This document shows, piece by piece, positions 1 through 64,000 of a stretch of 64,000 nucleotides of DNA. The notes beneath the pieces are model-generated. The model did not search any database. It was not told the DNA's origin and worked only from the letters and a program-made list of their open reading frames with translations. Origin of the DNA: Bacteroidia bacterium (GTDB lineage Bacteria; Bacteroidota; Bacteroidia; UKL13-3). The DNA lies in NCBI GenBank assembly GCA_025454875.1, contig JALONP010000010.1, forward strand, positions 29,389 through 93,388. Direction: 5' to 3'. Each line of letters begins with the position of its first letter. The stretch's first letter is position 1. A program made the position numbers and the translations under genes.

Positions 1-371
1 TCTAAGAAAAGAGAAGGTAAATGGTTCGTTAGGTTCCTTAAAGTAAACTCGTCCCTAATGTTTCCATACCTATTAGTAACAACTACAGATGTTGCCTTGA
101 ATTTATCAAAAACCGTGTATAATGAATCAGAAAAAACGATTGACTGGTTTATGGAATCATTTATAAAAATAGAATCAAGTTCATCTTGATCAACAATGAA
201 ATCTTCTTTAAAAACGAAAACAATTTTTGACTTACTAGAAAATTGGGTTAACAGTTTAAGTTGGGTTAAGCAACTAAAACAATCATTTCTATTAACTTTA
301 ACATAGTTAATTTGGGAAAATGAGTTGAGGTAAAACTGAATGAATACATAAAATAACAACAACAATTTCAT
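1..371 (-). CDS. Secreted CxxC protein, C-terminus cut by window edge
   Basis: The reading frame starts with ATG at 371 and stays open for 123 codons to base 1, so the C-terminus lies outside the window. The N-terminus is a signal peptide (MKLLLLFYVF start, ending near NSFSQ), so the product is exported. Residues about 31-34 form a C-F-S-C pair after an Asn-Asp, followed by a predicted strand (KIVFVFKED), which looks like the CxxC of secreted thioredoxin-like proteins of Bacteroidota. That assignment is inference; only half a fold is visible. The next gene upstream (427-711) has the same orientation, separated from this one by a terminator hairpin. Confidence 0.6.
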   Translation of the reverse strand, partial: MKLLLLFYVFIQFYLNSFSQINYVKVNRNDCFSCLTQLKLLTQFSSKSKIVFVFKEDFIVDQDELDSIFINDSINQSIVFSDSLYTVFDKFKATSVVVTNRYGNIRDEFTLRNLTNHLPSLFL

Positions 372-395
372 ATACAGAGGGATTAAGCGAAAAAG

Positions 396-420
396 GCTCC
401 GGTAAAAAAATCACCGGAGC
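396..420 (-). terminator. Rho-independent terminator
   Basis: A perfect 8-bp stem (GCTCCGGT/ACCGGAGC) with a 9-nt loop is followed on the minus strand by CTTTTT. It lies just after the stop of the small secreted gene at 427-711. Confidence 0.85.
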
Positions 421-426
421 TTAAAA

Positions 427-711
427 TTAATCATTTGAGACTTCTTGCACATTTGTAATGAAGTATTGTGCATCATTCACTTCGTCAAGAATTCGATCAT
501 AATTCCAGTTCCCTTGCCACCTTGAAAAGTAAATAACCCCATCAATAACCTCAGCACAAACACCACCACCTCTGCATGATAATGTACCAGATGAACTTGA
601 ACTCCATCTAAATCCATCGTACTTTCTTGGCAGAGGCCAAGCATTTACGGTTTGAATCAACAATGTGATCATTAAGACCAATAAACATTTGATTTTAAAA
701 TTGTTTCTCAT
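427..711 (-). CDS. Small secreted protein, unknown function
   Basis: This gene encodes 94 residues. The first 24 form a signal peptide with a hydrophobic core (CLLVLMITLLI) ending near VNA. The mature part is about 70 residues, with a Ser-rich stretch and two cysteines (LSCRGGGVCAEV) that could form a disulphide. I do not recognise the family. It is followed by a strong terminator and appears to be a single-gene unit. Confidence 0.55.
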   Translation of the reverse strand: MRNNFKIKCLLVLMITLLIQTVNAWPLPRKYDGFRWSSSSSGTLSCRGGGVCAEVIDGVIYFSRWQGNWNYDRILDEVNDAQYFITNVQEVSND

Positions 712-990
712 AAAAGTTAAAAATAAAAAGTTAAAAATTCTCTCTACAAATTCGAGAGTTGGGGTTGGGTTAAGCGCTTATTAAACAACCAATACAAATT
801 TCTAAGAAAAAAAAAACGATGAAAGCAAATTCGAATTGTAAAAATATTGAATCGCCTTGTTTTACTAATGAAGAAAATATTCTTCTATACAACTATTTAA
901 TTGCAATCTTGTTTAAACCACCCTCTTTCAAACAAGAGTATACTCGAAATTATAGTTTTATCAAGTTCGTTTTCAATTTATCTTCGCCCA

Positions 991-1560
991 ATGATTATCC
1001 ATGAGCAAACGCTTATTTCTGAAGACCTATTTGAACGAAACTTCATTTGCAATTTAAGCAAATGCAAGGGTGCATGCTGTATTGAAGGCGAGCAGGGTGC
1101 CCCTTTAAACCCTGGTGAAATAACCCAGCTTGAACAAGACCTTGAAGCCATTAAACCCTACCTTACGCCACAATCACTTGAAGTCATTAACCAAAATGGA
1201 TTTTGGGAAACGGATCCCGAAGGTGATTTGGTAACTACTTGCTTACCTACGGGTGAATGCAATTTCTCAAGGTACGAAAATGGCGTTTTAAGTTGTGGCA
1301 TTGAGCAGGCGTGGAAAGATGGTAAAACCCAATTTCGAAAACCCATTTCTTGTCATTTATACCCCATTCGCATTTCGCAAGTAGGCGAATACGATGCTCT
1401 CAACTACCACCGTTGGGACATTTGCAAACCAGCTTGTTCATTAGGCGACCAACATCAATTGCCTGTATACCGATTTTTAAAAGATGCCCTTATCCGCAAG
1501 TATGGTGAAGATTGGTACCAAACCTTGGATGAAATAGGTCAAGCGTATTTGGCGCAATAA
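991..1560 (+). CDS. DUF3109 family protein
   Basis: The gene encodes 189 residues from the ATG at 991; longer in-frame starts add unconserved low-complexity sequence. The protein is cysteine-rich: CNLSKCKGACC near the start, then isolated Cys in TTCLPTGEC, SCGI, SCHLYPIR and CKPACSLG. This pattern matches the DUF3109 family of Bacteroidota, whose cysteine clusters resemble those of YkgJ-type proteins and may bind zinc or an iron-sulphur centre. The biochemical role of the family is not established. A bidirectional terminator follows at once and separates it from the convergent peptidase gene. Confidence 0.8.
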   Translation: MIIHEQTLISEDLFERNFICNLSKCKGACCIEGEQGAPLNPGEITQLEQDLEAIKPYLTPQSLEVINQNGFWETDPEGDLVTTCLPTGECNFSRYENGVLSCGIEQAWKDGKTQFRKPISCHLYPIRISQVGEYDALNYHRWDICKPACSLGDQHQLPVYRFLKDALIRKYGEDWYQTLDEIGQAYLAQ

Positions 1561-1566
1561 CAAAAA

Positions 1567-1590
1567 AGCCCTTGCCAATTGGCAAGGGCT
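1567..1590. terminator. Bidirectional terminator
   Basis: An inverted repeat (AGCCCTTGCC/GGCAAGGGCT) is flanked by A-run and T-run on its two sides. It lies between the convergent DUF3109 and M16 peptidase genes and can serve both. Confidence 0.9.
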
Positions 1591-1614
1591 TTTTTGTGTT
1601 AGACTCATTCGGAA

Positions 1615-4545
1615 TTAGTAACCAAATATTTCTTCCAAACTCACCTCCACAACAGCACCATATTGTTTGAGCACATCCTTACTTACTTTCTCGTTTGAGC
1701 CAATGATGGCATATGTATAAGGTTTGCCTTTGTAATGCGTATTGTAAAAACGTTCAATATCCGAAAACGTTAATGACGGCAGGGCTGCATAAATATCTGA
1801 GCGCACATCGTGGTTTAAACCCAAACGTTGAGCTGATTGCATTCTGAAAATAATATCTTCTTTGTTAATACGTTCTGTTTCCAATTGGCTGCTGATGTTT
1901 TCTTTAGCCGCTGAAAATGCCAACTCAGCCTTAGGCAGGGTGGTTAACAATTCATTCATTGCAGGTATTGCATCTTGTAATTTATCGGCCTGAGTGCCTA
2001 CATACGCAATAATGTACATAGGATCTTCTTTTTTATTAGGCAATTGAAAACGCGAGTACGTTGAGTATGCCAATGCCTTGCTTTCGCGAATGGTTTGAAA
2101 CACAATGCTCGACATTCCTCCACCAAAATACTCGTTAAACATTGTTGCTTGTGGATGAATTAACGTATCGTAAGGAGCGGTTTGTTTGTTAATCCACATA
2201 ATCTCAGCTTGTACCATTTTATAGTTGGTAAAGTACACTGTATTGGTTGCGGTTTCATTGCGTTTAAACGAAACTGGTGTTGGATAGTTTAATGGTTGTT
2301 TAGCCATTCGGTGCGATTTGGTTAAAAAAGATACAACAGCATCGGCACTGCGTGGGCCATAATAATAAATCTTATGCTTGTATGAAGTTAGCGATTTCAC
2401 CATTTCAACCAACTCAGCCGAAGTAAGTTTTTGAAGTTCTTCTGCTGACAGGATATACGTTGTTGGATTTTGTTTACCATATATAGCAAACTGACGCAAT
2501 GCACTAAATACAGCTTGCTTGTTCAACTTTGCATCAGCACGACCTTTTAACGTACGCTCGATAAATGTTTTCAATGCTGCCTCATCTGGTTTTGCATTGG
2601 CCAACAAATGTTCAAATAACTTAGTTGCCGCTTCATAATTTTCGTCAAGTCCTGTTAGTGAAACATACACCTGATCATCACTTGCAAAAACATTAAAATC
2701 ACAAGCCAATTTGAAAAATTCTTTACTCAATTGCTCAGCGGTGTATTTATCTGTACCCAAATACTGCAACATATTAACTGCCACAGGAAGTTTTATATTG
2801 TGAAACTTACCCATATCCAATACGTAATACATCGAAAACAATCCATTGTCTTTATTTGCAACATAATACAAGGTATTGTCTTTACCCACTGGCTTCTGTA
2901 AAACATCTTTGGTAAAATCAATAAACACCGGTTTAATTTTTTCTACTTTGGTTTCGGTAAGTTGTTTTACAAATGGCGACATGTCATCGCGGTTAACTGA
3001 TACTGGAGTAATCTCAGGCTTTTCAATCTTTTTAACCGACTTATCTTCACCAACACGTTTGTTCACCACCACAAAATCATTTGTGTAATATTGATTAGCA
3101 AAAGCAACAAGTTCTGCTTTGGTTACTTTTGAGAGCTCATTAAGCATATTTACTTGATCAGACCAAGGCATGCCTGTAATAAACGCATCAAGCATGGTGT
3201 ATGCCCTGCCACCATTTGATTCGTTATTACGTATTTGATCCACCTTAAAATTATTGATAATGGCTTTGAGGGTTGCTTCGTCAAAATCACCACGTTTAAT
3301 CAACGCAATTTGATCGAGCAAAAGTTGCTTTACATCTTCCAATGATTGGCCTTGTTTAGGTTTGCCTGTTAAAAAGTGAATACTGTAATCTTTATTAATC
3401 CACGTTGAAGAACTTGCCGAAAGTACTGCTTGTTTTTTCACCAAGTTCAGGTCAATTAAACCCGCTTTGGAATTAGCCAATACATAATCCATCAATACCA
3501 AATACCTAGCCTCTTTGGTTAAAGCACCTGGTAGCCTAAAACCAATCATGATGTTTTCAGCATCTGGTCCGTAAACATTTACCGTGGTAGGTTCGGTACG
3601 TTTAGGTTCGGGACCAAAGTTGTAAGCTGGAACATCTTTGCTTTTCATGTAACTGAACTTTTGTGCAATCAATTGAATCGTTTTATCAGGATCCAAATCG
3701 CCAGCCATAATAATGGCCATATTGTTCGGAACATAGTATGTATTGTAGTAGTTACGAATTTTAAGCAAAGAAGGATTTTTGAGGTGCTCAACGGTTCCAA
3801 TCGTTGTTTGGGTTCCGTAGGCATGTTTGGTAAATAAGTTGCTCATCAATGCCTCAAAAACTTTGCGTTGATCATTGTCGAGTGATATGTTCTTTTCTTC
3901 GTATACCGCCTCCAACTCTGTATGAAACAAACGTAAGATTGGGTTGCGAAAACGCTCTGCTTCGATGCTGAGCCAATTGTTCACTTGGTTTTGTGGAATA
4001 TCATTTACATAAACGGTTTGTTCAAGTGAGGTAAATGCATTGGTACCCGTAGCCCCAATTGCCGAAACCATTTTGTCATACTCATTGGCAATGGCGAATT
4101 GTGAAGCAACTCCAGATACCGAATCTATTTGGCGGTAAATGGCTTTGCGTTGCGCTTCATCAGTTGTTTTATTGTAGCGTTCGTACAATGCATCAATTTT
4201 ATCCAACTGCTCTTTTTCTTTGGCCCAATCTCTTGTCCCGTAAACATCTGTTCCTTTAAACAACATATGTTCTAAGTAATGCGCCAATCCTGTATTGTCA
4301 GAAGGATCATTTTTACTACCGGCTTTGGTTGCGATAAATGTTTGGATCCGAGGTTCGCTTTTATTCACCGAGAGCATTACTGTTAATCCGTTGCTTAAGG
4401 TGTAAATGCGCACCCCAAGTGGATCGCCCGGCACGGTTAAATAGGTAAATTGCCCATCGGGTGAAGTACGTTTTTCAAAATTTGCTTGTGCCCATGCTGC
4501 CACTGAAACAACAACGGCTATGATACTGAGAATTGCTTTTTTCAT
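1615..4545 (-). CDS. M16 family zinc metallopeptidase, two-domain
   Basis: The product has 976 residues from the ATG at 4545, which gives a clean signal peptide ending in AWAQ. The inverted zinc motif HxxEH is at residues 89-93 (HYLEH), inside a typical GLAHYLEHMLFKGT context, and acidic residues near 212-217 (ELEAVYEEKN) are the likely third ligand region. The N-terminal half is the catalytic pitrilysin-like unit. The C-terminal half carries the R/Y-rich substrate-binding region (LAYSTYSRF) and no second HxxEH. Full-length members of the family are about this size. It is predicted to degrade peptides in the periplasm or at the surface. It is monocistronic and convergent with DUF3109. Confidence 0.92.
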   Translation of the reverse strand: MKKAILSIIAVVVSVAAWAQANFEKRTSPDGQFTYLTVPGDPLGVRIYTLSNGLTVMLSVNKSEPRIQTFIATKAGSKNDPSDNTGLAHYLEHMLFKGTDVYGTRDWAKEKEQLDKIDALYERYNKTTDEAQRKAIYRQIDSVSGVASQFAIANEYDKMVSAIGATGTNAFTSLEQTVYVNDIPQNQVNNWLSIEAERFRNPILRLFHTELEAVYEEKNISLDNDQRKVFEALMSNLFTKHAYGTQTTIGTVEHLKNPSLLKIRNYYNTYYVPNNMAIIMAGDLDPDKTIQLIAQKFSYMKSKDVPAYNFGPEPKRTEPTTVNVYGPDAENIMIGFRLPGALTKEARYLVLMDYVLANSKAGLIDLNLVKKQAVLSASSSTWINKDYSIHFLTGKPKQGQSLEDVKQLLLDQIALIKRGDFDEATLKAIINNFKVDQIRNNESNGGRAYTMLDAFITGMPWSDQVNMLNELSKVTKAELVAFANQYYTNDFVVVNKRVGEDKSVKKIEKPEITPVSVNRDDMSPFVKQLTETKVEKIKPVFIDFTKDVLQKPVGKDNTLYYVANKDNGLFSMYYVLDMGKFHNIKLPVAVNMLQYLGTDKYTAEQLSKEFFKLACDFNVFASDDQVYVSLTGLDENYEAATKLFEHLLANAKPDEAALKTFIERTLKGRADAKLNKQAVFSALRQFAIYGKQNPTTYILSAEELQKLTSAELVEMVKSLTSYKHKIYYYGPRSADAVVSFLTKSHRMAKQPLNYPTPVSFKRNETATNTVYFTNYKMVQAEIMWINKQTAPYDTLIHPQATMFNEYFGGGMSSIVFQTIRESKALAYSTYSRFQLPNKKEDPMYIIAYVGTQADKLQDAIPAMNELLTTLPKAELAFSAAKENISSQLETERINKEDIIFRMQSAQRLGLNHDVRSDIYAALPSLTFSDIERFYNTHYKGKPYTYAIIGSNEKVSKDVLKQYGAVVEVSLEEIFGY

Positions 4546-4641
4546 GCATGCAATTTTAACATTTAAATACAATTACCTTATACCGATTGTAAAAAATCTC
4601 AATTTATTTAGGATATTGCATTAGCTAACCTTTAAATCCTT

Positions 4642-5364
4642 ATGAAAAAATACACCTTCACCCTATGCTTTTTAGCTTTAACCTTTTTAGCATTTTCACA
4701 AAGCGATACTTTATTTGGCAATCGCAGTTTCAGGATTCAAGGACAAGTAGGAATCAATGCAACTTCTTTTATCAAAAACTTTATTGTGCTTAACTCAAGC
4801 AATATTCCGGATGTATCGCCCTATTCGATAAACGTAAAAGGTTTGGTTGGTTTTAAAGCAATACCATCTTTTATGTTCGGTCCTCGTTTTGGAGTAGGTT
4901 ATCTTCAACGTGAGAGTTCATCTAATAATGAAGCACAAGACAATGAACGCAGTGATAAAGAAAAATCAAGAGACTACAGATTAGGACTTGAAGTACAACA
5001 AATCATCAGCAAACGTTTCACCTTATTATATGGAATTGATTATGTGTATGGTATGAACGAATCGAGCACTATAACCACTACTTTAAGACCTTCACCTAAC
5101 CCACCATTTAACGGAATTCCAACACGTACTGAAACAAAATCTGATTTTAAAACCAACGGCTTTGGTCCTTTTCTCGGAATTCAATTTGCAATTAACAAGT
5201 ACTTGGTATTATCAACCGAGGCTGCGTTAATTAAACAAGAAGGACGCGGAGGAAGCCGCACCATTTCTGATAATCCCAACAATACCATTGCACCCACTTT
5301 TTTTCAGAGTAAAAGCACCGAAATTACCCTACCGTTTTTTATCAATTGCAATTTTGTATTTTAG
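4642..5364 (+). CDS. Outer-membrane beta-barrel protein
   Basis: The gene encodes 240 residues with a signal peptide ending near FAFS. The mature protein has alternating polar/hydrophobic strands with glycine and aromatic residues, and it ends in a strand with terminal Phe (FFINCNFVF), as expected for insertion of a small barrel in the outer membrane. Charged loops (DNERSDKEKSRD) fit surface-exposed turns. The exact function cannot be read from sequence. It is 62 bp upstream of the cytochrome peroxidase gene in the same direction. Confidence 0.7.
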   Translation: MKKYTFTLCFLALTFLAFSQSDTLFGNRSFRIQGQVGINATSFIKNFIVLNSSNIPDVSPYSINVKGLVGFKAIPSFMFGPRFGVGYLQRESSSNNEAQDNERSDKEKSRDYRLGLEVQQIISKRFTLLYGIDYVYGMNESSTITTTLRPSPNPPFNGIPTRTETKSDFKTNGFGPFLGIQFAINKYLVLSTEAALIKQEGRGGSRTISDNPNNTIAPTFFQSKSTEITLPFFINCNFVF

Positions 5365-5426
5365 ACATTTTCAATACCTTAGCGTAAGATTTCCGTAACC
5401 CAATAAACCCTTTAACCATTGATCCC

Positions 5427-6593
5427 ATGAAAACACTTAAAATTTTGTTGGCCATTGTCATTGTTGTTTCGATTGCCGCTTCATGTTCACGTGAAGATAA
5501 AAACAAACAAGGATCCAATTTGGTGATGATGGAACCAGTTTTACCTACAACTCCCTACCGTTACCAAAACGGGAATGCACCCTCTGATGTAACAGGCAGT
5601 TTAAATCTTGATGACGATATGGCCACCTTAGGCCGGGTATTGTTTTACGATAAAGCATTATCGATTAACAACTCAATTGCATGTGCAAGTTGCCATTTGC
5701 AACATTTGGGTTTTGCAGATGGGAAAGCAACAAGTGGTGGGGTATCTATTTCCAAAACTTCACGGAACTCAATGGCTATTTCAAACCTTGGGCGGCAGTT
5801 TGCCTATTTTTGGGACGAACGTGAAACTGATTTAGAGGTGATGTCAGTAAAGCCCATACAAAACCACGTGGAAATGGGATTTGACAACCTAGATAAGGTG
5901 ATTAACAATTTGAATGAAATCCCTTATTACAAACCGCTTTTTGCCAAAGCATTTAACAATGCACAAACCATCGATAAAGAACAACTTGCCACTGCATTGC
6001 AACAATTTTTACTTTCCATTCAAAGCTACCAATCAAAGTATGATATTGGACGTACAATTGATTTTGTAAACTATACCAACGAAGAAAAGCTTGGAATGGA
6101 ATTGTTCACCGAAAAATTGCATTGCGCAAGTTGTCACAACGAACCAACCTTTGCCGGTAATTGGGGTAGTGGCGCCAATATCGGTTTAGAATTGGAGTAT
6201 AAAGACAATGGGATTGGCGCATGGTTGAGGAATAACCCAAATAATCCTTCGGGGCCTATTTTTAATCCTGATTTTGTTGCCTCTATGGATGGCGCGTTTA
6301 AAATCCCTTCGTTACGAAACATTGAGTTTACAGCACCTTACATGCATGATGGTAGATTCAAGACCCTTGAAGAAGTTGTAGAGCATTACAATAGTGGCGT
6401 TAAACAACATCAAAACTTGGATTGGCGCATACAATTTATTTTTGACCCTAAAACCAACCAAAGCAAAAGTGGGATGAAGCTCAATTTAACCCCAACTGAA
6501 AAACGTGCATTGGTAGCCTTTATGAGAACCCTATCCGATTATGAAATGCTATCTGATCCAAAATTTTCTAATCCATTTAAACCTGTAAATTAG
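5427..6593 (+). CDS. Di-haem cytochrome c peroxidase (CCP/MauG family) lipoprotein
   Basis: The protein has 388 residues and a lipobox-like N-terminus ending SIAASC, so it is probably lipid-anchored in the periplasm. Two CxxCH haem-attachment motifs are seen, at residues 86-90 and 233-237 (both CASCH), in the spacing of bacterial di-haem peroxidases. The C-terminal segment MHDGRFKTLEEVVEHYNSG is a hallmark of the family. Known members reduce hydrogen peroxide using electrons from a small c-type donor, or oxidise protein substrates. No donor gene is adjacent. Its stop overlaps the convergent prmC stop by four bases. Confidence 0.93.
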   Translation: MKTLKILLAIVIVVSIAASCSREDKNKQGSNLVMMEPVLPTTPYRYQNGNAPSDVTGSLNLDDDMATLGRVLFYDKALSINNSIACASCHLQHLGFADGKATSGGVSISKTSRNSMAISNLGRQFAYFWDERETDLEVMSVKPIQNHVEMGFDNLDKVINNLNEIPYYKPLFAKAFNNAQTIDKEQLATALQQFLLSIQSYQSKYDIGRTIDFVNYTNEEKLGMELFTEKLHCASCHNEPTFAGNWGSGANIGLELEYKDNGIGAWLRNNPNNPSGPIFNPDFVASMDGAFKIPSLRNIEFTAPYMHDGRFKTLEEVVEHYNSGVKQHQNLDWRIQFIFDPKTNQSKSGMKLNLTPTEKRALVAFMRTLSDYEMLSDPKFSNPFKPVN

Positions 6594-7432
6594 TTGTCTC
6601 GAGCAGGCTTTTGTCCGTGAACCATTCGGTTATTACCCTGCATATCTTTCACAACTTGAACGTTGGTGTAGCCGTGTTGCATCATATATGCTGCAACCTC
6701 ATTGGCATAAGTAACATGTGTTTCAAAAAATAACAACCCGTTGGAAGTTAAATGGCTTGAAGCAAAGTGCAAGATGGCCTTGTAAAACTGAAGCGGATCA
6801 TTATTGGTTACAAACAACGCGGGCGTTGGTTCATATGACCAAACCGTTGGACTCATCTCCTTTTTTTCATTAAGTAATATATATGGCGGATTGCTCACAA
6901 TCACATCAAATATTGGCAATGGTAATTGGACTTCACTTAAAATATCAACTTGACTAAACCTAATATTTACCTTATGCAATTCAGCATTGTGTTGTGCAAC
7001 TTGCAGTGCATTGGTCGAAATATCGATACCATGCAAGCTCCACAATGGGGCATTTTTGGCCAAGCTTATCGGAATACATCCCGAACCTGTCCCAATATCT
7101 AAAAGATGCAACTTGTTGTTTACCGGTAACTGTTTTAACATTAAGTCGACCAACTCTTCAGTTTCTGGTCTTGGGATGAGTACGTGTTGGTTAACTAAAA
7201 ACTTGAGCCCATAAAACCATGCTTCGCCCAAAATGTATTGAAGCGGTTCGTGCTTGGACAATCGTTGAATGACCTCTTTGATAAATGCAACCTCTTGTTC
7301 AGCAACTTCGGTTCGCAGCAAATCTATTTTTAAAAAATCAAATACAATACGAATGATTGACGATAACTCGCCCTCATCAATAGTGCTTTTTAAGGCATCA
7401 CGCATCAATGCCCTCGCTTCAGTTGGTTTCAC
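6590..7432 (-). CDS. prmC: Release factor glutamine methyltransferase PrmC
   Basis: The product has 280 residues. It shows the SAM-binding loop LDIGTGSGC at 111-119 and the catalytic NPPY tetrad at 181-184, which together define HemK/PrmC enzymes. The upstream segment QYILGEAWFYGLKF and the IPRPETEELV motif are also characteristic. The enzyme methylates the glutamine of the GGQ loop in peptide-chain release factors. The reading frame begins with GTG at 7432; an alternative ATG is at 7405, nine codons in. Alignment with family length favours the GTG, but this is not certain. Confidence 0.93.
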   Translation of the reverse strand: MKPTEARALMRDALKSTIDEGELSSIIRIVFDFLKIDLLRTEVAEQEVAFIKEVIQRLSKHEPLQYILGEAWFYGLKFLVNQHVLIPRPETEELVDLMLKQLPVNNKLHLLDIGTGSGCIPISLAKNAPLWSLHGIDISTNALQVAQHNAELHKVNIRFSQVDILSEVQLPLPIFDVIVSNPPYILLNEKKEMSPTVWSYEPTPALFVTNNDPLQFYKAILHFASSHLTSNGLLFFETHVTYANEVAAYMMQHGYTNVQVVKDMQGNNRMVHGQKPARDN

Positions 7433-7505
7433 CCTTGCAAGGTAATTTGAATATTGCTATTTAAACAGTGTATTTGTTAACTTGCAAATCCCTTAACTTC
7501 ATTTT

Positions 7506-8252
7506 ATGTTAAATCAAATCGACCTTTCGAAGGTATTGGTATTGGATATTGAAACCGTATCGCAACAACCACAATATGAAAACTTAGATGATCGGTGGCA
7601 GCAACTTTGGAATAAAAAATCCAATACGCTCTATCCCAAAAACGACCAAGCACCTGATGCGCTCTATAATCGAGCAGCTATATACGCAGAGTTTGGTAAA
7701 ATTATTTGCATTTCGGCAGGGTATTTCCAAAGGAGTGGCAATCACTGGAATTTCAGGGTAAAATCGTTTTATGGTGACGATGAAAAAATAGTATTGGACG
7801 AATTTTGCACCATGCTTAACCGCAATTATGATGAACCATTTAGCCAGCGTAATTATGAAGGTAAGTTCTTGTGTGGACATAATATCATGGAATTTGATGT
7901 GCCTTATATTTGCCGCAGGTTGCTTATTAACCAACTAGATTTACCTACAATGCTAGATGTGGCTGGTAAAAAACCATGGGAGATATTACACTTGATTGAT
8001 ACAATGGAAAAATGGAAGTTTGGCGATTACAAAGCGTATACTTCACTTGATTTACTGGCCGCAGCATTTAATATACCAACACCCAAAGATGATATAGACG
8101 GCAGTATGGTAGGTGACGTGTATTGGAAAGAACAAAACTTGGAACGCATTAAAGATTATTGCCAAAAAGATGTTGTAACAGTTGCCCAAATTTTGCTAAG
8201 TCTGCGTAAAGAAAATTTACTTGAGGAACATGATATAATCCTCGCACAATAA
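7506..8252 (+). CDS. Predicted 3'-5' exonuclease, PolB-like DEDD domain
   Basis: The gene encodes 248 residues. The first exonuclease motif is LVLDIETV near residue 11-18, the second is in [13 protein letters not shown], and the third is in [16 protein letters not shown] (D acids of the DEDDy type). This arrangement matches the stand-alone PolB-like exonuclease family (Pfam DNA_pol_B_exo2). It probably trims DNA in repair. It lies eight bases upstream of pdxJ and may share a transcript with it. There is no signal peptide. Confidence 0.85.
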
Positions 8253-8260
8253 ATATTAGC

Positions 8261-8983
8261 ATGAATACAAAACTCTCAGTCAATATTAATAAAATAGCTA
8301 CGTTGCGAAATGCACGTGGCGGCAATATTCCTGATGTGCTCCTAGCGGCACTGTTAATAACGGAATATGGAGCCGATGGTATAACCGTGCACCCACGACC
8401 TGATGAAAGGCATATTCGGTACGCTGATGTTAGAGACCTGAAGCGTAAACTAACAACTGAGTTAAACATTGAAGGCAATCCTAAAGAAAAAGCATTTGTA
8501 GAGTTAGTGCTTGAAACAAAACCCGCACAGGTAACGCTTGTGCCCGATGCAAGCGGCCAATTAACTTCCGATCATGGATGGGACACGGTTGCACATCAAG
8601 GATATTTAACAGAAATCATTGCGGTGTTCAAGCGAGCTGGTATTCGTACATCTATATTTGTAGATGCAAAAACCGAAATGGTAGAAGGCGCCTACCAAGC
8701 AGGTGCCGATCGCATTGAGCTTTATACTGAAGCCTATGCAAGAGCAGCATCTCCGCATCGGGCAGAGGCGATTGCCCCATTTATAGTGGCTGCAAAAAGA
8801 GCTTCGGAACTTGGTTTGGGTATTAATGCCGGACACGATTTAAGTCTTGAAAACCTTCGCTATTTCGCCAAATCAATACCGAACTTATTGGAAGTAAGCA
8901 TTGGCCATGCACTTATTAGTGATGCTTTGTATTTTGGACTCGAACAAACGGTTCATCTGTATAAGGAGCAATTGCAATTCTAA
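8261..8983 (+). CDS. pdxJ: Pyridoxine 5'-phosphate synthase PdxJ
   Basis: The product has 240 residues, which is the usual PdxJ length. Diagnostic motifs are [17 protein letters not shown] at the start, [13 protein letters not shown] around residue 42-54, and GHDLSLENL and [13 protein letters not shown] near the end. The enzyme condenses 3-amino-1-hydroxyacetone phosphate with 1-deoxyxylulose 5-phosphate to form pyridoxine phosphate in vitamin B6 synthesis. The stop overlaps that of the convergent HxlR regulator by four bases. Confidence 0.97.
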
Positions 8984-9300
8984 GGATTGCGTTGAATAGC
9001 CTCCATGTAATCTTTTCCAAATTTGGCAAGTTGATCCAGCAAAGGAAGCGCCATTTGCCCTAAGGGAGTGAGTTGGTAAATAGGTTTACCCGAATCTGTT
9101 TTAAAAACCAAATTGCTTTCCACCAAGTCTTTTAACTCTTCGTTAAGCACCTTCTCACTCACCTCAGGTAGTTGTTTGGTAATTTCAGAAAAACGCTTGC
9201 CACCATCTGCCAATATTTTAATGAGCAATAACTTCCATTTGCCGCCAAGCATTTCGAGGGTTGTTCTAACAGGACATTGGTTACTTACTGAAGTATCCAT
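8980..9300 (-). CDS. HxlR-type winged-helix transcriptional regulator
   Basis: The gene encodes 106 residues with the HxlR signature [20 protein letters not shown] near the N-terminus and a winged-helix body ([24 protein letters not shown]). The single cysteine in the C-P-V-R motif is the redox or electrophile sensor in studied relatives. It is divergent from the NAD(P)-binding reductase gene at 9373, with 72 bp between the starts, so it probably controls that gene and itself. Confidence 0.9.
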
Positions 9301-9372
9301 AGCTTACTTCGAGGTTAGTGTTTGCAATTGATTGTTCATTTTTATTTGCACGCACAAACCTAATTATTTAAG

Positions 9373-9999
9373 ATGAAAACAATCGCACTTTTTGGCGCCT
9401 CAGGAAAAACTGGAAAAATTTACTTACAAAAAGCATTGGCACAAGGATACCAAGTAAAAGCATTGGTACGCAATCCAGAATCACTCAACCCACATCCAAA
9501 CTTGTTAAGTATCAAAGGCGATATTCTAAATGCAGAAGATGTAACAAAAACAATTGATGGTGCAGCAATAGTTGTGAGTTTGTTTGGGCGGGTAAAAGAC
9601 TCTCCAAAATGGCTTCAAACCAATGGTACCAAAAACATCGTGAGTGCAATTCGAAACAAACCCGTTCCAGTAATTTCATTGTCGGGCGGAGGTTTGCCCT
9701 TTAGATTAGATGAACCAAAATGGGTAGATAAACTGATACGAGGTATTATGAAACTGCTGGTTGGTCATTTACTTGAAGACGCTGCCGGACACGCTGCCGT
9801 ATTGCAAAATAGTAATTTAGATTGGACCATTGTGAGAGCGGGTCGCCTTACACTTAAACCTGAAAAAGGAAACTACCGTATTGGATGGGTTGGGGTAAAT
9901 TCAGGAACACAAATTGGGAGGGAAGATTTGGCCTCATTTATTTTAGGCCAAACAAAAAACTTCACGTACAATAAACAAATGCCCTTTATTTCTTATTGA
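9373..9999 (+). CDS. NAD(P)H-binding atypical short-chain reductase
   Basis: The protein has 208 residues and begins with a Rossmann loop (ALFGASGKTGK) typical of the NAD(P)-binding/NmrA-like group. Later motifs are KGDILNAEDV, VVSLFGR, and the WTIVRAGRL strand. Members of this group act as quinone or flavin reductases, or as redox-sensing proteins. The substrate cannot be read from the sequence. Its divergent partner is an HxlR regulator, a common pairing for stress-induced reductases. Its end overlaps the end of the convergent Nudix gene by 14 bp. Confidence 0.85.
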   Translation: MKTIALFGASGKTGKIYLQKALAQGYQVKALVRNPESLNPHPNLLSIKGDILNAEDVTKTIDGAAIVVSLFGRVKDSPKWLQTNGTKNIVSAIRNKPVPVISLSGGGLPFRLDEPKWVDKLIRGIMKLLVGHLLEDAAGHAAVLQNSNLDWTIVRAGRLTLKPEKGNYRIGWVGVNSGTQIGREDLASFILGQTKNFTYNKQMPFISY

Positions 10000-10441
10000 T
10001 AAGTGATACCACATGTTGGTCTACAGGGAAGGTGAGCATTGTTGGTTGAAGTTGAGTTAATGGAACCCAAAGAAATTGTTGTTGTTCAATTCTACCATTG
10101 TTTTCAATATCAAATTGATCCAATCTAATTGCACTTGTTGGGGCTTGGGTATACACTTGGTAATAAACAGCAATCAGTTGGTCATTGGCTTTAAACGCAC
10201 TCGGTTGAAAGAAATCCGTTGTGTACACATGCGGCCCAACTTCAATATCAATGTTTACTTCTTCTTTGAATTCGCGAACCAAACAGTCTTTGAGGCCTTC
10301 GCCAAATTCGAGTCCTCCACCCGGAAACTTTGTAAAGCCAAAGGAACCTATCTGTTCTTTTGACAATAAAATAGATTGGGTTTGTTCGTCAATAAGCAAT
10401 CCATATACACGAATAGTGAACCGATTAATGGTATTATTCAT
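9986..10441 (-). CDS. Nudix hydrolase
   Basis: The product has 151 residues from the ATG at 10441. That start overlaps the stop of the upstream outer-membrane protein gene (stop at 10434-10436), which suggests translational coupling; a longer in-frame ATG at 10513 would sit inside that gene. The Nudix box is intact: GGGLEFGEGLKDCLVREFKEEV, matching Gx5Ex7REUxEExGU except for the final G. The family hydrolyses nucleoside diphosphates linked to another group. The substrate is unknown. Confidence 0.87.
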   Translation of the reverse strand: MNNTINRFTIRVYGLLIDEQTQSILLSKEQIGSFGFTKFPGGGLEFGEGLKDCLVREFKEEVNIDIEVGPHVYTTDFFQPSAFKANDQLIAVYYQVYTQAPTSAIRLDQFDIENNGRIEQQQFLWVPLTQLQPTMLTFPVDQHVVSLINKK

Positions 10442-11243
10442 CGTCTTTGGTAATGGCATATTGAACACCAATATTGAGTTGTGCTCCCCAAATTCGGTTT
10501 TGGAGAGGCGCATTACTCACCGAAAATGGAAAAATGGTAAACATTGGTTGTGCGTATGCACTCCACTCCTTATCTATTTTGTATTCAAATCGTGCGCCTA
10601 CAAATGCATTCATTGTAAACGATTTTGGATCATATCCAGTTGAGTCGATATGATGCACATTCACTCCATCCACAGCAAACTGGTATAATCTTGCTTTCAT
10701 CTCGTGTTTAACCAAAATATTGGCAGCAACACCAACCATTAAATAGGTATTCCATAAATAATCTTTACTACGGCTCACCAAATAATTAACTTGGATAGGT
10801 ACCTGCAAATATTGATAACGGTAACGGTACTCAATCTTTTTCTCCGCTCCGGTATTAGAATTTTCCAACACAATTCCATTGCCTATTCCCGGATAAAGAG
10901 AATCGAGGTATTGAATATTGTTTTGCTCACGCACAAAGCCTACCTCATTGTAACCAATACCCACTTGCAATTGCAAACTGTTATTTACATTGTAACTTCC
11001 ATTTAAGGAAAAACCCAAATTACGCTTATAGCGCTCAAATTGGTGTGTTGAATCGATGTATTGAGGATAGGTTTGGTTAAGCCACGAATTTGCAATTCGG
11101 TTTGAACTGGAATACGGATTATGCCAGGTTATTGAAGGGTTGGCCGAAAAACCAATACCAAACTTAGTTCTTGATTGTGCAGTTGTAGAAAAAACAACAA
11201 TTACCCAAAGGGCAATAATAAAAAGTAAACGCTTGGTTAACAT
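10434..11243 (-). CDS. Outer-membrane beta-barrel protein
   Basis: The gene encodes 269 residues with a signal peptide (MLTKRLLFIIALWVIVVFS, cleavage near TTAQS). The mature part has repeated amphipathic strands with aromatic girdle residues and ends AQLNIGVQYAITKDDE, as in porin-like or PorT-like barrels of Bacteroidota. It belongs to a minus-strand run with the PorV-family gene upstream and a coupled Nudix gene downstream. Function unknown. Confidence 0.72.
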   Translation of the reverse strand: MLTKRLLFIIALWVIVVFSTTAQSRTKFGIGFSANPSITWHNPYSSSNRIANSWLNQTYPQYIDSTHQFERYKRNLGFSLNGSYNVNNSLQLQVGIGYNEVGFVREQNNIQYLDSLYPGIGNGIVLENSNTGAEKKIEYRYRYQYLQVPIQVNYLVSRSKDYLWNTYLMVGVAANILVKHEMKARLYQFAVDGVNVHHIDSTGYDPKSFTMNAFVGARFEYKIDKEWSAYAQPMFTIFPFSVSNAPLQNRIWGAQLNIGVQYAITKDDE

Positions 11244-11267
11244 GGGGCCAAGGTAGTAAAAATAAAT

Positions 11268-12338
11268 CTATTGCTCGCGTTTGTTAATTCCGAGCCTTAA
11301 TGAAATGATATTGGAATATGGCAAGTTGGCCGCTCCACCAAAATTTGAAAGGGCATAATCAATACTTAATCGATTTATTTGTAAGCCCACACCAACCGAT
11401 GGCATAAAGGTTCGTTCAGTTTCCCCGTTGATTTGTTTTACTTCCTGAAAATTCATCATACCACCTCTTAAAAAAACAAGGTTACGGTATCCTAATTCGA
11501 GTCCAATTCTTGGGTCAACATTAAAATATGCGCTTTGAATAAGGTTGTTTTTTTGTCCATCAAAAGTAACTTCGGCATTTACCTCTGGCATTACTGATAA
11601 GCGCTTGTTAAAAAAGAGAAACTTGCGCGCGGCACCCAAAATGGTGCGAGGTGCTGTTAACTCAAGCCGATTCGATGGCAATGCATTATTGGTTTGGAGC
11701 AATACTTGACGTTCTTCAGGGGTGAAGGTAAAATTCCAGACATTAAAGGTAGTTGTAATATCTCGAACAGTAGCTCCGAATTGCCATCCATTTCGTTGGT
11801 ACTGCGCCCCGATATCAAAACCAAAACCCCAAGCGTTTGCGAATGATCCAACAATCCTACGAATTACTTTCACATTGGCACCAACAGTTAATCCTTCAAT
11901 ACGAGTGGTTCGTGCATAGGAACCCAAAAAGCCATAATCAACCGAAGAAAAGTTCTTAATACGTGAATAGTCCAACTGTCCATTTTGGAAAAGATTAAGT
12001 GTATTCGGAATATCATCGACCCCTACCCTAATCATGGTTACAGCAAGATGACTGTTTTGATTGAGTTTAAAAGCTACCGTTCCATAATCTTGTTTCACAA
12101 TTCCGGCAAACTGTTCATTGTGCATTAAACTTACCTGTAAGTTGTCTTTAATTTGCGTAAGGCCAGCCGGATTCCAATAAGCAGCGGTTGCATCATTCAC
12201 TCCCGCAACTACTGAACTGCCCATTGCTGCAGCTCGCGCACCAACACCAATAGCTAAAAACTCATTGCTATACTTTAAAAATTGTGCACTGGCCATTGAT
12301 CCCAAGCCAATAAAACAACCAAGCAGAAATAACCTCAT
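11268..12338 (-). CDS. PorV/PorQ family outer-membrane protein
   Basis: The protein has 356 residues from the ATG at 12338, with a signal peptide ending SMASAQ. The N-terminal segment of the mature protein (FLAIGVGARAAAMGSS followed by AAYWNPAGLTQI) is the hallmark of the PorV/PorQ (UPF0164, FadL-like) family. In T9SS organisms PorV is the outer-membrane shuttle that hands cargo to the attachment complex; PorQ and other paralogues have related roles. Which paralogue this is cannot be decided here. Several T9SS cargo proteins are encoded in the window. The start follows the stop of the upstream gene by one base. Confidence 0.85.
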   Translation of the reverse strand: MRLFLLGCFIGLGSMASAQFLKYSNEFLAIGVGARAAAMGSSVVAGVNDATAAYWNPAGLTQIKDNLQVSLMHNEQFAGIVKQDYGTVAFKLNQNSHLAVTMIRVGVDDIPNTLNLFQNGQLDYSRIKNFSSVDYGFLGSYARTTRIEGLTVGANVKVIRRIVGSFANAWGFGFDIGAQYQRNGWQFGATVRDITTTFNVWNFTFTPEERQVLLQTNNALPSNRLELTAPRTILGAARKFLFFNKRLSVMPEVNAEVTFDGQKNNLIQSAYFNVDPRIGLELGYRNLVFLRGGMMNFQEVKQINGETERTFMPSVGVGLQINRLSIDYALSNFGGAANLPYSNIISLRLGINKREQ

Positions 12339-12339
12339 C

Positions 12340-13005
12340 TTATTCAAAAACCTTTTTCAATTGCGTGTAGAGCGCTTCTTTATCAGGAAACAAGTCCAAT
12401 TCCAACATTGGAATTGCATTTAAAAGCAACTCGCTATCGTGCTGGTTCGGTTCCTTAAGTCCCACGCGCATCATAATTCTACTTAACGAATATAACAACT
12501 TCCTATTATCTGTGTAATAATAAATATACTTAACTGTTTTAAAGTGGTTCCAGAAATCGAGAAAAGACTGGGTATCTTGTAATCCGTAATGCTTCAAATA
12601 GTCAATTAGTTCGCCCTCATCTATGGTTGTAATACTTTCGTAAAAAGCGTCCAATTCATGTGGCAAATGCGCAACCCATTGCCGATCGAGCAATAACTCA
12701 AAAAGTACGTGTGACACAAACCAGATTCTGGTAAATTCTTCCGAAAAAGGTATTCGTTTTAAAGCCTCAAGGGTTTGTGTATTGTAGTGATGAAAAAACG
12801 AAGATTGGTGAAACCGCTTATCAGCTTGGTAATGCTTTATGCATCCAAGAAGCATGTCATTTTGGTTAGCAGTAAATAAGGGAGATGGTGGTGGCTTGTG
12901 AAAAGAAGCAATCCAACGTTTGCAAACATCAGGAAAAAATAATGCTGCATTGTGGGCAAACCTACCAGGAATTCGATCTACAACAAAATGCGAAAAATAA
13001 TTCAC
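12340..13005 (-). CDS. ACP phosphodiesterase-like protein
   Basis: The product has 221 residues and starts with GTG at 13005; no suitable ATG is nearby. The N-terminal MNYFSHFVVDRIPG and the later KHYQADKRFHQSSFF segment resemble the DUF479/AcpH group, whose members remove 4'-phosphopantetheine from acyl carrier protein through an HD-like metal site. Conservation is partial, so a different activity is possible. It is tightly packed between a small lipoprotein gene (3 bp) and the PorV-like gene (1 bp). Confidence 0.6.
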   Translation of the reverse strand: MNYFSHFVVDRIPGRFAHNAALFFPDVCKRWIASFHKPPPSPLFTANQNDMLLGCIKHYQADKRFHQSSFFHHYNTQTLEALKRIPFSEEFTRIWFVSHVLFELLLDRQWVAHLPHELDAFYESITTIDEGELIDYLKHYGLQDTQSFLDFWNHFKTVKYIYYYTDNRKLLYSLSRIMMRVGLKEPNQHDSELLLNAIPMLELDLFPDKEALYTQLKKVFE

Positions 13006-13008
13006 ACG

Positions 13009-13185
13009 CTAGCGGTTTGACCAATTAGAGCGGTTTTTATTTTTGCTTTTAACCAACCCTTTCTTATCATATTTAACATGATAACTGTTGCGAGGGTCAT
13101 CAAACCTTTTACATTGTTGGGGTTTACATGCATTTGCCGAAACCAATACTGCCAAAATAATAAATGCTGAAATTGCTTTTTTCAT
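13009..13185 (-). CDS. Small lipoprotein
   Basis: The gene encodes 58 residues from the ATG at 13185. The signal peptide ends in a lipobox (SANAC), giving a lipid-modified Cys at residue 20. The mature part is very basic (KYDKKGLVKSKNKNRSNW) and short. Function unknown. It appears to be the first gene of the small operon that includes the ACP-phosphodiesterase-like and PorV-like genes. Confidence 0.65.
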   Translation of the reverse strand: MKKAISAFIILAVLVSANACKPQQCKRFDDPRNSYHVKYDKKGLVKSKNKNRSNWSNR

Positions 13186-13230
13186 ATTGAATAGGTTAGG
13201 TTTCATTCTTTAATAATGGGTAATAAAAAA

Positions 13231-13255
13231 GTCCTGCACAAAAGTAATGCAGGAC
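13231..13255 (-). terminator. Rho-independent terminator after H1-like gene
   Basis: A perfect 8-bp stem (GTCCTGCA/TGCAGGAC) is followed on the minus strand by TTTTTT. It lies 26 bp past the stop of the histone-like gene. Confidence 0.88.
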
Positions 13256-13281
13256 TTTTAACATTGTTCACTAAAAGCTGA

Positions 13282-13545
13282 TTACTTTTTAGTAGCGGCT
13301 TTCTTTGGAGCAGCTTTCTTAGTAGCGGCTTTTTTAGGAGCAGCTTTCTTAGGAGCAGCTTTTTTAGGAGCGGCTTTTTTAGGAGCAGCTTTCTTAGCGG
13401 CTTTTTTAGGAGCAGCTTTCTTAGCAGCTTTTTTAGGAGCAGCTTTCTTAGCGGCTTTTTTAGGAGCAGCTTTCTTAGTTGCTGCTTTTTTAGGAGCAGC
13501 TGATTTTGTAGGAGCTGCTTTTTTGGTTGCTTTTTTAGTTGCCAT
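13282..13545 (-). CDS. Histone H1-like Lys/Ala/Pro-rich DNA-binding protein
   Basis: The protein has 87 residues from the ATG at 13545 (MATKKATKKAAP). A longer frame to 13716 exists, but its extra N-terminus is unlike the repeat and runs over the promoter. The body is almost wholly tandem KKAAPKKAA/KKAATKKAA units, as in eukaryotic H1 tails and the bacterial H1-like proteins of Bacteroidota and chlamydiae. Such proteins bind DNA through charge and help compact the chromosome. The repeat itself may vary in unit number between strains. A consensus Bacteroidota promoter lies just upstream and a terminator follows. Confidence 0.9.
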   Translation of the reverse strand: MATKKATKKAAPTKSAAPKKAATKKAAPKKAAKKAAPKKAAKKAAPKKAAKKAAPKKAAPKKAAPKKAAPKKAATKKAAPKKAATKK

Positions 13546-13574
13546 GTTTTTAAAAATTTGATTGATTACAGAAA

Positions 13575-13604
13575 CAAAGTTATAAGAGTGTTTATAATAT
13601 TCAA
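13575..13604 (-). promoter_or_regulatory. Bacteroidota-type promoter of the H1-like gene
   Basis: On the minus strand a TAACTTTG box (13575-13582) fits the -7 consensus TAnnTTTG, and a TTG (13602-13604) lies 19 nt further upstream, fitting the -33 element. The gene start is 30 bp downstream. Confidence 0.6.
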
Positions 13605-14052
13605 GTACTTGTTCAGTATCAGGCAAAAAAAATTGCAACACAAAACTGTTGATAACTGTATACAAGCATCGCGAAGCATTGATTTTACTAATTGTTTCAC
13701 GAATTGAGTAATTCACAAAATTGTGATTATTTTCTTTTTACTGAGTTGCAAGTAATTAGCAAAAATTTGAACACAAATAGAAAAACACATACAAAGCAAA
13801 TACGATGCATTGCTGCGAGAGCCTTATTTTACTATAATTCACAGCGAATACTGTATCAAAAATCAATTTACGTTGCAAATTTGAAGATTCAATTCTTGAA
13901 CGGAATATTTTTTTAAAACTGCTGAACGGTTCAAGATAAATCAGTATATTTTTTTATACATCTACATTCTCCTTTTTTAAAATCTTGATTCCAATTAAAC
14001 GCTATTAAGCATACAAACAAATGCATATACTTGAATAGAATATTCAAACAAC
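13605..14052. other. Intergenic stretch, AT-rich
   Basis: This stretch separates the divergent H1-like gene and cinA. It is strongly AT-rich with short ORFs that lack any family resemblance or ribosome-binding context. Apart from likely promoter sequence for cinA near its right end I see no structure. Confidence 0.6.
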
Positions 14053-15294
14053 ATGAAAGCAGAAATCATAACCATTGGTGATGAAATTTTAATCGGACAA
14101 ATTATTGATACCAACTCATCATGGCTTGGACAAGAACTTAGCAAACTTGGCATTGCAGTGGTTCACCGCACCTCTGTTTCTGACAACCGCAAAGCAATTG
14201 TAGATGCACTTAATGCTGCAAAGCAACGCGCTGATATCATTATCATGACAGGAGGTTTGGGTCCAACAAAAGATGATATTACCAAGCATACCCTAGCTGA
14301 GTATTTCGGATCAGAGTTAACCTTAAACCAAGAAGTATTGGATTGGGTAACGAAGATTTTCCGAATGCGTAAACTTCCAATGATTGATACAAACCGAAAC
14401 CAAGCTCTGGTTCCGTCAAATTGTGAAGTATTGTTTAACAAAACAGGAACTGCACCTGGAATGTGGTTTGATATTGATGGAAAGATTTTCATTAGCATGC
14501 CTGGTGTTCCGTTCGAAATGAAATCCATTTTTGAAACACATTGCATTCCTAAATTGCAAAAACGCTTTGAACTTCCGGTCATTATTCACCGCACGATTCT
14601 TACATGCAATATTGGTGAATCATTTTTAGCAAAAAAAATTGAGCAACTCGAAAACGATTTGCCACCTCACATCAAACTAGCCTATTTACCAAGTGTTGGA
14701 ATGGTTAGATTGCGGTTTAGTGGGAGCCATACTCATTATGCAACACTTAAAAATGAAATCGATGTGATTATCGAACACCTCTACGAAATAGTTGGTGAAT
14801 ATATTTACGGTGAAGAGAATGATACGCTCGAAAAAAATATTGGCTTGTTACTAAAAGGAAAAAACAAAACTGTTTCAACCGCTGAAAGTTGTACTGGCGG
14901 ATACATCGCTCACCTGATTACTTCTGTTCCAGGAAGCAGCGCTTATTATCATGGCAGTATTATTTGTTATGCCAATGATGTAAAAATAAATGAACTTGGA
15001 GTTTCTCCTGAAGTATTAAATACAGTTGGAGCAGTGAGCGAAGCTTGTGTATTGCAAATGGCGCAGGGTGTTCGCGCCAAACTCAAAACAGATTACGCGA
15101 TTGCCACAAGCGGTATTGCAGGACCAGATGGTGGCACTGCGGAAAAACCAGTAGGCACCGTTTGGATTGCGGTTAGTGGACCTAGCCAAACCATTGCCCA
15201 ACAATTTAATATGGGCGATAACCGTGAACGTACAATTCAACGAAGCGCCATTCAAGGATTGGATATGCTGAGGAAAATGTTGTTGGCGGAATAA
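14053..15294 (+). CDS. cinA: CinA family nicotinamide-nucleotide amidase / competence-damage protein
   Basis: The product has 413 residues with both CinA domains. The N-terminal MoaB/MoCF-like domain opens with AEIITIGDEILIGQIIDTN and carries MTGGLGPTKDD. The C-terminal amidase domain has AESCTGGYIAHLITSVPGSS and ATSGIAGPDGGT. In characterised homologues the C-terminal domain deamidates nicotinamide mononucleotide and the N-terminal one hydrolyses ADP-ribose or related pyrophosphates, in pyridine-nucleotide recycling. The gene stands alone. Confidence 0.96.
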   Translation: MKAEIITIGDEILIGQIIDTNSSWLGQELSKLGIAVVHRTSVSDNRKAIVDALNAAKQRADIIIMTGGLGPTKDDITKHTLAEYFGSELTLNQEVLDWVTKIFRMRKLPMIDTNRNQALVPSNCEVLFNKTGTAPGMWFDIDGKIFISMPGVPFEMKSIFETHCIPKLQKRFELPVIIHRTILTCNIGESFLAKKIEQLENDLPPHIKLAYLPSVGMVRLRFSGSHTHYATLKNEIDVIIEHLYEIVGEYIYGEENDTLEKNIGLLLKGKNKTVSTAESCTGGYIAHLITSVPGSSAYYHGSIICYANDVKINELGVSPEVLNTVGAVSEACVLQMAQGVRAKLKTDYAIATSGIAGPDGGTAEKPVGTVWIAVSGPSQTIAQQFNMGDNRERTIQRSAIQGLDMLRKMLLAE

Positions 15295-15354
15295 AGCAGG
15301 ATTTCGAATTGGGAATTCGCTGAATAGAATTTCAACTCCTTATAGTTTTAGAGA

Positions 15355-15621
15355 TTAATCATAAATGTCTTTGCGATGTCCTACATCTTGAACATCAATA
15401 ATACGTATTGTATCATCAATTAAATATAAAACTCTATAATGACCAATTCTGATACGATAAAGATTGTTTAGTTTTCCGTGTAATTTCTTGCATCCATTTG
15501 GCCTTGGATTTTTGGGCAAATCAAGTATTGCTTCAATAATTGGTTTAGCGGCTTTTGCAGGTAATGATTCAAGGGATTTAGCTGCTGATTTTTTGATGGT
15601 AAGCTTATACAAACCACTCAT
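15355..15621 (-). CDS. RelE/ParE-family toxin
   Basis: The gene encodes 88 residues with the RelE fold pattern: KLTIKKSAAKSLESLP at the N-terminus, KKLHGKLNNLYRIRIGHYRVLYLIDD in the centre and VGHRKDIYD at the end. The C-terminal HRKDIY is the usual RelE catalytic tail, so it is probably an mRNA-cleaving toxin. It follows the antitoxin gene with a 4-base ATGA overlap, the classic order for such modules. Confidence 0.88.
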   Translation of the reverse strand: MSGLYKLTIKKSAAKSLESLPAKAAKPIIEAILDLPKNPRPNGCKKLHGKLNNLYRIRIGHYRVLYLIDDTIRIIDVQDVGHRKDIYD

Positions 15622-15812
15622 ATTTTTCCTTTAGCTTTCAAGCTTTTTACAACTGTTGAAAAAGATATACTTTCTTCTGCTTGTTTAGACTCCGCAATTA
15701 ATATATCCAACAAGTCTTCAATTTCTTCTTCATGCTTTTTAAAGGCTTTTAAGTCTATAACAACTGCCTTACGCTTATTATTTTCATCCGTTAAATAGCT
15801 AATTCCTTTCAT
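15618..15812 (-). CDS. Antitoxin of RelE-type module
   Basis: The product has 64 residues with an N-terminal strand region (ISYLTDENNKRKAVVIDL) and an acidic, helical middle (KKHEEEIEDLLDILIAES), as in Phd/YefM-like or similar small antitoxins. It is named mainly from its position: it overlaps the RelE-like gene by four bases. The N-terminus probably binds the module promoter and the C-terminus neutralises the toxin. Confidence 0.78.
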   Translation of the reverse strand: MKGISYLTDENNKRKAVVIDLKAFKKHEEEIEDLLDILIAESKQAEESISFSTVVKSLKAKGKI

Positions 15813-15904
15813 AAAAGTAATTTTTCTTTACACTCAAATATACAAAAAATCAACATTGATATCTCATAAGATTGTGATATCAATCTAATTAATTAACCAA
15901 TACT

Positions 15905-18900
15905 CTAATTATCCTCAATAAATCTAACTATATCCTCCAACACTCCCTTGGCATGGCCAATTCCAGAAACATGTTGAATACCTAAAATCAGATTCTTGGG
16001 CGTTTGTTTCATCTTGCAACGTTGCGCGTTTTGTTGCACAAACTGCAGTATTTTGCTAAACTGGTTGCTTTGGTAATACGCCTGCTTTTTTTCATCTGGG
16101 AAGTAAGCTGCCATTGATGCATTCTTTAAAACAACTTTCTCAAAACCAATTTTTTTAGCGACTGTTCTTAACTTAATTAATTCAAATAAATCCAATACTT
16201 GCTGAGGTAATGGGCCAAAGCGATCCTGAAGTTGATCTCCAAATTGCGCAATTTGCTGATTGGTTTCCAAACGCGATAACTCACCATATAGGCTTACACG
16301 CTCACTTACACTGCGTACATATTCATCAGGTATCAATGCTTCAAAATCCGTTTCGATGGTGCAATCTTTCGATTCGAGTTTATGCATTTGCTCTTCCTTA
16401 AAAAGCTCCGTAAACTCATCCTCTTTTAATTCCTGAATGGCTTCATCCAATATTTTATGATACATTTCAAATCCAATCTCTGAAATAAATCCACTTTGTT
16501 CACCACCTAATAAATTTCCAGCACCGCGTATATCTAAATCGCGCATTGCCACATTAAACCCACTTCCCAGATCACTAAATTCTTCGATGGCTTGTAATCT
16601 TCTGCGTGCTTCGGTAGTTAGCATTTGCATACTTGGTACCATCAAATAACAAAATGCCTTGCGATTGGTTCGCCCAACCCTACCACGCATTTGGTGCATA
16701 TCACTAAGCCCAAACATATGTGCGTTGTTTATGATAATGGTATTTGCATTTGGAATGTCCAATCCACTCTCAATAATCGTGGTCGCTACCAGCACATCAT
16801 AATCACCTTCAATGAATTTAATCATTACATCCTCCAATTTATCCCCTTCTAATTGCCCATGGGCAACTCCAACTTTAACTCCAGGACAAATTTTAACAAT
16901 ACGATCGGCTATTTCATAAATATCCTTCACCCGATGGTGCACAAAAAATACCTGCCCGCCACGTTCAATTTCATTCATCACAATTTCACGCAACAACTCA
17001 TCATTGTATGCATGCAATTCTGTTGTCACAGGTTGCCTGTTTGCCGGTGGGGTGTTGATAATGGATAAATCACGCGCACCCATTAGCGAAAAATGAAGCG
17101 TTCGCGGAATAGGTGTTGCCGTTAACGTTAACGTATCTACGTTGGTTTTAATGGCTTTCAGTTTTTCTTTGGCTGCTACCCCAAATTTCTGTTCTTCATC
17201 AATAATCAGCAAGCCTAAATCTTTATACTTAATTTCTTTACCCAATAATTTATGGGTACCGATTAATATATCAATTTTACCTTGCTTTACTTTTTCAAGA
17301 ATGGCTTTTTGTTCGCCAGCTGTTCTAAACCGATTGATATAGTCAACTGTGCAAGGAAAATCTTTTAAGCGCTCTTTAAAAGTTCTATAATGCTGATTCG
17401 CCAAAATAGTTGTAGGCACTAAAACAGCTACTTGTTTGCTGTCACATACAGATTTAAATGCAGCACGGATAGCAACTTCTGTTTTGCCAAATCCTACATC
17501 ACCACAAACCAACCTGTCCATTGGATTGTCACTTTCCATATCCTTTTTTACATCAGCAGTTGCTTTGCTTTGATCTGGGGTGTCTTCGTACATGAAAGAT
17601 GCTTCCAACTCTACCTGCATATAATTATCGGGGGTAAATTGAAATCCCTTTTGTGCCTTGCGTTTGGCATATAACTTAATCAGGTCACGGGCAATATCTT
17701 TTACTTTTTTCTTTGTACTTGTTTTGAGCTTTTCCCAGGCATCGCTACCTAACTTATTTACCCTAGGTTCTGTTCCATCTTTACCAACATACTTCGATAT
17801 TTTGTGAAGTGAGTTAATACTTACATACAACAAATCATTATCGCGGTACACTAATCGTACTGCCTCTTGGATATGTCCGTTCACTTCCATTTTTTCAAGA
17901 CCTGCAAATTTTCCAACACCATGATCAATATGGGTAACATAATCGCCTGGCTTTAAATCTTTGAGTTCTTTGAGTGTAATAATGCGGCTTTTGCTGTAGC
18001 TATTTTTGGTATGCCCACGGTAAAAACGGTCGAAAATTTGATGCTCAGTATAACAAGCCAATTTTAAATCTTTATCAATAAATCCTTTGGAGATACCGTG
18101 GTATATTGGCTTAAATTCTACCTCCTTATCCAAGTCATCAAAAATGGTATACAATCGCTCTATTTGCCTGCTACTTTCCGAAAAAATCAAGTTCAACAAA
18201 TCAGCTTGCTGGTTGTCCTTTAAATTTGAAATCAGGAGCTTGAAGTTTTTATGAAATAACGGTTGCGGCACCGTTTGAAATACAATGGTATCATCTGCCT
18301 TAAAATGTGCTCGCATGCCAAACTCGATACATTTATATTGCATCAACTTTTCAGCTATGCTTTTTTCTGTTTCGTAAATTTGATCAATAGGAACCAAAGG
18401 CTCTTGTTCAGGTGTAGGTTCGAATTTTTCGAAAATAGTTTGTGCTTTTTCCCTGCCTTTTTCAATTTGCTCCAAACTCAGCGAAGTATCTTTTATCCAA
18501 AAAACAGCATCGGATGGTAGATAGGTAAAAAAGTGTTGTCGTTGCTTATCGTCAATACCCTTTTGTACATTTGGAATGATGAAAAACCGGTCAACCTTTT
18601 TAACCGACAACTGTGTATTCGGATCAAAAATGCGTATGCTTTCAATCATCTCTCCATCCAACTCCAACCGATAAGGCATATCGTTGCTAAAAGAGAATAC
18701 ATCCACTATTCCACCGCGTATTGAAAATTGACCTGCTTCATACACGAAGTCGCTTCGTTCAAAATGATGTTCGGTTAAAAAATCAATAAAAAATTCAAGA
18801 TCAAAAGGATGACCCACTTTCAATTCATACGTGTTGGCTGTCAAATCCTTTTCAGTAATCACCAATTCGGCCAATGCTTCGGCTGTTGTTACAACCAATT

Positions 18901-19261
18901 CGCCATTAAGTGAATGTTGGTTAAGCCTGTTGAGCACTTCGGCCCGTTCCAAAACCAACCCATTATCTAGTCCAGTAATTTGAAATGGCCTGCGATACGA
19001 TGAAGGAAAAAACAAAATGGTTTTGCCCTCGAGCAGGTTTTCCAAATCAGAGAAAAAGTACCGTGCCTCGTCAATATCATTGAACACAAAAACGTTGGTT
19101 CTTGGTAATTGCTGGTAAATGGTGGCCGCAATAACCGCATCAATAGAACCCACCAATCCCGTTAAGCGGAGCTTTACCGGGGAGGGTAATGCCAGCTTTG
19201 ATAATACATTTCGAATTCGGGAGCTTTCGGCATAGGCTCCCAGTAACTGTTGTAAATTCAA
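15905..19261 (-). CDS. mfd: Transcription-repair coupling factor Mfd
   Basis: The protein has 1118 residues, the usual Mfd size. Domains in order are a UvrB-like N-terminal module, the RNA-polymerase-interacting CarD-like segment (LKPGDYVTHIDHGVGKFAGL), and a RecG-like helicase core with Walker A GDVGFGKTE and box II DEEQ (LLIIDEEQKFGV). The GARDLSIINTPPANRQP and MRGRVGRTNRKAFCYL motifs are diagnostic, and a C-terminal TRCF domain follows. It removes stalled RNA polymerase and recruits UvrA. The start is TTG at 19261: an in-frame TAG immediately precedes it and no ATG lies nearby. Confidence 0.97.
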   Translation of the reverse strand: MNLQQLLGAYAESSRIRNVLSKLALPSPVKLRLTGLVGSIDAVIAATIYQQLPRTNVFVFNDIDEARYFFSDLENLLEGKTILFFPSSYRRPFQITGLDNGLVLERAEVLNRLNQHSLNGELVVTTAEALAELVITEKDLTANTYELKVGHPFDLEFFIDFLTEHHFERSDFVYEAGQFSIRGGIVDVFSFSNDMPYRLELDGEMIESIRIFDPNTQLSVKKVDRFFIIPNVQKGIDDKQRQHFFTYLPSDAVFWIKDTSLSLEQIEKGREKAQTIFEKFEPTPEQEPLVPIDQIYETEKSIAEKLMQYKCIEFGMRAHFKADDTIVFQTVPQPLFHKNFKLLISNLKDNQQADLLNLIFSESSRQIERLYTIFDDLDKEVEFKPIYHGISKGFIDKDLKLACYTEHQIFDRFYRGHTKNSYSKSRIITLKELKDLKPGDYVTHIDHGVGKFAGLEKMEVNGHIQEAVRLVYRDNDLLYVSINSLHKISKYVGKDGTEPRVNKLGSDAWEKLKTSTKKKVKDIARDLIKLYAKRKAQKGFQFTPDNYMQVELEASFMYEDTPDQSKATADVKKDMESDNPMDRLVCGDVGFGKTEVAIRAAFKSVCDSKQVAVLVPTTILANQHYRTFKERLKDFPCTVDYINRFRTAGEQKAILEKVKQGKIDILIGTHKLLGKEIKYKDLGLLIIDEEQKFGVAAKEKLKAIKTNVDTLTLTATPIPRTLHFSLMGARDLSIINTPPANRQPVTTELHAYNDELLREIVMNEIERGGQVFFVHHRVKDIYEIADRIVKICPGVKVGVAHGQLEGDKLEDVMIKFIEGDYDVLVATTIIESGLDIPNANTIIINNAHMFGLSDMHQMRGRVGRTNRKAFCYLMVPSMQMLTTEARRRLQAIEEFSDLGSGFNVAMRDLDIRGAGNLLGGEQSGFISEIGFEMYHKILDEAIQELKEDEFTELFKEEQMHKLESKDCTIETDFEALIPDEYVRSVSERVSLYGELSRLETNQQIAQFGDQLQDRFGPLPQQVLDLFELIKLRTVAKKIGFEKVVLKNASMAAYFPDEKKQAYYQSNQFSKILQFVQQNAQRCKMKQTPKNLILGIQHVSGIGHAKGVLEDIVRFIEDN

Positions 19262-19590
19262 CTACACTAAAATTAGCGTGGCAAAGATAATAGGTGAATT
19301 GGGAATTACGAACTGGGAGTTTGGAATTCTGATTGCTGCATTAGCAAACGTTAAACGCTGCAAGCACGTTACAAAAAATCAATTCGTTTATGTTAGTAGC
19401 TTATGCTAGCAAGAAATTTTCTACCCCATATTCCGGTGAACATCGTTATTTTCTTTAACCACAAAGACTCAAATCTCGATTTGTATCAGGATTAAGGAAT
19501 TGATAAGAACATTTGAGATAATAGGTGGCATTATATTTTCTGCGAACATCTGCGTATTCCTATCGCTATCGGTTGTCATCAAACCAACCA

Positions 19591-19631
19591 CCCAATGCCC
19601 AATGCCCAATGCCTAATGCCCAATGCCTAAT
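19591..19631 (+). repeat. Heptanucleotide microsatellite (CCCAATG)n
   Basis: About six units in register: three CCCAATG, CCTAATG, CCCAATG, then a partial CCTAAT. It lies inside the repeat-rich stretch after mfd. Confidence 0.85.
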
Positions 19632-19642
19632 TACCCAACTAT

Positions 19643-19679
19643 CACTTCTCGATACGCGACTTTGTCTCTACTCGAAGTG
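19643..19679 (-). repeat. 37-nt imperfect hairpin repeat, copy A
   Basis: On the minus strand it reads CACTTCGAGTAGAGAC...GTGtype ends, with outer arms CACTTC/GAAGTG and an inner near-palindrome around GAGACAAAGTCGC. It matches copies at 19819-19856, 56837-56873 and 63784-63820. All are flanked by GATGATGCAGCCGT or its variant. Confidence 0.75.
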
Positions 19680-19818
19680 ACGGCTGCATCATCAAATAAA
19701 TCAATCTGCGAAATCTGCGGCTTAAAATACTTAGAATATCTGCGTATCCCAATAGCTATCGGTAGTCATCAAACCAACCACCCAATGTCCAATGCCCACT
19801 GCCCAATACCTTATCCGT

Positions 19819-19856
19819 TACTTCTACGATACGAGAATTCGTCTTTACTCGAAGTG
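19819..19856 (-). repeat. Imperfect hairpin repeat, copy B
   Basis: This is a diverged copy of the 37-nt hairpin, with AGTAAAGACGAATTCTCG in place of the inner segment. It belongs to the second tandem composite unit. Confidence 0.65.
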
Positions 19857-19939
19857 ACGGTTGCATGATTAAATTAACCAATCACCTGTGCCAAATAAGC
19901 AATACCTAATAACCACCCTATCAAGTAATGCATAAAAAA

Positions 19940-19965
19940 GGGCGACTAGAAAAATCTAGCCGCCC
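19940..19965 (-). terminator. Terminator of the T9SS glycan-binding gene
   Basis: A stem GGGCG-CTAGA/TCTAG-CGCCC with one mismatch and a short A loop is followed on the minus strand by CTTTTTT. It is 25 bp past the stop of the gene at 19990. Confidence 0.87.
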
Positions 19966-19989
19966 AATTAACAATTCAAAAAAACGAAA

Positions 19990-21819
19990 TTATTCTTTAA
20001 TGATTTTGGTGAATGTATCGTTGCCATTTATACCCACCTTAACAGTGTAAATACCCATTGGCAATGACATGATATTGAGATTTACATTATTTGAGTTTGG
20101 TTCGCTTGCTAAAACAACTTGACCCAATGCATTGTAAATGGTAATATTTTGTACGTTGCTTGCTGTTTGAATATAAAGAACATTGCTAGTAGGATTAGGA
20201 TAGATTCCTACCAACTCTTTCGTACTCGATTTTACACTCGTAGTAGGATTCTTGCTGAACAACACATTATCAATGTAAGCGGTTGAAGAACCAGCAGGTG
20301 AACTTGCAAAAATCAATTGTGCAATATTCGATTTGGTGGTAAGGCCTGTCATAGCAGAAACTGCCACAGTAACGTGATTCCACCCATTCAATGTTGGCGT
20401 AATTGTTACTTCATGTTCTACATCATCTCCACCAGCAAAAGCTGAGTCAGCTCCGAAATCAACTAATTTTGTTCTGAAAGATGTAGAGTTTGGCGTCCAT
20501 ACGTCAAATTCAAACGTATCCATGGTGGTAATATCAAGTTGATTTGCAACCATTTCAATTCCTACAAAATCTAATCCAGTATATTTTTTTACATCGTTTC
20601 CAGCAACTTGGGTTTCGGTAAGTGTTGCGGCAGACCATGATGTTCTCCACGTATCAACAGGCACGTTGGTATATGCATTGCTAAACAATGAAATAACATT
20701 AGCTGCTGCTTTGGTTGGAGTTGGCGCAGCTACGGTTGGCTCAGCAACTACAGCATTTTTGCTAAACATCACATTATCTATGTATACAACAGATGATCCT
20801 GCTGGTGAACTTGCAAAAATCAGTTGCGCAATATTCGATTTAGTAACAAGACCAGTCATGCTAGCTATAGGCACTGCTACATGGTTCCAACCATTTAAAG
20901 TTGGGGTAATGATCGTTTCATGCTCTACATCATCACCACCTCCAAATGCACCATTTGCACCGAAGTCAACCACCTTAAATCTAAATGAAGTAGAATTTGG
21001 CGTCCATAAGTCAAACTCAAACATCTCCATTGAATCAATATCAAGTTGGTTGGCTACCATTTCAATACCAACAAAATCCAATCCTGAATATCTTTTAACA
21101 TCGTCTGTTGCAACTTGAATATCGGTAAGAGTTCCTTGAGACCATGAGGTTCTCCAAGTGTCTACTGGCACGTTGGTATAAGCATTGCTGAACAATGAAA
21201 TGACATCTGCAGCAGGTTTGGTTGGCGTTGTAGCTGCCGCAGTAGGTTCTGCTAGTGCACTGCCTGACGTGAATCGAATATTATCAAAATAACAAATATT
21301 ATCTGCTCCTCTACCTGCTAAATTAAAATCAGGAAAAATTGCGATTTGAACAATATCTGTCATTTGAGGATTGCCAATGAGTGGAGCAAAGTTGAAAGTT
21401 AATTCTTCCCACTCATTAATTTTGGTATTGGCTACTTTAATTTCACCCGTAGAACCGTTGTCAGCTCGAATAAACTTGATTCCAACATCACTGATAGCGG
21501 GTTTGTAAACCATGATTTTGACAGTTGCATTTGAAGCCGATAATGTAAACGTACCAAGGTCCACGGTCTTTTGAGACTCACATCCTGCCCATGGCTGACC
21601 CGCTTGAAGTGCAGTAAATTTTGCAACTTTAGCAGAAGTGTTTGGAGCTACTGAACTCGGATTGTTCACAATTTCCACTGCCGGATTGGTAGCGTTCTCA
21701 AAAGTTGTCCATGTCCAAGTTGCACCATTACCTCCCGTTTCAAAATCAATTGGCGCGTTTTGAGAGAATCCTATACTTACAATAAGTAAGGATAACGTTA
21801 AAGTAATAATTTTTTTCAT
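19990..21819 (-). CDS. T9SS-secreted glycan-binding protein with duplicated domain
   Basis: The product has 609 residues and a signal peptide ending near IGFSQ. A beta-sandwich-like N-terminal module of about 170 residues is followed by two near-identical modules of about 145 residues, each starting PTK.AA(D/N)VISLFSNAYTNVPVDTW and ending YIDNV(M/L)FSKN. The last 80 residues are a type A T9SS sorting tail (VGIYPNPTSNVLYIQ ... GIYTVKVGINGNDTFTKIIKE). No catalytic motif is seen, so it probably binds glycan at the surface. The repeated module is related to the C-terminal part of the lipoprotein at 34119-35540 in the glucan operon, which ties it to that locus. It is divergent from the Nudix regulator gene. 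Confidence 0.85.
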   Translation of the reverse strand: MKKIITLTLSLLIVSIGFSQNAPIDFETGGNGATWTWTTFENATNPAVEIVNNPSSVAPNTSAKVAKFTALQAGQPWAGCESQKTVDLGTFTLSASNATVKIMVYKPAISDVGIKFIRADNGSTGEIKVANTKINEWEELTFNFAPLIGNPQMTDIVQIAIFPDFNLAGRGADNICYFDNIRFTSGSALAEPTAAATTPTKPAADVISLFSNAYTNVPVDTWRTSWSQGTLTDIQVATDDVKRYSGLDFVGIEMVANQLDIDSMEMFEFDLWTPNSTSFRFKVVDFGANGAFGGGDDVEHETIITPTLNGWNHVAVPIASMTGLVTKSNIAQLIFASSPAGSSVVYIDNVMFSKNAVVAEPTVAAPTPTKAAANVISLFSNAYTNVPVDTWRTSWSAATLTETQVAGNDVKKYTGLDFVGIEMVANQLDITTMDTFEFDVWTPNSTSFRTKLVDFGADSAFAGGDDVEHEVTITPTLNGWNHVTVAVSAMTGLTTKSNIAQLIFASSPAGSSTAYIDNVLFSKNPTTSVKSSTKELVGIYPNPTSNVLYIQTASNVQNITIYNALGQVVLASEPNSNNVNLNIMSLPMGIYTVKVGINGNDTFTKIIKE

Positions 21820-21854
21820 TTTAGTTTAATTAAAGATTGTTAATGCAATTAAAG

Positions 21855-21887
21855 CAAAAATACTTAAAGTAAAAAGTACTATAAGTA
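21855..21887 (-). promoter_or_regulatory. Promoter with two operator-like palindromes
   Basis: On the minus strand TATTTTTG (21855-21862) fits the -7 consensus for the T9SS glycan-binding gene. Overlapping and just upstream are two short inverted repeats, TACTTAAAGTA (21861-21871) and TACTATAAGTA (21877-21887), 16 bp centre to centre. They lie between the divergent target and the Nudix-type regulator gene, where an operator is expected. Binding is inferred only. Confidence 0.45.
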
Positions 21888-21925
21888 AATTTTATTTATA
21901 TCGATTAGGATGCTTATTTTGCAGT

Positions 21926-22651
21926 ATGAAAATACCCAGTTCATACTATATATCTGACTATAAACTACCACTTGAAGAATATTTCGTTTTTGGCTTATCG
22001 GTTGATTGCGTAGTATTTGGATACCATGAAGGAGAAATCAAGGTATTACTCGTACAACGTGATGCTGAGCCCTTCAAAGGCCATTGGGCTTTAATCGGTG
22101 ATTTGGTAGAGCCAGATCAAAACTTGCGTGACGCAGCCAACAATGTATTGGAAAAACTTACTGGCCTCAAGAATATTTACATGAAGCAATTTTTCACCTT
22201 TGGAAGCGTGGATAGGCATCCTGTTGGAAGGGTTGTAACGGTTGGTTATTTTTCATTGGTTAACAGCATCGATTATCATCCCATTGCCTCATCATGGGCT
22301 AAATCAGCCGAATGGTTTAATATTAATGATTTACCTGAGCTGGCATTTGACCACCAAAATATTTTGTCAAAAGGGATTGAAACGCTTAAAAATGAGGTAC
22401 GACATAAACCCACAGGATTTGAACTACTCCCAAGCAAGTTCACCCTTTTAGAACTCCAACAATTGTATGAAGCTCTTTTGGGGTATAAATTTGACAAATC
22501 TAATTTTAGGAAAAAAATTCTGGAGATGAATATTCTAAAACCACTAAATGAGGTAAAGGAAAAAGTATCACACCGACCCGCTAAACTATTCAAGTTTGAC
22601 GAAAAAAGATACCGAGCGCTCGAAAAGGAAGGATTCTCTTTTGAACTATGA
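21926..22651 (+). CDS. Nudix-domain transcriptional regulator (NrtR/AraR-like)
   Basis: The protein has 241 residues. Residues about 20-150 form a Nudix fold (SVDCVVFGYHEGEIKVLLVQRD), but the Nudix box is degraded (GDLVEPDQNLRDAANNVLEKLTGL lacks the REUxEE core), which argues against catalysis. Residues about 165-241 form the winged helix typical of this family (KFTLLELQQLYEALLG ... FRKKI). Known members regulate NAD synthesis (NrtR) or sugar use (AraR in Bacteroides) and sense a nucleotide or sugar through the Nudix domain. Its position between the T9SS glycan-binding gene and the glucan operon makes it the likely local regulator. Confidence 0.87.
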   Translation: MKIPSSYYISDYKLPLEEYFVFGLSVDCVVFGYHEGEIKVLLVQRDAEPFKGHWALIGDLVEPDQNLRDAANNVLEKLTGLKNIYMKQFFTFGSVDRHPVGRVVTVGYFSLVNSIDYHPIASSWAKSAEWFNINDLPELAFDHQNILSKGIETLKNEVRHKPTGFELLPSKFTLLELQQLYEALLGYKFDKSNFRKKILEMNILKPLNEVKEKVSHRPAKLFKFDEKRYRALEKEGFSFEL

Positions 22652-22693
22652 GTAGCTGTTTACGTATGAACAATTCCTACCTTTACTTTTGAT

Positions 22694-23635
22694 TTAAATT
22701 TTGGGTTGTCCTCTTTGCTGAAAAACCAATTTAGGTGTTCTGTCTGTTTTAAAAACACCCCAATGCTTTTCAGGTTCCATCGGGTCAGCAGAGCCTTTCC
22801 ATTTTTCGTCAAATGCTTCAAAAAAGAATGTCAGAATATTGTTTTGAATAGACCATGCCATTAAATCTTCGTAATATATTCTTTGATTCTCTTCATTTAC
22901 ATGCTCAGTATTGATGCCAACCCCATGCGAATTGGTTGCCCATCCCGCTTCAGTTATTACTACCGGAATATGGGGATACTGTTTAGCTACTACCTGATAG
23001 TTTGCGATTGTATAATCAACCGCCTCATGAATATGCTTGTACTCCCAAACCGGATAAGTATGTATTGAAATAAAATCGATATGAGGAACTAATGGTGCTA
23101 AATAATTTAACCAAGGCACATAGTTCTCACAAAAAGTAACAGGTTGCTTCACCTGCTGTTTAACGCGTTTAGCAAACTCAATCACACGATCCACCGGAAC
23201 AAAATGATCTGTCCAATCCACACATGCTTCGTTGCCTAATGATACTGTGGAAATAATTTCAGGGTATACATTTGCCCAGTCTATTAACCGTTGAATTTTG
23301 ATGTCATTGTTTTTTTTATTTTCAATCAATTGTTCCTCCTCATATACGCCACCACCCCAAGGACACCCATGATTGTTCATTTCTGCTACAATATAAGCTC
23401 CGAGCATCAGTTTAAAACTCAACTTTTCTTGCTCAATTACTTTTATCACAGTTAATGCATGCTCGTCACAATCGTACAAGCGCAAGTAGTTCCAATGTGG
23501 TTGTAAAAGCAACAAATCTTCCTTTATTTCTTCGTAAGATGGCGTGATGCCTCCGGGTTGTTGCCCATCTCTAAAACCCGAATAACAAATTGCCTTGGCA
23601 TAAGGCAAATTAAATCGTTTAAAAAAATCGTTCAT
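22694..23635 (-). CDS. Cytoplasmic GH17-type beta-1,3-glucanase
   Basis: The product has 313 residues and no signal peptide, so it is predicted to be cytoplasmic. The GH17-like (beta/alpha)8 pattern is clear. The likely acid/base is E136 in SLGNEACVDW and the nucleophile E229 in VVITEAGWATN. The aromatic FFFEAFDEKWK block near the C-terminus is also shared with family members. It most resembles the lipoprotein GH17 at 28446. It is the last gene of the operon and its start overlaps the stop of the previous gene by one base. It probably hydrolyses imported beta-1,3-gluco-oligosaccharides. Confidence 0.88.
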   Translation of the reverse strand: MNDFFKRFNLPYAKAICYSGFRDGQQPGGITPSYEEIKEDLLLLQPHWNYLRLYDCDEHALTVIKVIEQEKLSFKLMLGAYIVAEMNNHGCPWGGGVYEEEQLIENKKNNDIKIQRLIDWANVYPEIISTVSLGNEACVDWTDHFVPVDRVIEFAKRVKQQVKQPVTFCENYVPWLNYLAPLVPHIDFISIHTYPVWEYKHIHEAVDYTIANYQVVAKQYPHIPVVITEAGWATNSHGVGINTEHVNEENQRIYYEDLMAWSIQNNILTFFFEAFDEKWKGSADPMEPEKHWGVFKTDRTPKLVFQQRGQPKI

Positions 23636-24564
23636 TAAAATTTCAATCGTTCATTTTTATCCCATAATCCCCAATAAGCACCAACGTCTCCTTCTGGACC
23701 CACTTTCCATGATTCATCAAAAGACGCAAAATAGAAACTTTCAATTCCGTTCAAGTGACACCAATTTTGACAATCAATAAAATACCGCATGGCATTTTCA
23801 GGAGTTGCAACGGATGCCTTAAATGCTCCACCTTCGCTAGGCCAACCAGTTTCTGTTATAATCACACGTTTGCCTTGGCCTGCATTTTTTGCAGACTCAT
23901 ACATGCTTCTCATGTGTTCAAAAGAATATTCGATAGGACATCCTTCCCAATAAGGATAACAATTGGTTAAAATAACATCACATATTTCTGTGATTCGTGG
24001 CCTATGTGAAAACTCATAATAGGCATCCACATAACCAACTGGAATATGTGGAATTGCATCTTTAACTCGTTGAATATAACTAAGCAATTGTTCTTCGGTT
24101 AACTCCTTTCGGTACATTACTTCATTGCCAACCGCTGCTACATCAACCAACCCTTCCTTTGCCATTGCAATGAGGGCTTCTATTTCTTGCTCATTTAATT
24201 CCAAATCATCCCCAAGCCAAGCACCCACAAGTGTTTTCATTCCATGTTTTTTGGCCATCCTCGCTACATGTTCATTGCCTTCGATACACGAAAAAGAACG
24301 TATCCATTTGGCATGCGGCTTGAGTATTCGAATGCGTCTTTCCACTTGCGCTTCTGTAATGATGGAACCTGGCTTTTGTCCATCTTCATAAATGCTAAAG
24401 CAAATGCCATGCATTCCCCTTTGGAGTGTTTGTTGCCACAACGCTCGTAAATCACTTGACGAAAGTTCGGCATACTGTATTGGAACATACGATTGATGCT
24501 GATGCCCATGAGTAAAATTGGCTTGCTGTTCGTTGGTAAAAAAATGACCTTCTCTATATGACAT
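23635..24564 (-). CDS. Cytoplasmic GH17-type beta-1,3-glucanase
   Basis: The gene encodes 309 residues without a signal peptide. Catalytic candidates are E148 (AAVGNEVMYR) and E238 in RVIITETGWPSEGG, the latter an exact match to the GH17 signature. Its C-terminal half, NAMRYFIDCQNWC...FASFDESWKV, aligns closely with the GH17 domain of the MFS fusion encoded just upstream, so the two probably arose by duplication. Cytoplasmic location suggests action on imported oligosaccharides. It begins 10 bp after the stop of the fusion gene. Confidence 0.9.
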   Translation of the reverse strand: MSYREGHFFTNEQQANFTHGHQHQSYVPIQYAELSSSDLRALWQQTLQRGMHGICFSIYEDGQKPGSIITEAQVERRIRILKPHAKWIRSFSCIEGNEHVARMAKKHGMKTLVGAWLGDDLELNEQEIEALIAMAKEGLVDVAAVGNEVMYRKELTEEQLLSYIQRVKDAIPHIPVGYVDAYYEFSHRPRITEICDVILTNCYPYWEGCPIEYSFEHMRSMYESAKNAGQGKRVIITETGWPSEGGAFKASVATPENAMRYFIDCQNWCHLNGIESFYFASFDESWKVGPEGDVGAYWGLWDKNERLKF

Positions 24565-24574
24565 GACCTAACAA

Positions 24575-26929
24575 TTATTTTTTAAACTTAAACTGTTCAT
24601 TCTTATCCCACAATCCCCAAGAGGTTCCCACTTTGCCCTCTTGTACCACTTTCCAAGATTCGTCAAATGATGAAAAATGAAAAAGCTCAATATTGCCTTT
24701 TCTTGCCCATTCATGTGAATCGATAAAATAACGCATTGCATTTACCCTTGATGGAACGGCATTGTCCACAATCTCACCAAAACTTGGCCAGCCCGATTCT
24801 GTTACAATAACTTTCTTACCCTTACTAGCAGCTTGGGTTATTTCAAACATGTTTGAAAGATAAGAAACGGAATAATCAATAGATGCCCCTTCCCAAAAAG
24901 GATAAAAATTACATAAAAGTAAATCGCATGCATCAACCAAGTTAGGCCTGTCTAAAAACTGATAGTACGCATCTACATAACCTACTTTGATTGAACTCGG
25001 AATGGATTTTCGAACCCGTGTGATATAATCTATCAATTCCGCTTCGGTAATTTCGCCCCTATGCAGCACCTCATTTCCAACAGCTGCAATAGCCACCAAT
25101 CCTCTGTTCGCAAGCTGAATCAATGAATTGATTTCACGTTCGTTTCGTTCTTTATCATTACTAATCCAGGCGCCCACCATTGTTTTAATACCTTTATTAC
25201 TTGCAATTTCAGGCACCAATTCATTTCCTGCTGTACAAGAAAATGTTCTAATCCATTTGGTATGTGGTGCAATAATTTCTATCCTTCTTTGAATTTGTTC
25301 TGCTGATAAAATATCACTTTCCTTTTGCCCTTCAACGTAAGGGCTGAAACACAATCCATTCATCCCTAAATTAAATTGCGTTGAGAATAATGCTTCTATT
25401 TCCGCTTCACTTTTTTGGCTATAGTCGATTCCTATTATTTGATTCAAGTTATTGTTGTGCAGTAATGAACTTAATTTACCTGATAAATAGCCAGAAGATT
25501 GTATCTTCATAGGTGACTTTCTTTTATCAAGTATACTTCTTACCTCCTTTGCTTTGGCTTCATCAATATCATAATCTTTCATTGCCCATAATGCTGTTAA
25601 GGTTCCCAATATGGGGATTCCAACAAAGAAAATCCGCAACCAGAACATTGTTTCATCTGTTTGTGTAGGCGCATTGGATTGAAAGCTTACCAACGAAAGA
25701 ATTAACCCGCTTATTAAGCCAGCTACTGCTGTACCAAATTTTACCATCCACCAATAAATAGCCCCCAAGCTTCCTTCCCTTCTTTTACCCGAATTTAACT
25801 CATCAATATCGATTACATCTGATGTCATCGACATCATTAATGTAAACAGACTTCCAATACCAAAAGAAAAGAATGGGAGTGCGAATAGAAATAGGTAAGG
25901 TTTACCCGGAACAAATAGCAAAAAGAGTAAAATATAACCCACTATTGAAATACCCTGCGAAAGTAAAAATGCCTTCTTTTTTCCCATTGCTTTAGACATT
26001 CGCGCTACAATGGGTATTACCAGTACTGTTGTGATAATAGCACCTATGCTCCCAAACAATGTTGGCCATAATCCAAAACCCTCTTCATTTCCTTTAAACA
26101 AATAATATTTGATAATAAAGTAAGAGAAGCCCGCAGTTGTTTGAAAAGCATTAAAAATTAAAAACGTTGCAATGCAAATTTTCCTGAACGGTTCAATTTC
26201 AACCGATGCCTTTAATCCTTCTTTGATCTCACCAAAGCTGTTTAAGATTCCTTTTAAATCAATCGGACTGTAATTTTCATTAACCGTAGACTTGCTCGGT
26301 ATAAAAAATGCTGGAATAGCAGCCAAAATAGCACAACCAATGGCAACATACACAGCTAACGTTCTAACGGCAACTTCACTCGATGGAAACAGTGTTTGAT
26401 CTCCCATAATTACCCAAAACCATGGTGCAATTACCCACGCTAACTGACCAATGAGTTGAGAGGTAGCCATAATATTTGTTCGCTCATGAAAATCATCACT
26501 CATTTCATAACCCATGGCTACATAAGGAATACTAAATATGGTGAGTCCCGAATAAAAGATTAATGAAATTCCTAAAAAGTAAATAAAATTATACGTTACA
26601 CCATCTTCAACATAGAGTTGCCACATCAATGCAAACGAAATTCCCAAGATAATCGCTCCGATTAACACGTATTGTCTTCTTCTGCCCCATTTTGACTTGG
26701 TGTTATCGCTAACGTAGCCCATCACAAGATCAAACAATGCATCATAAAACTTTGGAATGAAATAGGTTAAGCCAAGCAGTAACCCACTAAACCCGAGTTT
26801 TTCTACCAGTACAACAGTAAAAATTCCCAACGCAGCAGGAAACATTTGATTGGCTAACATTCCGAGTCCAAATGCAACCTTTTGCCCCATTGGAACTTTG
26901 TGTGATAACGCTTGACTGGCCATATTCAT
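24575..26929 (-). CDS. MFS/GPH-type sugar transporter fused to a GH17 domain
   Basis: The protein has 784 residues. Residues about 1-465 are a twelve-helix transporter of the GPH/MFS_2 type, with loop motifs YVSDNTKSKWGRRR and PYVAMGYEMSDDFHERTNI. A linker (about 466-500) leads to a complete GH17 domain at about 500-784, with E620 (AAVGNEVLHR) as acid and E711 (VIVTESGWPS) as nucleophile. Even-helix topology puts both ends in the cytoplasm, so the glucanase would meet substrate as it emerges. There is no frameshift or stop at the junction. The start is ATG at 26929 or 26923. It sits in the glucan operon between GH30 and GH17 genes. Confidence 0.92.
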   Translation of the reverse strand: MNMASQALSHKVPMGQKVAFGLGMLANQMFPAALGIFTVVLVEKLGFSGLLLGLTYFIPKFYDALFDLVMGYVSDNTKSKWGRRRQYVLIGAIILGISFALMWQLYVEDGVTYNFIYFLGISLIFYSGLTIFSIPYVAMGYEMSDDFHERTNIMATSQLIGQLAWVIAPWFWVIMGDQTLFPSSEVAVRTLAVYVAIGCAILAAIPAFFIPSKSTVNENYSPIDLKGILNSFGEIKEGLKASVEIEPFRKICIATFLIFNAFQTTAGFSYFIIKYYLFKGNEEGFGLWPTLFGSIGAIITTVLVIPIVARMSKAMGKKKAFLLSQGISIVGYILLFLLFVPGKPYLFLFALPFFSFGIGSLFTLMMSMTSDVIDIDELNSGKRREGSLGAIYWWMVKFGTAVAGLISGLILSLVSFQSNAPTQTDETMFWLRIFFVGIPILGTLTALWAMKDYDIDEAKAKEVRSILDKRKSPMKIQSSGYLSGKLSSLLHNNNLNQIIGIDYSQKSEAEIEALFSTQFNLGMNGLCFSPYVEGQKESDILSAEQIQRRIEIIAPHTKWIRTFSCTAGNELVPEIASNKGIKTMVGAWISNDKERNEREINSLIQLANRGLVAIAAVGNEVLHRGEITEAELIDYITRVRKSIPSSIKVGYVDAYYQFLDRPNLVDACDLLLCNFYPFWEGASIDYSVSYLSNMFEITQAASKGKKVIVTESGWPSFGEIVDNAVPSRVNAMRYFIDSHEWARKGNIELFHFSSFDESWKVVQEGKVGTSWGLWDKNEQFKFKK

Positions 26930-26933
26930 TTAT

Positions 26934-28445
26934 TTAATGTTTTAGAATAATTGTTTGCAAAGCCTTTGAATCAATTGCAATACGTTTAACCTCATTATTG
27001 ATATTGATTGAAACAGCAAATCGTTCACTTGTTGGGTTGAACAACGCTATCACAATGCTTCCATCTGGATTCTGTACGGCTGTTGCCATTACCTCCTCAT
27101 GGTTAATATCACACCCAATTCTTACAGCTCCCGGACGCATGAACTTGCTAAAATGTGCCATTACATAATACAGGGGCGTGTAGTAAACTTCGTCCTTTTC
27201 TGTATCAACAATTACTGGAGCAACACACCAGTTTTTAAACCAGTTTGGCCCTCCTTGCCTATCTAATACCATATTCCAATCAATCCAACCATGCACATAA
27301 TTGTTTAAACACCCAATAATATCCGTTGCGTATCGGTTAACTGGAGCATACTTGGGATGCAAATGTTTGTCTTGTTCACTTGCCCAATCCCAACCCCAAT
27401 CTGTTGCTTCCTTTTTCCAATACCAAGCATCATCGTTCCATTTTGGAACTTCAGAATCGATGCACCCTTCCGTTTCAATGAGGTACTTGTTAGGTGCTTT
27501 TGTATGCGCATATTGCAATGCTTCTGGAAAATAATCGTAGGTACTTTCATACCAATGTATGGCGGTTCCTGCAAAATATGTTGACGACTTTTCATCTCTG
27601 TACATTTCATCAACCCACTCCTTTAAACCTGCTCTGTTTTGATCATAACCCAAAATATGAACATTACCCCACCCATCGTTTGCTAGTTTTGGACCTAAAT
27701 GGTTTTGAACAAAATCAGTCATTTCCTTAGGAGAAAACAAGGTGCTTTCCCAATTATTTCCATTCCCGTGGGGTTCATTTATTACGGTAACACCCCAAAT
27801 ATTGATGCCTTCTTTTTGGTATGCAGTTAAGTATTTTGAAAAATACAATGCAAATGCATCATTGTACTGCGGTAATAATTTACCTCCAACAAAACTTTTG
27901 TTGTCTTTCATCCACGGTGGAGCAGTCCATGGTGACGAGATGATTTTAAAGCCTTCCTTCGAAATCTTTTGTGCATCGTTAATCATTGGAATCAAATCTT
28001 GCAGATCTTCTGCAATAGAAAAGTGGGTAAGTTCCAAATCATTTTCAGCTTTAGCATAGGTATAATTGTCCAGCGAAAAATCACATGAAGCGATATGTGT
28101 TCGGGTTAAAGAATACCTTGCGCCCTCATCGCTAAAATAAGCTTCTAATACTTTTCTTCGGTTTTCAACGCTTAACTTGTTAAGCACGTAGGCAGAAGCT
28201 TCGGTAAAAGATCCTCCAAATCCAACAATTTTTTGAAATTGCTCATCCGGGTTAATTTGAATGATTAATGATTTGTCAGCAGGATTAAAATCTTGGATTA
28301 AGGTTAATGCATTTCCCCTTTCGGAGGTTTCATATACATCCATCGTCATTTTTTTTGCATCATTACATTGAACACAAACAGCACATATCATCCCAATGAT
28401 AATAGTATTTAAAGAATGTAAATGCCGTTTAGTCTTCATCATCAT
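26934..28445 (-). CDS. GH30 family glycosidase lipoprotein
   Basis: The product has about 503 residues; three successive ATGs at 28445, 28442 and 28439 are possible starts. The signal peptide ends in VCVQC, so Cys27 is probably lipidated. The GH30 pattern includes GFGGSFTEASAYVL, SPWTAPPWMKDN, the acid E224 in VINEPHGN, and nucleophile E326 in LIETEGC. Family members with this layout are beta-1,6-glucanases or beta-glucosidases; in this locus removal of beta-1,6 branches from a laminarin-type glucan is the likely task. It abuts the GH17 lipoprotein gene directly. Confidence 0.9.
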   Translation of the reverse strand: MMMKTKRHLHSLNTIIIGMICAVCVQCNDAKKMTMDVYETSERGNALTLIQDFNPADKSLIIQINPDEQFQKIVGFGGSFTEASAYVLNKLSVENRRKVLEAYFSDEGARYSLTRTHIASCDFSLDNYTYAKAENDLELTHFSIAEDLQDLIPMINDAQKISKEGFKIISSPWTAPPWMKDNKSFVGGKLLPQYNDAFALYFSKYLTAYQKEGINIWGVTVINEPHGNGNNWESTLFSPKEMTDFVQNHLGPKLANDGWGNVHILGYDQNRAGLKEWVDEMYRDEKSSTYFAGTAIHWYESTYDYFPEALQYAHTKAPNKYLIETEGCIDSEVPKWNDDAWYWKKEATDWGWDWASEQDKHLHPKYAPVNRYATDIIGCLNNYVHGWIDWNMVLDRQGGPNWFKNWCVAPVIVDTEKDEVYYTPLYYVMAHFSKFMRPGAVRIGCDINHEEVMATAVQNPDGSIVIALFNPTSERFAVSININNEVKRIAIDSKALQTIILKH

Positions 28446-29708
28446 TTATCTTTTAAGAGGGAGTTCAACATTTTTTAATAACTCTACTTCATTGCCGTCA
28501 TGCGTCTTTACAACGGGATTTCCATCTCTTGTTAAGTTGTTAAAAACACCTTGGTCCACTTTTCCCCATAACGCATATTTGGCTTTACCCTTAAGGGTAA
28601 ATAAACCAAAATGATTTTCGGAGCCCCGCGGATTACGGGCATCTTTCCATTGCTCATCAAATGCTTCAAAATAAAAGCAAGTAATTTTTTCTTTATTGGT
28701 CCATGCCCTCATTAATTGGTAATACCTTGCTGATTTAAACTCATCACACGCTTTTGATCCTTCATTACCATAAAAGCCATCGGATTGGGTTGCCCAACCT
28801 GTTTCGCCAATATGAATGGGCTTGTTGATTCCAATTGACTTCATGTAATTTTTTACATTTAAATACTGGCTTTTAGCATAATTGAGTGAACGCACCATTA
28901 AGCTGTCTATCTGTACTTCTTTTGATAAACTTTCTTCATTGCTATCCACGTACCAAAACGATGGATTATAGTGTGTATCGTGCATTGGGTACGTATGTAT
29001 CGAAACGTAATCAACTGCTTGGTATAATTTGGTTAAATCTTCTACATGGTATGATGAATCACCTCCCCCCCAAGATGCAAAATTATCAGAAGATGTGATC
29101 CAAATGTCTTTTGGTAACCCATTCGCTTTTTTGAGTTTCTGTAAATAATTTACCCATTTTAATATAAATGCAGGTGTCACGTAATAGCTAGTTGCCCACT
29201 TTACCATGGCTTCATTACCTACCGAAATTATTATAACAATATGGGGATACTGATTTGCCAATTCAACTGCTCTGCGAATTTCTGCAGCATTCGCTTGTTC
29301 ATTCTCTCGTTGATGATTTGGTTGGTTTTGGGTCCAAGCATTTTCACAATCAATCCATGCTCCCAGCATAACATACATTTCAAAACCCGGTTTTAACTGC
29401 TGCAATTGGGTAATCGCTTTTAATACATTACGCACTTCATCAAACTGTGTATTGTATGTACGAATGAGTTTAATGCCCATTGCATTCAAAATCATGAGGT
29501 CTTCCCTAATTTGCTCAATGCTTGGTTGAGAGTCGCGCGTGATTGTACGATAACCTCCATAACAAATGGCCAAATAATTTGAGTCACCCAAAATTTCAGA
29601 AGCTGTTTTAGACTGAGTAGGTGAATGCGGGTTTGTGTTCGGCCCACAACAAGTTAGCACAACCAAGAAGAATAGAATCAAATGATATGGTAAGCCGACC
29701 TTTTGCAT
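28446..29708 (-). CDS. GH17-type beta-1,3-glucanase lipoprotein
   Basis: The gene encodes 420 residues. The signal peptide ends VVLTCCG, giving a lipid anchor at Cys20 or Cys21. The GH17 catalytic pair is E166 (ISVGNEAMVKW) and E302 (IHIGETGWATQ). The FYFEAFDEQWKDARNPRGSENHFG block matches the cytoplasmic paralogue at 22694. A C-terminal tail of about 40 residues follows the domain. It is probably in the periplasm or on the outer surface and attacks beta-1,3-glucan chains. Its end touches the GH30 gene and its start is 4 bp from the phosphorylase gene. Confidence 0.9.
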   Translation of the reverse strand: MQKVGLPYHLILFFLVVLTCCGPNTNPHSPTQSKTASEILGDSNYLAICYGGYRTITRDSQPSIEQIREDLMILNAMGIKLIRTYNTQFDEVRNVLKAITQLQQLKPGFEMYVMLGAWIDCENAWTQNQPNHQRENEQANAAEIRRAVELANQYPHIVIIISVGNEAMVKWATSYYVTPAFILKWVNYLQKLKKANGLPKDIWITSSDNFASWGGGDSSYHVEDLTKLYQAVDYVSIHTYPMHDTHYNPSFWYVDSNEESLSKEVQIDSLMVRSLNYAKSQYLNVKNYMKSIGINKPIHIGETGWATQSDGFYGNEGSKACDEFKSARYYQLMRAWTNKEKITCFYFEAFDEQWKDARNPRGSENHFGLFTLKGKAKYALWGKVDQGVFNNLTRDGNPVVKTHDGNEVELLKNVELPLKR

Positions 29709-29712
29709 GGTG

Positions 29713-32700
29713 TTACTTCAACATTGATTGGTTTACGTATACAGTAATTTTAACAACGTCTCCTGTTCGGTTAAAAATTTGCATACTCACTTTAACGTCT
29801 AACTCAAAAGCAGGTTGCTTGATGATTGTACCATCTTGTTTTTCAATTTCCATATAATGCTCATTGGCTAAACGGTATACGATTGGTACTTGGCAAAATG
29901 TAAAACAGAGTGACCCAATTGGAGGTTCGAATATTTTGTGTTCTTTATGAATCGTAACATAACGGAATACGCGATCGCTTGTTGTAAACTCATCTTTACG
30001 TAATAAGCATGGGTTAAAATGCAAACGTCCATCCAGTACAAAAACACCCAACTCACCAAACCTACTTAAAATATCTTCTTTCACTTGGCCAGTCATGCCC
30101 GGTTGTTGCGCACCTTTGTTGCTTGGTGTATGTGAATAAGGGTCTGTAGGAAATGCTCCGTACAATTCAGGCGATTTATGTACTCCAACTCCCGCATTGA
30201 TTTCATAATAATGCTCCAATAGTCTACCGATTACTTCTGCAGATTCGTTAGCTTCGATAGCATGTAAACAAACCTCCTGAACGGCCAGCTGTAGTTTGGA
30301 AACCATATGCCAATAAATAGACCCAAGACCTTCGTATCCATAAAAAGTTCCCGAGCGACCTGTAAATGATTTATGATCAAAAACCATTTCAAATGCATCC
30401 AAAAGATGCTGTTTTTCTTCTTTGCCTATTATTCCATATTGCGCTTGGTCTAACCCATTTAATGCTGCACTTAGGTCAGCAGCATTTTTGAAATTTCCAC
30501 TAAAGTGGTAATCGCCCAATACGTCTTTTTCCACAATTGACTTATCACGGGCGTCAAGCATTTTTTGGATGAGTGTAGACTGCTTGATTATGGATTGTGG
30601 AATTTTATTTTTCTCTAAAAACTTCGGGAGCTGTTTGTTCGGATAAAGCAAATAACTGTATTGATCCTCTCGGAAAAGTGCACTTTGTTTCATACTATCC
30701 AGCAACTTGAGTGCCTCTTTGGGTGCCAGATAACCAGAGCTCAGCACTGCAACTTGCCCTTCCAACATTTCACTTAAATGGGTAATGCGAATTTGGTTAT
30801 TGTGCTCAATACTCATCAAATTGTACGCGTGGTACATGTGATCGTTACGCTTGTTGGTGTGAATGGTATGCTCAATAAATGCCAGGCTTGACTTGATAAA
30901 TGCCTTCAGCCTACGATAGGAGATGGTTCTTTTTTCGCCCCAAAAAGTTTGCTTATAAATATGTTCCCTGTAATCACTACCTGCTTGCCCAAGGCGGTCA
31001 ACAATTTCTTTTCGTTGAGAGTTATTCACTTCCCCTTTTAACAAAAATGCATATTCATCAAAAATGGCATGTATCTTTTTAAAGAAGATGATTAACTCAT
31101 TTGACAACGGAATACGTTCGTCATCGTTTTGGTTGATGAGTTTATCAAAAAACACCATAAACCTTCTAAGGTAATAGAGTGTTACCATCGAAACGCCATT
31201 TCCAACAAGGGCATTGTTAGCGTCATTCCATTCAGGTCTTTGTGTATTCATCCAAATACCACCACCCGGAATAAAATTAGAAAGTTTAGATAAGACCGTT
31301 GCCAATATCTTTTCGATGAAATTAACGGTATAAATTTCATTGTTTTGCGCTGTGAGTAAGGCAGCATCTGAGCCAATAGCTTCACGCTTTTTGCGAATTT
31401 CTCTATCCAGCTTTTCGTCAAACTCGATTGTATCTTTTGCGTTATGTACAATTTGGCTGTATGTTTTAATTTTGTATGGAACATTGGCATACACAAAAAG
31501 GTCTTTGTGAAATTGGCTTTGCAATTGACCAGGATAATACCTTTCATTAATCTCCAATAATTTGAGCAGGTAAATAATTTGGTGATCGCCCCAGTAACCA
31601 ATATACGACCATGGATTGTCTGGCTCTACCGTTTCCCAATCAAATCCGCCTTTGGTTAAACGATAGGGATTGTATCCTTCAAAAGTTGATGCATTTAAAA
31701 ACTTATGAATCATGCTTTGGGTAAAAGCTGGGTATGAAATGGCAAGCGCTTCCCAATTTTGAAAAATATCTCTCCAGTTTCCTTCGTAATCTAAAATTTT
31801 AGAATGGTCGACTGCACTTCGTGTATTGATAGAAAACTTATTCCATGGCCTACTTGGATCACCATGCCTGCGGCTAAATTTGAGTGGCATGTACTCGATG
31901 CAGAGCCTTTTGAAGTGACTATCATTGACTTTGCTGTAAATATCAGACAACTCAAAAACAGTTAAGGTATCGTTCAAACCGGCTAACAATGCTTGGTGCT
32001 TTTGGTATACTTTTCTGTTTGAAGCAGCGATGAATTTAATTAAATCTCCTTTTTCAATTTGATAATTAAAGTCAAAAATCCCACCGCGCATAATATTGAA
32101 AAGGGTATTGGAAAAATGACGTGTGTCTCGGTATACATCAGCTGATAATTGAATTCCATCAGATGATGCATTTAGTTCCATTAGCCTTTGAGAACCTAGT
32201 TGAATATCAGCTTCAATTTGATTGGCTAGTTGCTTATTGCTTTTGATTTCCTGAATAAGTGCAACAATATTTGCCTGACTCTGGTTTACATCTGCTACAA
32301 TCACCCATTTTTGTTGGCCTCCGGGAGCAAGTGCAATTTCCTTGTTTACAAAATATGCTCCGCGTTCGGCTTTAACATCCTCTTCTTGGGTAATCGGTTG
32401 CTTTTTTCGAAACGCATCAAGTTGCAAAGAAGAAAGTAAATAAGCAGGATTATCCAATCCCATACTCCAAGCAATATTAGCCATTAGTGCTTCACTTGGT
32501 TCCGCTTTGTCTACTATAATGGCGCTGAGTGCAAAAATTCCCAAACCCGAGTCAGCGTCTAATTCATTGCGTTTATATGCATCAACTAAAATACTTGTTG
32601 AGTTTTGCAAATCGCTACTTACACCATCGGGCATGATGTTTTGGATACCATCAAGAATATTAACTTGGAGGGTAGTATTGCCTTTATTTTCTAAAGACGA

Positions 32701-33165
32701 TTTACGAACAAACCCATAAATATTACTTGAATTCCACTCATACCTGAAAGTGAGCGCAAAATTGTGATTGATTTCTTCGAAGATGATTTTATTGCCAATC
32801 GCACTTTTGTAAAGATTTCTGGTGATATTGTATGCACCTTGGTTGCGTTCCGAAAATGGCTCCCAAACCTGTACTTCACCATTTTGGATAATTTGAAAAA
32901 TGGATTTGGAACCCGTAACATCAAAAGATTCTGTAATCTTATCTGCCGTATAATATGGAAAAAGTGCATACTCTGCACTTTTACGACCAGCCGAAATACC
33001 GCCATTGCTTGATATGAACATCCAATGATGAGAATCACTAACAATGCTCATAAAAAATGGACGAATCTGATCATGGTTTGTTATGCAAAAGAAGTTTTCT
33101 CCTTCAATTTTGAGTCGCTTAATTTCTACTAACGATTCTTGTTTCACTTGTTTTTGAGCTGACAT
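29713..33165 (-). CDS. Large GH94/GH149-like beta-glucan phosphorylase
   Basis: The product has 1150 residues and no signal peptide. The likely general acid is D466 in EGNWRDIFQNWEAL, the motif shared by GH94 and GH149 phosphorylases. Near the C-terminus GRSGTFYGYEGLGSIYWHM and the VGVHKSPELYGAFPTDPYSHTP block lie around the phosphate-binding site. The length is far above cellobiose phosphorylase (about 800) and fits GH149 beta-1,3-glucan phosphorylases. It would convert cytoplasmic beta-1,3-gluco-oligosaccharides plus phosphate to glucose 1-phosphate, saving ATP. GH149 rather than GH94 is my inference from length and the laminarin context. Confidence 0.82.
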   Translation of the reverse strand: MSAQKQVKQESLVEIKRLKIEGENFFCITNHDQIRPFFMSIVSDSHHWMFISSNGGISAGRKSAEYALFPYYTADKITESFDVTGSKSIFQIIQNGEVQVWEPFSERNQGAYNITRNLYKSAIGNKIIFEEINHNFALTFRYEWNSSNIYGFVRKSSLENKGNTTLQVNILDGIQNIMPDGVSSDLQNSTSILVDAYKRNELDADSGLGIFALSAIIVDKAEPSEALMANIAWSMGLDNPAYLLSSLQLDAFRKKQPITQEEDVKAERGAYFVNKEIALAPGGQQKWVIVADVNQSQANIVALIQEIKSNKQLANQIEADIQLGSQRLMELNASSDGIQLSADVYRDTRHFSNTLFNIMRGGIFDFNYQIEKGDLIKFIAASNRKVYQKHQALLAGLNDTLTVFELSDIYSKVNDSHFKRLCIEYMPLKFSRRHGDPSRPWNKFSINTRSAVDHSKILDYEGNWRDIFQNWEALAISYPAFTQSMIHKFLNASTFEGYNPYRLTKGGFDWETVEPDNPWSYIGYWGDHQIIYLLKLLEINERYYPGQLQSQFHKDLFVYANVPYKIKTYSQIVHNAKDTIEFDEKLDREIRKKREAIGSDAALLTAQNNEIYTVNFIEKILATVLSKLSNFIPGGGIWMNTQRPEWNDANNALVGNGVSMVTLYYLRRFMVFFDKLINQNDDERIPLSNELIIFFKKIHAIFDEYAFLLKGEVNNSQRKEIVDRLGQAGSDYREHIYKQTFWGEKRTISYRRLKAFIKSSLAFIEHTIHTNKRNDHMYHAYNLMSIEHNNQIRITHLSEMLEGQVAVLSSGYLAPKEALKLLDSMKQSALFREDQYSYLLYPNKQLPKFLEKNKIPQSIIKQSTLIQKMLDARDKSIVEKDVLGDYHFSGNFKNAADLSAALNGLDQAQYGIIGKEEKQHLLDAFEMVFDHKSFTGRSGTFYGYEGLGSIYWHMVSKLQLAVQEVCLHAIEANESAEVIGRLLEHYYEINAGVGVHKSPELYGAFPTDPYSHTPSNKGAQQPGMTGQVKEDILSRFGELGVFVLDGRLHFNPCLLRKDEFTTSDRVFRYVTIHKEHKIFEPPIGSLCFTFCQVPIVYRLANEHYMEIEKQDGTIIKQPAFELDVKVSMQIFNRTGDVVKITVYVNQSMLK

Positions 33166-33271
33166 GAATGGGTACTTAATTTACCTTATTATTTTTTGAG
33201 AGTTAATTTTTGTAGCGTAATTATTTATGCAAATGGGTACTTGTTTTTTCATGATTACGCTTTACGCATCA

Positions 33272-34084
33272 TTATTTAAACTTGTATACCCTAACATAAT
33301 CAATAGACATGGTACCTGGAAATGGGGTATTGTCATTGGGTGGGCCTCCAAAATTTCCACCAACTGCAACATTGAGAATCATAAAAAATGGTTGGTTAAA
33401 TACCCATTCACCTTTAACTTCTGAAGGAGTGATTCTTCTATACAAATAACCATTTACAAAAAAGTCAATTTGACTTTCGTTCCATTCCACAGCATAAACA
33501 TAAAAATCAGTATCGAATCGGCTGTTTTGAAGTGCATAAGGTGTAGAGATAGCTTCACCACCTGAGTATCCAGGTCCGTGAATTGTACCATATGTAATAT
33601 TGGAAAACTTCCCTTTTTGCTCCATGATATCAATTTCACCGCACTGAGGCCAGCTCACACTGGTAATATTGTTTCCCAACATCCAAAACGCAGGCCACAT
33701 ACCCGCTCCGGTTGGTGTTTTAATGCGCGCTTCTATTTTACCATATTGTTGGGTAAATATTCCCTGTGTTTTTATTCGTGCAGAGGTATAACCCGAACCT
33801 GTTTTTCTTGCCGTGATTAGTAAATTACCTTTACCATCTAAGGATACATTCTGAGCATTGTTCGTGTACGTTTGAAGTTCATTGTTTCCCCAGCCGTTTT
33901 GGCCTGTACCCAAATCATAGGTCCATTTTTCAGCATTAGGTGCAATTCCAGAGTCACCTTCAAACTCATCACTCCAAACCAATTCGAAATTTCGTTTAGG
34001 TAAGGTTTGTACCGGCTCAACCTCGCAACTTACAAACACGGTAACTGCGATTGCCATCAATGTTATTTTATTTATATGCTTCAT
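33272..34084 (-). CDS. GH16 laminarinase-type lipoprotein
   Basis: The protein has 270 residues with a lipobox (VFVSC, Cys20). The GH16 core is complete: catalytic motif E150-I-D152-I-M-E155 in CGEIDIMEQKG, preceded by GMWPAFWMLG and followed by the HVY/AVEW-type strand. The extra Met in the ExDxxE form is typical of endo-beta-1,3-glucanases. It probably makes the first cuts in laminarin-like glucan at the cell surface or in the periplasm. It sits between the glycan-binding lipoprotein and the phosphorylase in the operon. Confidence 0.95.
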   Translation of the reverse strand: MKHINKITLMAIAVTVFVSCEVEPVQTLPKRNFELVWSDEFEGDSGIAPNAEKWTYDLGTGQNGWGNNELQTYTNNAQNVSLDGKGNLLITARKTGSGYTSARIKTQGIFTQQYGKIEARIKTPTGAGMWPAFWMLGNNITSVSWPQCGEIDIMEQKGKFSNITYGTIHGPGYSGGEAISTPYALQNSRFDTDFYVYAVEWNESQIDFFVNGYLYRRITPSEVKGEWVFNQPFFMILNVAVGGNFGGPPNDNTPFPGTMSIDYVRVYKFK

Positions 34085-34118
34085 ACATTCAATTTTTAAT
34101 CACTAATACACCTGCTTT

Positions 34119-35540
34119 TTACTTGTAGAAATAAATATTGTCGAGAATAAAATTAGGCCCGCCTGTTATAATAATTGCGCCAATATTGCCCTTCTGATTT
34201 AAGATTGCTCCATTGAGCGGTATATCAAAAGATTTCCAAACTCCAGTTTGAAATCCAGACAATGTTGTTCGTAAATCTTTATCATCACCTTGCGGATTAC
34301 CTGTATTTACATCTGTTTCAATAATTCCGTTTGCACCAATATCTCTTATTTGGATACCAATACTTGCTGCAGCATTTTCTACGTATGCGTCAATATGCAA
34401 AAATCCAAGCGTTGAGGCATCAATTGGATTTTCTGTGAACATGATTCCTGTATAATTATTGGTACTGTATTGCAGCACATTTCCAGTACTTGTGGTCAGT
34501 ACTTCGGTTACCGTAGTAGAACCTCCGAACCCAGGAGTAAAATTGCTTTCGGTAGCATTCACATAGGCATCGCTAAAAATTGATTTCACGTCAACTTGCG
34601 GTCTGGTAGGCACTGGCGCACCTGGCAAATCTCCTTTCGACTCAATAATAAGCTTACCTCTTGCAGGTACACCTTTTACAGTTGCGGTAACCTCAGCTGT
34701 TCCTTGAGCTACTACAGTTACAACACCCTTTTCATTCACTTTTACTACGGCCGTATCCGAGCTATTAAATTGATAGTACGCTGCTGATGAAATTACTTTT
34801 ACATCTTGCCCATTAACCAAATTAAATACATGGTTTAAACCTGACACATTGATAGATGAACCAATAAAGGATTTAACCGTGGTGGTTTGTCCATCCAAAA
34901 TGCGTGATGATGGATTTCCAACAGTTCCTAATTTTTCAAACTTGATTTCATCAAACCAAAGGGTATAACCTAAGCCACCTGTGGTTTGTGTGCCAGCAGC
35001 AAACCAAAAAACGCCTCTTTCATTTACAAGTATTGATGGATCCGGAATCGGAACAATCACCTTTGTCCAGTTGGTTCCAACATTGATGTTTTGAATGGCA
35101 ACTTGGTTTTTATCGCCAAGGTAATCGATTCCATAACCAACATTACCCAATTCAGTTCCTGTTGATGCCTTCACATAAAAGGTGAGTGCATCATATCCTG
35201 TTAGATTCCTGCCAACGCCATCCACTCTGAAGATTGCCCCTGCGTAAGCACCTGTTGGATCCGAATCATTGGGTACATCTATTCGAATGGATGCATTGCT
35301 TTGGTATCCTTCTTTCTCATCTACAGAAAAAACATCCGGTTTTGCATCAGCAAATGGGAAATAGAAATTGCTACCCAAACCAATAAAGTTATCGGTAAAT
35401 ACTTCAGCAGTTCGAGGGAAAGAGGGCAATACTGCGTCTTCCGACAATTTACGTTCGCAGCCTAATTGAATCATTACAACAGCAGTTATCAAACTGAACA
35501 ACGTTGCACTTTTGCCTTGAATATTCATTTTCGTTTTCAT
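34119..35540 (-). CDS. Glycan-binding lipoprotein with Big2-like domain
   Basis: The product has about 473 residues (ATG at 35540; 35528 also possible) and a lipobox (MIQLGC). Residues about 45-205 are a carbohydrate-binding-like beta-sandwich (YDALTFYVKAST ... LWFDEIKFEKLG). Residues about 215-305 resemble a Big2 immunoglobulin-like domain (YQFNSSDTAVVKVNEKGVVTVVAQGTAEVT). Residues about 310-473 share the D-V-x-SIFSDAYVNATESN start and FILDNIYFYK end with the modules of the T9SS protein at 19990. It has no catalytic motif, and it fills the place of the surface glycan-binding protein of a polysaccharide-utilisation locus. Confidence 0.8.
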   Translation of the reverse strand: MKTKMNIQGKSATLFSLITAVVMIQLGCERKLSEDAVLPSFPRTAEVFTDNFIGLGSNFYFPFADAKPDVFSVDEKEGYQSNASIRIDVPNDSDPTGAYAGAIFRVDGVGRNLTGYDALTFYVKASTGTELGNVGYGIDYLGDKNQVAIQNINVGTNWTKVIVPIPDPSILVNERGVFWFAAGTQTTGGLGYTLWFDEIKFEKLGTVGNPSSRILDGQTTTVKSFIGSSINVSGLNHVFNLVNGQDVKVISSAAYYQFNSSDTAVVKVNEKGVVTVVAQGTAEVTATVKGVPARGKLIIESKGDLPGAPVPTRPQVDVKSIFSDAYVNATESNFTPGFGGSTTVTEVLTTSTGNVLQYSTNNYTGIMFTENPIDASTLGFLHIDAYVENAAASIGIQIRDIGANGIIETDVNTGNPQGDDKDLRTTLSGFQTGVWKSFDIPLNGAILNQKGNIGAIIITGGPNFILDNIYFYK

Positions 35541-35559
35541 ATATCAGGATTGAACTTGA

Positions 35560-38500
35560 TTAGTTGTTAATATTAATTTGTACATAGGTTCGTATTTCCC
35601 ATTCATTGCCATTCGGAAAACCAATTGCTCTTGGATCAGCAACAAACTGACCGAGTGGATTCAGTGAAGTTGTGGGTGCATACCTATTTGAATATTGATC
35701 CAATGTGCGGTATGTGGTGCGAATACCAAGTTTGGTTCCCGGCATCATAAACCAATCGGGCTTGCTTACCTCTATTGATAAATCGCCAATAAGTTGAAGC
35801 GGAAAGGTTTGGTTAAAATCGCGGTGGTAATCAAAAGGCCCCCAATCATCAATTCGTGCAATGGTAATAAGTTTCAACTTTTTGTAAATAGTGCGTACAT
35901 CAATCCCATATCGTTGAATGGTTCTGGTATCACTTCCATTTGCTTGTCCATTTCCACAATACATATTTCCAATCACACCAAAATGTGGTCTCAACTTGGA
36001 AACCATTCTCACATTTACTTCCCATAAATCTTGGGCAGGTGCTGAACCTGGGAAAACGAAAGTGGTACGACCGTTTCCTAAGATACCAATTGCCGCATCT
36101 TGCACTGTTGGTAAATGCCTAAATACAAAACCTGTGCTCATTGCAAATTTGGCATCTTCCATTCGGTCATTGTCCCACTCATACATCCATGTTGCAGGAG
36201 TTGGATCAAAAGTAAGTAAGAGTTCTCCTGCCATTGTTTCCCTGTTTCCTCTTACCGAAAAAGGATCATCTAAGATATTGCGTGGGCGAGCAGGAGCAGC
36301 AAATTCAGGACCTATCGGACCTACGAGTGGTTTTTGATACAAGAAGTTTGGTGCAACTTGAAACTTCCCAATATTATAGGTAAAGCCAGTAAGTGCATTG
36401 TACATGTTACCACTTCCAATATCTTTAAGCACCCATCCTGTAAACGTTTTGGTTTGATCAACTCCGCCATTGGCAACCAAACCCATATACGATGCAAGGC
36501 CATACCACCTGATTGCGCCAAATGAATATGTGAACTTTACTTTTCCACCAAAATTATCTGTAGTTTTTATTTTATCCTCGTAAACAATGCCATCTTCCTC
36601 CATCTGAAAAGCCCTTCCGTTCAATGGTTGTCCACCCCAAATACCACCAACATCAAATGTGAAACTTTCCATTTTTTTACCAATCACAAAAGTTAGCCTT
36701 CTGGTTTTGGGAACGGGCACTGCAAATGAACTTTGAAGATTGGTTCGTTGTACCACATCTTCGTGGAAGATACCTGTAAGGTCTAAGCCCGCTACTTTCT
36801 TGCTATACTTAATTAAGAATGCGGGGTTGGCTCCCCACCACAATTCAGGTCCAAATGCAACTTTCAATCCTTGAAACTTTCTCTTGCCTTCTATTTCGGC
36901 TCCAAAAGGTGCTATACCGTTGTAAATATCAATATTGGCTCCATAGTTTGCTTCTGGGTACAATCCAAAAAAATCGCCTTCATAACCCCAATGGTAATGT
37001 CCTGTGCGGTAAAAACCTTTCACTTTAAAGTCTCTTCCATCCCAAGTATAATCAGCTTTATACAACTGAATTCTATTATTATCTGAAATTTGCACCGGAC
37101 CGTTAGGGGTAGATACCGTTACTGGGCGTCCCCTGTTTTCATAAAAAATTTCATCAATAGGTTTAGTGGCAACATTTCCTAAGATGTTAAACTGCACGTT
37201 CGCTCTTACATTGGGTGCAGGCCGGGCAGTTACACCAATATTAAACGATTCCATATGGTCAAAACCGAGTGCATTGGGATACGTTGTTGGTGTTGATGAA
37301 CTTGCAGTTGCTGGCGTAGAAATGAGGCTTCCTCCTGTTTGATAAGTATTAAAATTGGCTTGTAAATTACTTAAATACAATTTGCCCTTTTCTTTCGACT
37401 CAAGTGCTGCTTTATCACCTCTTGCTCTTAGTGAAACATCTGCAATGGAAATTGCATTGAGGGTTGTTGTCACAGATTCTTGACTTGAAGCGTATGGATT
37501 GATTTGGTGCACCCGCTGCAACGCATAATAAGCAGCTCTTGGATAAAGTTCATAAATACCACGCTCATTTGTTTGTCCTTTTGCACAAATCCCAAACCAC
37601 TCTTCGTTCATGTTGTTTTCGCCATTTACAAAATCATTGCTGTATCCTCCATTCGACCATGAGGCGGTAACATCGTGCTCTTCCAAATTCAAGGTTTGCC
37701 CTGTTTTCCACCAGCCATCACTAAATTGAAAAGTAAAACCTCCCAAACTATTGTTGTTTTTACCCATTCCATCAGCATTGTTGTATATCTCTTGCCAATT
37801 ACTTACCAAAACCTTTGCTTGGTATTCTTGATCTTCTTTGTTGGCTCTCGTATTGTATGCATCCGAACCAAATTCGGTGAGCAATACAGGCATGTTTAAT
37901 TCTGTTTTCACACGTTCATACAAATCAGTGAACGTCATTCCACGATAACAATTGATGCCTAGGATATCAACATCTTTGCACTCTTTCGCAATAATTTCGG
38001 CAAATAACAAATCGCCATTGCAAATTGCTATCGGGTGGTTTTTATCCAACTCCTTTGATTCTTTTGCGGCAGTATTAAACAGCCTGTACAAATGGTATGC
38101 ATCTTTGGTGGAGTTCCGATCGGCAAATGGAATATTTTCTGTTTCAGCTCCTCTCCAAAAAAGTCCGTAGTTGTTTTCATTACCCAATAAGAAAAGCAAA
38201 ATGCCGGGTGTTTCTTTGTACTCCAAAATCATTTCTTTGGTTTCTTTGAGTACAATTTCTTGCACTAATGGATTAGAATAATCTGTATTGGGTTCCCATT
38301 TGCCATTAATGGTTAATCCATACCTACCAAACGAATAATTTAGCATGGTGTAAATACCATACTTCTCATAAATATACTTCACCCATCTTGCAGGAACACC
38401 TGTGTACTGGCGAATTGCATTTACGCCCATGTTTTTGAGTAGAGGCATTTCATAATCCAACGCAGCCATAATTACATCATCTGATTGTTTCCATAAACTG

Positions 38501-38703
38501 TAATTGTAATTGGTACCTATCGGAAAATAATCCCAGTTCATTCCGTTCACAAAGGTTGGCTTGCCATTAACAGTGAGTTTAAATCCGTTACCTGATTGAA
38601 CAACTTGTACTTTTTCATTTTGAGCAAATGCGAAAAGAGGAGCAACTACCAACAAGCAATGAAGCAGTAATTGGCGTATGTGGTTTTGATTGTTTCTTAG
38701 CAT
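35560..38703 (-). CDS. Glycosidase (GH2-like TIM barrel) fused to outer-membrane beta-barrel
   Basis: The protein has 1047 residues from the ATG at 38703, which gives a proper signal peptide (ending FAFAQ); a longer frame to 38781 adds unlikely residues. Residues about 30-405 form a clan-A glycosidase barrel with NGMNWDYFPIG, the acid E176 in FLLGNENNYG and the nucleophile E277 in VLLTEFGSD. From about 440 to the end are many alternating amphipathic strands with aromatic edges and a final strand TYVQININN, as in a large outer-membrane barrel. So a periplasmic or surface enzyme is joined to a possible pore. It is the first gene of the glucan operon, which has no SusC/SusD pair. Confidence 0.82.
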   Translation of the reverse strand: MLRNNQNHIRQLLLHCLLVVAPLFAFAQNEKVQVVQSGNGFKLTVNGKPTFVNGMNWDYFPIGTNYNYSLWKQSDDVIMAALDYEMPLLKNMGVNAIRQYTGVPARWVKYIYEKYGIYTMLNYSFGRYGLTINGKWEPNTDYSNPLVQEIVLKETKEMILEYKETPGILLFLLGNENNYGLFWRGAETENIPFADRNSTKDAYHLYRLFNTAAKESKELDKNHPIAICNGDLLFAEIIAKECKDVDILGINCYRGMTFTDLYERVKTELNMPVLLTEFGSDAYNTRANKEDQEYQAKVLVSNWQEIYNNADGMGKNNNSLGGFTFQFSDGWWKTGQTLNLEEHDVTASWSNGGYSNDFVNGENNMNEEWFGICAKGQTNERGIYELYPRAAYYALQRVHQINPYASSQESVTTTLNAISIADVSLRARGDKAALESKEKGKLYLSNLQANFNTYQTGGSLISTPATASSSTPTTYPNALGFDHMESFNIGVTARPAPNVRANVQFNILGNVATKPIDEIFYENRGRPVTVSTPNGPVQISDNNRIQLYKADYTWDGRDFKVKGFYRTGHYHWGYEGDFFGLYPEANYGANIDIYNGIAPFGAEIEGKRKFQGLKVAFGPELWWGANPAFLIKYSKKVAGLDLTGIFHEDVVQRTNLQSSFAVPVPKTRRLTFVIGKKMESFTFDVGGIWGGQPLNGRAFQMEEDGIVYEDKIKTTDNFGGKVKFTYSFGAIRWYGLASYMGLVANGGVDQTKTFTGWVLKDIGSGNMYNALTGFTYNIGKFQVAPNFLYQKPLVGPIGPEFAAPARPRNILDDPFSVRGNRETMAGELLLTFDPTPATWMYEWDNDRMEDAKFAMSTGFVFRHLPTVQDAAIGILGNGRTTFVFPGSAPAQDLWEVNVRMVSKLRPHFGVIGNMYCGNGQANGSDTRTIQRYGIDVRTIYKKLKLITIARIDDWGPFDYHRDFNQTFPLQLIGDLSIEVSKPDWFMMPGTKLGIRTTYRTLDQYSNRYAPTTSLNPLGQFVADPRAIGFPNGNEWEIRTYVQININN

Positions 38704-38994
38704 AGACTTTGTTTTGTAAAGATGGTGTTGGCTTAATTTACTGGATTGAAATGGTTGTGACAGTGTTGATTTGTGAATCAAACATTGGCCTATTATTTAA
38801 TTATGGTTAAATTTACTATAACTAAGATAAGAAAGAAAACTTCAATGCAATGAAGTTTTTTGATTTTGTAAAAAAAATGACCGCAAACGGGTAGCCGCAA
38901 TACAACAGCATTCCGCATTAAGATTGTTTAAACACTCGCAAACACTTGCGTGAGCTGGAAAAGAAAATGGATTACCTAGACTGTTTAACGGTAT
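38704..38994. promoter_or_regulatory. Upstream region of the glucan operon
   Basis: This 291-bp gene-free stretch holds the operon promoter. At 38814-38824 TACTATAACTA matches, with one change, the TACTATAAGTA operator-like site found next to the Nudix-type regulator (21877-21887). A weak -7-like AATGTTTG (minus strand, 38779-38786) lies about 30 bp closer to the gene. A small inverted repeat AACTTCA-TGAAGTT occurs at about 38839-38857. Site assignments are inference. Confidence 0.4.
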
Positions 38995-39723
38995 TTAAAC
39001 AGCAACCTGACTTGGACAAACAATATACTCACCTTGCATAATAGGCACAAGGTTCATGGTATTGTGTTGGAGGCAAAAATGCACATCATCTTCATGGTGG
39101 TGCAATAATTGGAAACGTTTTGCGTGCGATGATTTGCGCACTATGTTTTCGAGTTGCGGAGATGATGTTTGGTATAACAACTGAGCTGATAATGCCGAAT
39201 CACAATCCATTTTGAAATGGTTTGAAACCGCTTCAACAAGTGCACCAGCAAAAAGAGTGTCCTCTAAATTGAATTTGTCCTTCCATCCTGCGCACACCAA
39301 TACAACAGATTGCTTGTGTTTAATTAGCCAATTTGCAACTGCCGTCAAATTTAAAAACGAACCGATTACAATAGTTGAAGCACCTTGTTCTTTTGCTGCT
39401 TTAATAGCTTTGGTTCCATTGGTAGTGGTAAATGCAATGCTCCTGTCTTTTAACAAAGGATTTTGAAATTCAAACGGAGAATTACCCAAGTCAAAACCTT
39501 GCACCTTTACTGCATTGCGCTCCGCTGCACATAAAAAATCAAACTCTTTAAATAATTTGCATTCTTCTGGCGTGGCAACTGGTAGTATTTTTTCGACTCC
39601 AGTTTGAAAAGCGACACACATCGAGGATGTGGCGCGTAAAATATCAATGATTACAACAACTTTACCTTCTACATCATACAAAGGCAATAATGCGGGGGTG
39701 AGAACAACCTCAATTTTTTCCAT
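38995..39723 (-). CDS. comB: 2-phosphosulfolactate phosphatase family protein (ComB)
   Basis: The gene encodes 242 residues from the ATG at 39723. The ComB signature is seen in VVIIDILRATSSM, FTTTNGTKA and the DTLFAGALVE segment. The known reaction is dephosphorylation of 2-phosphosulfolactate, first found in coenzyme M synthesis. In Bacteroidota the product may feed sulfonolipid synthesis; no other gene of that path is nearby, so this is a guess. The start overlaps the end of the upstream BamE-like gene by 14 bp. Confidence 0.88.
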   Translation of the reverse strand: MEKIEVVLTPALLPLYDVEGKVVVIIDILRATSSMCVAFQTGVEKILPVATPEECKLFKEFDFLCAAERNAVKVQGFDLGNSPFEFQNPLLKDRSIAFTTTNGTKAIKAAKEQGASTIVIGSFLNLTAVANWLIKHKQSVVLVCAGWKDKFNLEDTLFAGALVEAVSNHFKMDCDSALSAQLLYQTSSPQLENIVRKSSHAKRFQLLHHHEDDVHFCLQHNTMNLVPIMQGEYIVCPSQVAV

Positions 39724-40069
39724 TGTAAACAATCACCAAACCATCCTTGCTTTTTTTGTAGGCTCGTTGTTGCAATTGTTTTAACAAGTGGGTACGATCT
39801 TCTTCAACCCTTTCGAAAATATAATTGGTAACCACAACGATTCTATTGTTTGGATAGCGCCAATATACTGAAGTATCGTAAGAGTTGTAGCGTACTGTGG
39901 TAAATTGTTCAATTTTAATGGGGTCGCCCAACAGTTTCTTTACCTGAACGGCCGACATTCCCGGCTTTAGCTGCTCCCAGTTTTTTTCGTTTCCAATCGC
40001 TTCTTGAGCCTTAACTTGGCTTATTCCAAAACCCAATATGGCGAGCAATGTGATGAATGGCGTTTTCAT
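39710..40069 (-). CDS. BamE/SmpA-like secreted protein
   Basis: The protein has 119 residues with a signal peptide ending QVKAQ. The segment QLKPGMSAVQVKKLLGDPIKIEQF followed by a Tyr/Trp-rich strand pair (DTSVYWRYPNNRIVVV) fits the SmpA/OmlA (BamE) fold. The C-terminal tail is basic and helical. It has no lipobox, unlike true BamE, so it is probably a soluble relative of unknown partner. It overlaps comB. Confidence 0.7.
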   Translation of the reverse strand: MKTPFITLLAILGFGISQVKAQEAIGNEKNWEQLKPGMSAVQVKKLLGDPIKIEQFTTVRYNSYDTSVYWRYPNNRIVVVTNYIFERVEEDRTHLLKQLQQRAYKKSKDGLVIVYNGKN

Positions 40070-40251
40070 ATGACTAGTTGCATTATTTCAGTTCGAATAT
40101 AATGCAATTGACTAAAAAAGCAAGTTATCCACAATTAATTTGTGTTTATTTCACCATTTGGTAACCTAAACTGTTTGCATCCAAATGGGTATGCAAGCAA
40201 TTTAGCATTAGTAACAATTTAATAATAAGTACCTTAAGAGAAGACGCAATC

Positions 40252-41334
40252 CTATAAAAATGGAATCTTAACCACTTTGGCTTTGATTTTTTTATCCCGA
40301 ATTTCAATCCAAATTTCGGTATCTGGTTTTGTGAAGTTTGATGCAACATAACCCATTCCTATGGCTTTTTGCAACGAAGGCGATTGGGTTCCAGATGTTA
40401 CTTCACCTATTGTATTGCCTTCAGCATCTTTAATAAGGTGGTGTTGCCTTGGAATACCACCGCGCTCCGACATTTCAAAACCAACCAGCTTTTTTGCAAC
40501 ACCATTTTCTTTAAGGTTTTTATGGTATTCTGAATTGGTAAATGGTTTGGTGAATTTGGTAATCCAGCCTAAACCAGCTTCGATAGGCGATGTTGTATCG
40601 TTGATATCATTTCCATACAAGCAAAATCCTTTTTCCAACCTCAGTGTATCACGGGCACCAAGTCCACAAGGCATGATTTCAAATTCTTTTCCTGCTTCAA
40701 AAATGGCATCCCAAAGTTGTTTAGCATCTTTGTTTTCACAATACAATTCAAATCCTCCAGCACCCGTGTATCCGGTATTGGAAATCCATACTTCGTCAAT
40801 ACCAGCAATGGAACCAATCTTAAAAGTATAATATTCCATCGAAGCCAAATCAACCGTTGTTAATTTTTGCAACGCATGAATGGCTTTGGGGCCTTGAACA
40901 GCTAGTAATGAAATGGCCGAACTGTAGTTTTGCAACTCAGCACCAAATGTATTTTTGCTGTTAATCCAAGCCCAATCTTTATCGATATTACCTGCATTTA
41001 CCACCAACAAATACTCCAAATTTGGCCTGATGCAATAAACCAATAAATCATCTACTATGCCGCCTTCATCGTTGGTCATGCAACTGTATTGCACTTTACC
41101 TTCAGTTAGTTTAGCCGCATCATTGGTTGTAATGGCTTGGATTAGTGGAAGTGCGCCTTCGCCTGTTACCGCAAACTCACCCATATGACTTACATCAAAT
41201 ACACCTACACTGTTTCGCACGGCTAAATGCTCTTGAATAAGATTATTGTACAATACAGGCATATTGTATCCTGCAAATTCAATCATTTTTGCGCCTAGCG
41301 ACACATGCAAATCATTTAATGCTACGTATTTCAT
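40252..41334 (-). CDS. gcvT: Glycine cleavage system T protein (aminomethyltransferase)
   Basis: The product has 360 residues from the ATG at 41334 ([17 protein letters not shown]). Diagnostic segments are [57 protein letters not shown] and IPRQHHLI. The enzyme moves the methylene group from the aminomethyl-lipoyl H protein to tetrahydrofolate and frees ammonia. The gcvH and gcvP genes are not in the window. The gene is monocistronic here, and I saw no glycine-riboswitch-like structure in front of it. Confidence 0.97.
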
Positions 41335-41400
41335 TGGTATTATTTTAGGGAGCGAAAATAGGTATATATGCGAAATGTACAACTTGCATGCATTGCATAC

Positions 41401-44400
41401 TTATTGCACCAAGAGCTTAATTGTATACGGTTTTGTTTGGGTTTCATACCTAACATAATAAATGCCCGATGCCAATCCGTCCAATTTAAGCAGTTGCATA
41501 GGAGCATACGTTCCATTTAATACCACTTGACCCGAACCATTAAACACCTGAATCGAAATTGGATTGGTTAAATCACCTTGCAATTGCCACTCATTTTTGG
41601 TGTACGTAGGCACTAACGAAACCCCTCCGGTTGTGGCCATTAAATCTGGTCCAATGAAAATGGCTTTTGAGTACGAAACCGTTCCATTAAAATCCATTTG
41701 TTTAATACGGTATTGCATTGCTGTAGGTAAAGCATTATTATCTATAAACTGATACGATTGCATCACACGGGTATTTCCTTTGCCTTTTACAAAACCCAAA
41801 GGGTTAAAAAGTTGCGTTGCCTGATCCAACCGCTGTACTTCAAAACCTGCGTTGTCTGATTCAGTTAAGGTGCGCCATGAAATTTGAGTAGTATTTACAT
41901 TAATACGTTTACCCGAAACAGCTCCCCAATTAACTGGCAATGCACTATTGCTTGGTCCTTGCAATTCAAAATCATCAATAGCCATTCCCACTCCTGGTAC
42001 GCTTACATCCGATTTAAAAACAATACGAAAACAAACTTCATTGTTCCCTTGAAACAACGTAGTAGCAAACGACTTTAAACTGTAACTGCTATTGAGCGCA
42101 TTAAAAAATGCCTGATTTTGTGGAAAGGGTCTGCCTGTACCTGTATTAGCATAATCGTACCAATTAGTAGCAGTTGTTGTACCCAGTGGAGTCCACGTAT
42201 CGCCACCATTTAACGAATACTCTACTCGGAAACCATCGTATCCAATCTCGAACGAGTTTTTAAGGTAGAACCGAACCGTGTACGTTCCACTTGCAGTGCA
42301 GTTAAACGAAGGCGTGTACAAATACGCAACAGAATTATCGAGGTATTGTGAACTGGTTAATCCAGTAACCCACGCATTGCTTCCGCTCCAAACTCCATTC
42401 TTTGAAGTAATAGTCGAGTTGCCTCTTTCAAAGCCGGTTCCTGCTTCGGTTATTGCTATAAAATCACTTGTATTGGTTTCAAAATTACCTCCGTTTGCAG
42501 CAGTATAAGGCACACCGCGGTATGGCATTACCGTTACTTGTTGTGTTGCTATTGAAGCGCCACCATTAACGGTTAAGGTTACGGTATAGGTACCTCCTTG
42601 TGTATAGGTTTTTGTTGGGTTTTGCAATGTGCTTGTGGTACCATCACCAAAGTTCCATGCAAAACTTGTGGCGTTAATGGAACCGTTTGTAAATTGAATA
42701 GGCTTATTCGGATATGCCAATGTTTTGTCAGATGTAAAAGCAGCAGTAGGTGCCGATAAAGAGGTAGAAGAATACAATCCTCTTCCATGTGTTGCAACAA
42801 TCATTGTTTTGTCAGAAGCACGAACCTTAATCATGTCGCATCTCACATTTGCCAATCCAGTATTAGAAGGTTGCCAATCGGTGCTTGCGCCATTTAATGA
42901 ATCGGTACTCCATACGCCCAACTCCGTGGCAATAATAGCTTGGTTGCGGTTGTTTGGGTTAAACACAATCCACCTCACCGGCATATCCGGTAAGTTTCCT
43001 TCAACTGAGGTCCATGTGCTTCCTCCATTGCGTGTGAGCCAAATACTCGACACCCCGTAATTTGAAAATGAAACCAACAAATTGCTGTCGTTTCCGGTCC
43101 ACACATCAATGCATGAAATATAACCTGTTGGCATGCCTGCACCACTGTTAATATGGGTTGCAATTGGAGTGGCATGTGCACTATCAACCCTCACTACTCT
43201 TCCTGCTCCAGTACCTAAAAATATCCTACGGCTTGTGTTAGGCGAAACTTTGATTGCACTCACTGTTCCGTTTAATGCCGTTACACTAACCGAAGAAATA
43301 GTTGATGAGGTATTGGCATTCAGTATACGGCAATATTGATTACTCCCCCTTGCAGCATAAAGCGTATTGGCTGCATCATCATAATCAGTTGGGTTGATAA
43401 ATCTGCCTGTATTGTCGTTGGTAATTCCACTAAAGTTTAGCCCACCATCCGTTGAACGGTAATAGTTATTGTAAACATACGAGGTAAATTGGATGGATGG
43501 ATTATCTTGGTCAATATGACAAAAAGCTCCATCGCCACCTGTTACTTCGTTGGTTGAATTGATTCCTGTGGTTGAAAACCGATGGGAACCATTGTCTTGC
43601 GCTCCAGCTAAAAACACATTACTTCCAGTATTTGGATGAATATCACAAGCATAAAACTGGGTTGTATTGTAACCAATTTCACGACTCGAAATGGTTGGGG
43701 TTGCAGCCGTGGCGTTTGAACTGCGATACACACCACCATCATTTGCAAAGTAAATTACGCTTGAACTCCCGGGTGCGAAAAGTGCGTAGTGCTGATCGGC
43801 ATGCACTTCTTGGAAACCAAAACCTCCGTACCAATGACTAATCTGACTCCAACTTGCTCCACCATTGCTTGTTTTGAATAAATCAATTCCTCCCACAAAA
43901 CAAACTGATGAATTGTTTGGATCAACCGCAATCGATAAATCGTACCAAGCTTGGCCTCTGGAAAAATCTTTAGGATTGGTTGTTGATTGAATTCCCGGAT
44001 CCGCATCTACTGGATATGTTGCCGTAGTATCCCATGTAGCTCCTGCATTGAGAGAGCGAATGATGGCTGTAATTTCACCACCATCTTCTACCAAGCCCCA
44101 AATGGTATTGGTATCATTATCGGCAACCGCTATTTCAATCTCACGTTGGTTTAAATAAGAGGGTAAGGGCATCGCTGTCCATGTGGCTCCCCTATTGGTC
44201 GACTTGTGTATGGAACCAGTATCATTCGCTGAACTCACAACTCCCGAAACCGTTGCGTACAATGTTCCGTTTGCCATACGCTCTATATCATAACCAGTGG
44301 TAGTGCTGCTGCCAAGCACTCTTGAAAAAGCCGTCCCACCATTTACCGAACGGTATAATCCAGTATTGGTTGCAACAAAAACGGTATCACCATTGCCCAA

Positions 44401-45042
44401 CGACAATACCTTTTGGCAATAATGAAAACTGCTTGTATTGGTTGATGTAAGTTGTGCCCAAGTTGCTCCTGCATCGGTTGATTTCCATACGCCCAAACCT
44501 CTAACTGCATCCAAATTGCCATTGCCTTCGCCTGTGCAGAAATACAAAACATTGGTATTGCCGGGAGCTTGATCAATATAGGTAATGGCCATGTTTTGGA
44601 AAAAATCATTCACTGGAGTCCAATTCGGTGTAGTGCTATTGATATTGGTTGTTTTCCATAAACCACCAGCCACACCGCCAGCCCATAACGTATTCCCTGT
44701 TGGATCATTTAAATCAACACAAATAGCTCTTGTGCGTCCACCACAATTAGTTGGACCACGTTCTACCCAACTGATTCCGGCTATAGCAGCCTTGCCCATT
44801 TGAAATTGGCGTTGTTGGATGTATTTCCATGCTTGGAGCAATCGCTCCTTCGGAACTTCTCCAGTTTCAAGGTCCCTGGTCATTTCACGTTCTTGCTTCC
44901 ACGCCAAATCCATGCGATCACGCTTTGGAATTTTCTTAATTTTAACTGGTTGTTTTGGTTCCAACAAAAAGATACCGGCAATGCCGAACAAGCACGTGTA
45001 AACCAACAATAACCGATTGGTAAAAAAGGACTTTTGAATCAT
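41401..45042 (-). CDS. Giant T9SS-secreted BNR/VPS10-like protein with PKD domain
   Basis: The protein has 1213 residues from the ATG at 45042. An N-terminal signal/anchor (RLLLVYTCLFGIAGIFLLEP) is followed by a WVERGPTNCGGRTRAI segment and about 600 residues of BNR/Asp-box-like propeller repeats (S-x-D-x-G-x-T-W motifs such as KSTDAGATWAQL). A PKD domain follows (FTNGSINATSFAWNFGDGTTS), then a jelly-roll-like module with CFRIVFKSD, and a T9SS type A sorting tail ending GIYYVRYETQTKPYTIKLLVQ. No protease motif is seen. It is probably a cell-surface adhesin or sugar-binding protein. Confidence 0.9.
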   Translation of the reverse strand: MIQKSFFTNRLLLVYTCLFGIAGIFLLEPKQPVKIKKIPKRDRMDLAWKQEREMTRDLETGEVPKERLLQAWKYIQQRQFQMGKAAIAGISWVERGPTNCGGRTRAICVDLNDPTGNTLWAGGVAGGLWKTTNINSTTPNWTPVNDFFQNMAITYIDQAPGNTNVLYFCTGEGNGNLDAVRGLGVWKSTDAGATWAQLTSTNTSSFHYCQKVLSLGNGDTVFVATNTGLYRSVNGGTAFSRVLGSSTTTGYDIERMANGTLYATVSGVVSSANDTGSIHKSTNRGATWTAMPLPSYLNQREIEIAVADNDTNTIWGLVEDGGEITAIIRSLNAGATWDTTATYPVDADPGIQSTTNPKDFSRGQAWYDLSIAVDPNNSSVCFVGGIDLFKTSNGGASWSQISHWYGGFGFQEVHADQHYALFAPGSSSVIYFANDGGVYRSSNATAATPTISSREIGYNTTQFYACDIHPNTGSNVFLAGAQDNGSHRFSTTGINSTNEVTGGDGAFCHIDQDNPSIQFTSYVYNNYYRSTDGGLNFSGITNDNTGRFINPTDYDDAANTLYAARGSNQYCRILNANTSSTISSVSVTALNGTVSAIKVSPNTSRRIFLGTGAGRVVRVDSAHATPIATHINSGAGMPTGYISCIDVWTGNDSNLLVSFSNYGVSSIWLTRNGGSTWTSVEGNLPDMPVRWIVFNPNNRNQAIIATELGVWSTDSLNGASTDWQPSNTGLANVRCDMIKVRASDKTMIVATHGRGLYSSTSLSAPTAAFTSDKTLAYPNKPIQFTNGSINATSFAWNFGDGTTSTLQNPTKTYTQGGTYTVTLTVNGGASIATQQVTVMPYRGVPYTAANGGNFETNTSDFIAITEAGTGFERGNSTITSKNGVWSGSNAWVTGLTSSQYLDNSVAYLYTPSFNCTASGTYTVRFYLKNSFEIGYDGFRVEYSLNGGDTWTPLGTTTATNWYDYANTGTGRPFPQNQAFFNALNSSYSLKSFATTLFQGNNEVCFRIVFKSDVSVPGVGMAIDDFELQGPSNSALPVNWGAVSGKRINVNTTQISWRTLTESDNAGFEVQRLDQATQLFNPLGFVKGKGNTRVMQSYQFIDNNALPTAMQYRIKQMDFNGTVSYSKAIFIGPDLMATTGGVSLVPTYTKNEWQLQGDLTNPISIQVFNGSGQVVLNGTYAPMQLLKLDGLASGIYYVRYETQTKPYTIKLLVQ

Positions 45043-45171
45043 GCTGGCAAGATACACTTATTTTTTAAAGAGATTAAAACTGCTCAAATAACCAATGATA
45101 AGTTAACTCTGCGGGGGCAACTTTTTTATAACCGATAAAAGCTAAATTGCGCCTCATTTGTTATCATCATA

Positions 45172-46251
45172 ATGATTACCCAAGAAGCAATCTTAAAAGC
45201 CCTATCCACCGTTCAAGAACCTGATTTAAAAAAAGACTTGGTTACCTTAAACATGGTTGAAGGTATACAGGTAGAAGGCAACCGCGTTCGTTTTAAAATA
45301 GTACTCACTACACCTGCTTGCCCTCTCAAAGAAAAAATTGAAGCTGATTGCAAAGCAGCACTGCACAATTTGGTTTCGCCAGATCTTGATATTGAAATTG
45401 AAATGACTGCCCGTGTACTTAGCAATAGGCTTGATAAACTGGTATTACCTGGCGTACAAAATATTATTGCGGTTGTTTCGGGTAAAGGTGGAGTTGGTAA
45501 AAGTACCACAGCAGCAAATATTGCCTTGGCACTACACGAGTTGGGTGCCAAAGTTGGTTTGCTTGATGCTGATATTCATGGACCAAGTGTTCCTATCATG
45601 TTTGGCGTGCACGATGAAATGCCAGATATGCGTGATGTAAACGGCAAGCAACTCATGGTGCCCATCGAACGACATGGCATCAAATTACTGTCTATTGGAT
45701 TCATGATTACTCCTGACCAAGCTGTGGTTTGGAGAGGACCAATGGTTTCATCGGCCTTGCGCCAATTTGTGAACGATACCGATTGGGGGGAGTTAGATTA
45801 TTTAATTTTAGACATGCCTCCGGGTACAGGTGATATTCATTTAACCATGGCCCAGATTGTTCCGGTAACAGGTGTTGTGCTGGTTACCACACCGCAAGAT
45901 GTAGCATTGGCAGACGCGCACAAAGCAGCAGCCATGTTTGATATGTTGCCTGCGAAAATTCCAATACTTGGGGTGGTCGAAAACATGAGTTGGTTCACCC
46001 CAGCAGAGTTACCCAACAATAAATACTTTATTTTTGGTGAAGGAGGCGGAAAAACGTTGGCTGATAAACTGAACGTGCCATTGCTTGGCTGTGTGCCATT
46101 GGTGCAAGCAGTGAGAGAAGGCGGTGACAAAGGAATGCCAGCTGTTTTAGATTCCAGCAATGTAACCCAACCTATTTATTTAGCCATTGCGCAACAAGCT
46201 GCGCAACAATTGGCCATTATAAATGCTCGTACAACTGCGGTTGCCTCATAA
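45172..46251 (+). CDS. mrp: Mrp/NBP35-family iron-sulphur cluster carrier ATPase
   Basis: The gene encodes 359 residues. An N-terminal MIP18/DUF59 domain (EAILKALSTVQEPDLKKDLV) precedes a deviant Walker A motif GKGGVGKSTTAANIALAL and the DADIHGPSVPIMFG block of the Mrp/ApbC family. The family loads or carries Fe-S clusters onto target proteins in the cytoplasm. The next gene, 26 bp downstream, is a NifU C-terminal scaffold, in line with that role. Confidence 0.95.
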   Translation: MITQEAILKALSTVQEPDLKKDLVTLNMVEGIQVEGNRVRFKIVLTTPACPLKEKIEADCKAALHNLVSPDLDIEIEMTARVLSNRLDKLVLPGVQNIIAVVSGKGGVGKSTTAANIALALHELGAKVGLLDADIHGPSVPIMFGVHDEMPDMRDVNGKQLMVPIERHGIKLLSIGFMITPDQAVVWRGPMVSSALRQFVNDTDWGELDYLILDMPPGTGDIHLTMAQIVPVTGVVLVTTPQDVALADAHKAAAMFDMLPAKIPILGVVENMSWFTPAELPNNKYFIFGEGGGKTLADKLNVPLLGCVPLVQAVREGGDKGMPAVLDSSNVTQPIYLAIAQQAAQQLAIINARTTAVAS

Positions 46252-46277
46252 AAAAAACATACTTTTGAAACGGTAAA

Positions 46278-46517
46278 ATGAAAAAAGCGGAACTAGAACA
46301 ACAAATAGAAATTGCGTTAAACAGCATGCGCCCTTTTTTACAAGCAGATGGTGGCGATGTTGAATTGGTGGAAGTAACCAAAGAAATGAATGTGCATTTA
46401 AGGTTAAAAGGCAATTGCAGCAGTTGCGAGATGAGTGGCATGACGATGAAAGCCGGAATTGAAAACGGTTTAAAAAATGCCATTCCGCAAATAGCTCAAG
46501 TAATTGCAGTGAATTAA
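46278..46517 (+). CDS. NifU C-terminal-type iron-sulphur scaffold
   Basis: The product has 79 residues and is a stand-alone NifU C-terminal (Nfu) domain: RPFLQADGGDVELVEV at the start and the cluster-binding CSSCEMS pair in the middle. Nfu proteins hold a transient 4Fe-4S cluster. It follows mrp in the same direction and probably works with it. Confidence 0.95.
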   Translation: MKKAELEQQIEIALNSMRPFLQADGGDVELVEVTKEMNVHLRLKGNCSSCEMSGMTMKAGIENGLKNAIPQIAQVIAVN

Positions 46518-46596
46518 GTAACCCAGCAGTGCATCAGTGCACAAACTGCATTTGCTGTTGAATCACGTAAACGTATCAACTAAAACGAGCGAAATC

Positions 46597-47481
46597 ATGT
46601 CACATGTTGATTTAATTATCCCTGAACGAGCCGTTCAAATAAGGCAGTTTATGGTAGGCAGGCTTTTACCATTTAGACAAAAACGCATGGTGGGGCCCTT
46701 TATTTACATCGATCATATGGGACCAGTTGCCTTGCCATCTGGTGCTAATATCGATATCGGACCACACCCACATATTGGCTTATCTACCCTTACCTTTTTG
46801 TTTGAAGGAAGCATAATGCACCGCGATTCTATTGGAACAGTGCAAGAGATTAAGCCAGGCGAAGTGAATTGGATGACCGCAGGAAAAGGCATATCACACT
46901 CCGAACGTACACCCGATTACCAACGTGACCAAAACAAACGCATGCATGGTTTGCAAATTTGGGTGGCCATGCCAAAACACCTCGAACAATCAACGCCCTC
47001 ATTTACCCACACCGAAGCGCACGAATTGCCTGTATGGCAAAATGAAGCTGGTGTGCAGTTTCGTTTGATAGCTGGAAAAGCAAATGGATACGAATCGCCT
47101 GTTCCAGTTCATTCACCTTTGTATTTACTCGAAATCAAATCCACTTCGCAGCAACATATTGAATTAGGCGATTGGTTGTTTGGCGAATCAGGATTGTATA
47201 TTTTAGAAGGAAATATTACATGTGATAACCACCTATTCGAACCTAAACAAGTATTGGTGTGCAGTGAACCTAAGTTGTGCGGTTTTGAAATGGCAGCAAA
47301 TACTACCGTGTACCTTTTCGGTGGTGAACCGTTTGCAGAAGAGCGCCATATTGATTGGAACTTTGTATCGAGTGAACCTGCTTTAATTGATGAAGCCAAG
47401 CAACAATGGCTTAATGGAACTTTCCCAATGATTGAAGGTGAAAGTGAGCCTATCCCCTATCCTGTTCGCAAACAACAGTAA
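46597..47481 (+). CDS. Pirin family protein
   Basis: The protein has 294 residues from the ATG at 46597; a longer frame to 46537 is not supported. The bicupin motifs are HPHIGLSTLTFLFEG (metal-binding His) and the GKGISHSERTP block typical of pirins, followed by MHGLQIWVAMP. Bacterial pirins are iron proteins with quercetinase or regulatory roles. The exact role here is unknown. It lies downstream of the Fe-S genes but 79 bp away. Confidence 0.93.
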   Translation: MSHVDLIIPERAVQIRQFMVGRLLPFRQKRMVGPFIYIDHMGPVALPSGANIDIGPHPHIGLSTLTFLFEGSIMHRDSIGTVQEIKPGEVNWMTAGKGISHSERTPDYQRDQNKRMHGLQIWVAMPKHLEQSTPSFTHTEAHELPVWQNEAGVQFRLIAGKANGYESPVPVHSPLYLLEIKSTSQQHIELGDWLFGESGLYILEGNITCDNHLFEPKQVLVCSEPKLCGFEMAANTTVYLFGGEPFAEERHIDWNFVSSEPALIDEAKQQWLNGTFPMIEGESEPIPYPVRKQQ

Positions 47482-47537
47482 GGTTTGTCATTCTAAATGA
47501 GCCCTCTTATATTGCGTTTCCACAATTAAAATACCAC

Positions 47538-47951
47538 ATGAATCAACCTATTACTGTTGAAGCGCATATTGAAGCACCAATTGAGAAAGTTTGGACCTAT
47601 TGGACACAACCTGAGCATATCATGAATTGGAACGCAGCAAGCGATGATTGGCATACTCCTTATGCAGAAAACAACTTGCAAATTGGACAATCCTTTTTGT
47701 CGCGAATGGCAGCTAAAGACGGAAGCGCATCATTTGATTTTAAAGGTACCTACACTGCAATAGTGCACCACCAACTTATTGCATACACCATGGAAGATGG
47801 ACGCAAGGTTCGTATCGAATTTGAACAACGTGAACAAAGTACTCATGTTACCGAACAATTTGATCCTGAATCAGAAAATCCAATCGAATTGCAAGAAGCA
47901 GGTTGGCAAGCTATCTTAAATCATTTTAAAAGGTATACAGAAAACCACTAA
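47538..47951 (+). CDS. SRPBCC/AHSA1-type protein
   Basis: The gene encodes 137 residues with the START-like pattern of the AHSA1 group: VEAHIEAPIEKVWTYWTQPEHIMNWN at the N-terminus and VTEQFDPESENP...QEAGWQAILNHFKRY at the C-terminus. Such proteins form a hydrophobic pocket for small ligands. The ligand is unknown. There is no signal peptide. Confidence 0.9.
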   Translation: MNQPITVEAHIEAPIEKVWTYWTQPEHIMNWNAASDDWHTPYAENNLQIGQSFLSRMAAKDGSASFDFKGTYTAIVHHQLIAYTMEDGRKVRIEFEQREQSTHVTEQFDPESENPIELQEAGWQAILNHFKRYTENH

Positions 47952-47964
47952 ACAGTAACAAGAT

Positions 47965-48879
47965 TTAGTGTAACCGAACAGCCTTTTCAAAATAATAACC
48001 AGTACCCGCCTCAATTTTCACAATAAAAATACCTATTGGTAATTGGTGATAAGGTATAACGCAATTGCTTGTTTTGTGTGTGAACCACTCGCTCCTTAGG
48101 TTTCCTGCTAAATCATAAATATAAACAGTAGATGCTTGTGTATTCATGATTTCAATCTCATCATTTTTGTATACAATTTGAAATTTCAACTTGTTTGGAA
48201 CAGTAACTGTTGACGCAACCTTATCACAATTGCCTTTGTAAATGGTGTCTCCGTTCAGGGTAAATAAATCGAGTTGATAACTGCATTCGGGACAACCGTT
48301 GCGGCATACTGGAGTGAGTAAGCCTGTATTTGGTCCAACACCTTCAATTAAACTGGAAGCACCTTGGAATGATACAGGAGAAAACCACCAACGTTTGCGA
48401 ACAGATTGCCCTATACAAACCGAATCAACATCATCAATGTATACACCTTGTGCATCTAGGCAACCGCTGCTCCATATTAAACTTGAAACCAACGTGTCTT
48501 TTTCTGCTTTAAAAACATAAAGAACCTTTTCAGAACCACTTTCCCATAGATACCATTTGTATCCATCTTCTCTAATCAACTTCCAAGGTTGATTGTTCAC
48601 AATGGTATCAATAATCCCAATCCGCTGCCCATTTGAATCCAATTCATATTGGGTTCTAAAAGTACTATCCCTCCTCCACAACACTTGGTACGTTGTATTC
48701 ATTACTGTTGTATCATTTTGAACCCAAATATGCGAATGGGTTCTTGTTGATAGTTGGCTTCCGCTGTAATACGCCTTTTGATACCAATGAGCTGATGTAT
48801 CCAAATAATGCTGGGCAACAAGAAGCTTGGTTAACAACAAACAAAACACAAGTGAGTAGCAATATTTCGTTGTAAGCAT
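47965..48879 (-). CDS. Secreted protein with T9SS-type C-terminal tail
   Basis: The product has 304 residues and a signal peptide ending KLLVAQ. The central part contains two Cys pairs (SSGCLDAQ, CRNGCPEC) and no motif I recognise. The C-terminal 70 residues (KLKFQIVYKNDEIEIMN ... QLPIGIFIVKIEAGTGYYFEKAVRLH) look like a T9SS sorting domain. It is convergent with the SRPBCC gene. Confidence 0.75.
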   Translation of the reverse strand: MLTTKYCYSLVFCLLLTKLLVAQHYLDTSAHWYQKAYYSGSQLSTRTHSHIWVQNDTTVMNTTYQVLWRRDSTFRTQYELDSNGQRIGIIDTIVNNQPWKLIREDGYKWYLWESGSEKVLYVFKAEKDTLVSSLIWSSGCLDAQGVYIDDVDSVCIGQSVRKRWWFSPVSFQGASSLIEGVGPNTGLLTPVCRNGCPECSYQLDLFTLNGDTIYKGNCDKVASTVTVPNKLKFQIVYKNDEIEIMNTQASTVYIYDLAGNLRSEWFTHKTSNCVIPYHQLPIGIFIVKIEAGTGYYFEKAVRLH

Positions 48880-48968
48880 TATTCAATATACAAATTGGTT
48901 TTTAATTTAATAGATTATCTTCTTAAACTATCTAAATGTTAATCCAATAGGTGTATTTTAGCTTAACA

Positions 48969-49319
48969 ATGAACGTTATCGAAAACTATATCAATCAATT
49001 TGACGAACCTGTAAAGAGTCGCTTGTACGAAATGCGTGCGATTATTCTTGCTGCAGCACCTCAAGCATCAGAAACCATCAGCTACGGAATGCCTGCATTT
49101 AAACAAGGTAAGATATTGGTGTATTTTGCAGGCTACCAAAAACATATTGGGTTGTATCCGCACGCCTCGCCCATTATAAAATTTGCCGAGGAACTGCGCA
49201 TTTACAAAACTTCAAAAGGAGCCATTCAGTTTCCAATTGATAAGCCTCTCCCTAAACGCTTGATTCAAAAAATTGTGAAGTATAGGTTGCAGGAAATGAT
49301 GCATGAAGCAAAAAAGTAG
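48969..49319 (+). CDS. DUF1801 (YdhG/frataxin-like fold) protein
   Basis: The protein has 116 residues from the ATG at 48969. The motifs VIENYINQFDEPVKSRLYEMRAII, ETISYGMPAFKQ and IGLYPHASP are the DUF1801 signature. Some relatives act as intracellular iron chaperones, but the role of this group is poorly known. Confidence 0.9.
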   Translation: MNVIENYINQFDEPVKSRLYEMRAIILAAAPQASETISYGMPAFKQGKILVYFAGYQKHIGLYPHASPIIKFAEELRIYKTSKGAIQFPIDKPLPKRLIQKIVKYRLQEMMHEAKK

Positions 49320-49403
49320 TTGAATTGAAAAAGTGAAGATACGTGATAGATAAGCGTGCATTTGCTACTAAAGCACCTAACCTACCAAACAGCATGTATC
49401 CAT

Positions 49404-50846
49404 TTACCCCAAACTTTTGATTTCTGAAACCAACTGGGTTAATGCTTTTTTAGCATCACCAAACAACATGCTCGTTTTGGGTTTAAAAAACAACTCATTT
49501 TCAATACCAGCATACCCTGCTTTCATTGAACGTTTGTTCACAATCACATTGGTTGCGTTTTCTACCTCCAATATTGGCATTCCATAAATTGGCGAAGCAG
49601 GATCCGTTTTTGCAGCAGGGTTCACCACATCATTTGCTCCCACCACCAATACCACATCCGTGGTGTTAAACTCCGGATTAATTTCTTCCATCTCTACCAA
49701 TTTGTCATAACTCACATTGCTCTCTGCTAACAACACATTCATATGCCCAGGCATGCGCCCAGCAACGGGATGAATGGCATATTTTACCTCAACCCCTTCC
49801 TTCTCCAATAACTCTTCCAATTCATGCACCACATGTTGGGCTTGTGCTACCGCTAAACCATACCCTGGAACAATCACCACTTTTTTGGCATACTTCATTA
49901 ATATCGCTGCATCACTGGCCGTAATTTCTTTTGTTGAACCTTGAATTGTACTCGAAGACGAACCTCCGGACGCACCTCCTCCAAAATTTCCAATTAATAC
50001 ATTAAGCAATGAGCGGTTCATGGCTTTGCACATCACAATGGTTAGCAATGTACCTGCGCTACCAACCAATACACCCCCAATAAGCATTACCTTGTTATCA
50101 TACAAAAATCCACCACAGGCGGCTGCCACTCCTGTAAATGAGTTAAGCAATGAAATAACAACAGGCATATCGGCACCACCAATGGGCAATACAAACAATA
50201 CACCGTATACTAATGAAATAGCAAGCACAGCGTAAAAAATACGGATATCAAAATTTACAATGGTGTAAGCCGACATTGCTAAGATCACTAGCAATAATCC
50301 AATATTGATTACTTGTTGTGCACCAAATGATTTGTCTTTTACACGTCCACTCAATTTGCCCCAGGCCACCATACTGCCCGCAAACGAAACTGAACCAATA
50401 ACCAAACCCACCATGATGGTAATAAGTGTTCCGGTAATTTTACCCAAACTACCCGCCAAAGCGAACGAAGCAATAACAATAGGCTCCGATAATGCATCGT
50501 GAATATGTTGGAACTCAATCACCGAAATAAGCATGGCACATGCACCACCCATTCCATTAAACAAACTCACCATCTCAGGCATTGCCGTCATTTGCACCCG
50601 CTTGGCCGCAATCCAACCTAAAACTGTTCCAATAAGAAGCCCTCCAAAAATAAAACCTAAATTACCCAGATGCTTACCGCTCTCATCTGTATACAAAAAG
50701 ATGGTGGCAATAATTGCCAAGCCCATTCCAAATGCAGCTATCAAATTTCCTTTGCGTGCCGATGCCGGATTGCCGAGCATTTTTAAGCCAAGGATAAATG
50801 TAACCGAAGCAATTAAGTAACTAATTTCTAAAATGTATTTTGTCAT
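49404..50846 (-). CDS. pntB: NAD(P) transhydrogenase subunit beta
   Basis: The gene encodes 480 residues. About eight membrane helices (residues 1-270) are followed by the NADP-binding domain III with VVIVPGYGLAVAQAQHVVHEL, HPVAGRMPGHMNVLLAE and VVLVVGANDVVNPAA. It is the third gene of a minus-strand operon with the two alpha-subunit genes. The complex uses the proton gradient to reduce NADP+ with NADH. Confidence 0.97.
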   Translation of the reverse strand: MTKYILEISYLIASVTFILGLKMLGNPASARKGNLIAAFGMGLAIIATIFLYTDESGKHLGNLGFIFGGLLIGTVLGWIAAKRVQMTAMPEMVSLFNGMGGACAMLISVIEFQHIHDALSEPIVIASFALAGSLGKITGTLITIMVGLVIGSVSFAGSMVAWGKLSGRVKDKSFGAQQVINIGLLLVILAMSAYTIVNFDIRIFYAVLAISLVYGVLFVLPIGGADMPVVISLLNSFTGVAAACGGFLYDNKVMLIGGVLVGSAGTLLTIVMCKAMNRSLLNVLIGNFGGGASGGSSSSTIQGSTKEITASDAAILMKYAKKVVIVPGYGLAVAQAQHVVHELEELLEKEGVEVKYAIHPVAGRMPGHMNVLLAESNVSYDKLVEMEEINPEFNTTDVVLVVGANDVVNPAAKTDPASPIYGMPILEVENATNVIVNKRSMKAGYAGIENELFFKPKTSMLFGDAKKALTQLVSEIKSLG

Positions 50847-50909
50847 GTGTATGGTTCATTAAAACAATAAAGCGCGTAAACAATAGCAGTATTCATTTAA
50901 CTAAAAATC

Positions 50910-51212
50910 CTACTTCTTTTTCTTAAACATTTCGAGCATCCGATCGGTAACCACAAAGCCGCCTACAACGTTGAGTGTTCCTAAAATAACCGCTAGAAAT
51001 CCTAGTATCAACGCGAGTAAATGTGTTGCTTGGCCCATCACAATAATCGACCCTATGATTACGACACCATGTATGGCATTGGCGCCACTCATTAAGGGTG
51101 TATGCAATACGGATGGCACATGCCCAATAAGCTCAACGCCCACAAAAATCATGAGTATAAGCAGGTAAAACATTTCTTTGTGAGTGGCAATAAAACCTAA
51201 AATCGATTCCAT
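50910..51212 (-). CDS. pntAB: NAD(P) transhydrogenase alpha subunit, membrane part
   Basis: The product has 100 residues with three to four membrane helices (FYLLILMIFVGVELIGHVP, and HGVVIIGSIIVM). The segment PSVLHTPLMSGANAIHGVV is typical of PntA domain II when encoded separately, as in Rhodospirillum. It lies between the soluble alpha gene and pntB. Confidence 0.95.
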   Translation of the reverse strand: MESILGFIATHKEMFYLLILMIFVGVELIGHVPSVLHTPLMSGANAIHGVVIIGSIIVMGQATHLLALILGFLAVILGTLNVVGGFVVTDRMLEMFKKKK

Positions 51213-51225
51213 ATTATTTAGTTCA

Positions 51226-52350
51226 TTAAACGGTTGCTGATTGTAAACTTGGGTGCACCACAGCGCGCTGATGTGTAATCAATGTGCCTTTGGTAATTTC
51301 TTCTTCCATCTCCCATTTCATTCCATCTTTTGTAGAAAGGTGGGTTAAGAAATTATAGATATTTTTGGCATACAACTCACTTGCATTTTGGGCTAGGGTT
51401 GATGGCAAATTGCTTTTTCCTACAATGGTCACACCATGTTTCACCACTGTTTGATCAAGTTCACTTAAGGCGCAATTGCCTCCTTGCTCTACTGCCATAT
51501 CCACAATTACGCTCCCAAGTTTCATTAACTTTACTTGTTCTTCAGTAATTAAAACGGGAGCTTTCTTACCAGCAACAAGTGCTGTGGTAATAACCAAATC
51601 AGCCGCTGCCAAACTTTTATTTACTGCCTCCTTTTGTTTTTGTAAATAGTCGGCCGAAACTTCTTTGGCGTATCCTCCTTCTACTTGCACCCCTTCACTT
51701 TTAACTTCAATAAATTTACCTCCCAATGATTCAACTTGTTCTTTTGTTTCGGGACGCACATCGGTAACTTCTACAATTGCACCCAAACGCTTGGCAGTAG
51801 CCACCGCTTGTAATCCGGCAACACCTGCACCAAAAATCAATACCCGCGAAGGGGTAATGGTTCCAGCTGCAGTCATCATCAACGGAAATATTTTGCCCAT
51901 GGTTTCTGCTCCCAAAATAACCGCCTTGTATCCCGCTAAGTTGTTTTGTGAACTCAAGGCGTCCATGCTTTGGGCTCTTGATATACGCGGCATTGCATCC
52001 ATGCTAAAGGCACTAATTCCTTTGCGCTGCAATTGCCCAACCAACTCTGGTTGGAAAGCGTGGTACAAATATGAAATGAGTACCGCACCCTCGTTCATGG
52101 CTCCAATTTCATCATCGGTTGGTGCATTTACCTTTACCACAATTTCAGCTTGTTTTAACAATTCAGCTTTTGAGTGAATGATGGTGCATCCAACTGCTGA
52201 GTAGGCATCATCCGAAAAATTTGAGGCATAACCCGCTTGTGACTCAATGAGGCAAGTATATCCTTGCTTCGAAAATTGTTGGGCAACTGCCGGAGTTAAG
52301 GCTACCCTCTTTTCTCCGGGTTTGGTTTCTTTAACAACTGCAATTTTCAT
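51226..52350 (-). CDS. pntAA: NAD(P) transhydrogenase alpha subunit, NAD-binding part
   Basis: The protein has 374 residues and matches domain I of proton-translocating transhydrogenase: MKIAVVKETKPGEKRVALTP at the start, RVLIFGAGVAGLQAVATAKRLGA as the NAD loop, and VTDVRPETKEQVESLGGKF. It is soluble and forms the hydride-transfer partner of PntB. It is the first gene of the operon. Its start is followed 13 bp past its stop by the membrane alpha subunit. Confidence 0.96.
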   Translation of the reverse strand: MKIAVVKETKPGEKRVALTPAVAQQFSKQGYTCLIESQAGYASNFSDDAYSAVGCTIIHSKAELLKQAEIVVKVNAPTDDEIGAMNEGAVLISYLYHAFQPELVGQLQRKGISAFSMDAMPRISRAQSMDALSSQNNLAGYKAVILGAETMGKIFPLMMTAAGTITPSRVLIFGAGVAGLQAVATAKRLGAIVEVTDVRPETKEQVESLGGKFIEVKSEGVQVEGGYAKEVSADYLQKQKEAVNKSLAAADLVITTALVAGKKAPVLITEEQVKLMKLGSVIVDMAVEQGGNCALSELDQTVVKHGVTIVGKSNLPSTLAQNASELYAKNIYNFLTHLSTKDGMKWEMEEEITKGTLITHQRAVVHPSLQSATV

Positions 52351-52486
52351 GCGTTAAGAATTTATTAGTATTACGTGAACTAAAAACATTTACAGCACAA
52401 ATACAAATTAACCTATTGGGCATTTGGCGAATTTGCATTAGGCGAATGCTCCATAAAACCATTTATTTGCCATGTAATTAAATGCC

Positions 52487-53392
52487 ATGGTGCATATTGC
52501 TTATCATCCCATTTTTCAGCATCCACTCCCCGAAGGCCACCGTTTCCCGATGGTGAAGTACGAGCTTATTCCGCAGCAATTGCTTTACCAAGGATTGATT
52601 AAACCCTCTCACTTAATTGCACCAGAACCTGCTGCAGAGCAATATATTTTGCTTACGCATGATGCAGCATACTGGCAAAAAATGAAATCAGGTACCTTAA
52701 GCGAAAGTGAAATGCGCAAAATTGGATTTCCATTATCAACGCAGTTGGTGGAGCGTGAATGCCGCATTGCACAAGGGACCATCGAAGCAAGCATGTATGC
52801 CCTTAAACATGGGTTGGCATTTAACATAGCCAGTGGCACACATCATGCTTTTGCCGATAAAGGAGAAGGGTTTTGCTTGCTCAATGATTTTGCAATTGCC
52901 GCCAATGTACTGTTGCAAACCCAACAAGTGAAACGCATTGCCATTATTGATTTGGATGTACACCAGGGAAACGGCACAGCAAAACTGTTTGAAAACCATC
53001 CCAACGTGTTTACCTTAAGCATGCATGGCAAACACAACTACCCCTTTTTTAAAGAAAAATCGTCACTCGATATTGAACTTGCTGATGGTACAACTGGTGA
53101 ACAATACCACCAATTAATGCAGCAACATATTCCAAAAGTACTAGACCAAATACAACCCAACTTGGTTATGTTCTTGGCTGGAGTAGATGTGCTCGATACT
53201 GATAAATACGGAAAACTCCTGCTAACACAAGCCGATTGCCAACAGCGTGATGCGTTGTTGTTTGCTTGGTGCAAAGAGCGCAATATCCCAGTTGTGGTAA
53301 CCATGGGCGGTGGATACTCACCTCAAATTAAACACATCGTAGATGCCCATTGCCAAACATTTAAAACGGGCATGCAAATTTTTTTCGAATAA
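52487..53392 (+). CDS. Histone deacetylase / AcuC-type family protein
   Basis: The gene encodes 301 residues with the zinc deacetylase pattern: SGTHHAFADKGEGFCLLNDFAIAA, the metal-binding IIDLDVHQGNGTAKLF, and AGVDVL..DKYGKL followed by MGGGYS near the end. Known bacterial members deacetylate acetyl-lysine proteins such as acetyl-CoA synthetase, or polyamines. The next gene downstream is a Lys-rich small protein gene (frameshifted), which may or may not be related to its function. Confidence 0.93.
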   Translation: MVHIAYHPIFQHPLPEGHRFPMVKYELIPQQLLYQGLIKPSHLIAPEPAAEQYILLTHDAAYWQKMKSGTLSESEMRKIGFPLSTQLVERECRIAQGTIEASMYALKHGLAFNIASGTHHAFADKGEGFCLLNDFAIAANVLLQTQQVKRIAIIDLDVHQGNGTAKLFENHPNVFTLSMHGKHNYPFFKEKSSLDIELADGTTGEQYHQLMQQHIPKVLDQIQPNLVMFLAGVDVLDTDKYGKLLLTQADCQQRDALLFAWCKERNIPVVVTMGGGYSPQIKHIVDAHCQTFKTGMQIFFE

Positions 53393-53519
53393 TTTTATCC
53401 AACTATTGCTTTTTATCAAATCACCCTATTAATTCACGGCCGTAAAAATGAGCAATGACCCACTTGCTTATTTGAAAAAATGCTACATTTGTTATTGATA
53501 AAATTTTACAACACACACC

Positions 53520-53731
53520 ATGACTAAGGCTAAAAAAACTGTTTCAAAAGCAGCGCCCAAAAAAGCTATCACCAAAGCAAGGCTCCCAAAAAAACTGCAC
53601 CTAAAAAAACGTACGAAGAAGATGAAGAAGTAGATGATTTAGATGTAGACATGGATGAAGATGACATGGACATGGACTATGGCAAAGACATCGGCTTTGA
53701 TGATGATGATGACGATGATGATGATTTTTAA
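53520..53731 (+). pseudogene. Lys-rich/acid-tailed small protein gene, frameshifted
   Basis: From the ATG at 53520 the frame gives a 37-residue basic peptide (MTKAKKTVSKAAPKKAITKA...) ending in TAG at 53631-53633. In the -1 frame the sequence continues the same APKK pattern and then a long acidic tail (YEEDEEVDDLDVDMDE, then a run of Asp, DF) to TAA at 53729-53731. The simplest reading is loss of one A near 53579, breaking a gene of about 70 residues. Two A7 runs (53588-53594 and 53603-53609) in the A_AAA_AAA phase would also allow -1 slippage. A sequencing error is a third option. Confidence 0.7.
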
Positions 53732-53756
53732 TCAGCACACCGTTTGTTCACTTGCT

Positions 53757-54344
53757 TTATGGTAACACTATAGGAGGCGTTTCTATGGTGTTACTCTCGT
53801 GTAATGCCCTATCGTAAATTTTTATTTTCAACTTCACATTTTTCGACAATCCCGGGAAAGGCGGTCTTACAATTTGTTTATCAATATCGCCTCTAATTGC
53901 CTTGTATTTGCTTTCGGGTGTAATGTTTTGAATCCGCGATAAGTCGCGAAACGTATCTGTAGTATTTGGAATAATAACCGGCTGGTATACTCCATTTTCG
54001 TCTAAGGTTAAATAATCAATATGCAAATTGTAGTAGTAAGGATTTAACTGCACATCATTGGGACCAATAATGCTGTTAAAGGGAGCAAACGTATCTCCTG
54101 TATTTAATCCAATATCGCCATCACCATCGCGGTAACCCACAATCACACCCAACAAGGTATCCATCGGGTTATCGGGGTCCACGGTGAAATAATAACTTTT
54201 ATAAGTAAGTTCAGGAATAATCGGAAATATTTCGGTTTTTTTGCACGCAGTTACCACAATGGCTACAATGCCAAATGCCGCAACAATGGGTAGTATCAAT
54301 TTTGACGAAGCCAATTTCCGTTTACAACTATTTGATTCAAACAT
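53757..54344 (-). CDS. Lipoprotein of unknown function
   Basis: The product has 195 residues; the signal peptide ends VVTAC, so it is lipid-anchored. The segment VGYRDGDGDIGLNTGDTFAPF occurs in a family of Bacteroidota lipoproteins of unknown role. No enzyme motif is seen. Its ATG at 54342-54344 is one base away from the start of the divergent LuxE-like gene, so the two promoters must lie inside each other's coding region, or one start is misplaced. Confidence 0.8.
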   Translation of the reverse strand: MFESNSCKRKLASSKLILPIVAAFGIVAIVVTACKKTEIFPIIPELTYKSYYFTVDPDNPMDTLLGVIVGYRDGDGDIGLNTGDTFAPFNSIIGPNDVQLNPYYYNLHIDYLTLDENGVYQPVIIPNTTDTFRDLSRIQNITPESKYKAIRGDIDKQIVRPPFPGLSKNVKLKIKIYDRALHESNTIETPPIVLP

Positions 54345-54345
54345 A

Positions 54346-55287
54346 ATGGATTTTGATCAAATGGCACTCACCTTGTTTCGATACCAGTACCAAAACAACA
54401 ATGTGTACCGTCAATATTGCAATTATTTACAGGTAACTGACAGTTTGGTGAGCCGTGTTCAGGATATTCCTTTTTTACCCATCCATTTTTTTAAAACCCA
54501 CCAGGTACAAACCGGAAAATTTACCCCTGAAGCTGTATTTTTAAGCAGCTCCACAGGCAACCAAGGCCAAAGCAAACACGCAGTTAAAAACCTTGCACTG
54601 TACGAACAAAGTTTTATCAAAGCATTTACCCAAGCATATGGCTCACCATCCAACTATGTATTTTTGTGCCTGCTGCCTGCATACCTCGAGCGCCAAGGCT
54701 CTTCGTTGGTTTACATGGCCCAGCACCTCATTGCACAAAGCCATAACCCCGCAAGTGGATTTTACCTTCACAACTTGGCCGAGTTACACCACACACTCCA
54801 GCAATTGGAGCAACAAAACCAACAAGTAATGTTGCTTGGGGTTACATTTGCCCTGCTCGATTTTGCCGAACAATTTCCCATGCCACTCAAACATACACTC
54901 GTTATGGAAACAGGCGGAATGAAAGGCGTGCGCAAAGAAATGATTCGCGAAGAAGTACATGCTACATTGATACAACAATTGGGTGTACCTGCAGTTCATT
55001 CGGAGTATGGAATGACCGAGTTGTTATCGCAAGCATATGCCAAAAAAGATGGATTGTACCAAGCCCCACGTTGGATGCACGTTTACATTACCGATGCACA
55101 CGATTTGGGAACACAATTGCCCGTAGGCAAAACCGGAGTGGTCAACATCATCGACCTAGCCAATATTCATTCGTGCGCATTTATTCAAACACAGGATATT
55201 GGAAAAAAACACCCAGATGGTTCATTTGAAATACTCGGCAGGCTTGATCAAAGTGATTTGCGCGGTTGCAGCCTGCTTTATTTGTAG
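54346..55287 (+). CDS. LuxE/acyl-protein synthetase-like adenylating enzyme
   Basis: The protein has 313 residues from the ATG at 54346; an upstream frame to 54241 lies within the divergent gene. The adenylate-forming P-loop FLSSSTGNQGQSKHAV is present, and later segments MGKKHPDGSFEILGRLDQSDLRGCS and HSEYGMTELLSQAY match the LuxE/phenylacetate-CoA-ligase-like group. It likely activates a carboxylic acid and passes it to a thiol. The substrate is unknown. An alternative start is ATG at 54361. Confidence 0.8.
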   Translation: MDFDQMALTLFRYQYQNNNVYRQYCNYLQVTDSLVSRVQDIPFLPIHFFKTHQVQTGKFTPEAVFLSSSTGNQGQSKHAVKNLALYEQSFIKAFTQAYGSPSNYVFLCLLPAYLERQGSSLVYMAQHLIAQSHNPASGFYLHNLAELHHTLQQLEQQNQQVMLLGVTFALLDFAEQFPMPLKHTLVMETGGMKGVRKEMIREEVHATLIQQLGVPAVHSEYGMTELLSQAYAKKDGLYQAPRWMHVYITDAHDLGTQLPVGKTGVVNIIDLANIHSCAFIQTQDIGKKHPDGSFEILGRLDQSDLRGCSLLYL

Positions 55288-55294
55288 CAGCACG

Positions 55295-55819
55295 CTACCT
55301 TTTTTTACCTGTCGAAAAATTACGTCCCAAACTTACCCCAAACCAATTTTCCCATTGCCCATTTTGAATATAAGGAGTGTAAGTAGCCCTAAAACAAACC
55401 TTATTGGTTTCGAGCACCCTAAATCCAAATACAAATGTGGGTACCACTTCGCGCTGGTTAATATTTTGCGCCAACAACGTAAAACCACCACCCACTTCTA
55501 ACTTTTCTTTGTTGGGTCCGTACAATACCGATGTGTGAAAAGGAGCCATAATGGTATTGCCCTCAAGTGTTACCTTATTAAGCAAGGTATAATCCACAGG
55601 GTTGTAACCTAAACCAACACGACCAACCCATCCCCATTTTTCTGTTCTAATTAAAATCTTTTCATAATTCAAACTGTAAAAAAGTCCAGCACCGCCCAAC
55701 TCTATATACCAATTGTTCAATCCCAGTGGTTCTTTGTATGCCTCTTCTGTTTGTGCCAATGCACCCAACTGCAAACCCAAAAATAGTAACAGATAAACTG
55801 TATGTTTGAAAAAACGCAT
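55295..55819 (-). CDS. Secreted, probably outer-membrane protein
   Basis: The gene encodes 174 residues from the ATG at 55819, with a signal peptide ending LGALAQ. The mature part shows short amphipathic strands (GGAGLFYSLNYEKILI, WVGRVGLGYNP) and ends in FGVSLGRNFSTGKKR, like a small beta-barrel. Function unknown. Its start overlaps the start of the divergent membrane-protein gene by 18 bp. Confidence 0.68.
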   Translation of the reverse strand: MRFFKHTVYLLLFLGLQLGALAQTEEAYKEPLGLNNWYIELGGAGLFYSLNYEKILIRTEKWGWVGRVGLGYNPVDYTLLNKVTLEGNTIMAPFHTSVLYGPNKEKLEVGGGFTLLAQNINQREVVPTFVFGFRVLETNKVCFRATYTPYIQNGQWENWFGVSLGRNFSTGKKR

Positions 55820-56665
55820 GCTAACGTGAATAAACTTCTGCAATATTACCAAATAATATCAAACCTAAGCCTCGATGTTGTTTTGGGTGTATATTGTGGT
55901 TTGTTGCCCTTGCCTTTGTGTTTTGGTGTACCCATTCCTTTAGCGTGGTATGTTGCATTGCCCGCTGGCACTTGGGCCATTTACCTTGCCGATCATTGGT
56001 TGGATATGCGCCAAAATGCGGCATTAAACCAGCCAAGGCATGTATTTATTAAACAATACCAAACCGAAATAGCTGTACTTATTTTATTGCTTGTTGGGTT
56101 TTGTGCGTATACCTTGGTTTCGTTTTTACACCTCACCTTTTGGATTACCGCAATGGTACTGGCAAGTTGCAGCCTGCTGTATTTTGTGTTAAGCCATTTG
56201 TTGGTACGCTCGTTTCAGTATTATTATAACAAAGAGTTGGTGGTAGCCTGTATTTACGCCACAGCCCTTTATTTACCCATTGGGTTGCAACAAAACCAGT
56301 GGTTACCTTGGGTAGCATATTTTGCACTGCAATTGTTGCTAGCGTATGTAAACTTGCTTATGGTATCTATTATCGAAATGCCGGCCGATTACCGCAGCAA
56401 ACAATTTTCGTGGGTGCAGCTCATCGGTGCCAAAAGAGCCACCCGTTTTTTTCATGTGCTCACCATTGTGGCACTGGTAAGTGCAGTGGCACTGGCGGCA
56501 ACCAACTCCTTCGCGCTGCAACAACTTGCGCTGGTGTATGGGGTTATGGCCTTGTTACACTGGATCGTTTTTCGGTACCAGCATGCATTGCAGGCCAATG
56601 AATCGTACCGCAAACTATGCGAACTTATTTTTTGGTTACCCGCTATTATTTGGTTACTGGCATAA
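55802..56665 (+). CDS. Polytopic membrane protein, weak UbiA-like pattern
   Basis: The product has 287 residues and about eight hydrophobic segments. The pattern GTWAIYLADHWLDMRQN is reminiscent of the first aspartate motif of UbiA-type prenyltransferases, and YRSKQFSWVQLIGAKRATRFF sits where the second would be, but the canonical Asp-rich motifs are incomplete. I would call it an integral membrane protein with possible remote relation to UbiA. An internal start would remove the 18-bp overlap with the divergent gene. Confidence 0.62.
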   Translation: MFEKTHANVNKLLQYYQIISNLSLDVVLGVYCGLLPLPLCFGVPIPLAWYVALPAGTWAIYLADHWLDMRQNAALNQPRHVFIKQYQTEIAVLILLLVGFCAYTLVSFLHLTFWITAMVLASCSLLYFVLSHLLVRSFQYYYNKELVVACIYATALYLPIGLQQNQWLPWVAYFALQLLLAYVNLLMVSIIEMPADYRSKQFSWVQLIGAKRATRFFHVLTIVALVSAVALAATNSFALQQLALVYGVMALLHWIVFRYQHALQANESYRKLCELIFWLPAIIWLLA

Positions 56666-56967
56666 GCCATGATTGTTAAAGTTGTGGGGGTTCCCCCAAT
56701 AAATTGGGGTCGTGTGCTCGCTACTCGCTTTGCAAGCAAGAGCTCAAACAAGCGCTCGCCCACTAACCCGATGCTGTCGCTGCGGTTAAAGAAAAACTCT
56801 ACCGATTCGCACTGATTGATTTGATGATGCAGCCGTCACTTCGAGTAGAGACAAAGTCGCGCATCGAAAAGTGATGGTTGGGTAATTGGGCAGTGGGCAT
56901 TGGACATTGGGCAGTGTAGATTAAGCATTGGGTGAGAAGTATATGCAATAACAAACAATTAAACTGC
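56666..56967. other. Gene-free stretch with dispersed repeats
   Basis: This stretch holds a GGTTAAAGAAAA...TCGCACTGATTG flank (56784-56818), a copy of the 37-nt hairpin (56837-56873) and a degenerate GGGCATTGG/CATTGGGCAG tract (about 56885-56935), the reverse complement of the CCCAATG tracts near 19.6 kb. No gene is seen. Confidence 0.7.
56837..56873 (+). repeat. 37-nt imperfect hairpin repeat, copy C
   Basis: CACTTCGAGTAGAGAC, then AAAGTCGCGCATCG, then AAAAGTG. It is preceded by ACTGATTGATTTGATGATGC as in copy D at 63784-63820. Confidence 0.75.
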
Positions 56968-57384
56968 TTACATACGCGCAGCACTGATATTGATATTGGG
57001 TTTTATTTTAAGCAATAACCGATACACATATTCGAAATCGCCTTTGAATAAAAATCCCTTGCGAACAATATCAGTACAATCACCCATATCACTGTCGCGG
57101 TACCTACACGAAGCTCTAAAATAATAGCTGCCACCCAATTTGTTACAAATTATATTCATTTGGTGATACCTTTCAATTGGTTTAAAGTCGGTCACAATTA
57201 TTGTTGAATCTATCCGCGTAAACAAATACCCATTTTGCAATAAAGTTTCTATTACCTGATGCATTTTGAGTGAATCATCTTGAATAATAAAGGTGTTTAC
57301 ACCATCAGGAAACGGTGAAGTTTGGGTATATCCGTAATGACCAGTAAAAAGGAATAAAAACAAGAGGAATTTGCGTGCTTGCAT
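56968..57384 (-). CDS. Secreted protein of unknown function
   Basis: The gene encodes 138 residues from the ATG at 57384. A signal peptide (MQARKFLLFLFLFTGHYGYTQ) precedes a compact mature domain with two Cys pairs (IICNKLGG, SCRYRDSDMGDC). I do not recognise the family. The neighbours are repeats and a transposase remnant, so it may be part of the accessory region. Confidence 0.55.
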   Translation of the reverse strand: MQARKFLLFLFLFTGHYGYTQTSPFPDGVNTFIIQDDSLKMHQVIETLLQNGYLFTRIDSTIIVTDFKPIERYHQMNIICNKLGGSYYFRASCRYRDSDMGDCTDIVRKGFLFKGDFEYVYRLLLKIKPNINISAARM

Positions 57385-57528
57385 GCTTTGTAAACAATGC
57401 ATTACACAATATGTTCTAATGCGCTATTAGCCGAAAGCAAAATTATCCGATTATACACTTGTACTTGCCTAAATAATGCTTATCTTTAAATCGCACATAG
57501 GGGTGCATGTCTGCTTGCAGACTGCAAA

Positions 57529-57557
57529 GGCTCCACCTTAACGGGTGGGGCTTTTTT
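57529..57557 (+). terminator. Terminator-like hairpin
   Basis: A wobble-paired stem (GGCTCCACC/GGGTGGGGCT) is followed by TTTTTT on the plus strand. A second small hairpin (GTCTGC TT GCAGAC, 57509-57522) lies just before it. No plus-strand gene leads into it, so it may be a relic of REP-like repeats rather than a working terminator. Confidence 0.4.
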
Positions 57558-57631
57558 ATTAAAGCCACTTTTACACTTGGTTTGGCTTGAGGGCTCTTTT
57601 GCAAACTTTGGTCTGTGCTTGGGCTTGTGCG

Positions 57632-57683
57632 GCTTGGTTGCCCAAATGGCATGTATCCATATTTTATTAAATGAATGGAGCAT
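57632..57683 (-). pseudogene. Remnant of an IS200/RAYT-type transposase N-terminus
   Basis: From ATG at 57683 the first 17 codons (MLHSFNKIWIHAIWATK) match the intact transposase at 57891-58328 except for one residue, then the match ends abruptly. The rest of the open frame has no resemblance to the transposase. This is the decayed first copy of a duplicated unit. Confidence 0.8.
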
Positions 57684-57882
57684 CAGCTATTCTAATTTAA
57701 AACAGTTGAAACGGTTTATGTTTAGCAATGCCCCTCACAGCCCACGGTTTAAACCGTGGGCTGTGAATGGAAATGATTGATATGTTAATGGATTTATCCA
57801 TTTTTCATTTATGTGTTTTGAATAATTATTGTTTCTTCTTCGGTCAACTCGTAAAGCTGATAAACCAATTGGTCTTCTTGGC
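57634..57882 (-). repeat. Direct repeat of transposase-upstream region, copy 1
   Basis: About 250 bp closely match 58279-58531 at an offset of 645 bp. The repeat contains the transposase N-terminus, a 32-nt palindrome and the C-terminal end of a restriction-modification gene. Confidence 0.9.
57735..57766. repeat. 32-nt perfect palindrome (REP-like), copy 1
   Basis: The arms read TCACAGCCCACGGTTT and AAACCGTGGGCTGTGA. It lies 5' of the transposase remnant, where REP/terminal hairpins of IS200/IS605-like elements are found. It differs from copy 2 by one compensated base pair. Confidence 0.92.
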
Positions 57883-57888
57883 TTTCTA
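57809..57888 (-). pseudogene. C-terminal remnant of a type II restriction-modification protein, copy 1
   Basis: The minus strand encodes SQEDQLVYQLYELTEEETIII, ending at a TAA at 57809-57811. This is the characteristic C-terminal helix of class II DNA methylase/restriction fusion proteins (Eco57I/TaqI-like). No upstream coding sequence survives in this copy; the transposase gene abuts it. Confidence 0.7.
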
Positions 57889-57890
57889 AA

Positions 57891-58328
57891 TTAATTACCA
57901 TCTTCAAGTCCATATAATTTTAAAAAATCTTCATATTCTTTATGAAACGTTTTCTTTTGATGATGTGATTTCTGATTTTTAATGTATTCAAATACGTTTT
58001 CAACCACCGATTCCGAAACAGAATAGGCAGCATAAACGGTTTGCCAAGCGAATTTGTCCGTAATGAGGTTGTTTTGGTTGATAGAGTGAGAACTACTGCC
58101 TTTAATCTGTTTGATAACTTCTGCAATAGATTTTTGTGGGCTTAGTAGAAACAGACAATGGATATGATCCGGCATACCGTTGATGATTCTTACCGGGCAA
58201 CCTTGCTCACGCAATTGCTCAGAAATAAATTGATATACCCTTTGTTCAATGCTTTGATGAATCAAGGGTATTCTTTTTTTGGTTGCCCAAATGGCGTGTA
58301 TCCATATTTTATTAAATGAATGGGGCAT
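57891..58328 (-). CDS. IS200/RAYT-type Y1 transposase (HUH)
   Basis: The protein has 145 residues, a normal size for a Y1_Tnp/TnpA_REP protein. It shows the HUH pair H55-x-H57 in MPDHIHCLFLL and the likely catalytic Tyr115 in VFEYIKNQ. The N-terminal SFNKIWIHAIWATKKRIPLI is typical of the group found in Bacteroidota. The enzyme cuts and rejoins single-stranded DNA at hairpins. A palindrome lies just upstream (58380-58411). The gene appears intact. Confidence 0.92.
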   Translation of the reverse strand: MPHSFNKIWIHAIWATKKRIPLIHQSIEQRVYQFISEQLREQGCPVRIINGMPDHIHCLFLLSPQKSIAEVIKQIKGSSSHSINQNNLITDKFAWQTVYAAYSVSESVVENVFEYIKNQKSHHQKKTFHKEYEDFLKLYGLEDGN

Positions 58329-58531
58329 CAGCTATTTTAATTTAAAACCATTGAAACGGTTTATGTTTAGCAATGCCCCTCATAGCCCACGGTTTAAACC
58401 GTGGGCTATGAATGGAAATGATTGATATGTTAATGAATTTATCCATTTTTCATTTATGCGTTTTCAATGATTTTTATTTCTTCTTCCGTCAACTCATAAA
58501 GTTGGTAAACCAATTGGTCTATTGGGCTTTC
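58279..58531 (-). repeat. Direct repeat of transposase-upstream region, copy 2
   Basis: This is the partner of 57634-57882, attached to the intact transposase. It shows a tandem duplication of the unit transposase + palindrome + restriction-modification gene end. Confidence 0.9.
58380..58411. repeat. 32-nt perfect palindrome (REP-like), copy 2
   Basis: The arms read TCATAGCCCACGGTTT and AAACCGTGGGCTATGA. Relative to copy 1 a C-G pair is replaced by T-A, so both copies keep perfect pairing. Confidence 0.92.
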
Positions 58532-58697
58532 TGCATTTTCGTTGGTTTCCCTTTGTTGCAAAAGCGTCTTTAATTTTTGTTTTGAGCAAAAAGGCTGTCG
58601 AATAGGGTAGCGTCAAAAATGAACCATGCATTGATGTTGGTCACCACCAAGTTTTGCTTAAGGGTTTGTTTCCAATCTCCAAATGTACCCGTCAGAC
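58454..58697 (-). pseudogene. Decayed type II restriction-modification gene end, copy 2
   Basis: Two adjacent minus-strand frames together give the end of a class II restriction-modification methylase. About 58570-58697 reads TGTFGDWKQTLKQNLVVTN then WFIFDATLFDSLFAQNKN and stops. About 58454-58612 reads RYPIRQP, then LLQQRETNENAESPIDQLVY, then QLYELTEEEIKIIENA with a proper stop. The middle of the gene is missing and the frames do not join, so it is a pseudogene. Similarity is judged by eye. Confidence 0.65.
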
Positions 58698-58746
58698 TCC
58701 CGATAGCCATCGGGATGAGACAAAACGTGTGTCATTGGTAGTTAAA

Positions 58747-60144
58747 TTATAAATCAATCAAGTCTAACTCTTCTAATCTGATTGCCATTGCCTCTGTTGA
58801 GACTTGAAATATCTTTGCTAATGATGTGAACGGCCTAAAGTTATAATACTCACAGCTTGAGACAAACCTTGATAGGTCGCGTTTGTTCCTTACCTTTTTC
58901 CTCAATTCCATAACAGATCCAAAATTAAAAAAAAGAGCAGTTTGCTCATTAACTGTCAATTTATTTACACCGAATAATTCTTGAAACAGCTGTGTTACGA
59001 TCTTCCTTGGCATTAAGAAACAAGCTGCAAATTTGTCTGCCTGTATTTCTTCAATCGATCTGCTTCCGTCAGTAGTGGCTCCATCTAATGGTAAGTCTCT
59101 ATGGAGCTCAATTTTATCATGAAGCAAAGCATGTCCCAATTCATGAGCAGTAGTGAAGTTTACAACATCAGGGCGATACTTGCTGGATATTTTAATAGTA
59201 AAATCTTTGTTATTGATTATTCCAGCAATCTCCTCATTGCGTTCATTAACACCCAATGTATAAACTTTATGGAATGCATATTTCAAGAGCTTAATGACTT
59301 TGGCAGGTTTTAAAATGCCGAGTAAATTCTTTGGCTTATTTTCACCCCAAATTAAGTCTCGATATTCCCAAAGCGAATTTTGAATTCTTCTTGCTAGGTT
59401 TTCAATCTCGTCATGAGTTACCTTCGATTTTCCATAAAAAGATTTTCTTATATCAATAAATTCTGCAAGAAAATCACTTTTTCTTATTGCCTCAGAATCC
59501 AATAAATTCAAAAGTTTGGTATTCTCACTATTCAATGCTAGATATTCTGTCTTTAACACATTTTTCTCAATGTGAATTTTATCAGTCCATACGCTCTTAG
59601 GAAATGAATTCAAATTCAAGCTAATTATAGAAATACAACCTGAAATTCCAGATAAAGCACTACCAAGTGCAACTCCTGAATCACCTCTCGCTGATTTGAA
59701 CCCTTTGCTGAATACAACCACAGCGAATTTTCCAAGTTGAATGCAAAGTCGTGAAATTTCTATTGGTATCTCGGTGGATAACTTAAGCTCTTTTAATGAT
59801 TCTTCTTGAATCTCATTCTTTACTCTTTGATTTTTCTCTGAATCTCTTTGAATCCTTTTTTTAATCGCTTTATCAAATTGTATTGAGTCCTCCTCAAATA
59901 GCTGCTCAAGCCTAGGTCCAATTTCTATGAGAATAGTTTCTCTTATTTTTTCAAACTCATTTTTATAGTTTGAATATTTATTTGCTCTCTTGGGGTCAAG
60001 GGTAAGTTCAATTACAGTCAACAATAATTTACAGGATAATATACCGTTAAGTGCAGCTGCACTCCCTGAACCTGGCTTGTGACTTCCAGCTCCTATTTTT
60101 TCCAATAAATGTCGTGTCGGAAGTTGGAGTAAATTTGAACTCAT
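58747..60144 (-). CDS. Cyclodeaminase-like domain fused to ImmA/IrrE metallopeptidase
   Basis: The product has 465 residues. Residues about 1-190 look like the formiminotransferase-cyclodeaminase C-terminal (FTCD_C) fold: LLEKIGAGSHKPGSGSAAALNG, the LEQLFEEDSIQFDKAIKK helix, the STEIPIEISRLC helix and GDSGVALGSALSGISGCISI. Residues about 290-400 are an ImmA/IrrE zinc peptidase with HELGH at 334-338 and the third-ligand region SIEEIQADKFAACFLMP near 366. No helix-turn-helix is evident. ImmA-type peptidases usually cleave repressors after a signal; a folate-binding-type sensor domain attached to one is unusual. The sequence is more AT-rich than the core genes. It lies next to a PHP-SMC gene in the same direction. 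Confidence 0.78.
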   Translation of the reverse strand: MSSNLLQLPTRHLLEKIGAGSHKPGSGSAAALNGILSCKLLLTVIELTLDPKRANKYSNYKNEFEKIRETILIEIGPRLEQLFEEDSIQFDKAIKKRIQRDSEKNQRVKNEIQEESLKELKLSTEIPIEISRLCIQLGKFAVVVFSKGFKSARGDSGVALGSALSGISGCISIISLNLNSFPKSVWTDKIHIEKNVLKTEYLALNSENTKLLNLLDSEAIRKSDFLAEFIDIRKSFYGKSKVTHDEIENLARRIQNSLWEYRDLIWGENKPKNLLGILKPAKVIKLLKYAFHKVYTLGVNERNEEIAGIINNKDFTIKISSKYRPDVVNFTTAHELGHALLHDKIELHRDLPLDGATTDGSRSIEEIQADKFAACFLMPRKIVTQLFQELFGVNKLTVNEQTALFFNFGSVMELRKKVRNKRDLSRFVSSCEYYNFRPFTSLAKIFQVSTEAMAIRLEELDLIDL

Positions 60145-60195
60145 CTAATTATTTATCTTTATAAAATACAAATATATCTGATTTTGATATTGATT

Positions 60196-60329
60196 ACCGC
60201 TAACATTCCTCAGCTACCCGAAGGGGGGGTTTTACCATTGAACTTCATTCGGAAATCTGAGCTTTCGGTTGCGACAAGACTATTTGCGGAGCACGAAACC
60301 CCGCCTATTGCAAATCAGCTGTTATCGGC
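60196..60329 (-). repeat. Imperfect inverted-repeat element (attC-like or MITE-like)
   Basis: The ends are complementary: GCCGATAAC (minus strand, 60321-60329) and GTTAGCGGT (60196-60204), with further pairing GGCGGGGTTT/AAACCCCCCC inside (60295-60305 with 60223-60233). A matching GTTATCGGC occurs on the minus strand at 63296-63304, just upstream of the adjacent gene. The layout recalls an integron cassette recombination site, but other palindromic elements are possible. Confidence 0.4.
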
Positions 60330-60348
60330 TGCTGTTTCTGTTTGTTCG

Positions 60349-63249
60349 TTAATTCTTAATTGCATACTTTTTTTCTCTCTGTTTAAATGCTTCGTCACCA
60401 CCTTCAAGTATGTCACAAACGTGTTCTCTTATTCCCTGACTTTGCAAAATAGAAAGAATCCTTTCGTCTTTTACTTTTGTGTGTTCCAAAGAACCGTTGA
60501 CATATTCAAAGCGATAAGTTCCGCCTGAACTTCCATCTGATTGTCCTTTTTGATTTGCAACAATTATATTTTCTGTGTCAGTCGCAACAACAAGATTCGC
60601 ATTATGAGAAACAATTAATATTTGTCGTTCCTTCTTTTTTTCCTTAATCATTTTACAAAGAAGTTCGTAAATAGTCCTATTGTCTAGATTGTCCTCTGGT
60701 TGGTCAATTAGGATTGGGAATTCGGAAGAACTTATTTGTAGAAACAGAATAAGTAAAACAGTTCCTTTTTTACCAGGCGACATATGAAGTAGATTGTCCC
60801 CCTTGTATGTAACTGAATAATCTATTTCAAAATTATCTTTCGCAATTCCTCTCAAAACGTCCTCTAGAGTAATTCTCAATTTTAATGGTATTGAATCGTC
60901 TGTTGTTGAAAAGAGTTTATCCTCATTGACTCTTAAAGGCTTTTCATAAAGTTCGATTACTTTGGGATATTCTAAAGCACCATCAATAAAAAAGCTGTTA
61001 AAATAATGGTCGCTTCTTAATGCTGCCTTATTAACTTGATTGTTTAAGGCAAAGTTATCTTGTCTATAAATAAGGCTACTATTCAGTTGAATATCAGAAC
61101 CAATATTATTTTTAGTTGAATTGACTTTATCGACAATTAATTTATATGATGTGAATCTTTGTTTTAGAAGATTTGCAGTTTGCGTTCGAATATTGGTATA
61201 TTCTTCATGTAAGTTTTTGAGTTGTTGCTCAAGAGCTAAAGCAGTTTGGAACTTTTGTTTTTCATCTTCAAGTTGCTTTGACAATTTTTGTATTTCTTTT
61301 TGTCCTGCCAGTTTTTCAAGTAATGGTTCAAGTTTTTCAGTATTCCGAACTAATTGTTTCTCAATCGTAACCTTCTTATTCGCTAAATTTAAATTTGTTA
61401 TGTATTGTTGTAGATTTTGAATAAGAGTTTCATAGTCTTTAACTATAAGTTCTTTGATAGTCGCAATATCAGCGCTAATATCACCGAGTTCATCTAGTAT
61501 TCTGTCGATTGACCCTTTTAGAATAACCCCAGTATCAATTTTACCAAGCAAGTTATGCTTATTTGAAACTACCTCATTAAGAACTTTTTGTAATGTCAAT
61601 TCTTTTAAAGAAATAGTTCTTATCTCCGCATCAAGTGTCGATTTAGATTGAATTAACTCACTGTATTCTTTGAATTCAGTTTCAGAAAGATTTGATGCTT
61701 GTTGACCTTTTTGAATTAGTTCTGTCGTATTCTGAATTGCTTGTTGTATAGTTTTAGAGTTGCCTGTGTCTTTAGATTTTTGTTGAACATCTAATGCTGT
61801 ATTTCTAACTTTAAAGTATTCATTAACTAATCTTTCAATTTCGGAGTTTGTTTCAGCAATTGCTCTGAATGTATCTTCATAAAAAACTTTGAATTCTGCG
61901 TCCTGTAATAGGATATTTTTTATTAGTTGATTAAGTTCTTCTTTATTGTTCTTCTCTACTAAATAGTTAATGTAAAGCTGTGGTATGTAGGATATTTTAT
62001 GAAGTTTCTGTGCTGGGTCACTTTTGCTGTAAAAGTCTTCATCACCATTTTTCCATATTACCTTAAAGTCAAAAGTTGTGTCAAACTTATATCCTTCAAA
62101 ATTCAATCTTTTAGAGGCTTTTTCGACTTGGTCAGAGTCTATGCTTTTAGCTGTTGAGAAAAGTAACAAGGATTTACCCGAAGATTTTCCGCCAATTATT
62201 GAGTTTAAATTTTCATTCAATTCAATCTTTTGATTTCCAAATAGATTACCAGAATCTATGAATTGAAGTTCTGAAATCACATATCTATCATTTTTAATGT
62301 CGGGCTGTAATGCTTGTATTTTTACTCTGTCTTCTGGTTCATAAAGTGTTTGTTTTAAACCTTCAAATGTTGGGTCTGCTTTTATCCAGCAAAATCTGTT
62401 TCCATCTGGCTTGAATATTTTATCATTTGAGTGTGCATCACACCCGTGATAACATGGTTTCAATGTCCCACATTTTCTAATCACAGTTTTTTCATCATCA
62501 ACACTTTTGCCTAAAAAATAATTTCTATCTTTTTCATTCGATGAAAAAACTGCATCTGAAAACTGATACAAACTCCATCTGGTTGCATCAAGTTGTGACA
62601 CTACTTTACTGATGAAAAAGTCTTCGTGCTGGGTTGCTCCCGTTGCTCCATCTGTGCTTTTGTTGGAAACTACTATTATAACATTTTCTCTCAAATTAGA
62701 GTCTTTATCGAAAATGCCTCTTAAGACATCTAATGAAATTACATATTGTTCAATCCCTTTTTTATATGCAATTTCTTCATCTAATGATGAATTTTGTTCT
62801 AATTCACGACCAAACCTTATTAATCCAGTTTTAGATCCTGTATAATTACTACCAGAATAGTCAAAATTAAGTTGTGCTAAAAACCTATCCTCAATTTCGC
62901 TATCAATTTTGGGATTAAATAAGCAATGAAGATTTATAGGAGTTGCAGAACCTGTGACTGGTAATACTCTCAACTCTATATTTGGTATTATAAGGTCGAA
63001 ACTCTTTGTAATTTCTCCATTTGCCACCAGATGTTTAAATTTAAAGTAGTTTTCGATGCTGAAATAGTCAGTTATTCCAATAACTGAAATCTCCTCTGTA
63101 GAACTATTGATGTTCGCAACATAGTTCTGCCATTTTTCATCAAGAGTAGCTCCCGTGAATTTGTCATTTTTTTTTGTCCCTGGAGTATGGATATGTAAAT
63201 CCCATATTCTCCACTCTGAGCCTCTTGTAAATTTATTGTATGCAGTCAT
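60349..63249 (-). CDS. PHP domain-SMC-like ATPase (TrlF-like)
   Basis: The protein has 966 residues. An N-terminal PHP-type phosphoesterase domain shows H19-x-H21 in WDLHIHTPG, GITDYF at 58-63, and HGCDAHSND at 268-276. An ABC/SMC-like ATPase follows: Walker A GGKSSGKS (353-360), about 350 residues of coiled coil, the signature-like SPGKKGTVLLILFLQ, Walker B LIDQPEDN (847-854) and a switch His in ILIVSHNANLV. This is the layout of proteins that NCBI names TrlF family AAA-like ATPase, many in defence islands. It would be a nuclease or phosphatase switched by ATP. It lies 204 bp upstream of the cyclodeaminase-ImmA gene in the same direction. Confidence 0.85.
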   Translation of the reverse strand: MTAYNKFTRGSEWRIWDLHIHTPGTKKNDKFTGATLDEKWQNYVANINSSTEEISVIGITDYFSIENYFKFKHLVANGEITKSFDLIIPNIELRVLPVTGSATPINLHCLFNPKIDSEIEDRFLAQLNFDYSGSNYTGSKTGLIRFGRELEQNSSLDEEIAYKKGIEQYVISLDVLRGIFDKDSNLRENVIIVVSNKSTDGATGATQHEDFFISKVVSQLDATRWSLYQFSDAVFSSNEKDRNYFLGKSVDDEKTVIRKCGTLKPCYHGCDAHSNDKIFKPDGNRFCWIKADPTFEGLKQTLYEPEDRVKIQALQPDIKNDRYVISELQFIDSGNLFGNQKIELNENLNSIIGGKSSGKSLLLFSTAKSIDSDQVEKASKRLNFEGYKFDTTFDFKVIWKNGDEDFYSKSDPAQKLHKISYIPQLYINYLVEKNNKEELNQLIKNILLQDAEFKVFYEDTFRAIAETNSEIERLVNEYFKVRNTALDVQQKSKDTGNSKTIQQAIQNTTELIQKGQQASNLSETEFKEYSELIQSKSTLDAEIRTISLKELTLQKVLNEVVSNKHNLLGKIDTGVILKGSIDRILDELGDISADIATIKELIVKDYETLIQNLQQYITNLNLANKKVTIEKQLVRNTEKLEPLLEKLAGQKEIQKLSKQLEDEKQKFQTALALEQQLKNLHEEYTNIRTQTANLLKQRFTSYKLIVDKVNSTKNNIGSDIQLNSSLIYRQDNFALNNQVNKAALRSDHYFNSFFIDGALEYPKVIELYEKPLRVNEDKLFSTTDDSIPLKLRITLEDVLRGIAKDNFEIDYSVTYKGDNLLHMSPGKKGTVLLILFLQISSSEFPILIDQPEDNLDNRTIYELLCKMIKEKKKERQILIVSHNANLVVATDTENIIVANQKGQSDGSSGGTYRFEYVNGSLEHTKVKDERILSILQSQGIREHVCDILEGGDEAFKQREKKYAIKN

Positions 63250-63783
63250 TTATGTTGTCTATTATTATTGTATTGTTCTTAGTCCTAATACAGTTGCCGA
63301 TAACTCCTCAACACCCGCAATGCATTTGCATTCTTATAACCAAATACTGCATTCCCAACAAAACCAATACGCATTACTCCGCCTAATGCAGGTATGCATT
63401 GCATAAGGTAATAAAACGCTGCATTATGGTATTGCTTAAATGACCAGTATATGGCTTGCTGCTGCTGGGTTGGGTGGCTACACATGGTTGTATTTGGGTT
63501 AACGGTTTGTATTTGGTTACATGTAGTAATTGCTTTTAAAGAGCTGCTGCATTAGCCGTATACCAATTGGGTACCAACTAATTTTAAGCAAAATAGCAGA
63601 AAAATTGACAATTTCAAACAGGCTGTTTTTTGGGCATTAGGTAGTGGTTATTAGTTAATAAAGTGATTGGTTGACTTGCTAATTAGTTTTGTGGTTGATG
63701 GTTAAAAACATTGCGCCTTTGTGCCTCTGTGGTTAACGAAAAGCGCCACTGATTTACACTGATTGATTTGATGATGCAGCCGT

Positions 63784-63820
63784 CACTTCGAGTAGAGACG
63801 AAGTCTCGTATCGAGAAGTG
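63784..63820 (+). repeat. 37-nt imperfect hairpin repeat, copy D
   Basis: Arms CACTTC/GAAGTG with an inner perfect GAGAC-GAA-GTCTC hairpin. It is preceded by the same ACTGATTGATTTGATGATGC flank as copy C. Confidence 0.8.
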
Positions 63821-63822
63821 GT

Positions 63823-63899
63823 GTTGGGCATATAGCCACTACCGAATGCTATCGGGATACGCTGTTGGGCATATAGCCACTACCGAATGCTATCGGGAT
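63823..63899 (+). repeat. 41-bp tandem repeat, about 1.9 copies
   Basis: The unit begins GTTGGGCATATAGCCACTAC and ends CTATCGGGATACGCT. The second copy starts at 63864 and is complete except for the last five bases. Confidence 0.9.
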
Positions 63900-64000
63900 A
63901 TGCAGATGTTCGCAGAGTTTTTAGCCGCTAATTACGCTGATTTACTTTTTCGCGGTGAACGCTACGGTTAAAGAAAAGCGCCACTAACTCGCACTGATTG

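Follow-up and report, generated by a model that had tools for sequence, protein, structure and literature searches.

SusC/SusD pairs are the usual basis for predicting glycan uptake in Bacteroidota, and the available text on laminarin utilization in Formosa describes 'selfish' uptake as dependent on them (PMC6246565). The window, the whole 64,000-nucleotide stretch of DNA analyzed here, raises the question of how beta-glucan might enter a Bacteroidota bacterium whose beta-glucan operon contains neither gene. The operon consists of nine ORFs on the minus strand, from 38703 to 22694 (Table 1). The ORFs and their domain matches confirmed the preliminary description of nine same-strand genes with a beta-1,3/1,6-glucan enzyme set. 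All of the components named there were found: three GH17 proteins and an MFS_2-GH17 fusion, a GH30, a GH16, a large phosphorylase (GH149), a lipoprotein (P0002, with a Big_2 match), and a glycosidase-barrel fusion, the TIM-barrel protein P0001. The intergenic gaps, in order from 38703, are 19, 34, 106, 4, 0, 4, 10, and -1 bp. The upper value of the 0 to 106 bp originally given holds, and the lower value becomes -1 because the last two genes (P0009/P0008) overlap by 1 bp. There were no Rfam or tRNA matches in the window.

Table 1. Genes of the operon, segments of P0001, and neighboring genes (positions in the window).
Feature	Position	Strand	Description
P0001	35560..38703	-	Signal peptide, clan GH-A TIM barrel, helix, and predicted 24-strand outer-membrane beta barrel
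P0001 signal peptide	38623..38703	-	Assigned by eye
P0001 TIM-barrel domain	37447..38622	-	
P0001 junction helix	37381..37446	-	
P0001 predicted barrel	35563..37380	-	
P0002	34119..35540	-	Lipoprotein, LGC-ERKLSED (by eye), Big_2 match, repeats common to P0010
P0006	33272..34084	-	GH16 lipoprotein (C-EVEPV), endo-beta-1,3-glucanase type, predicted surface
P0004	29713..33165	-	GH149 beta-1,3-glucan phosphorylase, predicted cytoplasmic
P0005	28446..29708	-	GH17 lipoprotein, PDB 6fcg match, predicted periplasmic
P0007	26934..28445	-	Predicted beta-1,6-glucosidase of GH30, likely periplasmic; C-terminal beta sandwich, lipobox read by eye
P0003	24575..26929	-	GPH-family (MFS_2) sugar:cation symporter fused to C-terminal GH17 domain
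P0009	23635..24564	-	GH17 without signal peptide (by eye)
P0008	22694..23635	-	GH17 without signal peptide (by eye)
P0011	21926..22651	+	NrtR/AraR-type Nudix-wHTH regulator, convergent to operon
P0010	19990..21819	-	T9SS-tagged protein, repeats related to those of P0002

A canonical PUL is recognized by SusC and SusD genes at its locus, and this operon has neither. The earlier claim that both are missing was borne out by profile searches of the window's contig (C8), on which there was no match to Plug, SusC, or SusD. In the genome (2.98 Mb, 99.97% complete) one SusC gene above the model cut-off and one SusD gene, found with both PF07980 and PF14322, are adjacent on contig C6, within an alpha-amylase (GH13)/starch-binding locus. 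Up to 25 further Plug matches occur in the same genome, and any of these receptors could carry oligosaccharides.

The longest ORF of P0001 opens at TTG 38781, and the ATG at 38703 yields a signal peptide as judged by eye. The TIM-barrel domain was placed in clan GH-A by fold matches from Foldseek and VIA-align; the VIA-align lists were not used to conclude that any fold is absent. Its catalytic Glu pair is invariant (81/81 aligned rows). The catalytic layout of GH158, a GH-A TIM barrel bearing an acid/base Glu after Asn together with a nucleophile Glu, is present, but it is common to clan GH-A and is thus not specific for GH158. Sequence comparison suggests that GH158/GH157 laminarinases are nearest, with a weak likeness to GH158 (E of 0.0047 with a single sequence and 2.7e-4 with a profile, against 1.8e-103 for a true GH158); the match to BuGH158 (PDB 6pal) and GH158(Pro) (9oro) is likewise marginal. 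In BuGH158, which belongs to a PUL with SusC/SusD, the C-terminal domain is Ig-like, whereas P0001 has a predicted outer-membrane barrel instead. The single Pfam match of P0001 was PF02836.

The C-terminal 600 residues of P0001 are predicted to form a beta barrel, to which neither Pfam nor NCBIfam gave a match. The AF2 model of the whole protein had a pLDDT of 77.5 and that of the barrel alone a pLDDT of 80.8 (pTM 0.79), with some loops under 50. By our own assignment the predicted barrel has 24 antiparallel strands, with two short hairpins taken as loop; if these are counted as strands there are 28 and the sides are unchanged. The predicted model has the even strand number of an outer-membrane barrel, and as in such barrels the strands are joined by short turns on one side (5.2 residues) and by long loops on the opposite side (22.7 residues); the outer loops are well conserved. 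The same asymmetry is found in the barrels LamB, ScrY, ChiP, and AlgE and in the ushers FimD/PapC, which are 6 to 13% identical to the P0001 barrel among the fold alignments listed. P0001 differs from these barrels in its fused glycosidase and its 24 predicted strands. Its C-terminal residue is Lys or Asn in 70/81 rows, not the aromatic residue with which classical outer-membrane barrels usually, though not universally, end. A Pfam search found no Plug domain in P0001, and the TIM domain occupies the N-terminus, the usual place of the Plug in a TonB-dependent transporter. Pore width, loop plugging, and sidedness are model-based predictions. We predict that P0001 joins a glucan-cutting (endo-beta-glucanase) domain to an outer-membrane channel.

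In the model the glycosidase domain enters the barrel on the short-turn side, and the loop asymmetry suggests that it is on the periplasmic side. This predicted orientation does not favor a type V-like display of the glucanase at the cell surface, with an N-terminal passenger and a C-terminal barrel, even though P0001 has the same order of domains. Type V secretion barrels have 12 strands (type Va) or POTRA plus 16 strands (type Vd), whereas 24 strands are predicted for P0001, in which a Pfam search found no POTRA. According to the available text of one study (PMC7157763), loci of this kind usually have surface endo-glucanases, but a surface export signal was already found in the homologues of the GH16. 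Surface display is therefore considered improbable.

The glycosidase-barrel fusion was intact in 100/100 sampled loci, which are best matches and hence biased toward intact relatives (the best 80 of 586 contig loci and 20 of 33 matching genomes, with long intact matches chosen). One of the remaining 13 genomes was that of L076, already in the 80, and 12 were examined separately. The fusion was a single ORF in six (L202 and L207 to L211, with L211 running to the contig end) and was also present in L206, apparently the L081 contig again; three were cut at contig ends (L171/L205, L199, L203/L204), and in L200 and L201 the reading frame was broken. None of the near relatives examined had the barrel or the enzyme domain on its own, and seven weak matches among 58 genomes were shorter GH-A proteins with open frames of 424 to 455 aa. 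The usual gene order is the fusion gene, then the lipoprotein, then GH16. A lipoprotein homologue starts at most 400 bp downstream of P0001 in 66 of the 72 loci whose downstream flank reaches 1.5 kb or more, and at least one (L047) of the six contig loci missed by the 400-bp rule is missed through overlap of ORF starts. GH16 is downstream in 61/61 loci with at least 6 kb downstream.

The relatives also indicate how the fusion is related to SusC/SusD. No SusC was found near P0001 in the available flank of the 80 contig loci (the best 80 of 586), or upstream in the 50 with at least 8 kb upstream. These counts led us to reject the idea that the operon is a PUL broken by local loss of SusCD. Three of nine P0001 genomes tested lacked both SusC and SusD-like_3, with SusD in relatives judged by PF14322 alone and with G060 to G063, which duplicate G016, G034, G021, and G002 (same contig places), each counted once. 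On the other side, 5/20 Flavobacteriaceae loci have a SusC-SusD pair on the same strand, separated from P0001 by no more than one gene on its upstream side (one or two genes upstream), and the same holds for 1/12 further genomes (L210). As a control, an HMM from 26 receptors of the window's own genome recovered 14 of 18 SusC proteins taken from other genomes (4 were missed), a SusC HMM from those 18 recovered 17/26 of the own receptors, and both picked up the five Flavobacteriaceae cases. For 35 of the best 80 loci the genome was queried for SusC; among the top matches listed, 32/34 of these other P0001 genomes (L057 not included) have a SusC above the cut-off somewhere.

One explanation for these distributions is that P0001 is an accessory outer-membrane enzyme whose barrel only anchors the glucanase, with glucan entering via a TonB-dependent transporter whose gene lies elsewhere, which would be SusC/D in genomes that have it and a different receptor in this one. 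The nearby SusC-SusD genes, the many Plug matches in the window's genome, and the SusC genes elsewhere in P0001 genomes are consistent with such a role. However, a predicted 24-strand barrel with long conserved outer loops far exceeds an anchor, and the three genomes without SusC and SusD-like_3 and the 50 loci without upstream SusC also argue against it; we consider this explanation unlikely, though less so than surface display. Conservation of the fusion in all of the sampled loci, together with these three relatives, makes an alternative entry route plausible. The preliminary description had proposed enzyme-channel fusions at both membranes as such a route. The fusions exist, but the upstream SusC-SusD genes in Flavobacteriaceae and L210 mean that P0001 need not replace SusCD, and the module would stand in for SusCD in some lineages and supplement it in others.

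P0002 lies beside P0001 in the place that SusD takes beside SusC and is predicted to be a surface glycan-binding protein. The succession of barrel gene, surface-type lipoprotein gene, and surface-type glycosidase resembles the Bacteroidota SusC/SusD arrangement, but unlike in that arrangement P0001 has no Plug match and P0002 no SusD match. Searches of P0002 also found no CBM family match and no solved-structure relative at E 0.01. An acidic export signal was found in P0002 homologues, and the GH16 has an ExDxxE motif. Our own lipobox pattern hit 61/103, 70/98, 25/45, and 37/50 ORFs (L089 left out) and misses the window's P0002 and P0007, both of which were read by eye.

P0004 is a GH149 by its score with NCBIfam NF058639 (1753.8 bits, cut-off 1150) and its match to PDB 6hq6 (E=0 over residues 14 to 1149), and no signal peptide was seen. 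P0005 matches PDB 6fcg, which was deposited as a GH17 family glycoside hydrolase and is taken to be FbGH17A because the Formosa paper describes a solved GH17A. GPH/MFS transporters have 12 helices, and the transmembrane count of P0003 itself was not clean. P0003 has MFS_2 at 20 to 457, GH17 at 699 to 782, and the catalytic Glu pair in GNEV and TESG motifs, and there is no essential difference from the FbGH17b-type fusion, which likewise has an N-terminal MFS and a C-terminal GH17. Across loci of the operon type, 3 MFS ORFs were fused to GH17, 21 were separate, and 23 were cut at the locus end, but 3 versus 21 is not a frequency, since fused ORFs, being longer, are cut more often. Two of the separate ORFs are distant (24% identity) and L198 repeats L010, which leaves 18. 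Among the best 120 relatives listed for the GH17 domain, most are MFS fusions of about 780 aa. The two fusions as a constant pair were rejected, since MFS and GH17 are fused or separate by locus; comparison of gene order thus upheld the fusion in P0001 but not a constant one in P0003. Comparison with the proteins of genome G035 was negative.

This gene content could also be considered for a module that exports or remodels the cell's own beta-glucan, like the PgaA/PgaB or Pel systems, which combine a barrel with a glycoside hydrolase. The PNAG export pairing includes a barrel component, and phosphorylases are reversible. A hydrolase is part of that pairing in the available text on PNAG export (PMC5933820). 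However, a domain search found no glycosyltransferase among the nine operon proteins, and the Formosa laminarin PULs, with GH16, GH17, GH30, and MFS, are laminarin-induced in the account available (PMC6246565). Export or remodeling is thus very improbable.

Much of the operon resembles published laminarin clusters, as far as the text available for each extends. The Formosa PULs (PMC6246565) and Flavobacteriia variant B (PMC6298971) share GH149 or GH3, GH16, GH30, an endo-acting GH17 lipoprotein, and an MFS with GH17. The Formosa PULs adjoin TonB-dependent receptors and SusD-like proteins, and variant B was analyzed as a SusC/D PUL, whereas the window has neither. The MFS-GH17 fusion of Formosa, already published in 2018 (PMC6246565), is the same as that in the window; together with its inconstancy in the operon type, this removes the MFS-GH17 protein from what could be new in the route first proposed. 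The Muricauda lutaonensis laminarin cluster shares the GH17 lipoprotein, GH30, MFS, GH17, GH16, and GH149 and is described without SusC/SusD; its GH30 was predicted to be cytoplasmic, and many clusters of this type begin with a LuxR-annotated gene (PMC13188888). The conserved 'GH2' of Muricauda may belong to the P0001 family (compare PF02836), but unlike in our reading of P0001 the available account gives it no barrel or transport role (PMC13188888). GH149 clusters without susCD have also been mentioned (PMC5827456). A glycosidase-barrel fusion like P0001 was not found in the open-access papers searched.

We read the operon as a beta-1,3/1,6-glucan system without SusC/SusD in which the predicted channel-enzyme P0001, the surface lipoprotein, and GH16 would be the likely glucan entry port, with a probability of roughly one half. 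P0002 and P0010 would capture glucan at the cell surface, where GH16 would cut it. Chains might then cross the P0001 barrel by diffusion, independently of TonB energy, and be cut as they emerge by the TIM domain at the inner pore mouth, which would prevent back-diffusion and trap the glucan. The periplasmic lipoproteins GH30 and GH17 (P0005) would debranch and shorten the chains, and the MFS-GH17 symporter, cytoplasmic GH17s, and GH149 would complete uptake and turn the oligomers into glucose and glucose 1-phosphate. A broader and more tentative proposal from the models, at somewhat less than even odds, is a third outer-membrane glycan route in Bacteroidota: a 24-strand catalytic pore whose periplasmic endo-glucanase ratchets beta-glucan inward by cutting, with the surface lipoprotein as a lid and with neither SusD nor TonB energy needed. 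It would have persisted in Flavobacteriia, Chitinophagales, Cytophagales, Saprospirales, and Bacteroidales, annotated for example as 'glycosidase,' 'GH2,' or hypothetical protein. If this is true, searches for PULs that demand SusCD would miss a widespread beta-glucan route, and energy-free, hydrolysis-trapped import could be tested directly in Flavobacterium species that are in culture. Because laminarin makes up a large part of marine carbon, the P0001 route, if true, would also bear on carbon-cycle models.

The regulon likely extends beyond the nine genes to P0011 and P0010. P0011 is likely the regulator of the operon; its match to the NCBIfam NtrR model is below the model cut-off, and an NrtR-type regulator adjoins the same operon in L010, L020, L023, L028, and L197. 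P0010 is likely an extracellular glucan-binding partner, and a homologue lies beside the NrtR gene in L020, L023, L028, L197, and L198.

The preliminary description of nine minus-strand genes as one operon was borne out, and judging from their sequences the encoded enzymes would fit beta-1,3/1,6-glucan as the substrate. They include a GH149 phosphorylase, a GH30, a GH16 that among solved structures best matches beta-1,3-glucanases and laminarinases, a GH17 lipoprotein that aligns with PDB 6fcg (residues 10-417 of 420, E 3e-169), two GH17s lacking a signal peptide, and a fusion of MFS_2 with GH17. The GH16, GH17, GH30, and GH-A domains all carry catalytic motifs. Among relatives with this operon type, MFS and GH17 are fused in loci L032, L062, and L070 and separate in 18 others. 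The NrtR-type regulator and P0010 also adjoin the operon in L020, L023, L028, L197, and L198, and this retention suggests that they form one regulon with it.

Coordinates of the features discussed
Feature	Sequence	Positions	Strand	Content
P0010	window	19990-21819	-	T9SS-tagged repeat protein
P0011	window	21926-22651	+	NrtR-type regulator
Operon	window	22694-38703	-	nine genes, P0001 first
465-aa ORF	window	58747-60144	-	FTCD_C (11-190), Peptidase_M78/IrrE (319-390)
L144	G000:C6 (own genome)	92500-112000		alpha-amylase, T9SS-tagged proteins
L196	G035:C20 (related genome)	340000-359900		GH149 locus at 1515-9027

The first gene, P0001, encodes a signal peptide, a clan GH-A TIM barrel, and then about 600 residues that had no Pfam match. 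An AlphaFold2 model from 81 aligned rows gave a TIM barrel and a beta barrel; modelled alone (101 rows), the latter had a pLDDT of 80.8 and a pTM of 0.79. We assigned the modelled barrel 24 membrane strands, a count that treats two short hairpins as loop. Predicted loop length was 22.7 residues on one side versus 5.2 on the other, with mean standard deviations of 1.06 and 0.04, respectively, the short loops being nearly constant. In the model, this asymmetry is the outer-membrane pattern, and it puts both ends of the barrel, and hence the predicted position of the enzyme domain, on the periplasmic side. All 50 matches listed for the barrel by Foldseek and VIA-align were outer-membrane barrel entries, among them sucrose porin, maltoporin, AlgE, TonB-receptor barrels, and FimD/PapC, whose alignments extend over the whole barrel. 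The C-terminal residue, Lys or Asn in 70 of the 81 rows, counts against the barrel interpretation. The first Foldseek matches of the enzyme domain were GH158 and GH157 laminarinases; GH2 glucuronidases were level with these in VIA-align, and the exact activity is therefore a prediction.

A database search with P0001 scored 7999 candidates, 5251 of them below E 1e-3. Enzyme and barrel share a single open reading frame in 100 distinct sequences, a sample of near, mostly intact relatives comprising the best 80 of 586 genome_contigs loci and 20 Flavobacteriaceae loci. In 12 further genomes the fusion was a single frame in seven, cut by a contig end in three, and frame-broken in two; the broken homologues, L200 (G194) and L201 (G152), are from Flavobacteriaceae and may reflect either assembly error or decay. 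Record titles span Flavobacterium, Chryseobacterium, Chitinophagaceae, Cytophagales, Saprospiraceae, and Bacteroidales; one record each is labelled Chlorobiota, Kapaibacterium, or Thermoanaerobaculia.

Among the best 80 loci with enough sequence, a lipoprotein gene starts at most 400 bp downstream of P0001 in 66 of 72, and GH16 occurs in 61 of 61; the Flavobacteriaceae counts are 19/20 and 20/20. Of the genome_contigs loci, 59 extend 9 kb or more downstream, and 53 of these also contain GH149, GH17, GH30, or MFS. With these genes missing from six loci (L039, L040, L042, L047, L048, and L058, which contains GH3) and the lipoprotein and GH16 near-constant, the core module is, by gene content, P0001-lipoprotein-GH16. 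In records labelled Bacteroidales (L060, L072, and L086), GH149 is more distant (47-50% identity to that of the window), and GH17 and MFS lie upstream of P0001, not downstream.

The absence of SusC/SusD noted in the preliminary description stood: Plug, SusC, and two SusD models had no match on the window's contig. Genome-wide, SusC gave 23 matches, one above cut-off, and the SusD models one match each, to the same gene. This pair, the only one above cut-off in the genome, is on another contig in the alpha-glucan locus L144, next to a starch-binding protein and two alpha-amylase proteins. Plug gave 26 matches, 25 above cut-off, and a non-SusC TonB receptor coded elsewhere may be the glucan carrier.

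The comparison of gene order in relatives upheld the absence in part. SusC was found in none of the available flanks of the best 80 genome_contigs loci (0/50 with at least 8 kb upstream), but 5 of the 20 Flavobacteriaceae loci (L181, L186, L190, L194, and L195) have SusC upstream with an adjoining SusD that one or two genes separate from P0001, as confirmed by Pfam in L186 and L195. The upstream flank of L210 likewise holds SusD together with the end of a TonB receptor. In 13 of the 20 Flavobacteriaceae loci, P0001 is instead immediately preceded by a gene of about 930-940 codons; Pfam identifies genes of similar size and position in L044 and L052 as Y_Y_Y-LuxR regulators. SusC exceeded the cut-off somewhere in 32 of 34 P0001 genomes searched. 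Both models were run on nine distinct P0001 genomes; in three of these (G002, G024, and G064), neither SusC (at E 1e-60) nor SusD-like_3 was found. The operon is present in G002 and G024, and in G064 (L023) it reaches at least the GH17 lipoprotein gene, where the available stretch ends.

The operon parts, as modelled, support a glucan entry port built on P0001. Glucan chains would enter through the barrel, and the fused enzyme would cut them on emergence, thereby retaining them; at the inner membrane, the symporter fused to GH17 would apply the same principle again. The MFS-GH17 idea has been published (PMC6246565), and literature searches found no outer-membrane counterpart. Because some Flavobacteriaceae carry this module alongside SusCD, an accessory role is the main rival to the entry port.

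In Bacteroides, lipoproteins are surface exposed when acidic residues follow the lipid cysteine (PMC6222051). At least two acids at positions +2 to +6 were found in 46 of 61 homologues of P0002, the lipoprotein following P0001, and 50 of 70 GH16 proteins, versus 1/25 GH30 and 1/37 GH17 lipoproteins; at least one was found in 60/61, 66/70, 12/25, and 9/37, respectively, all counts coming from related, non-independent sequences. This distribution predicts capture and first cuts outside the cell and debranching and trimming inside. However, a Muricauda GH30 was predicted to be cytoplasmic (PMC13188888), which disagrees with reading the operon GH30 as an inside lipoprotein.

Across 58 related genomes (own included), full-length P0001 occurs in 9 and GH149 in the same 9 plus one more. 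G035 has GH149 and GH16 but lacks full-length P0001; its GH149 locus, L196, encodes an unfused GH158-type protein (E 1.8e-103 to 9oro) adjoining a CBM30-like protein and two unassigned secreted proteins (579 and 663 residues) that both end in Phe. The only SusC-like score in the surrounding 20 kb was one of 14 bits. The secreted proteins may be barrel-like, with no homology to the P0001 barrel detected; if both are barrels, L196 is possibly a split counterpart of P0001, with the same parts as separate genes. Elsewhere in the window, the domain pairing of the 465-aa ORF seemed unusual.
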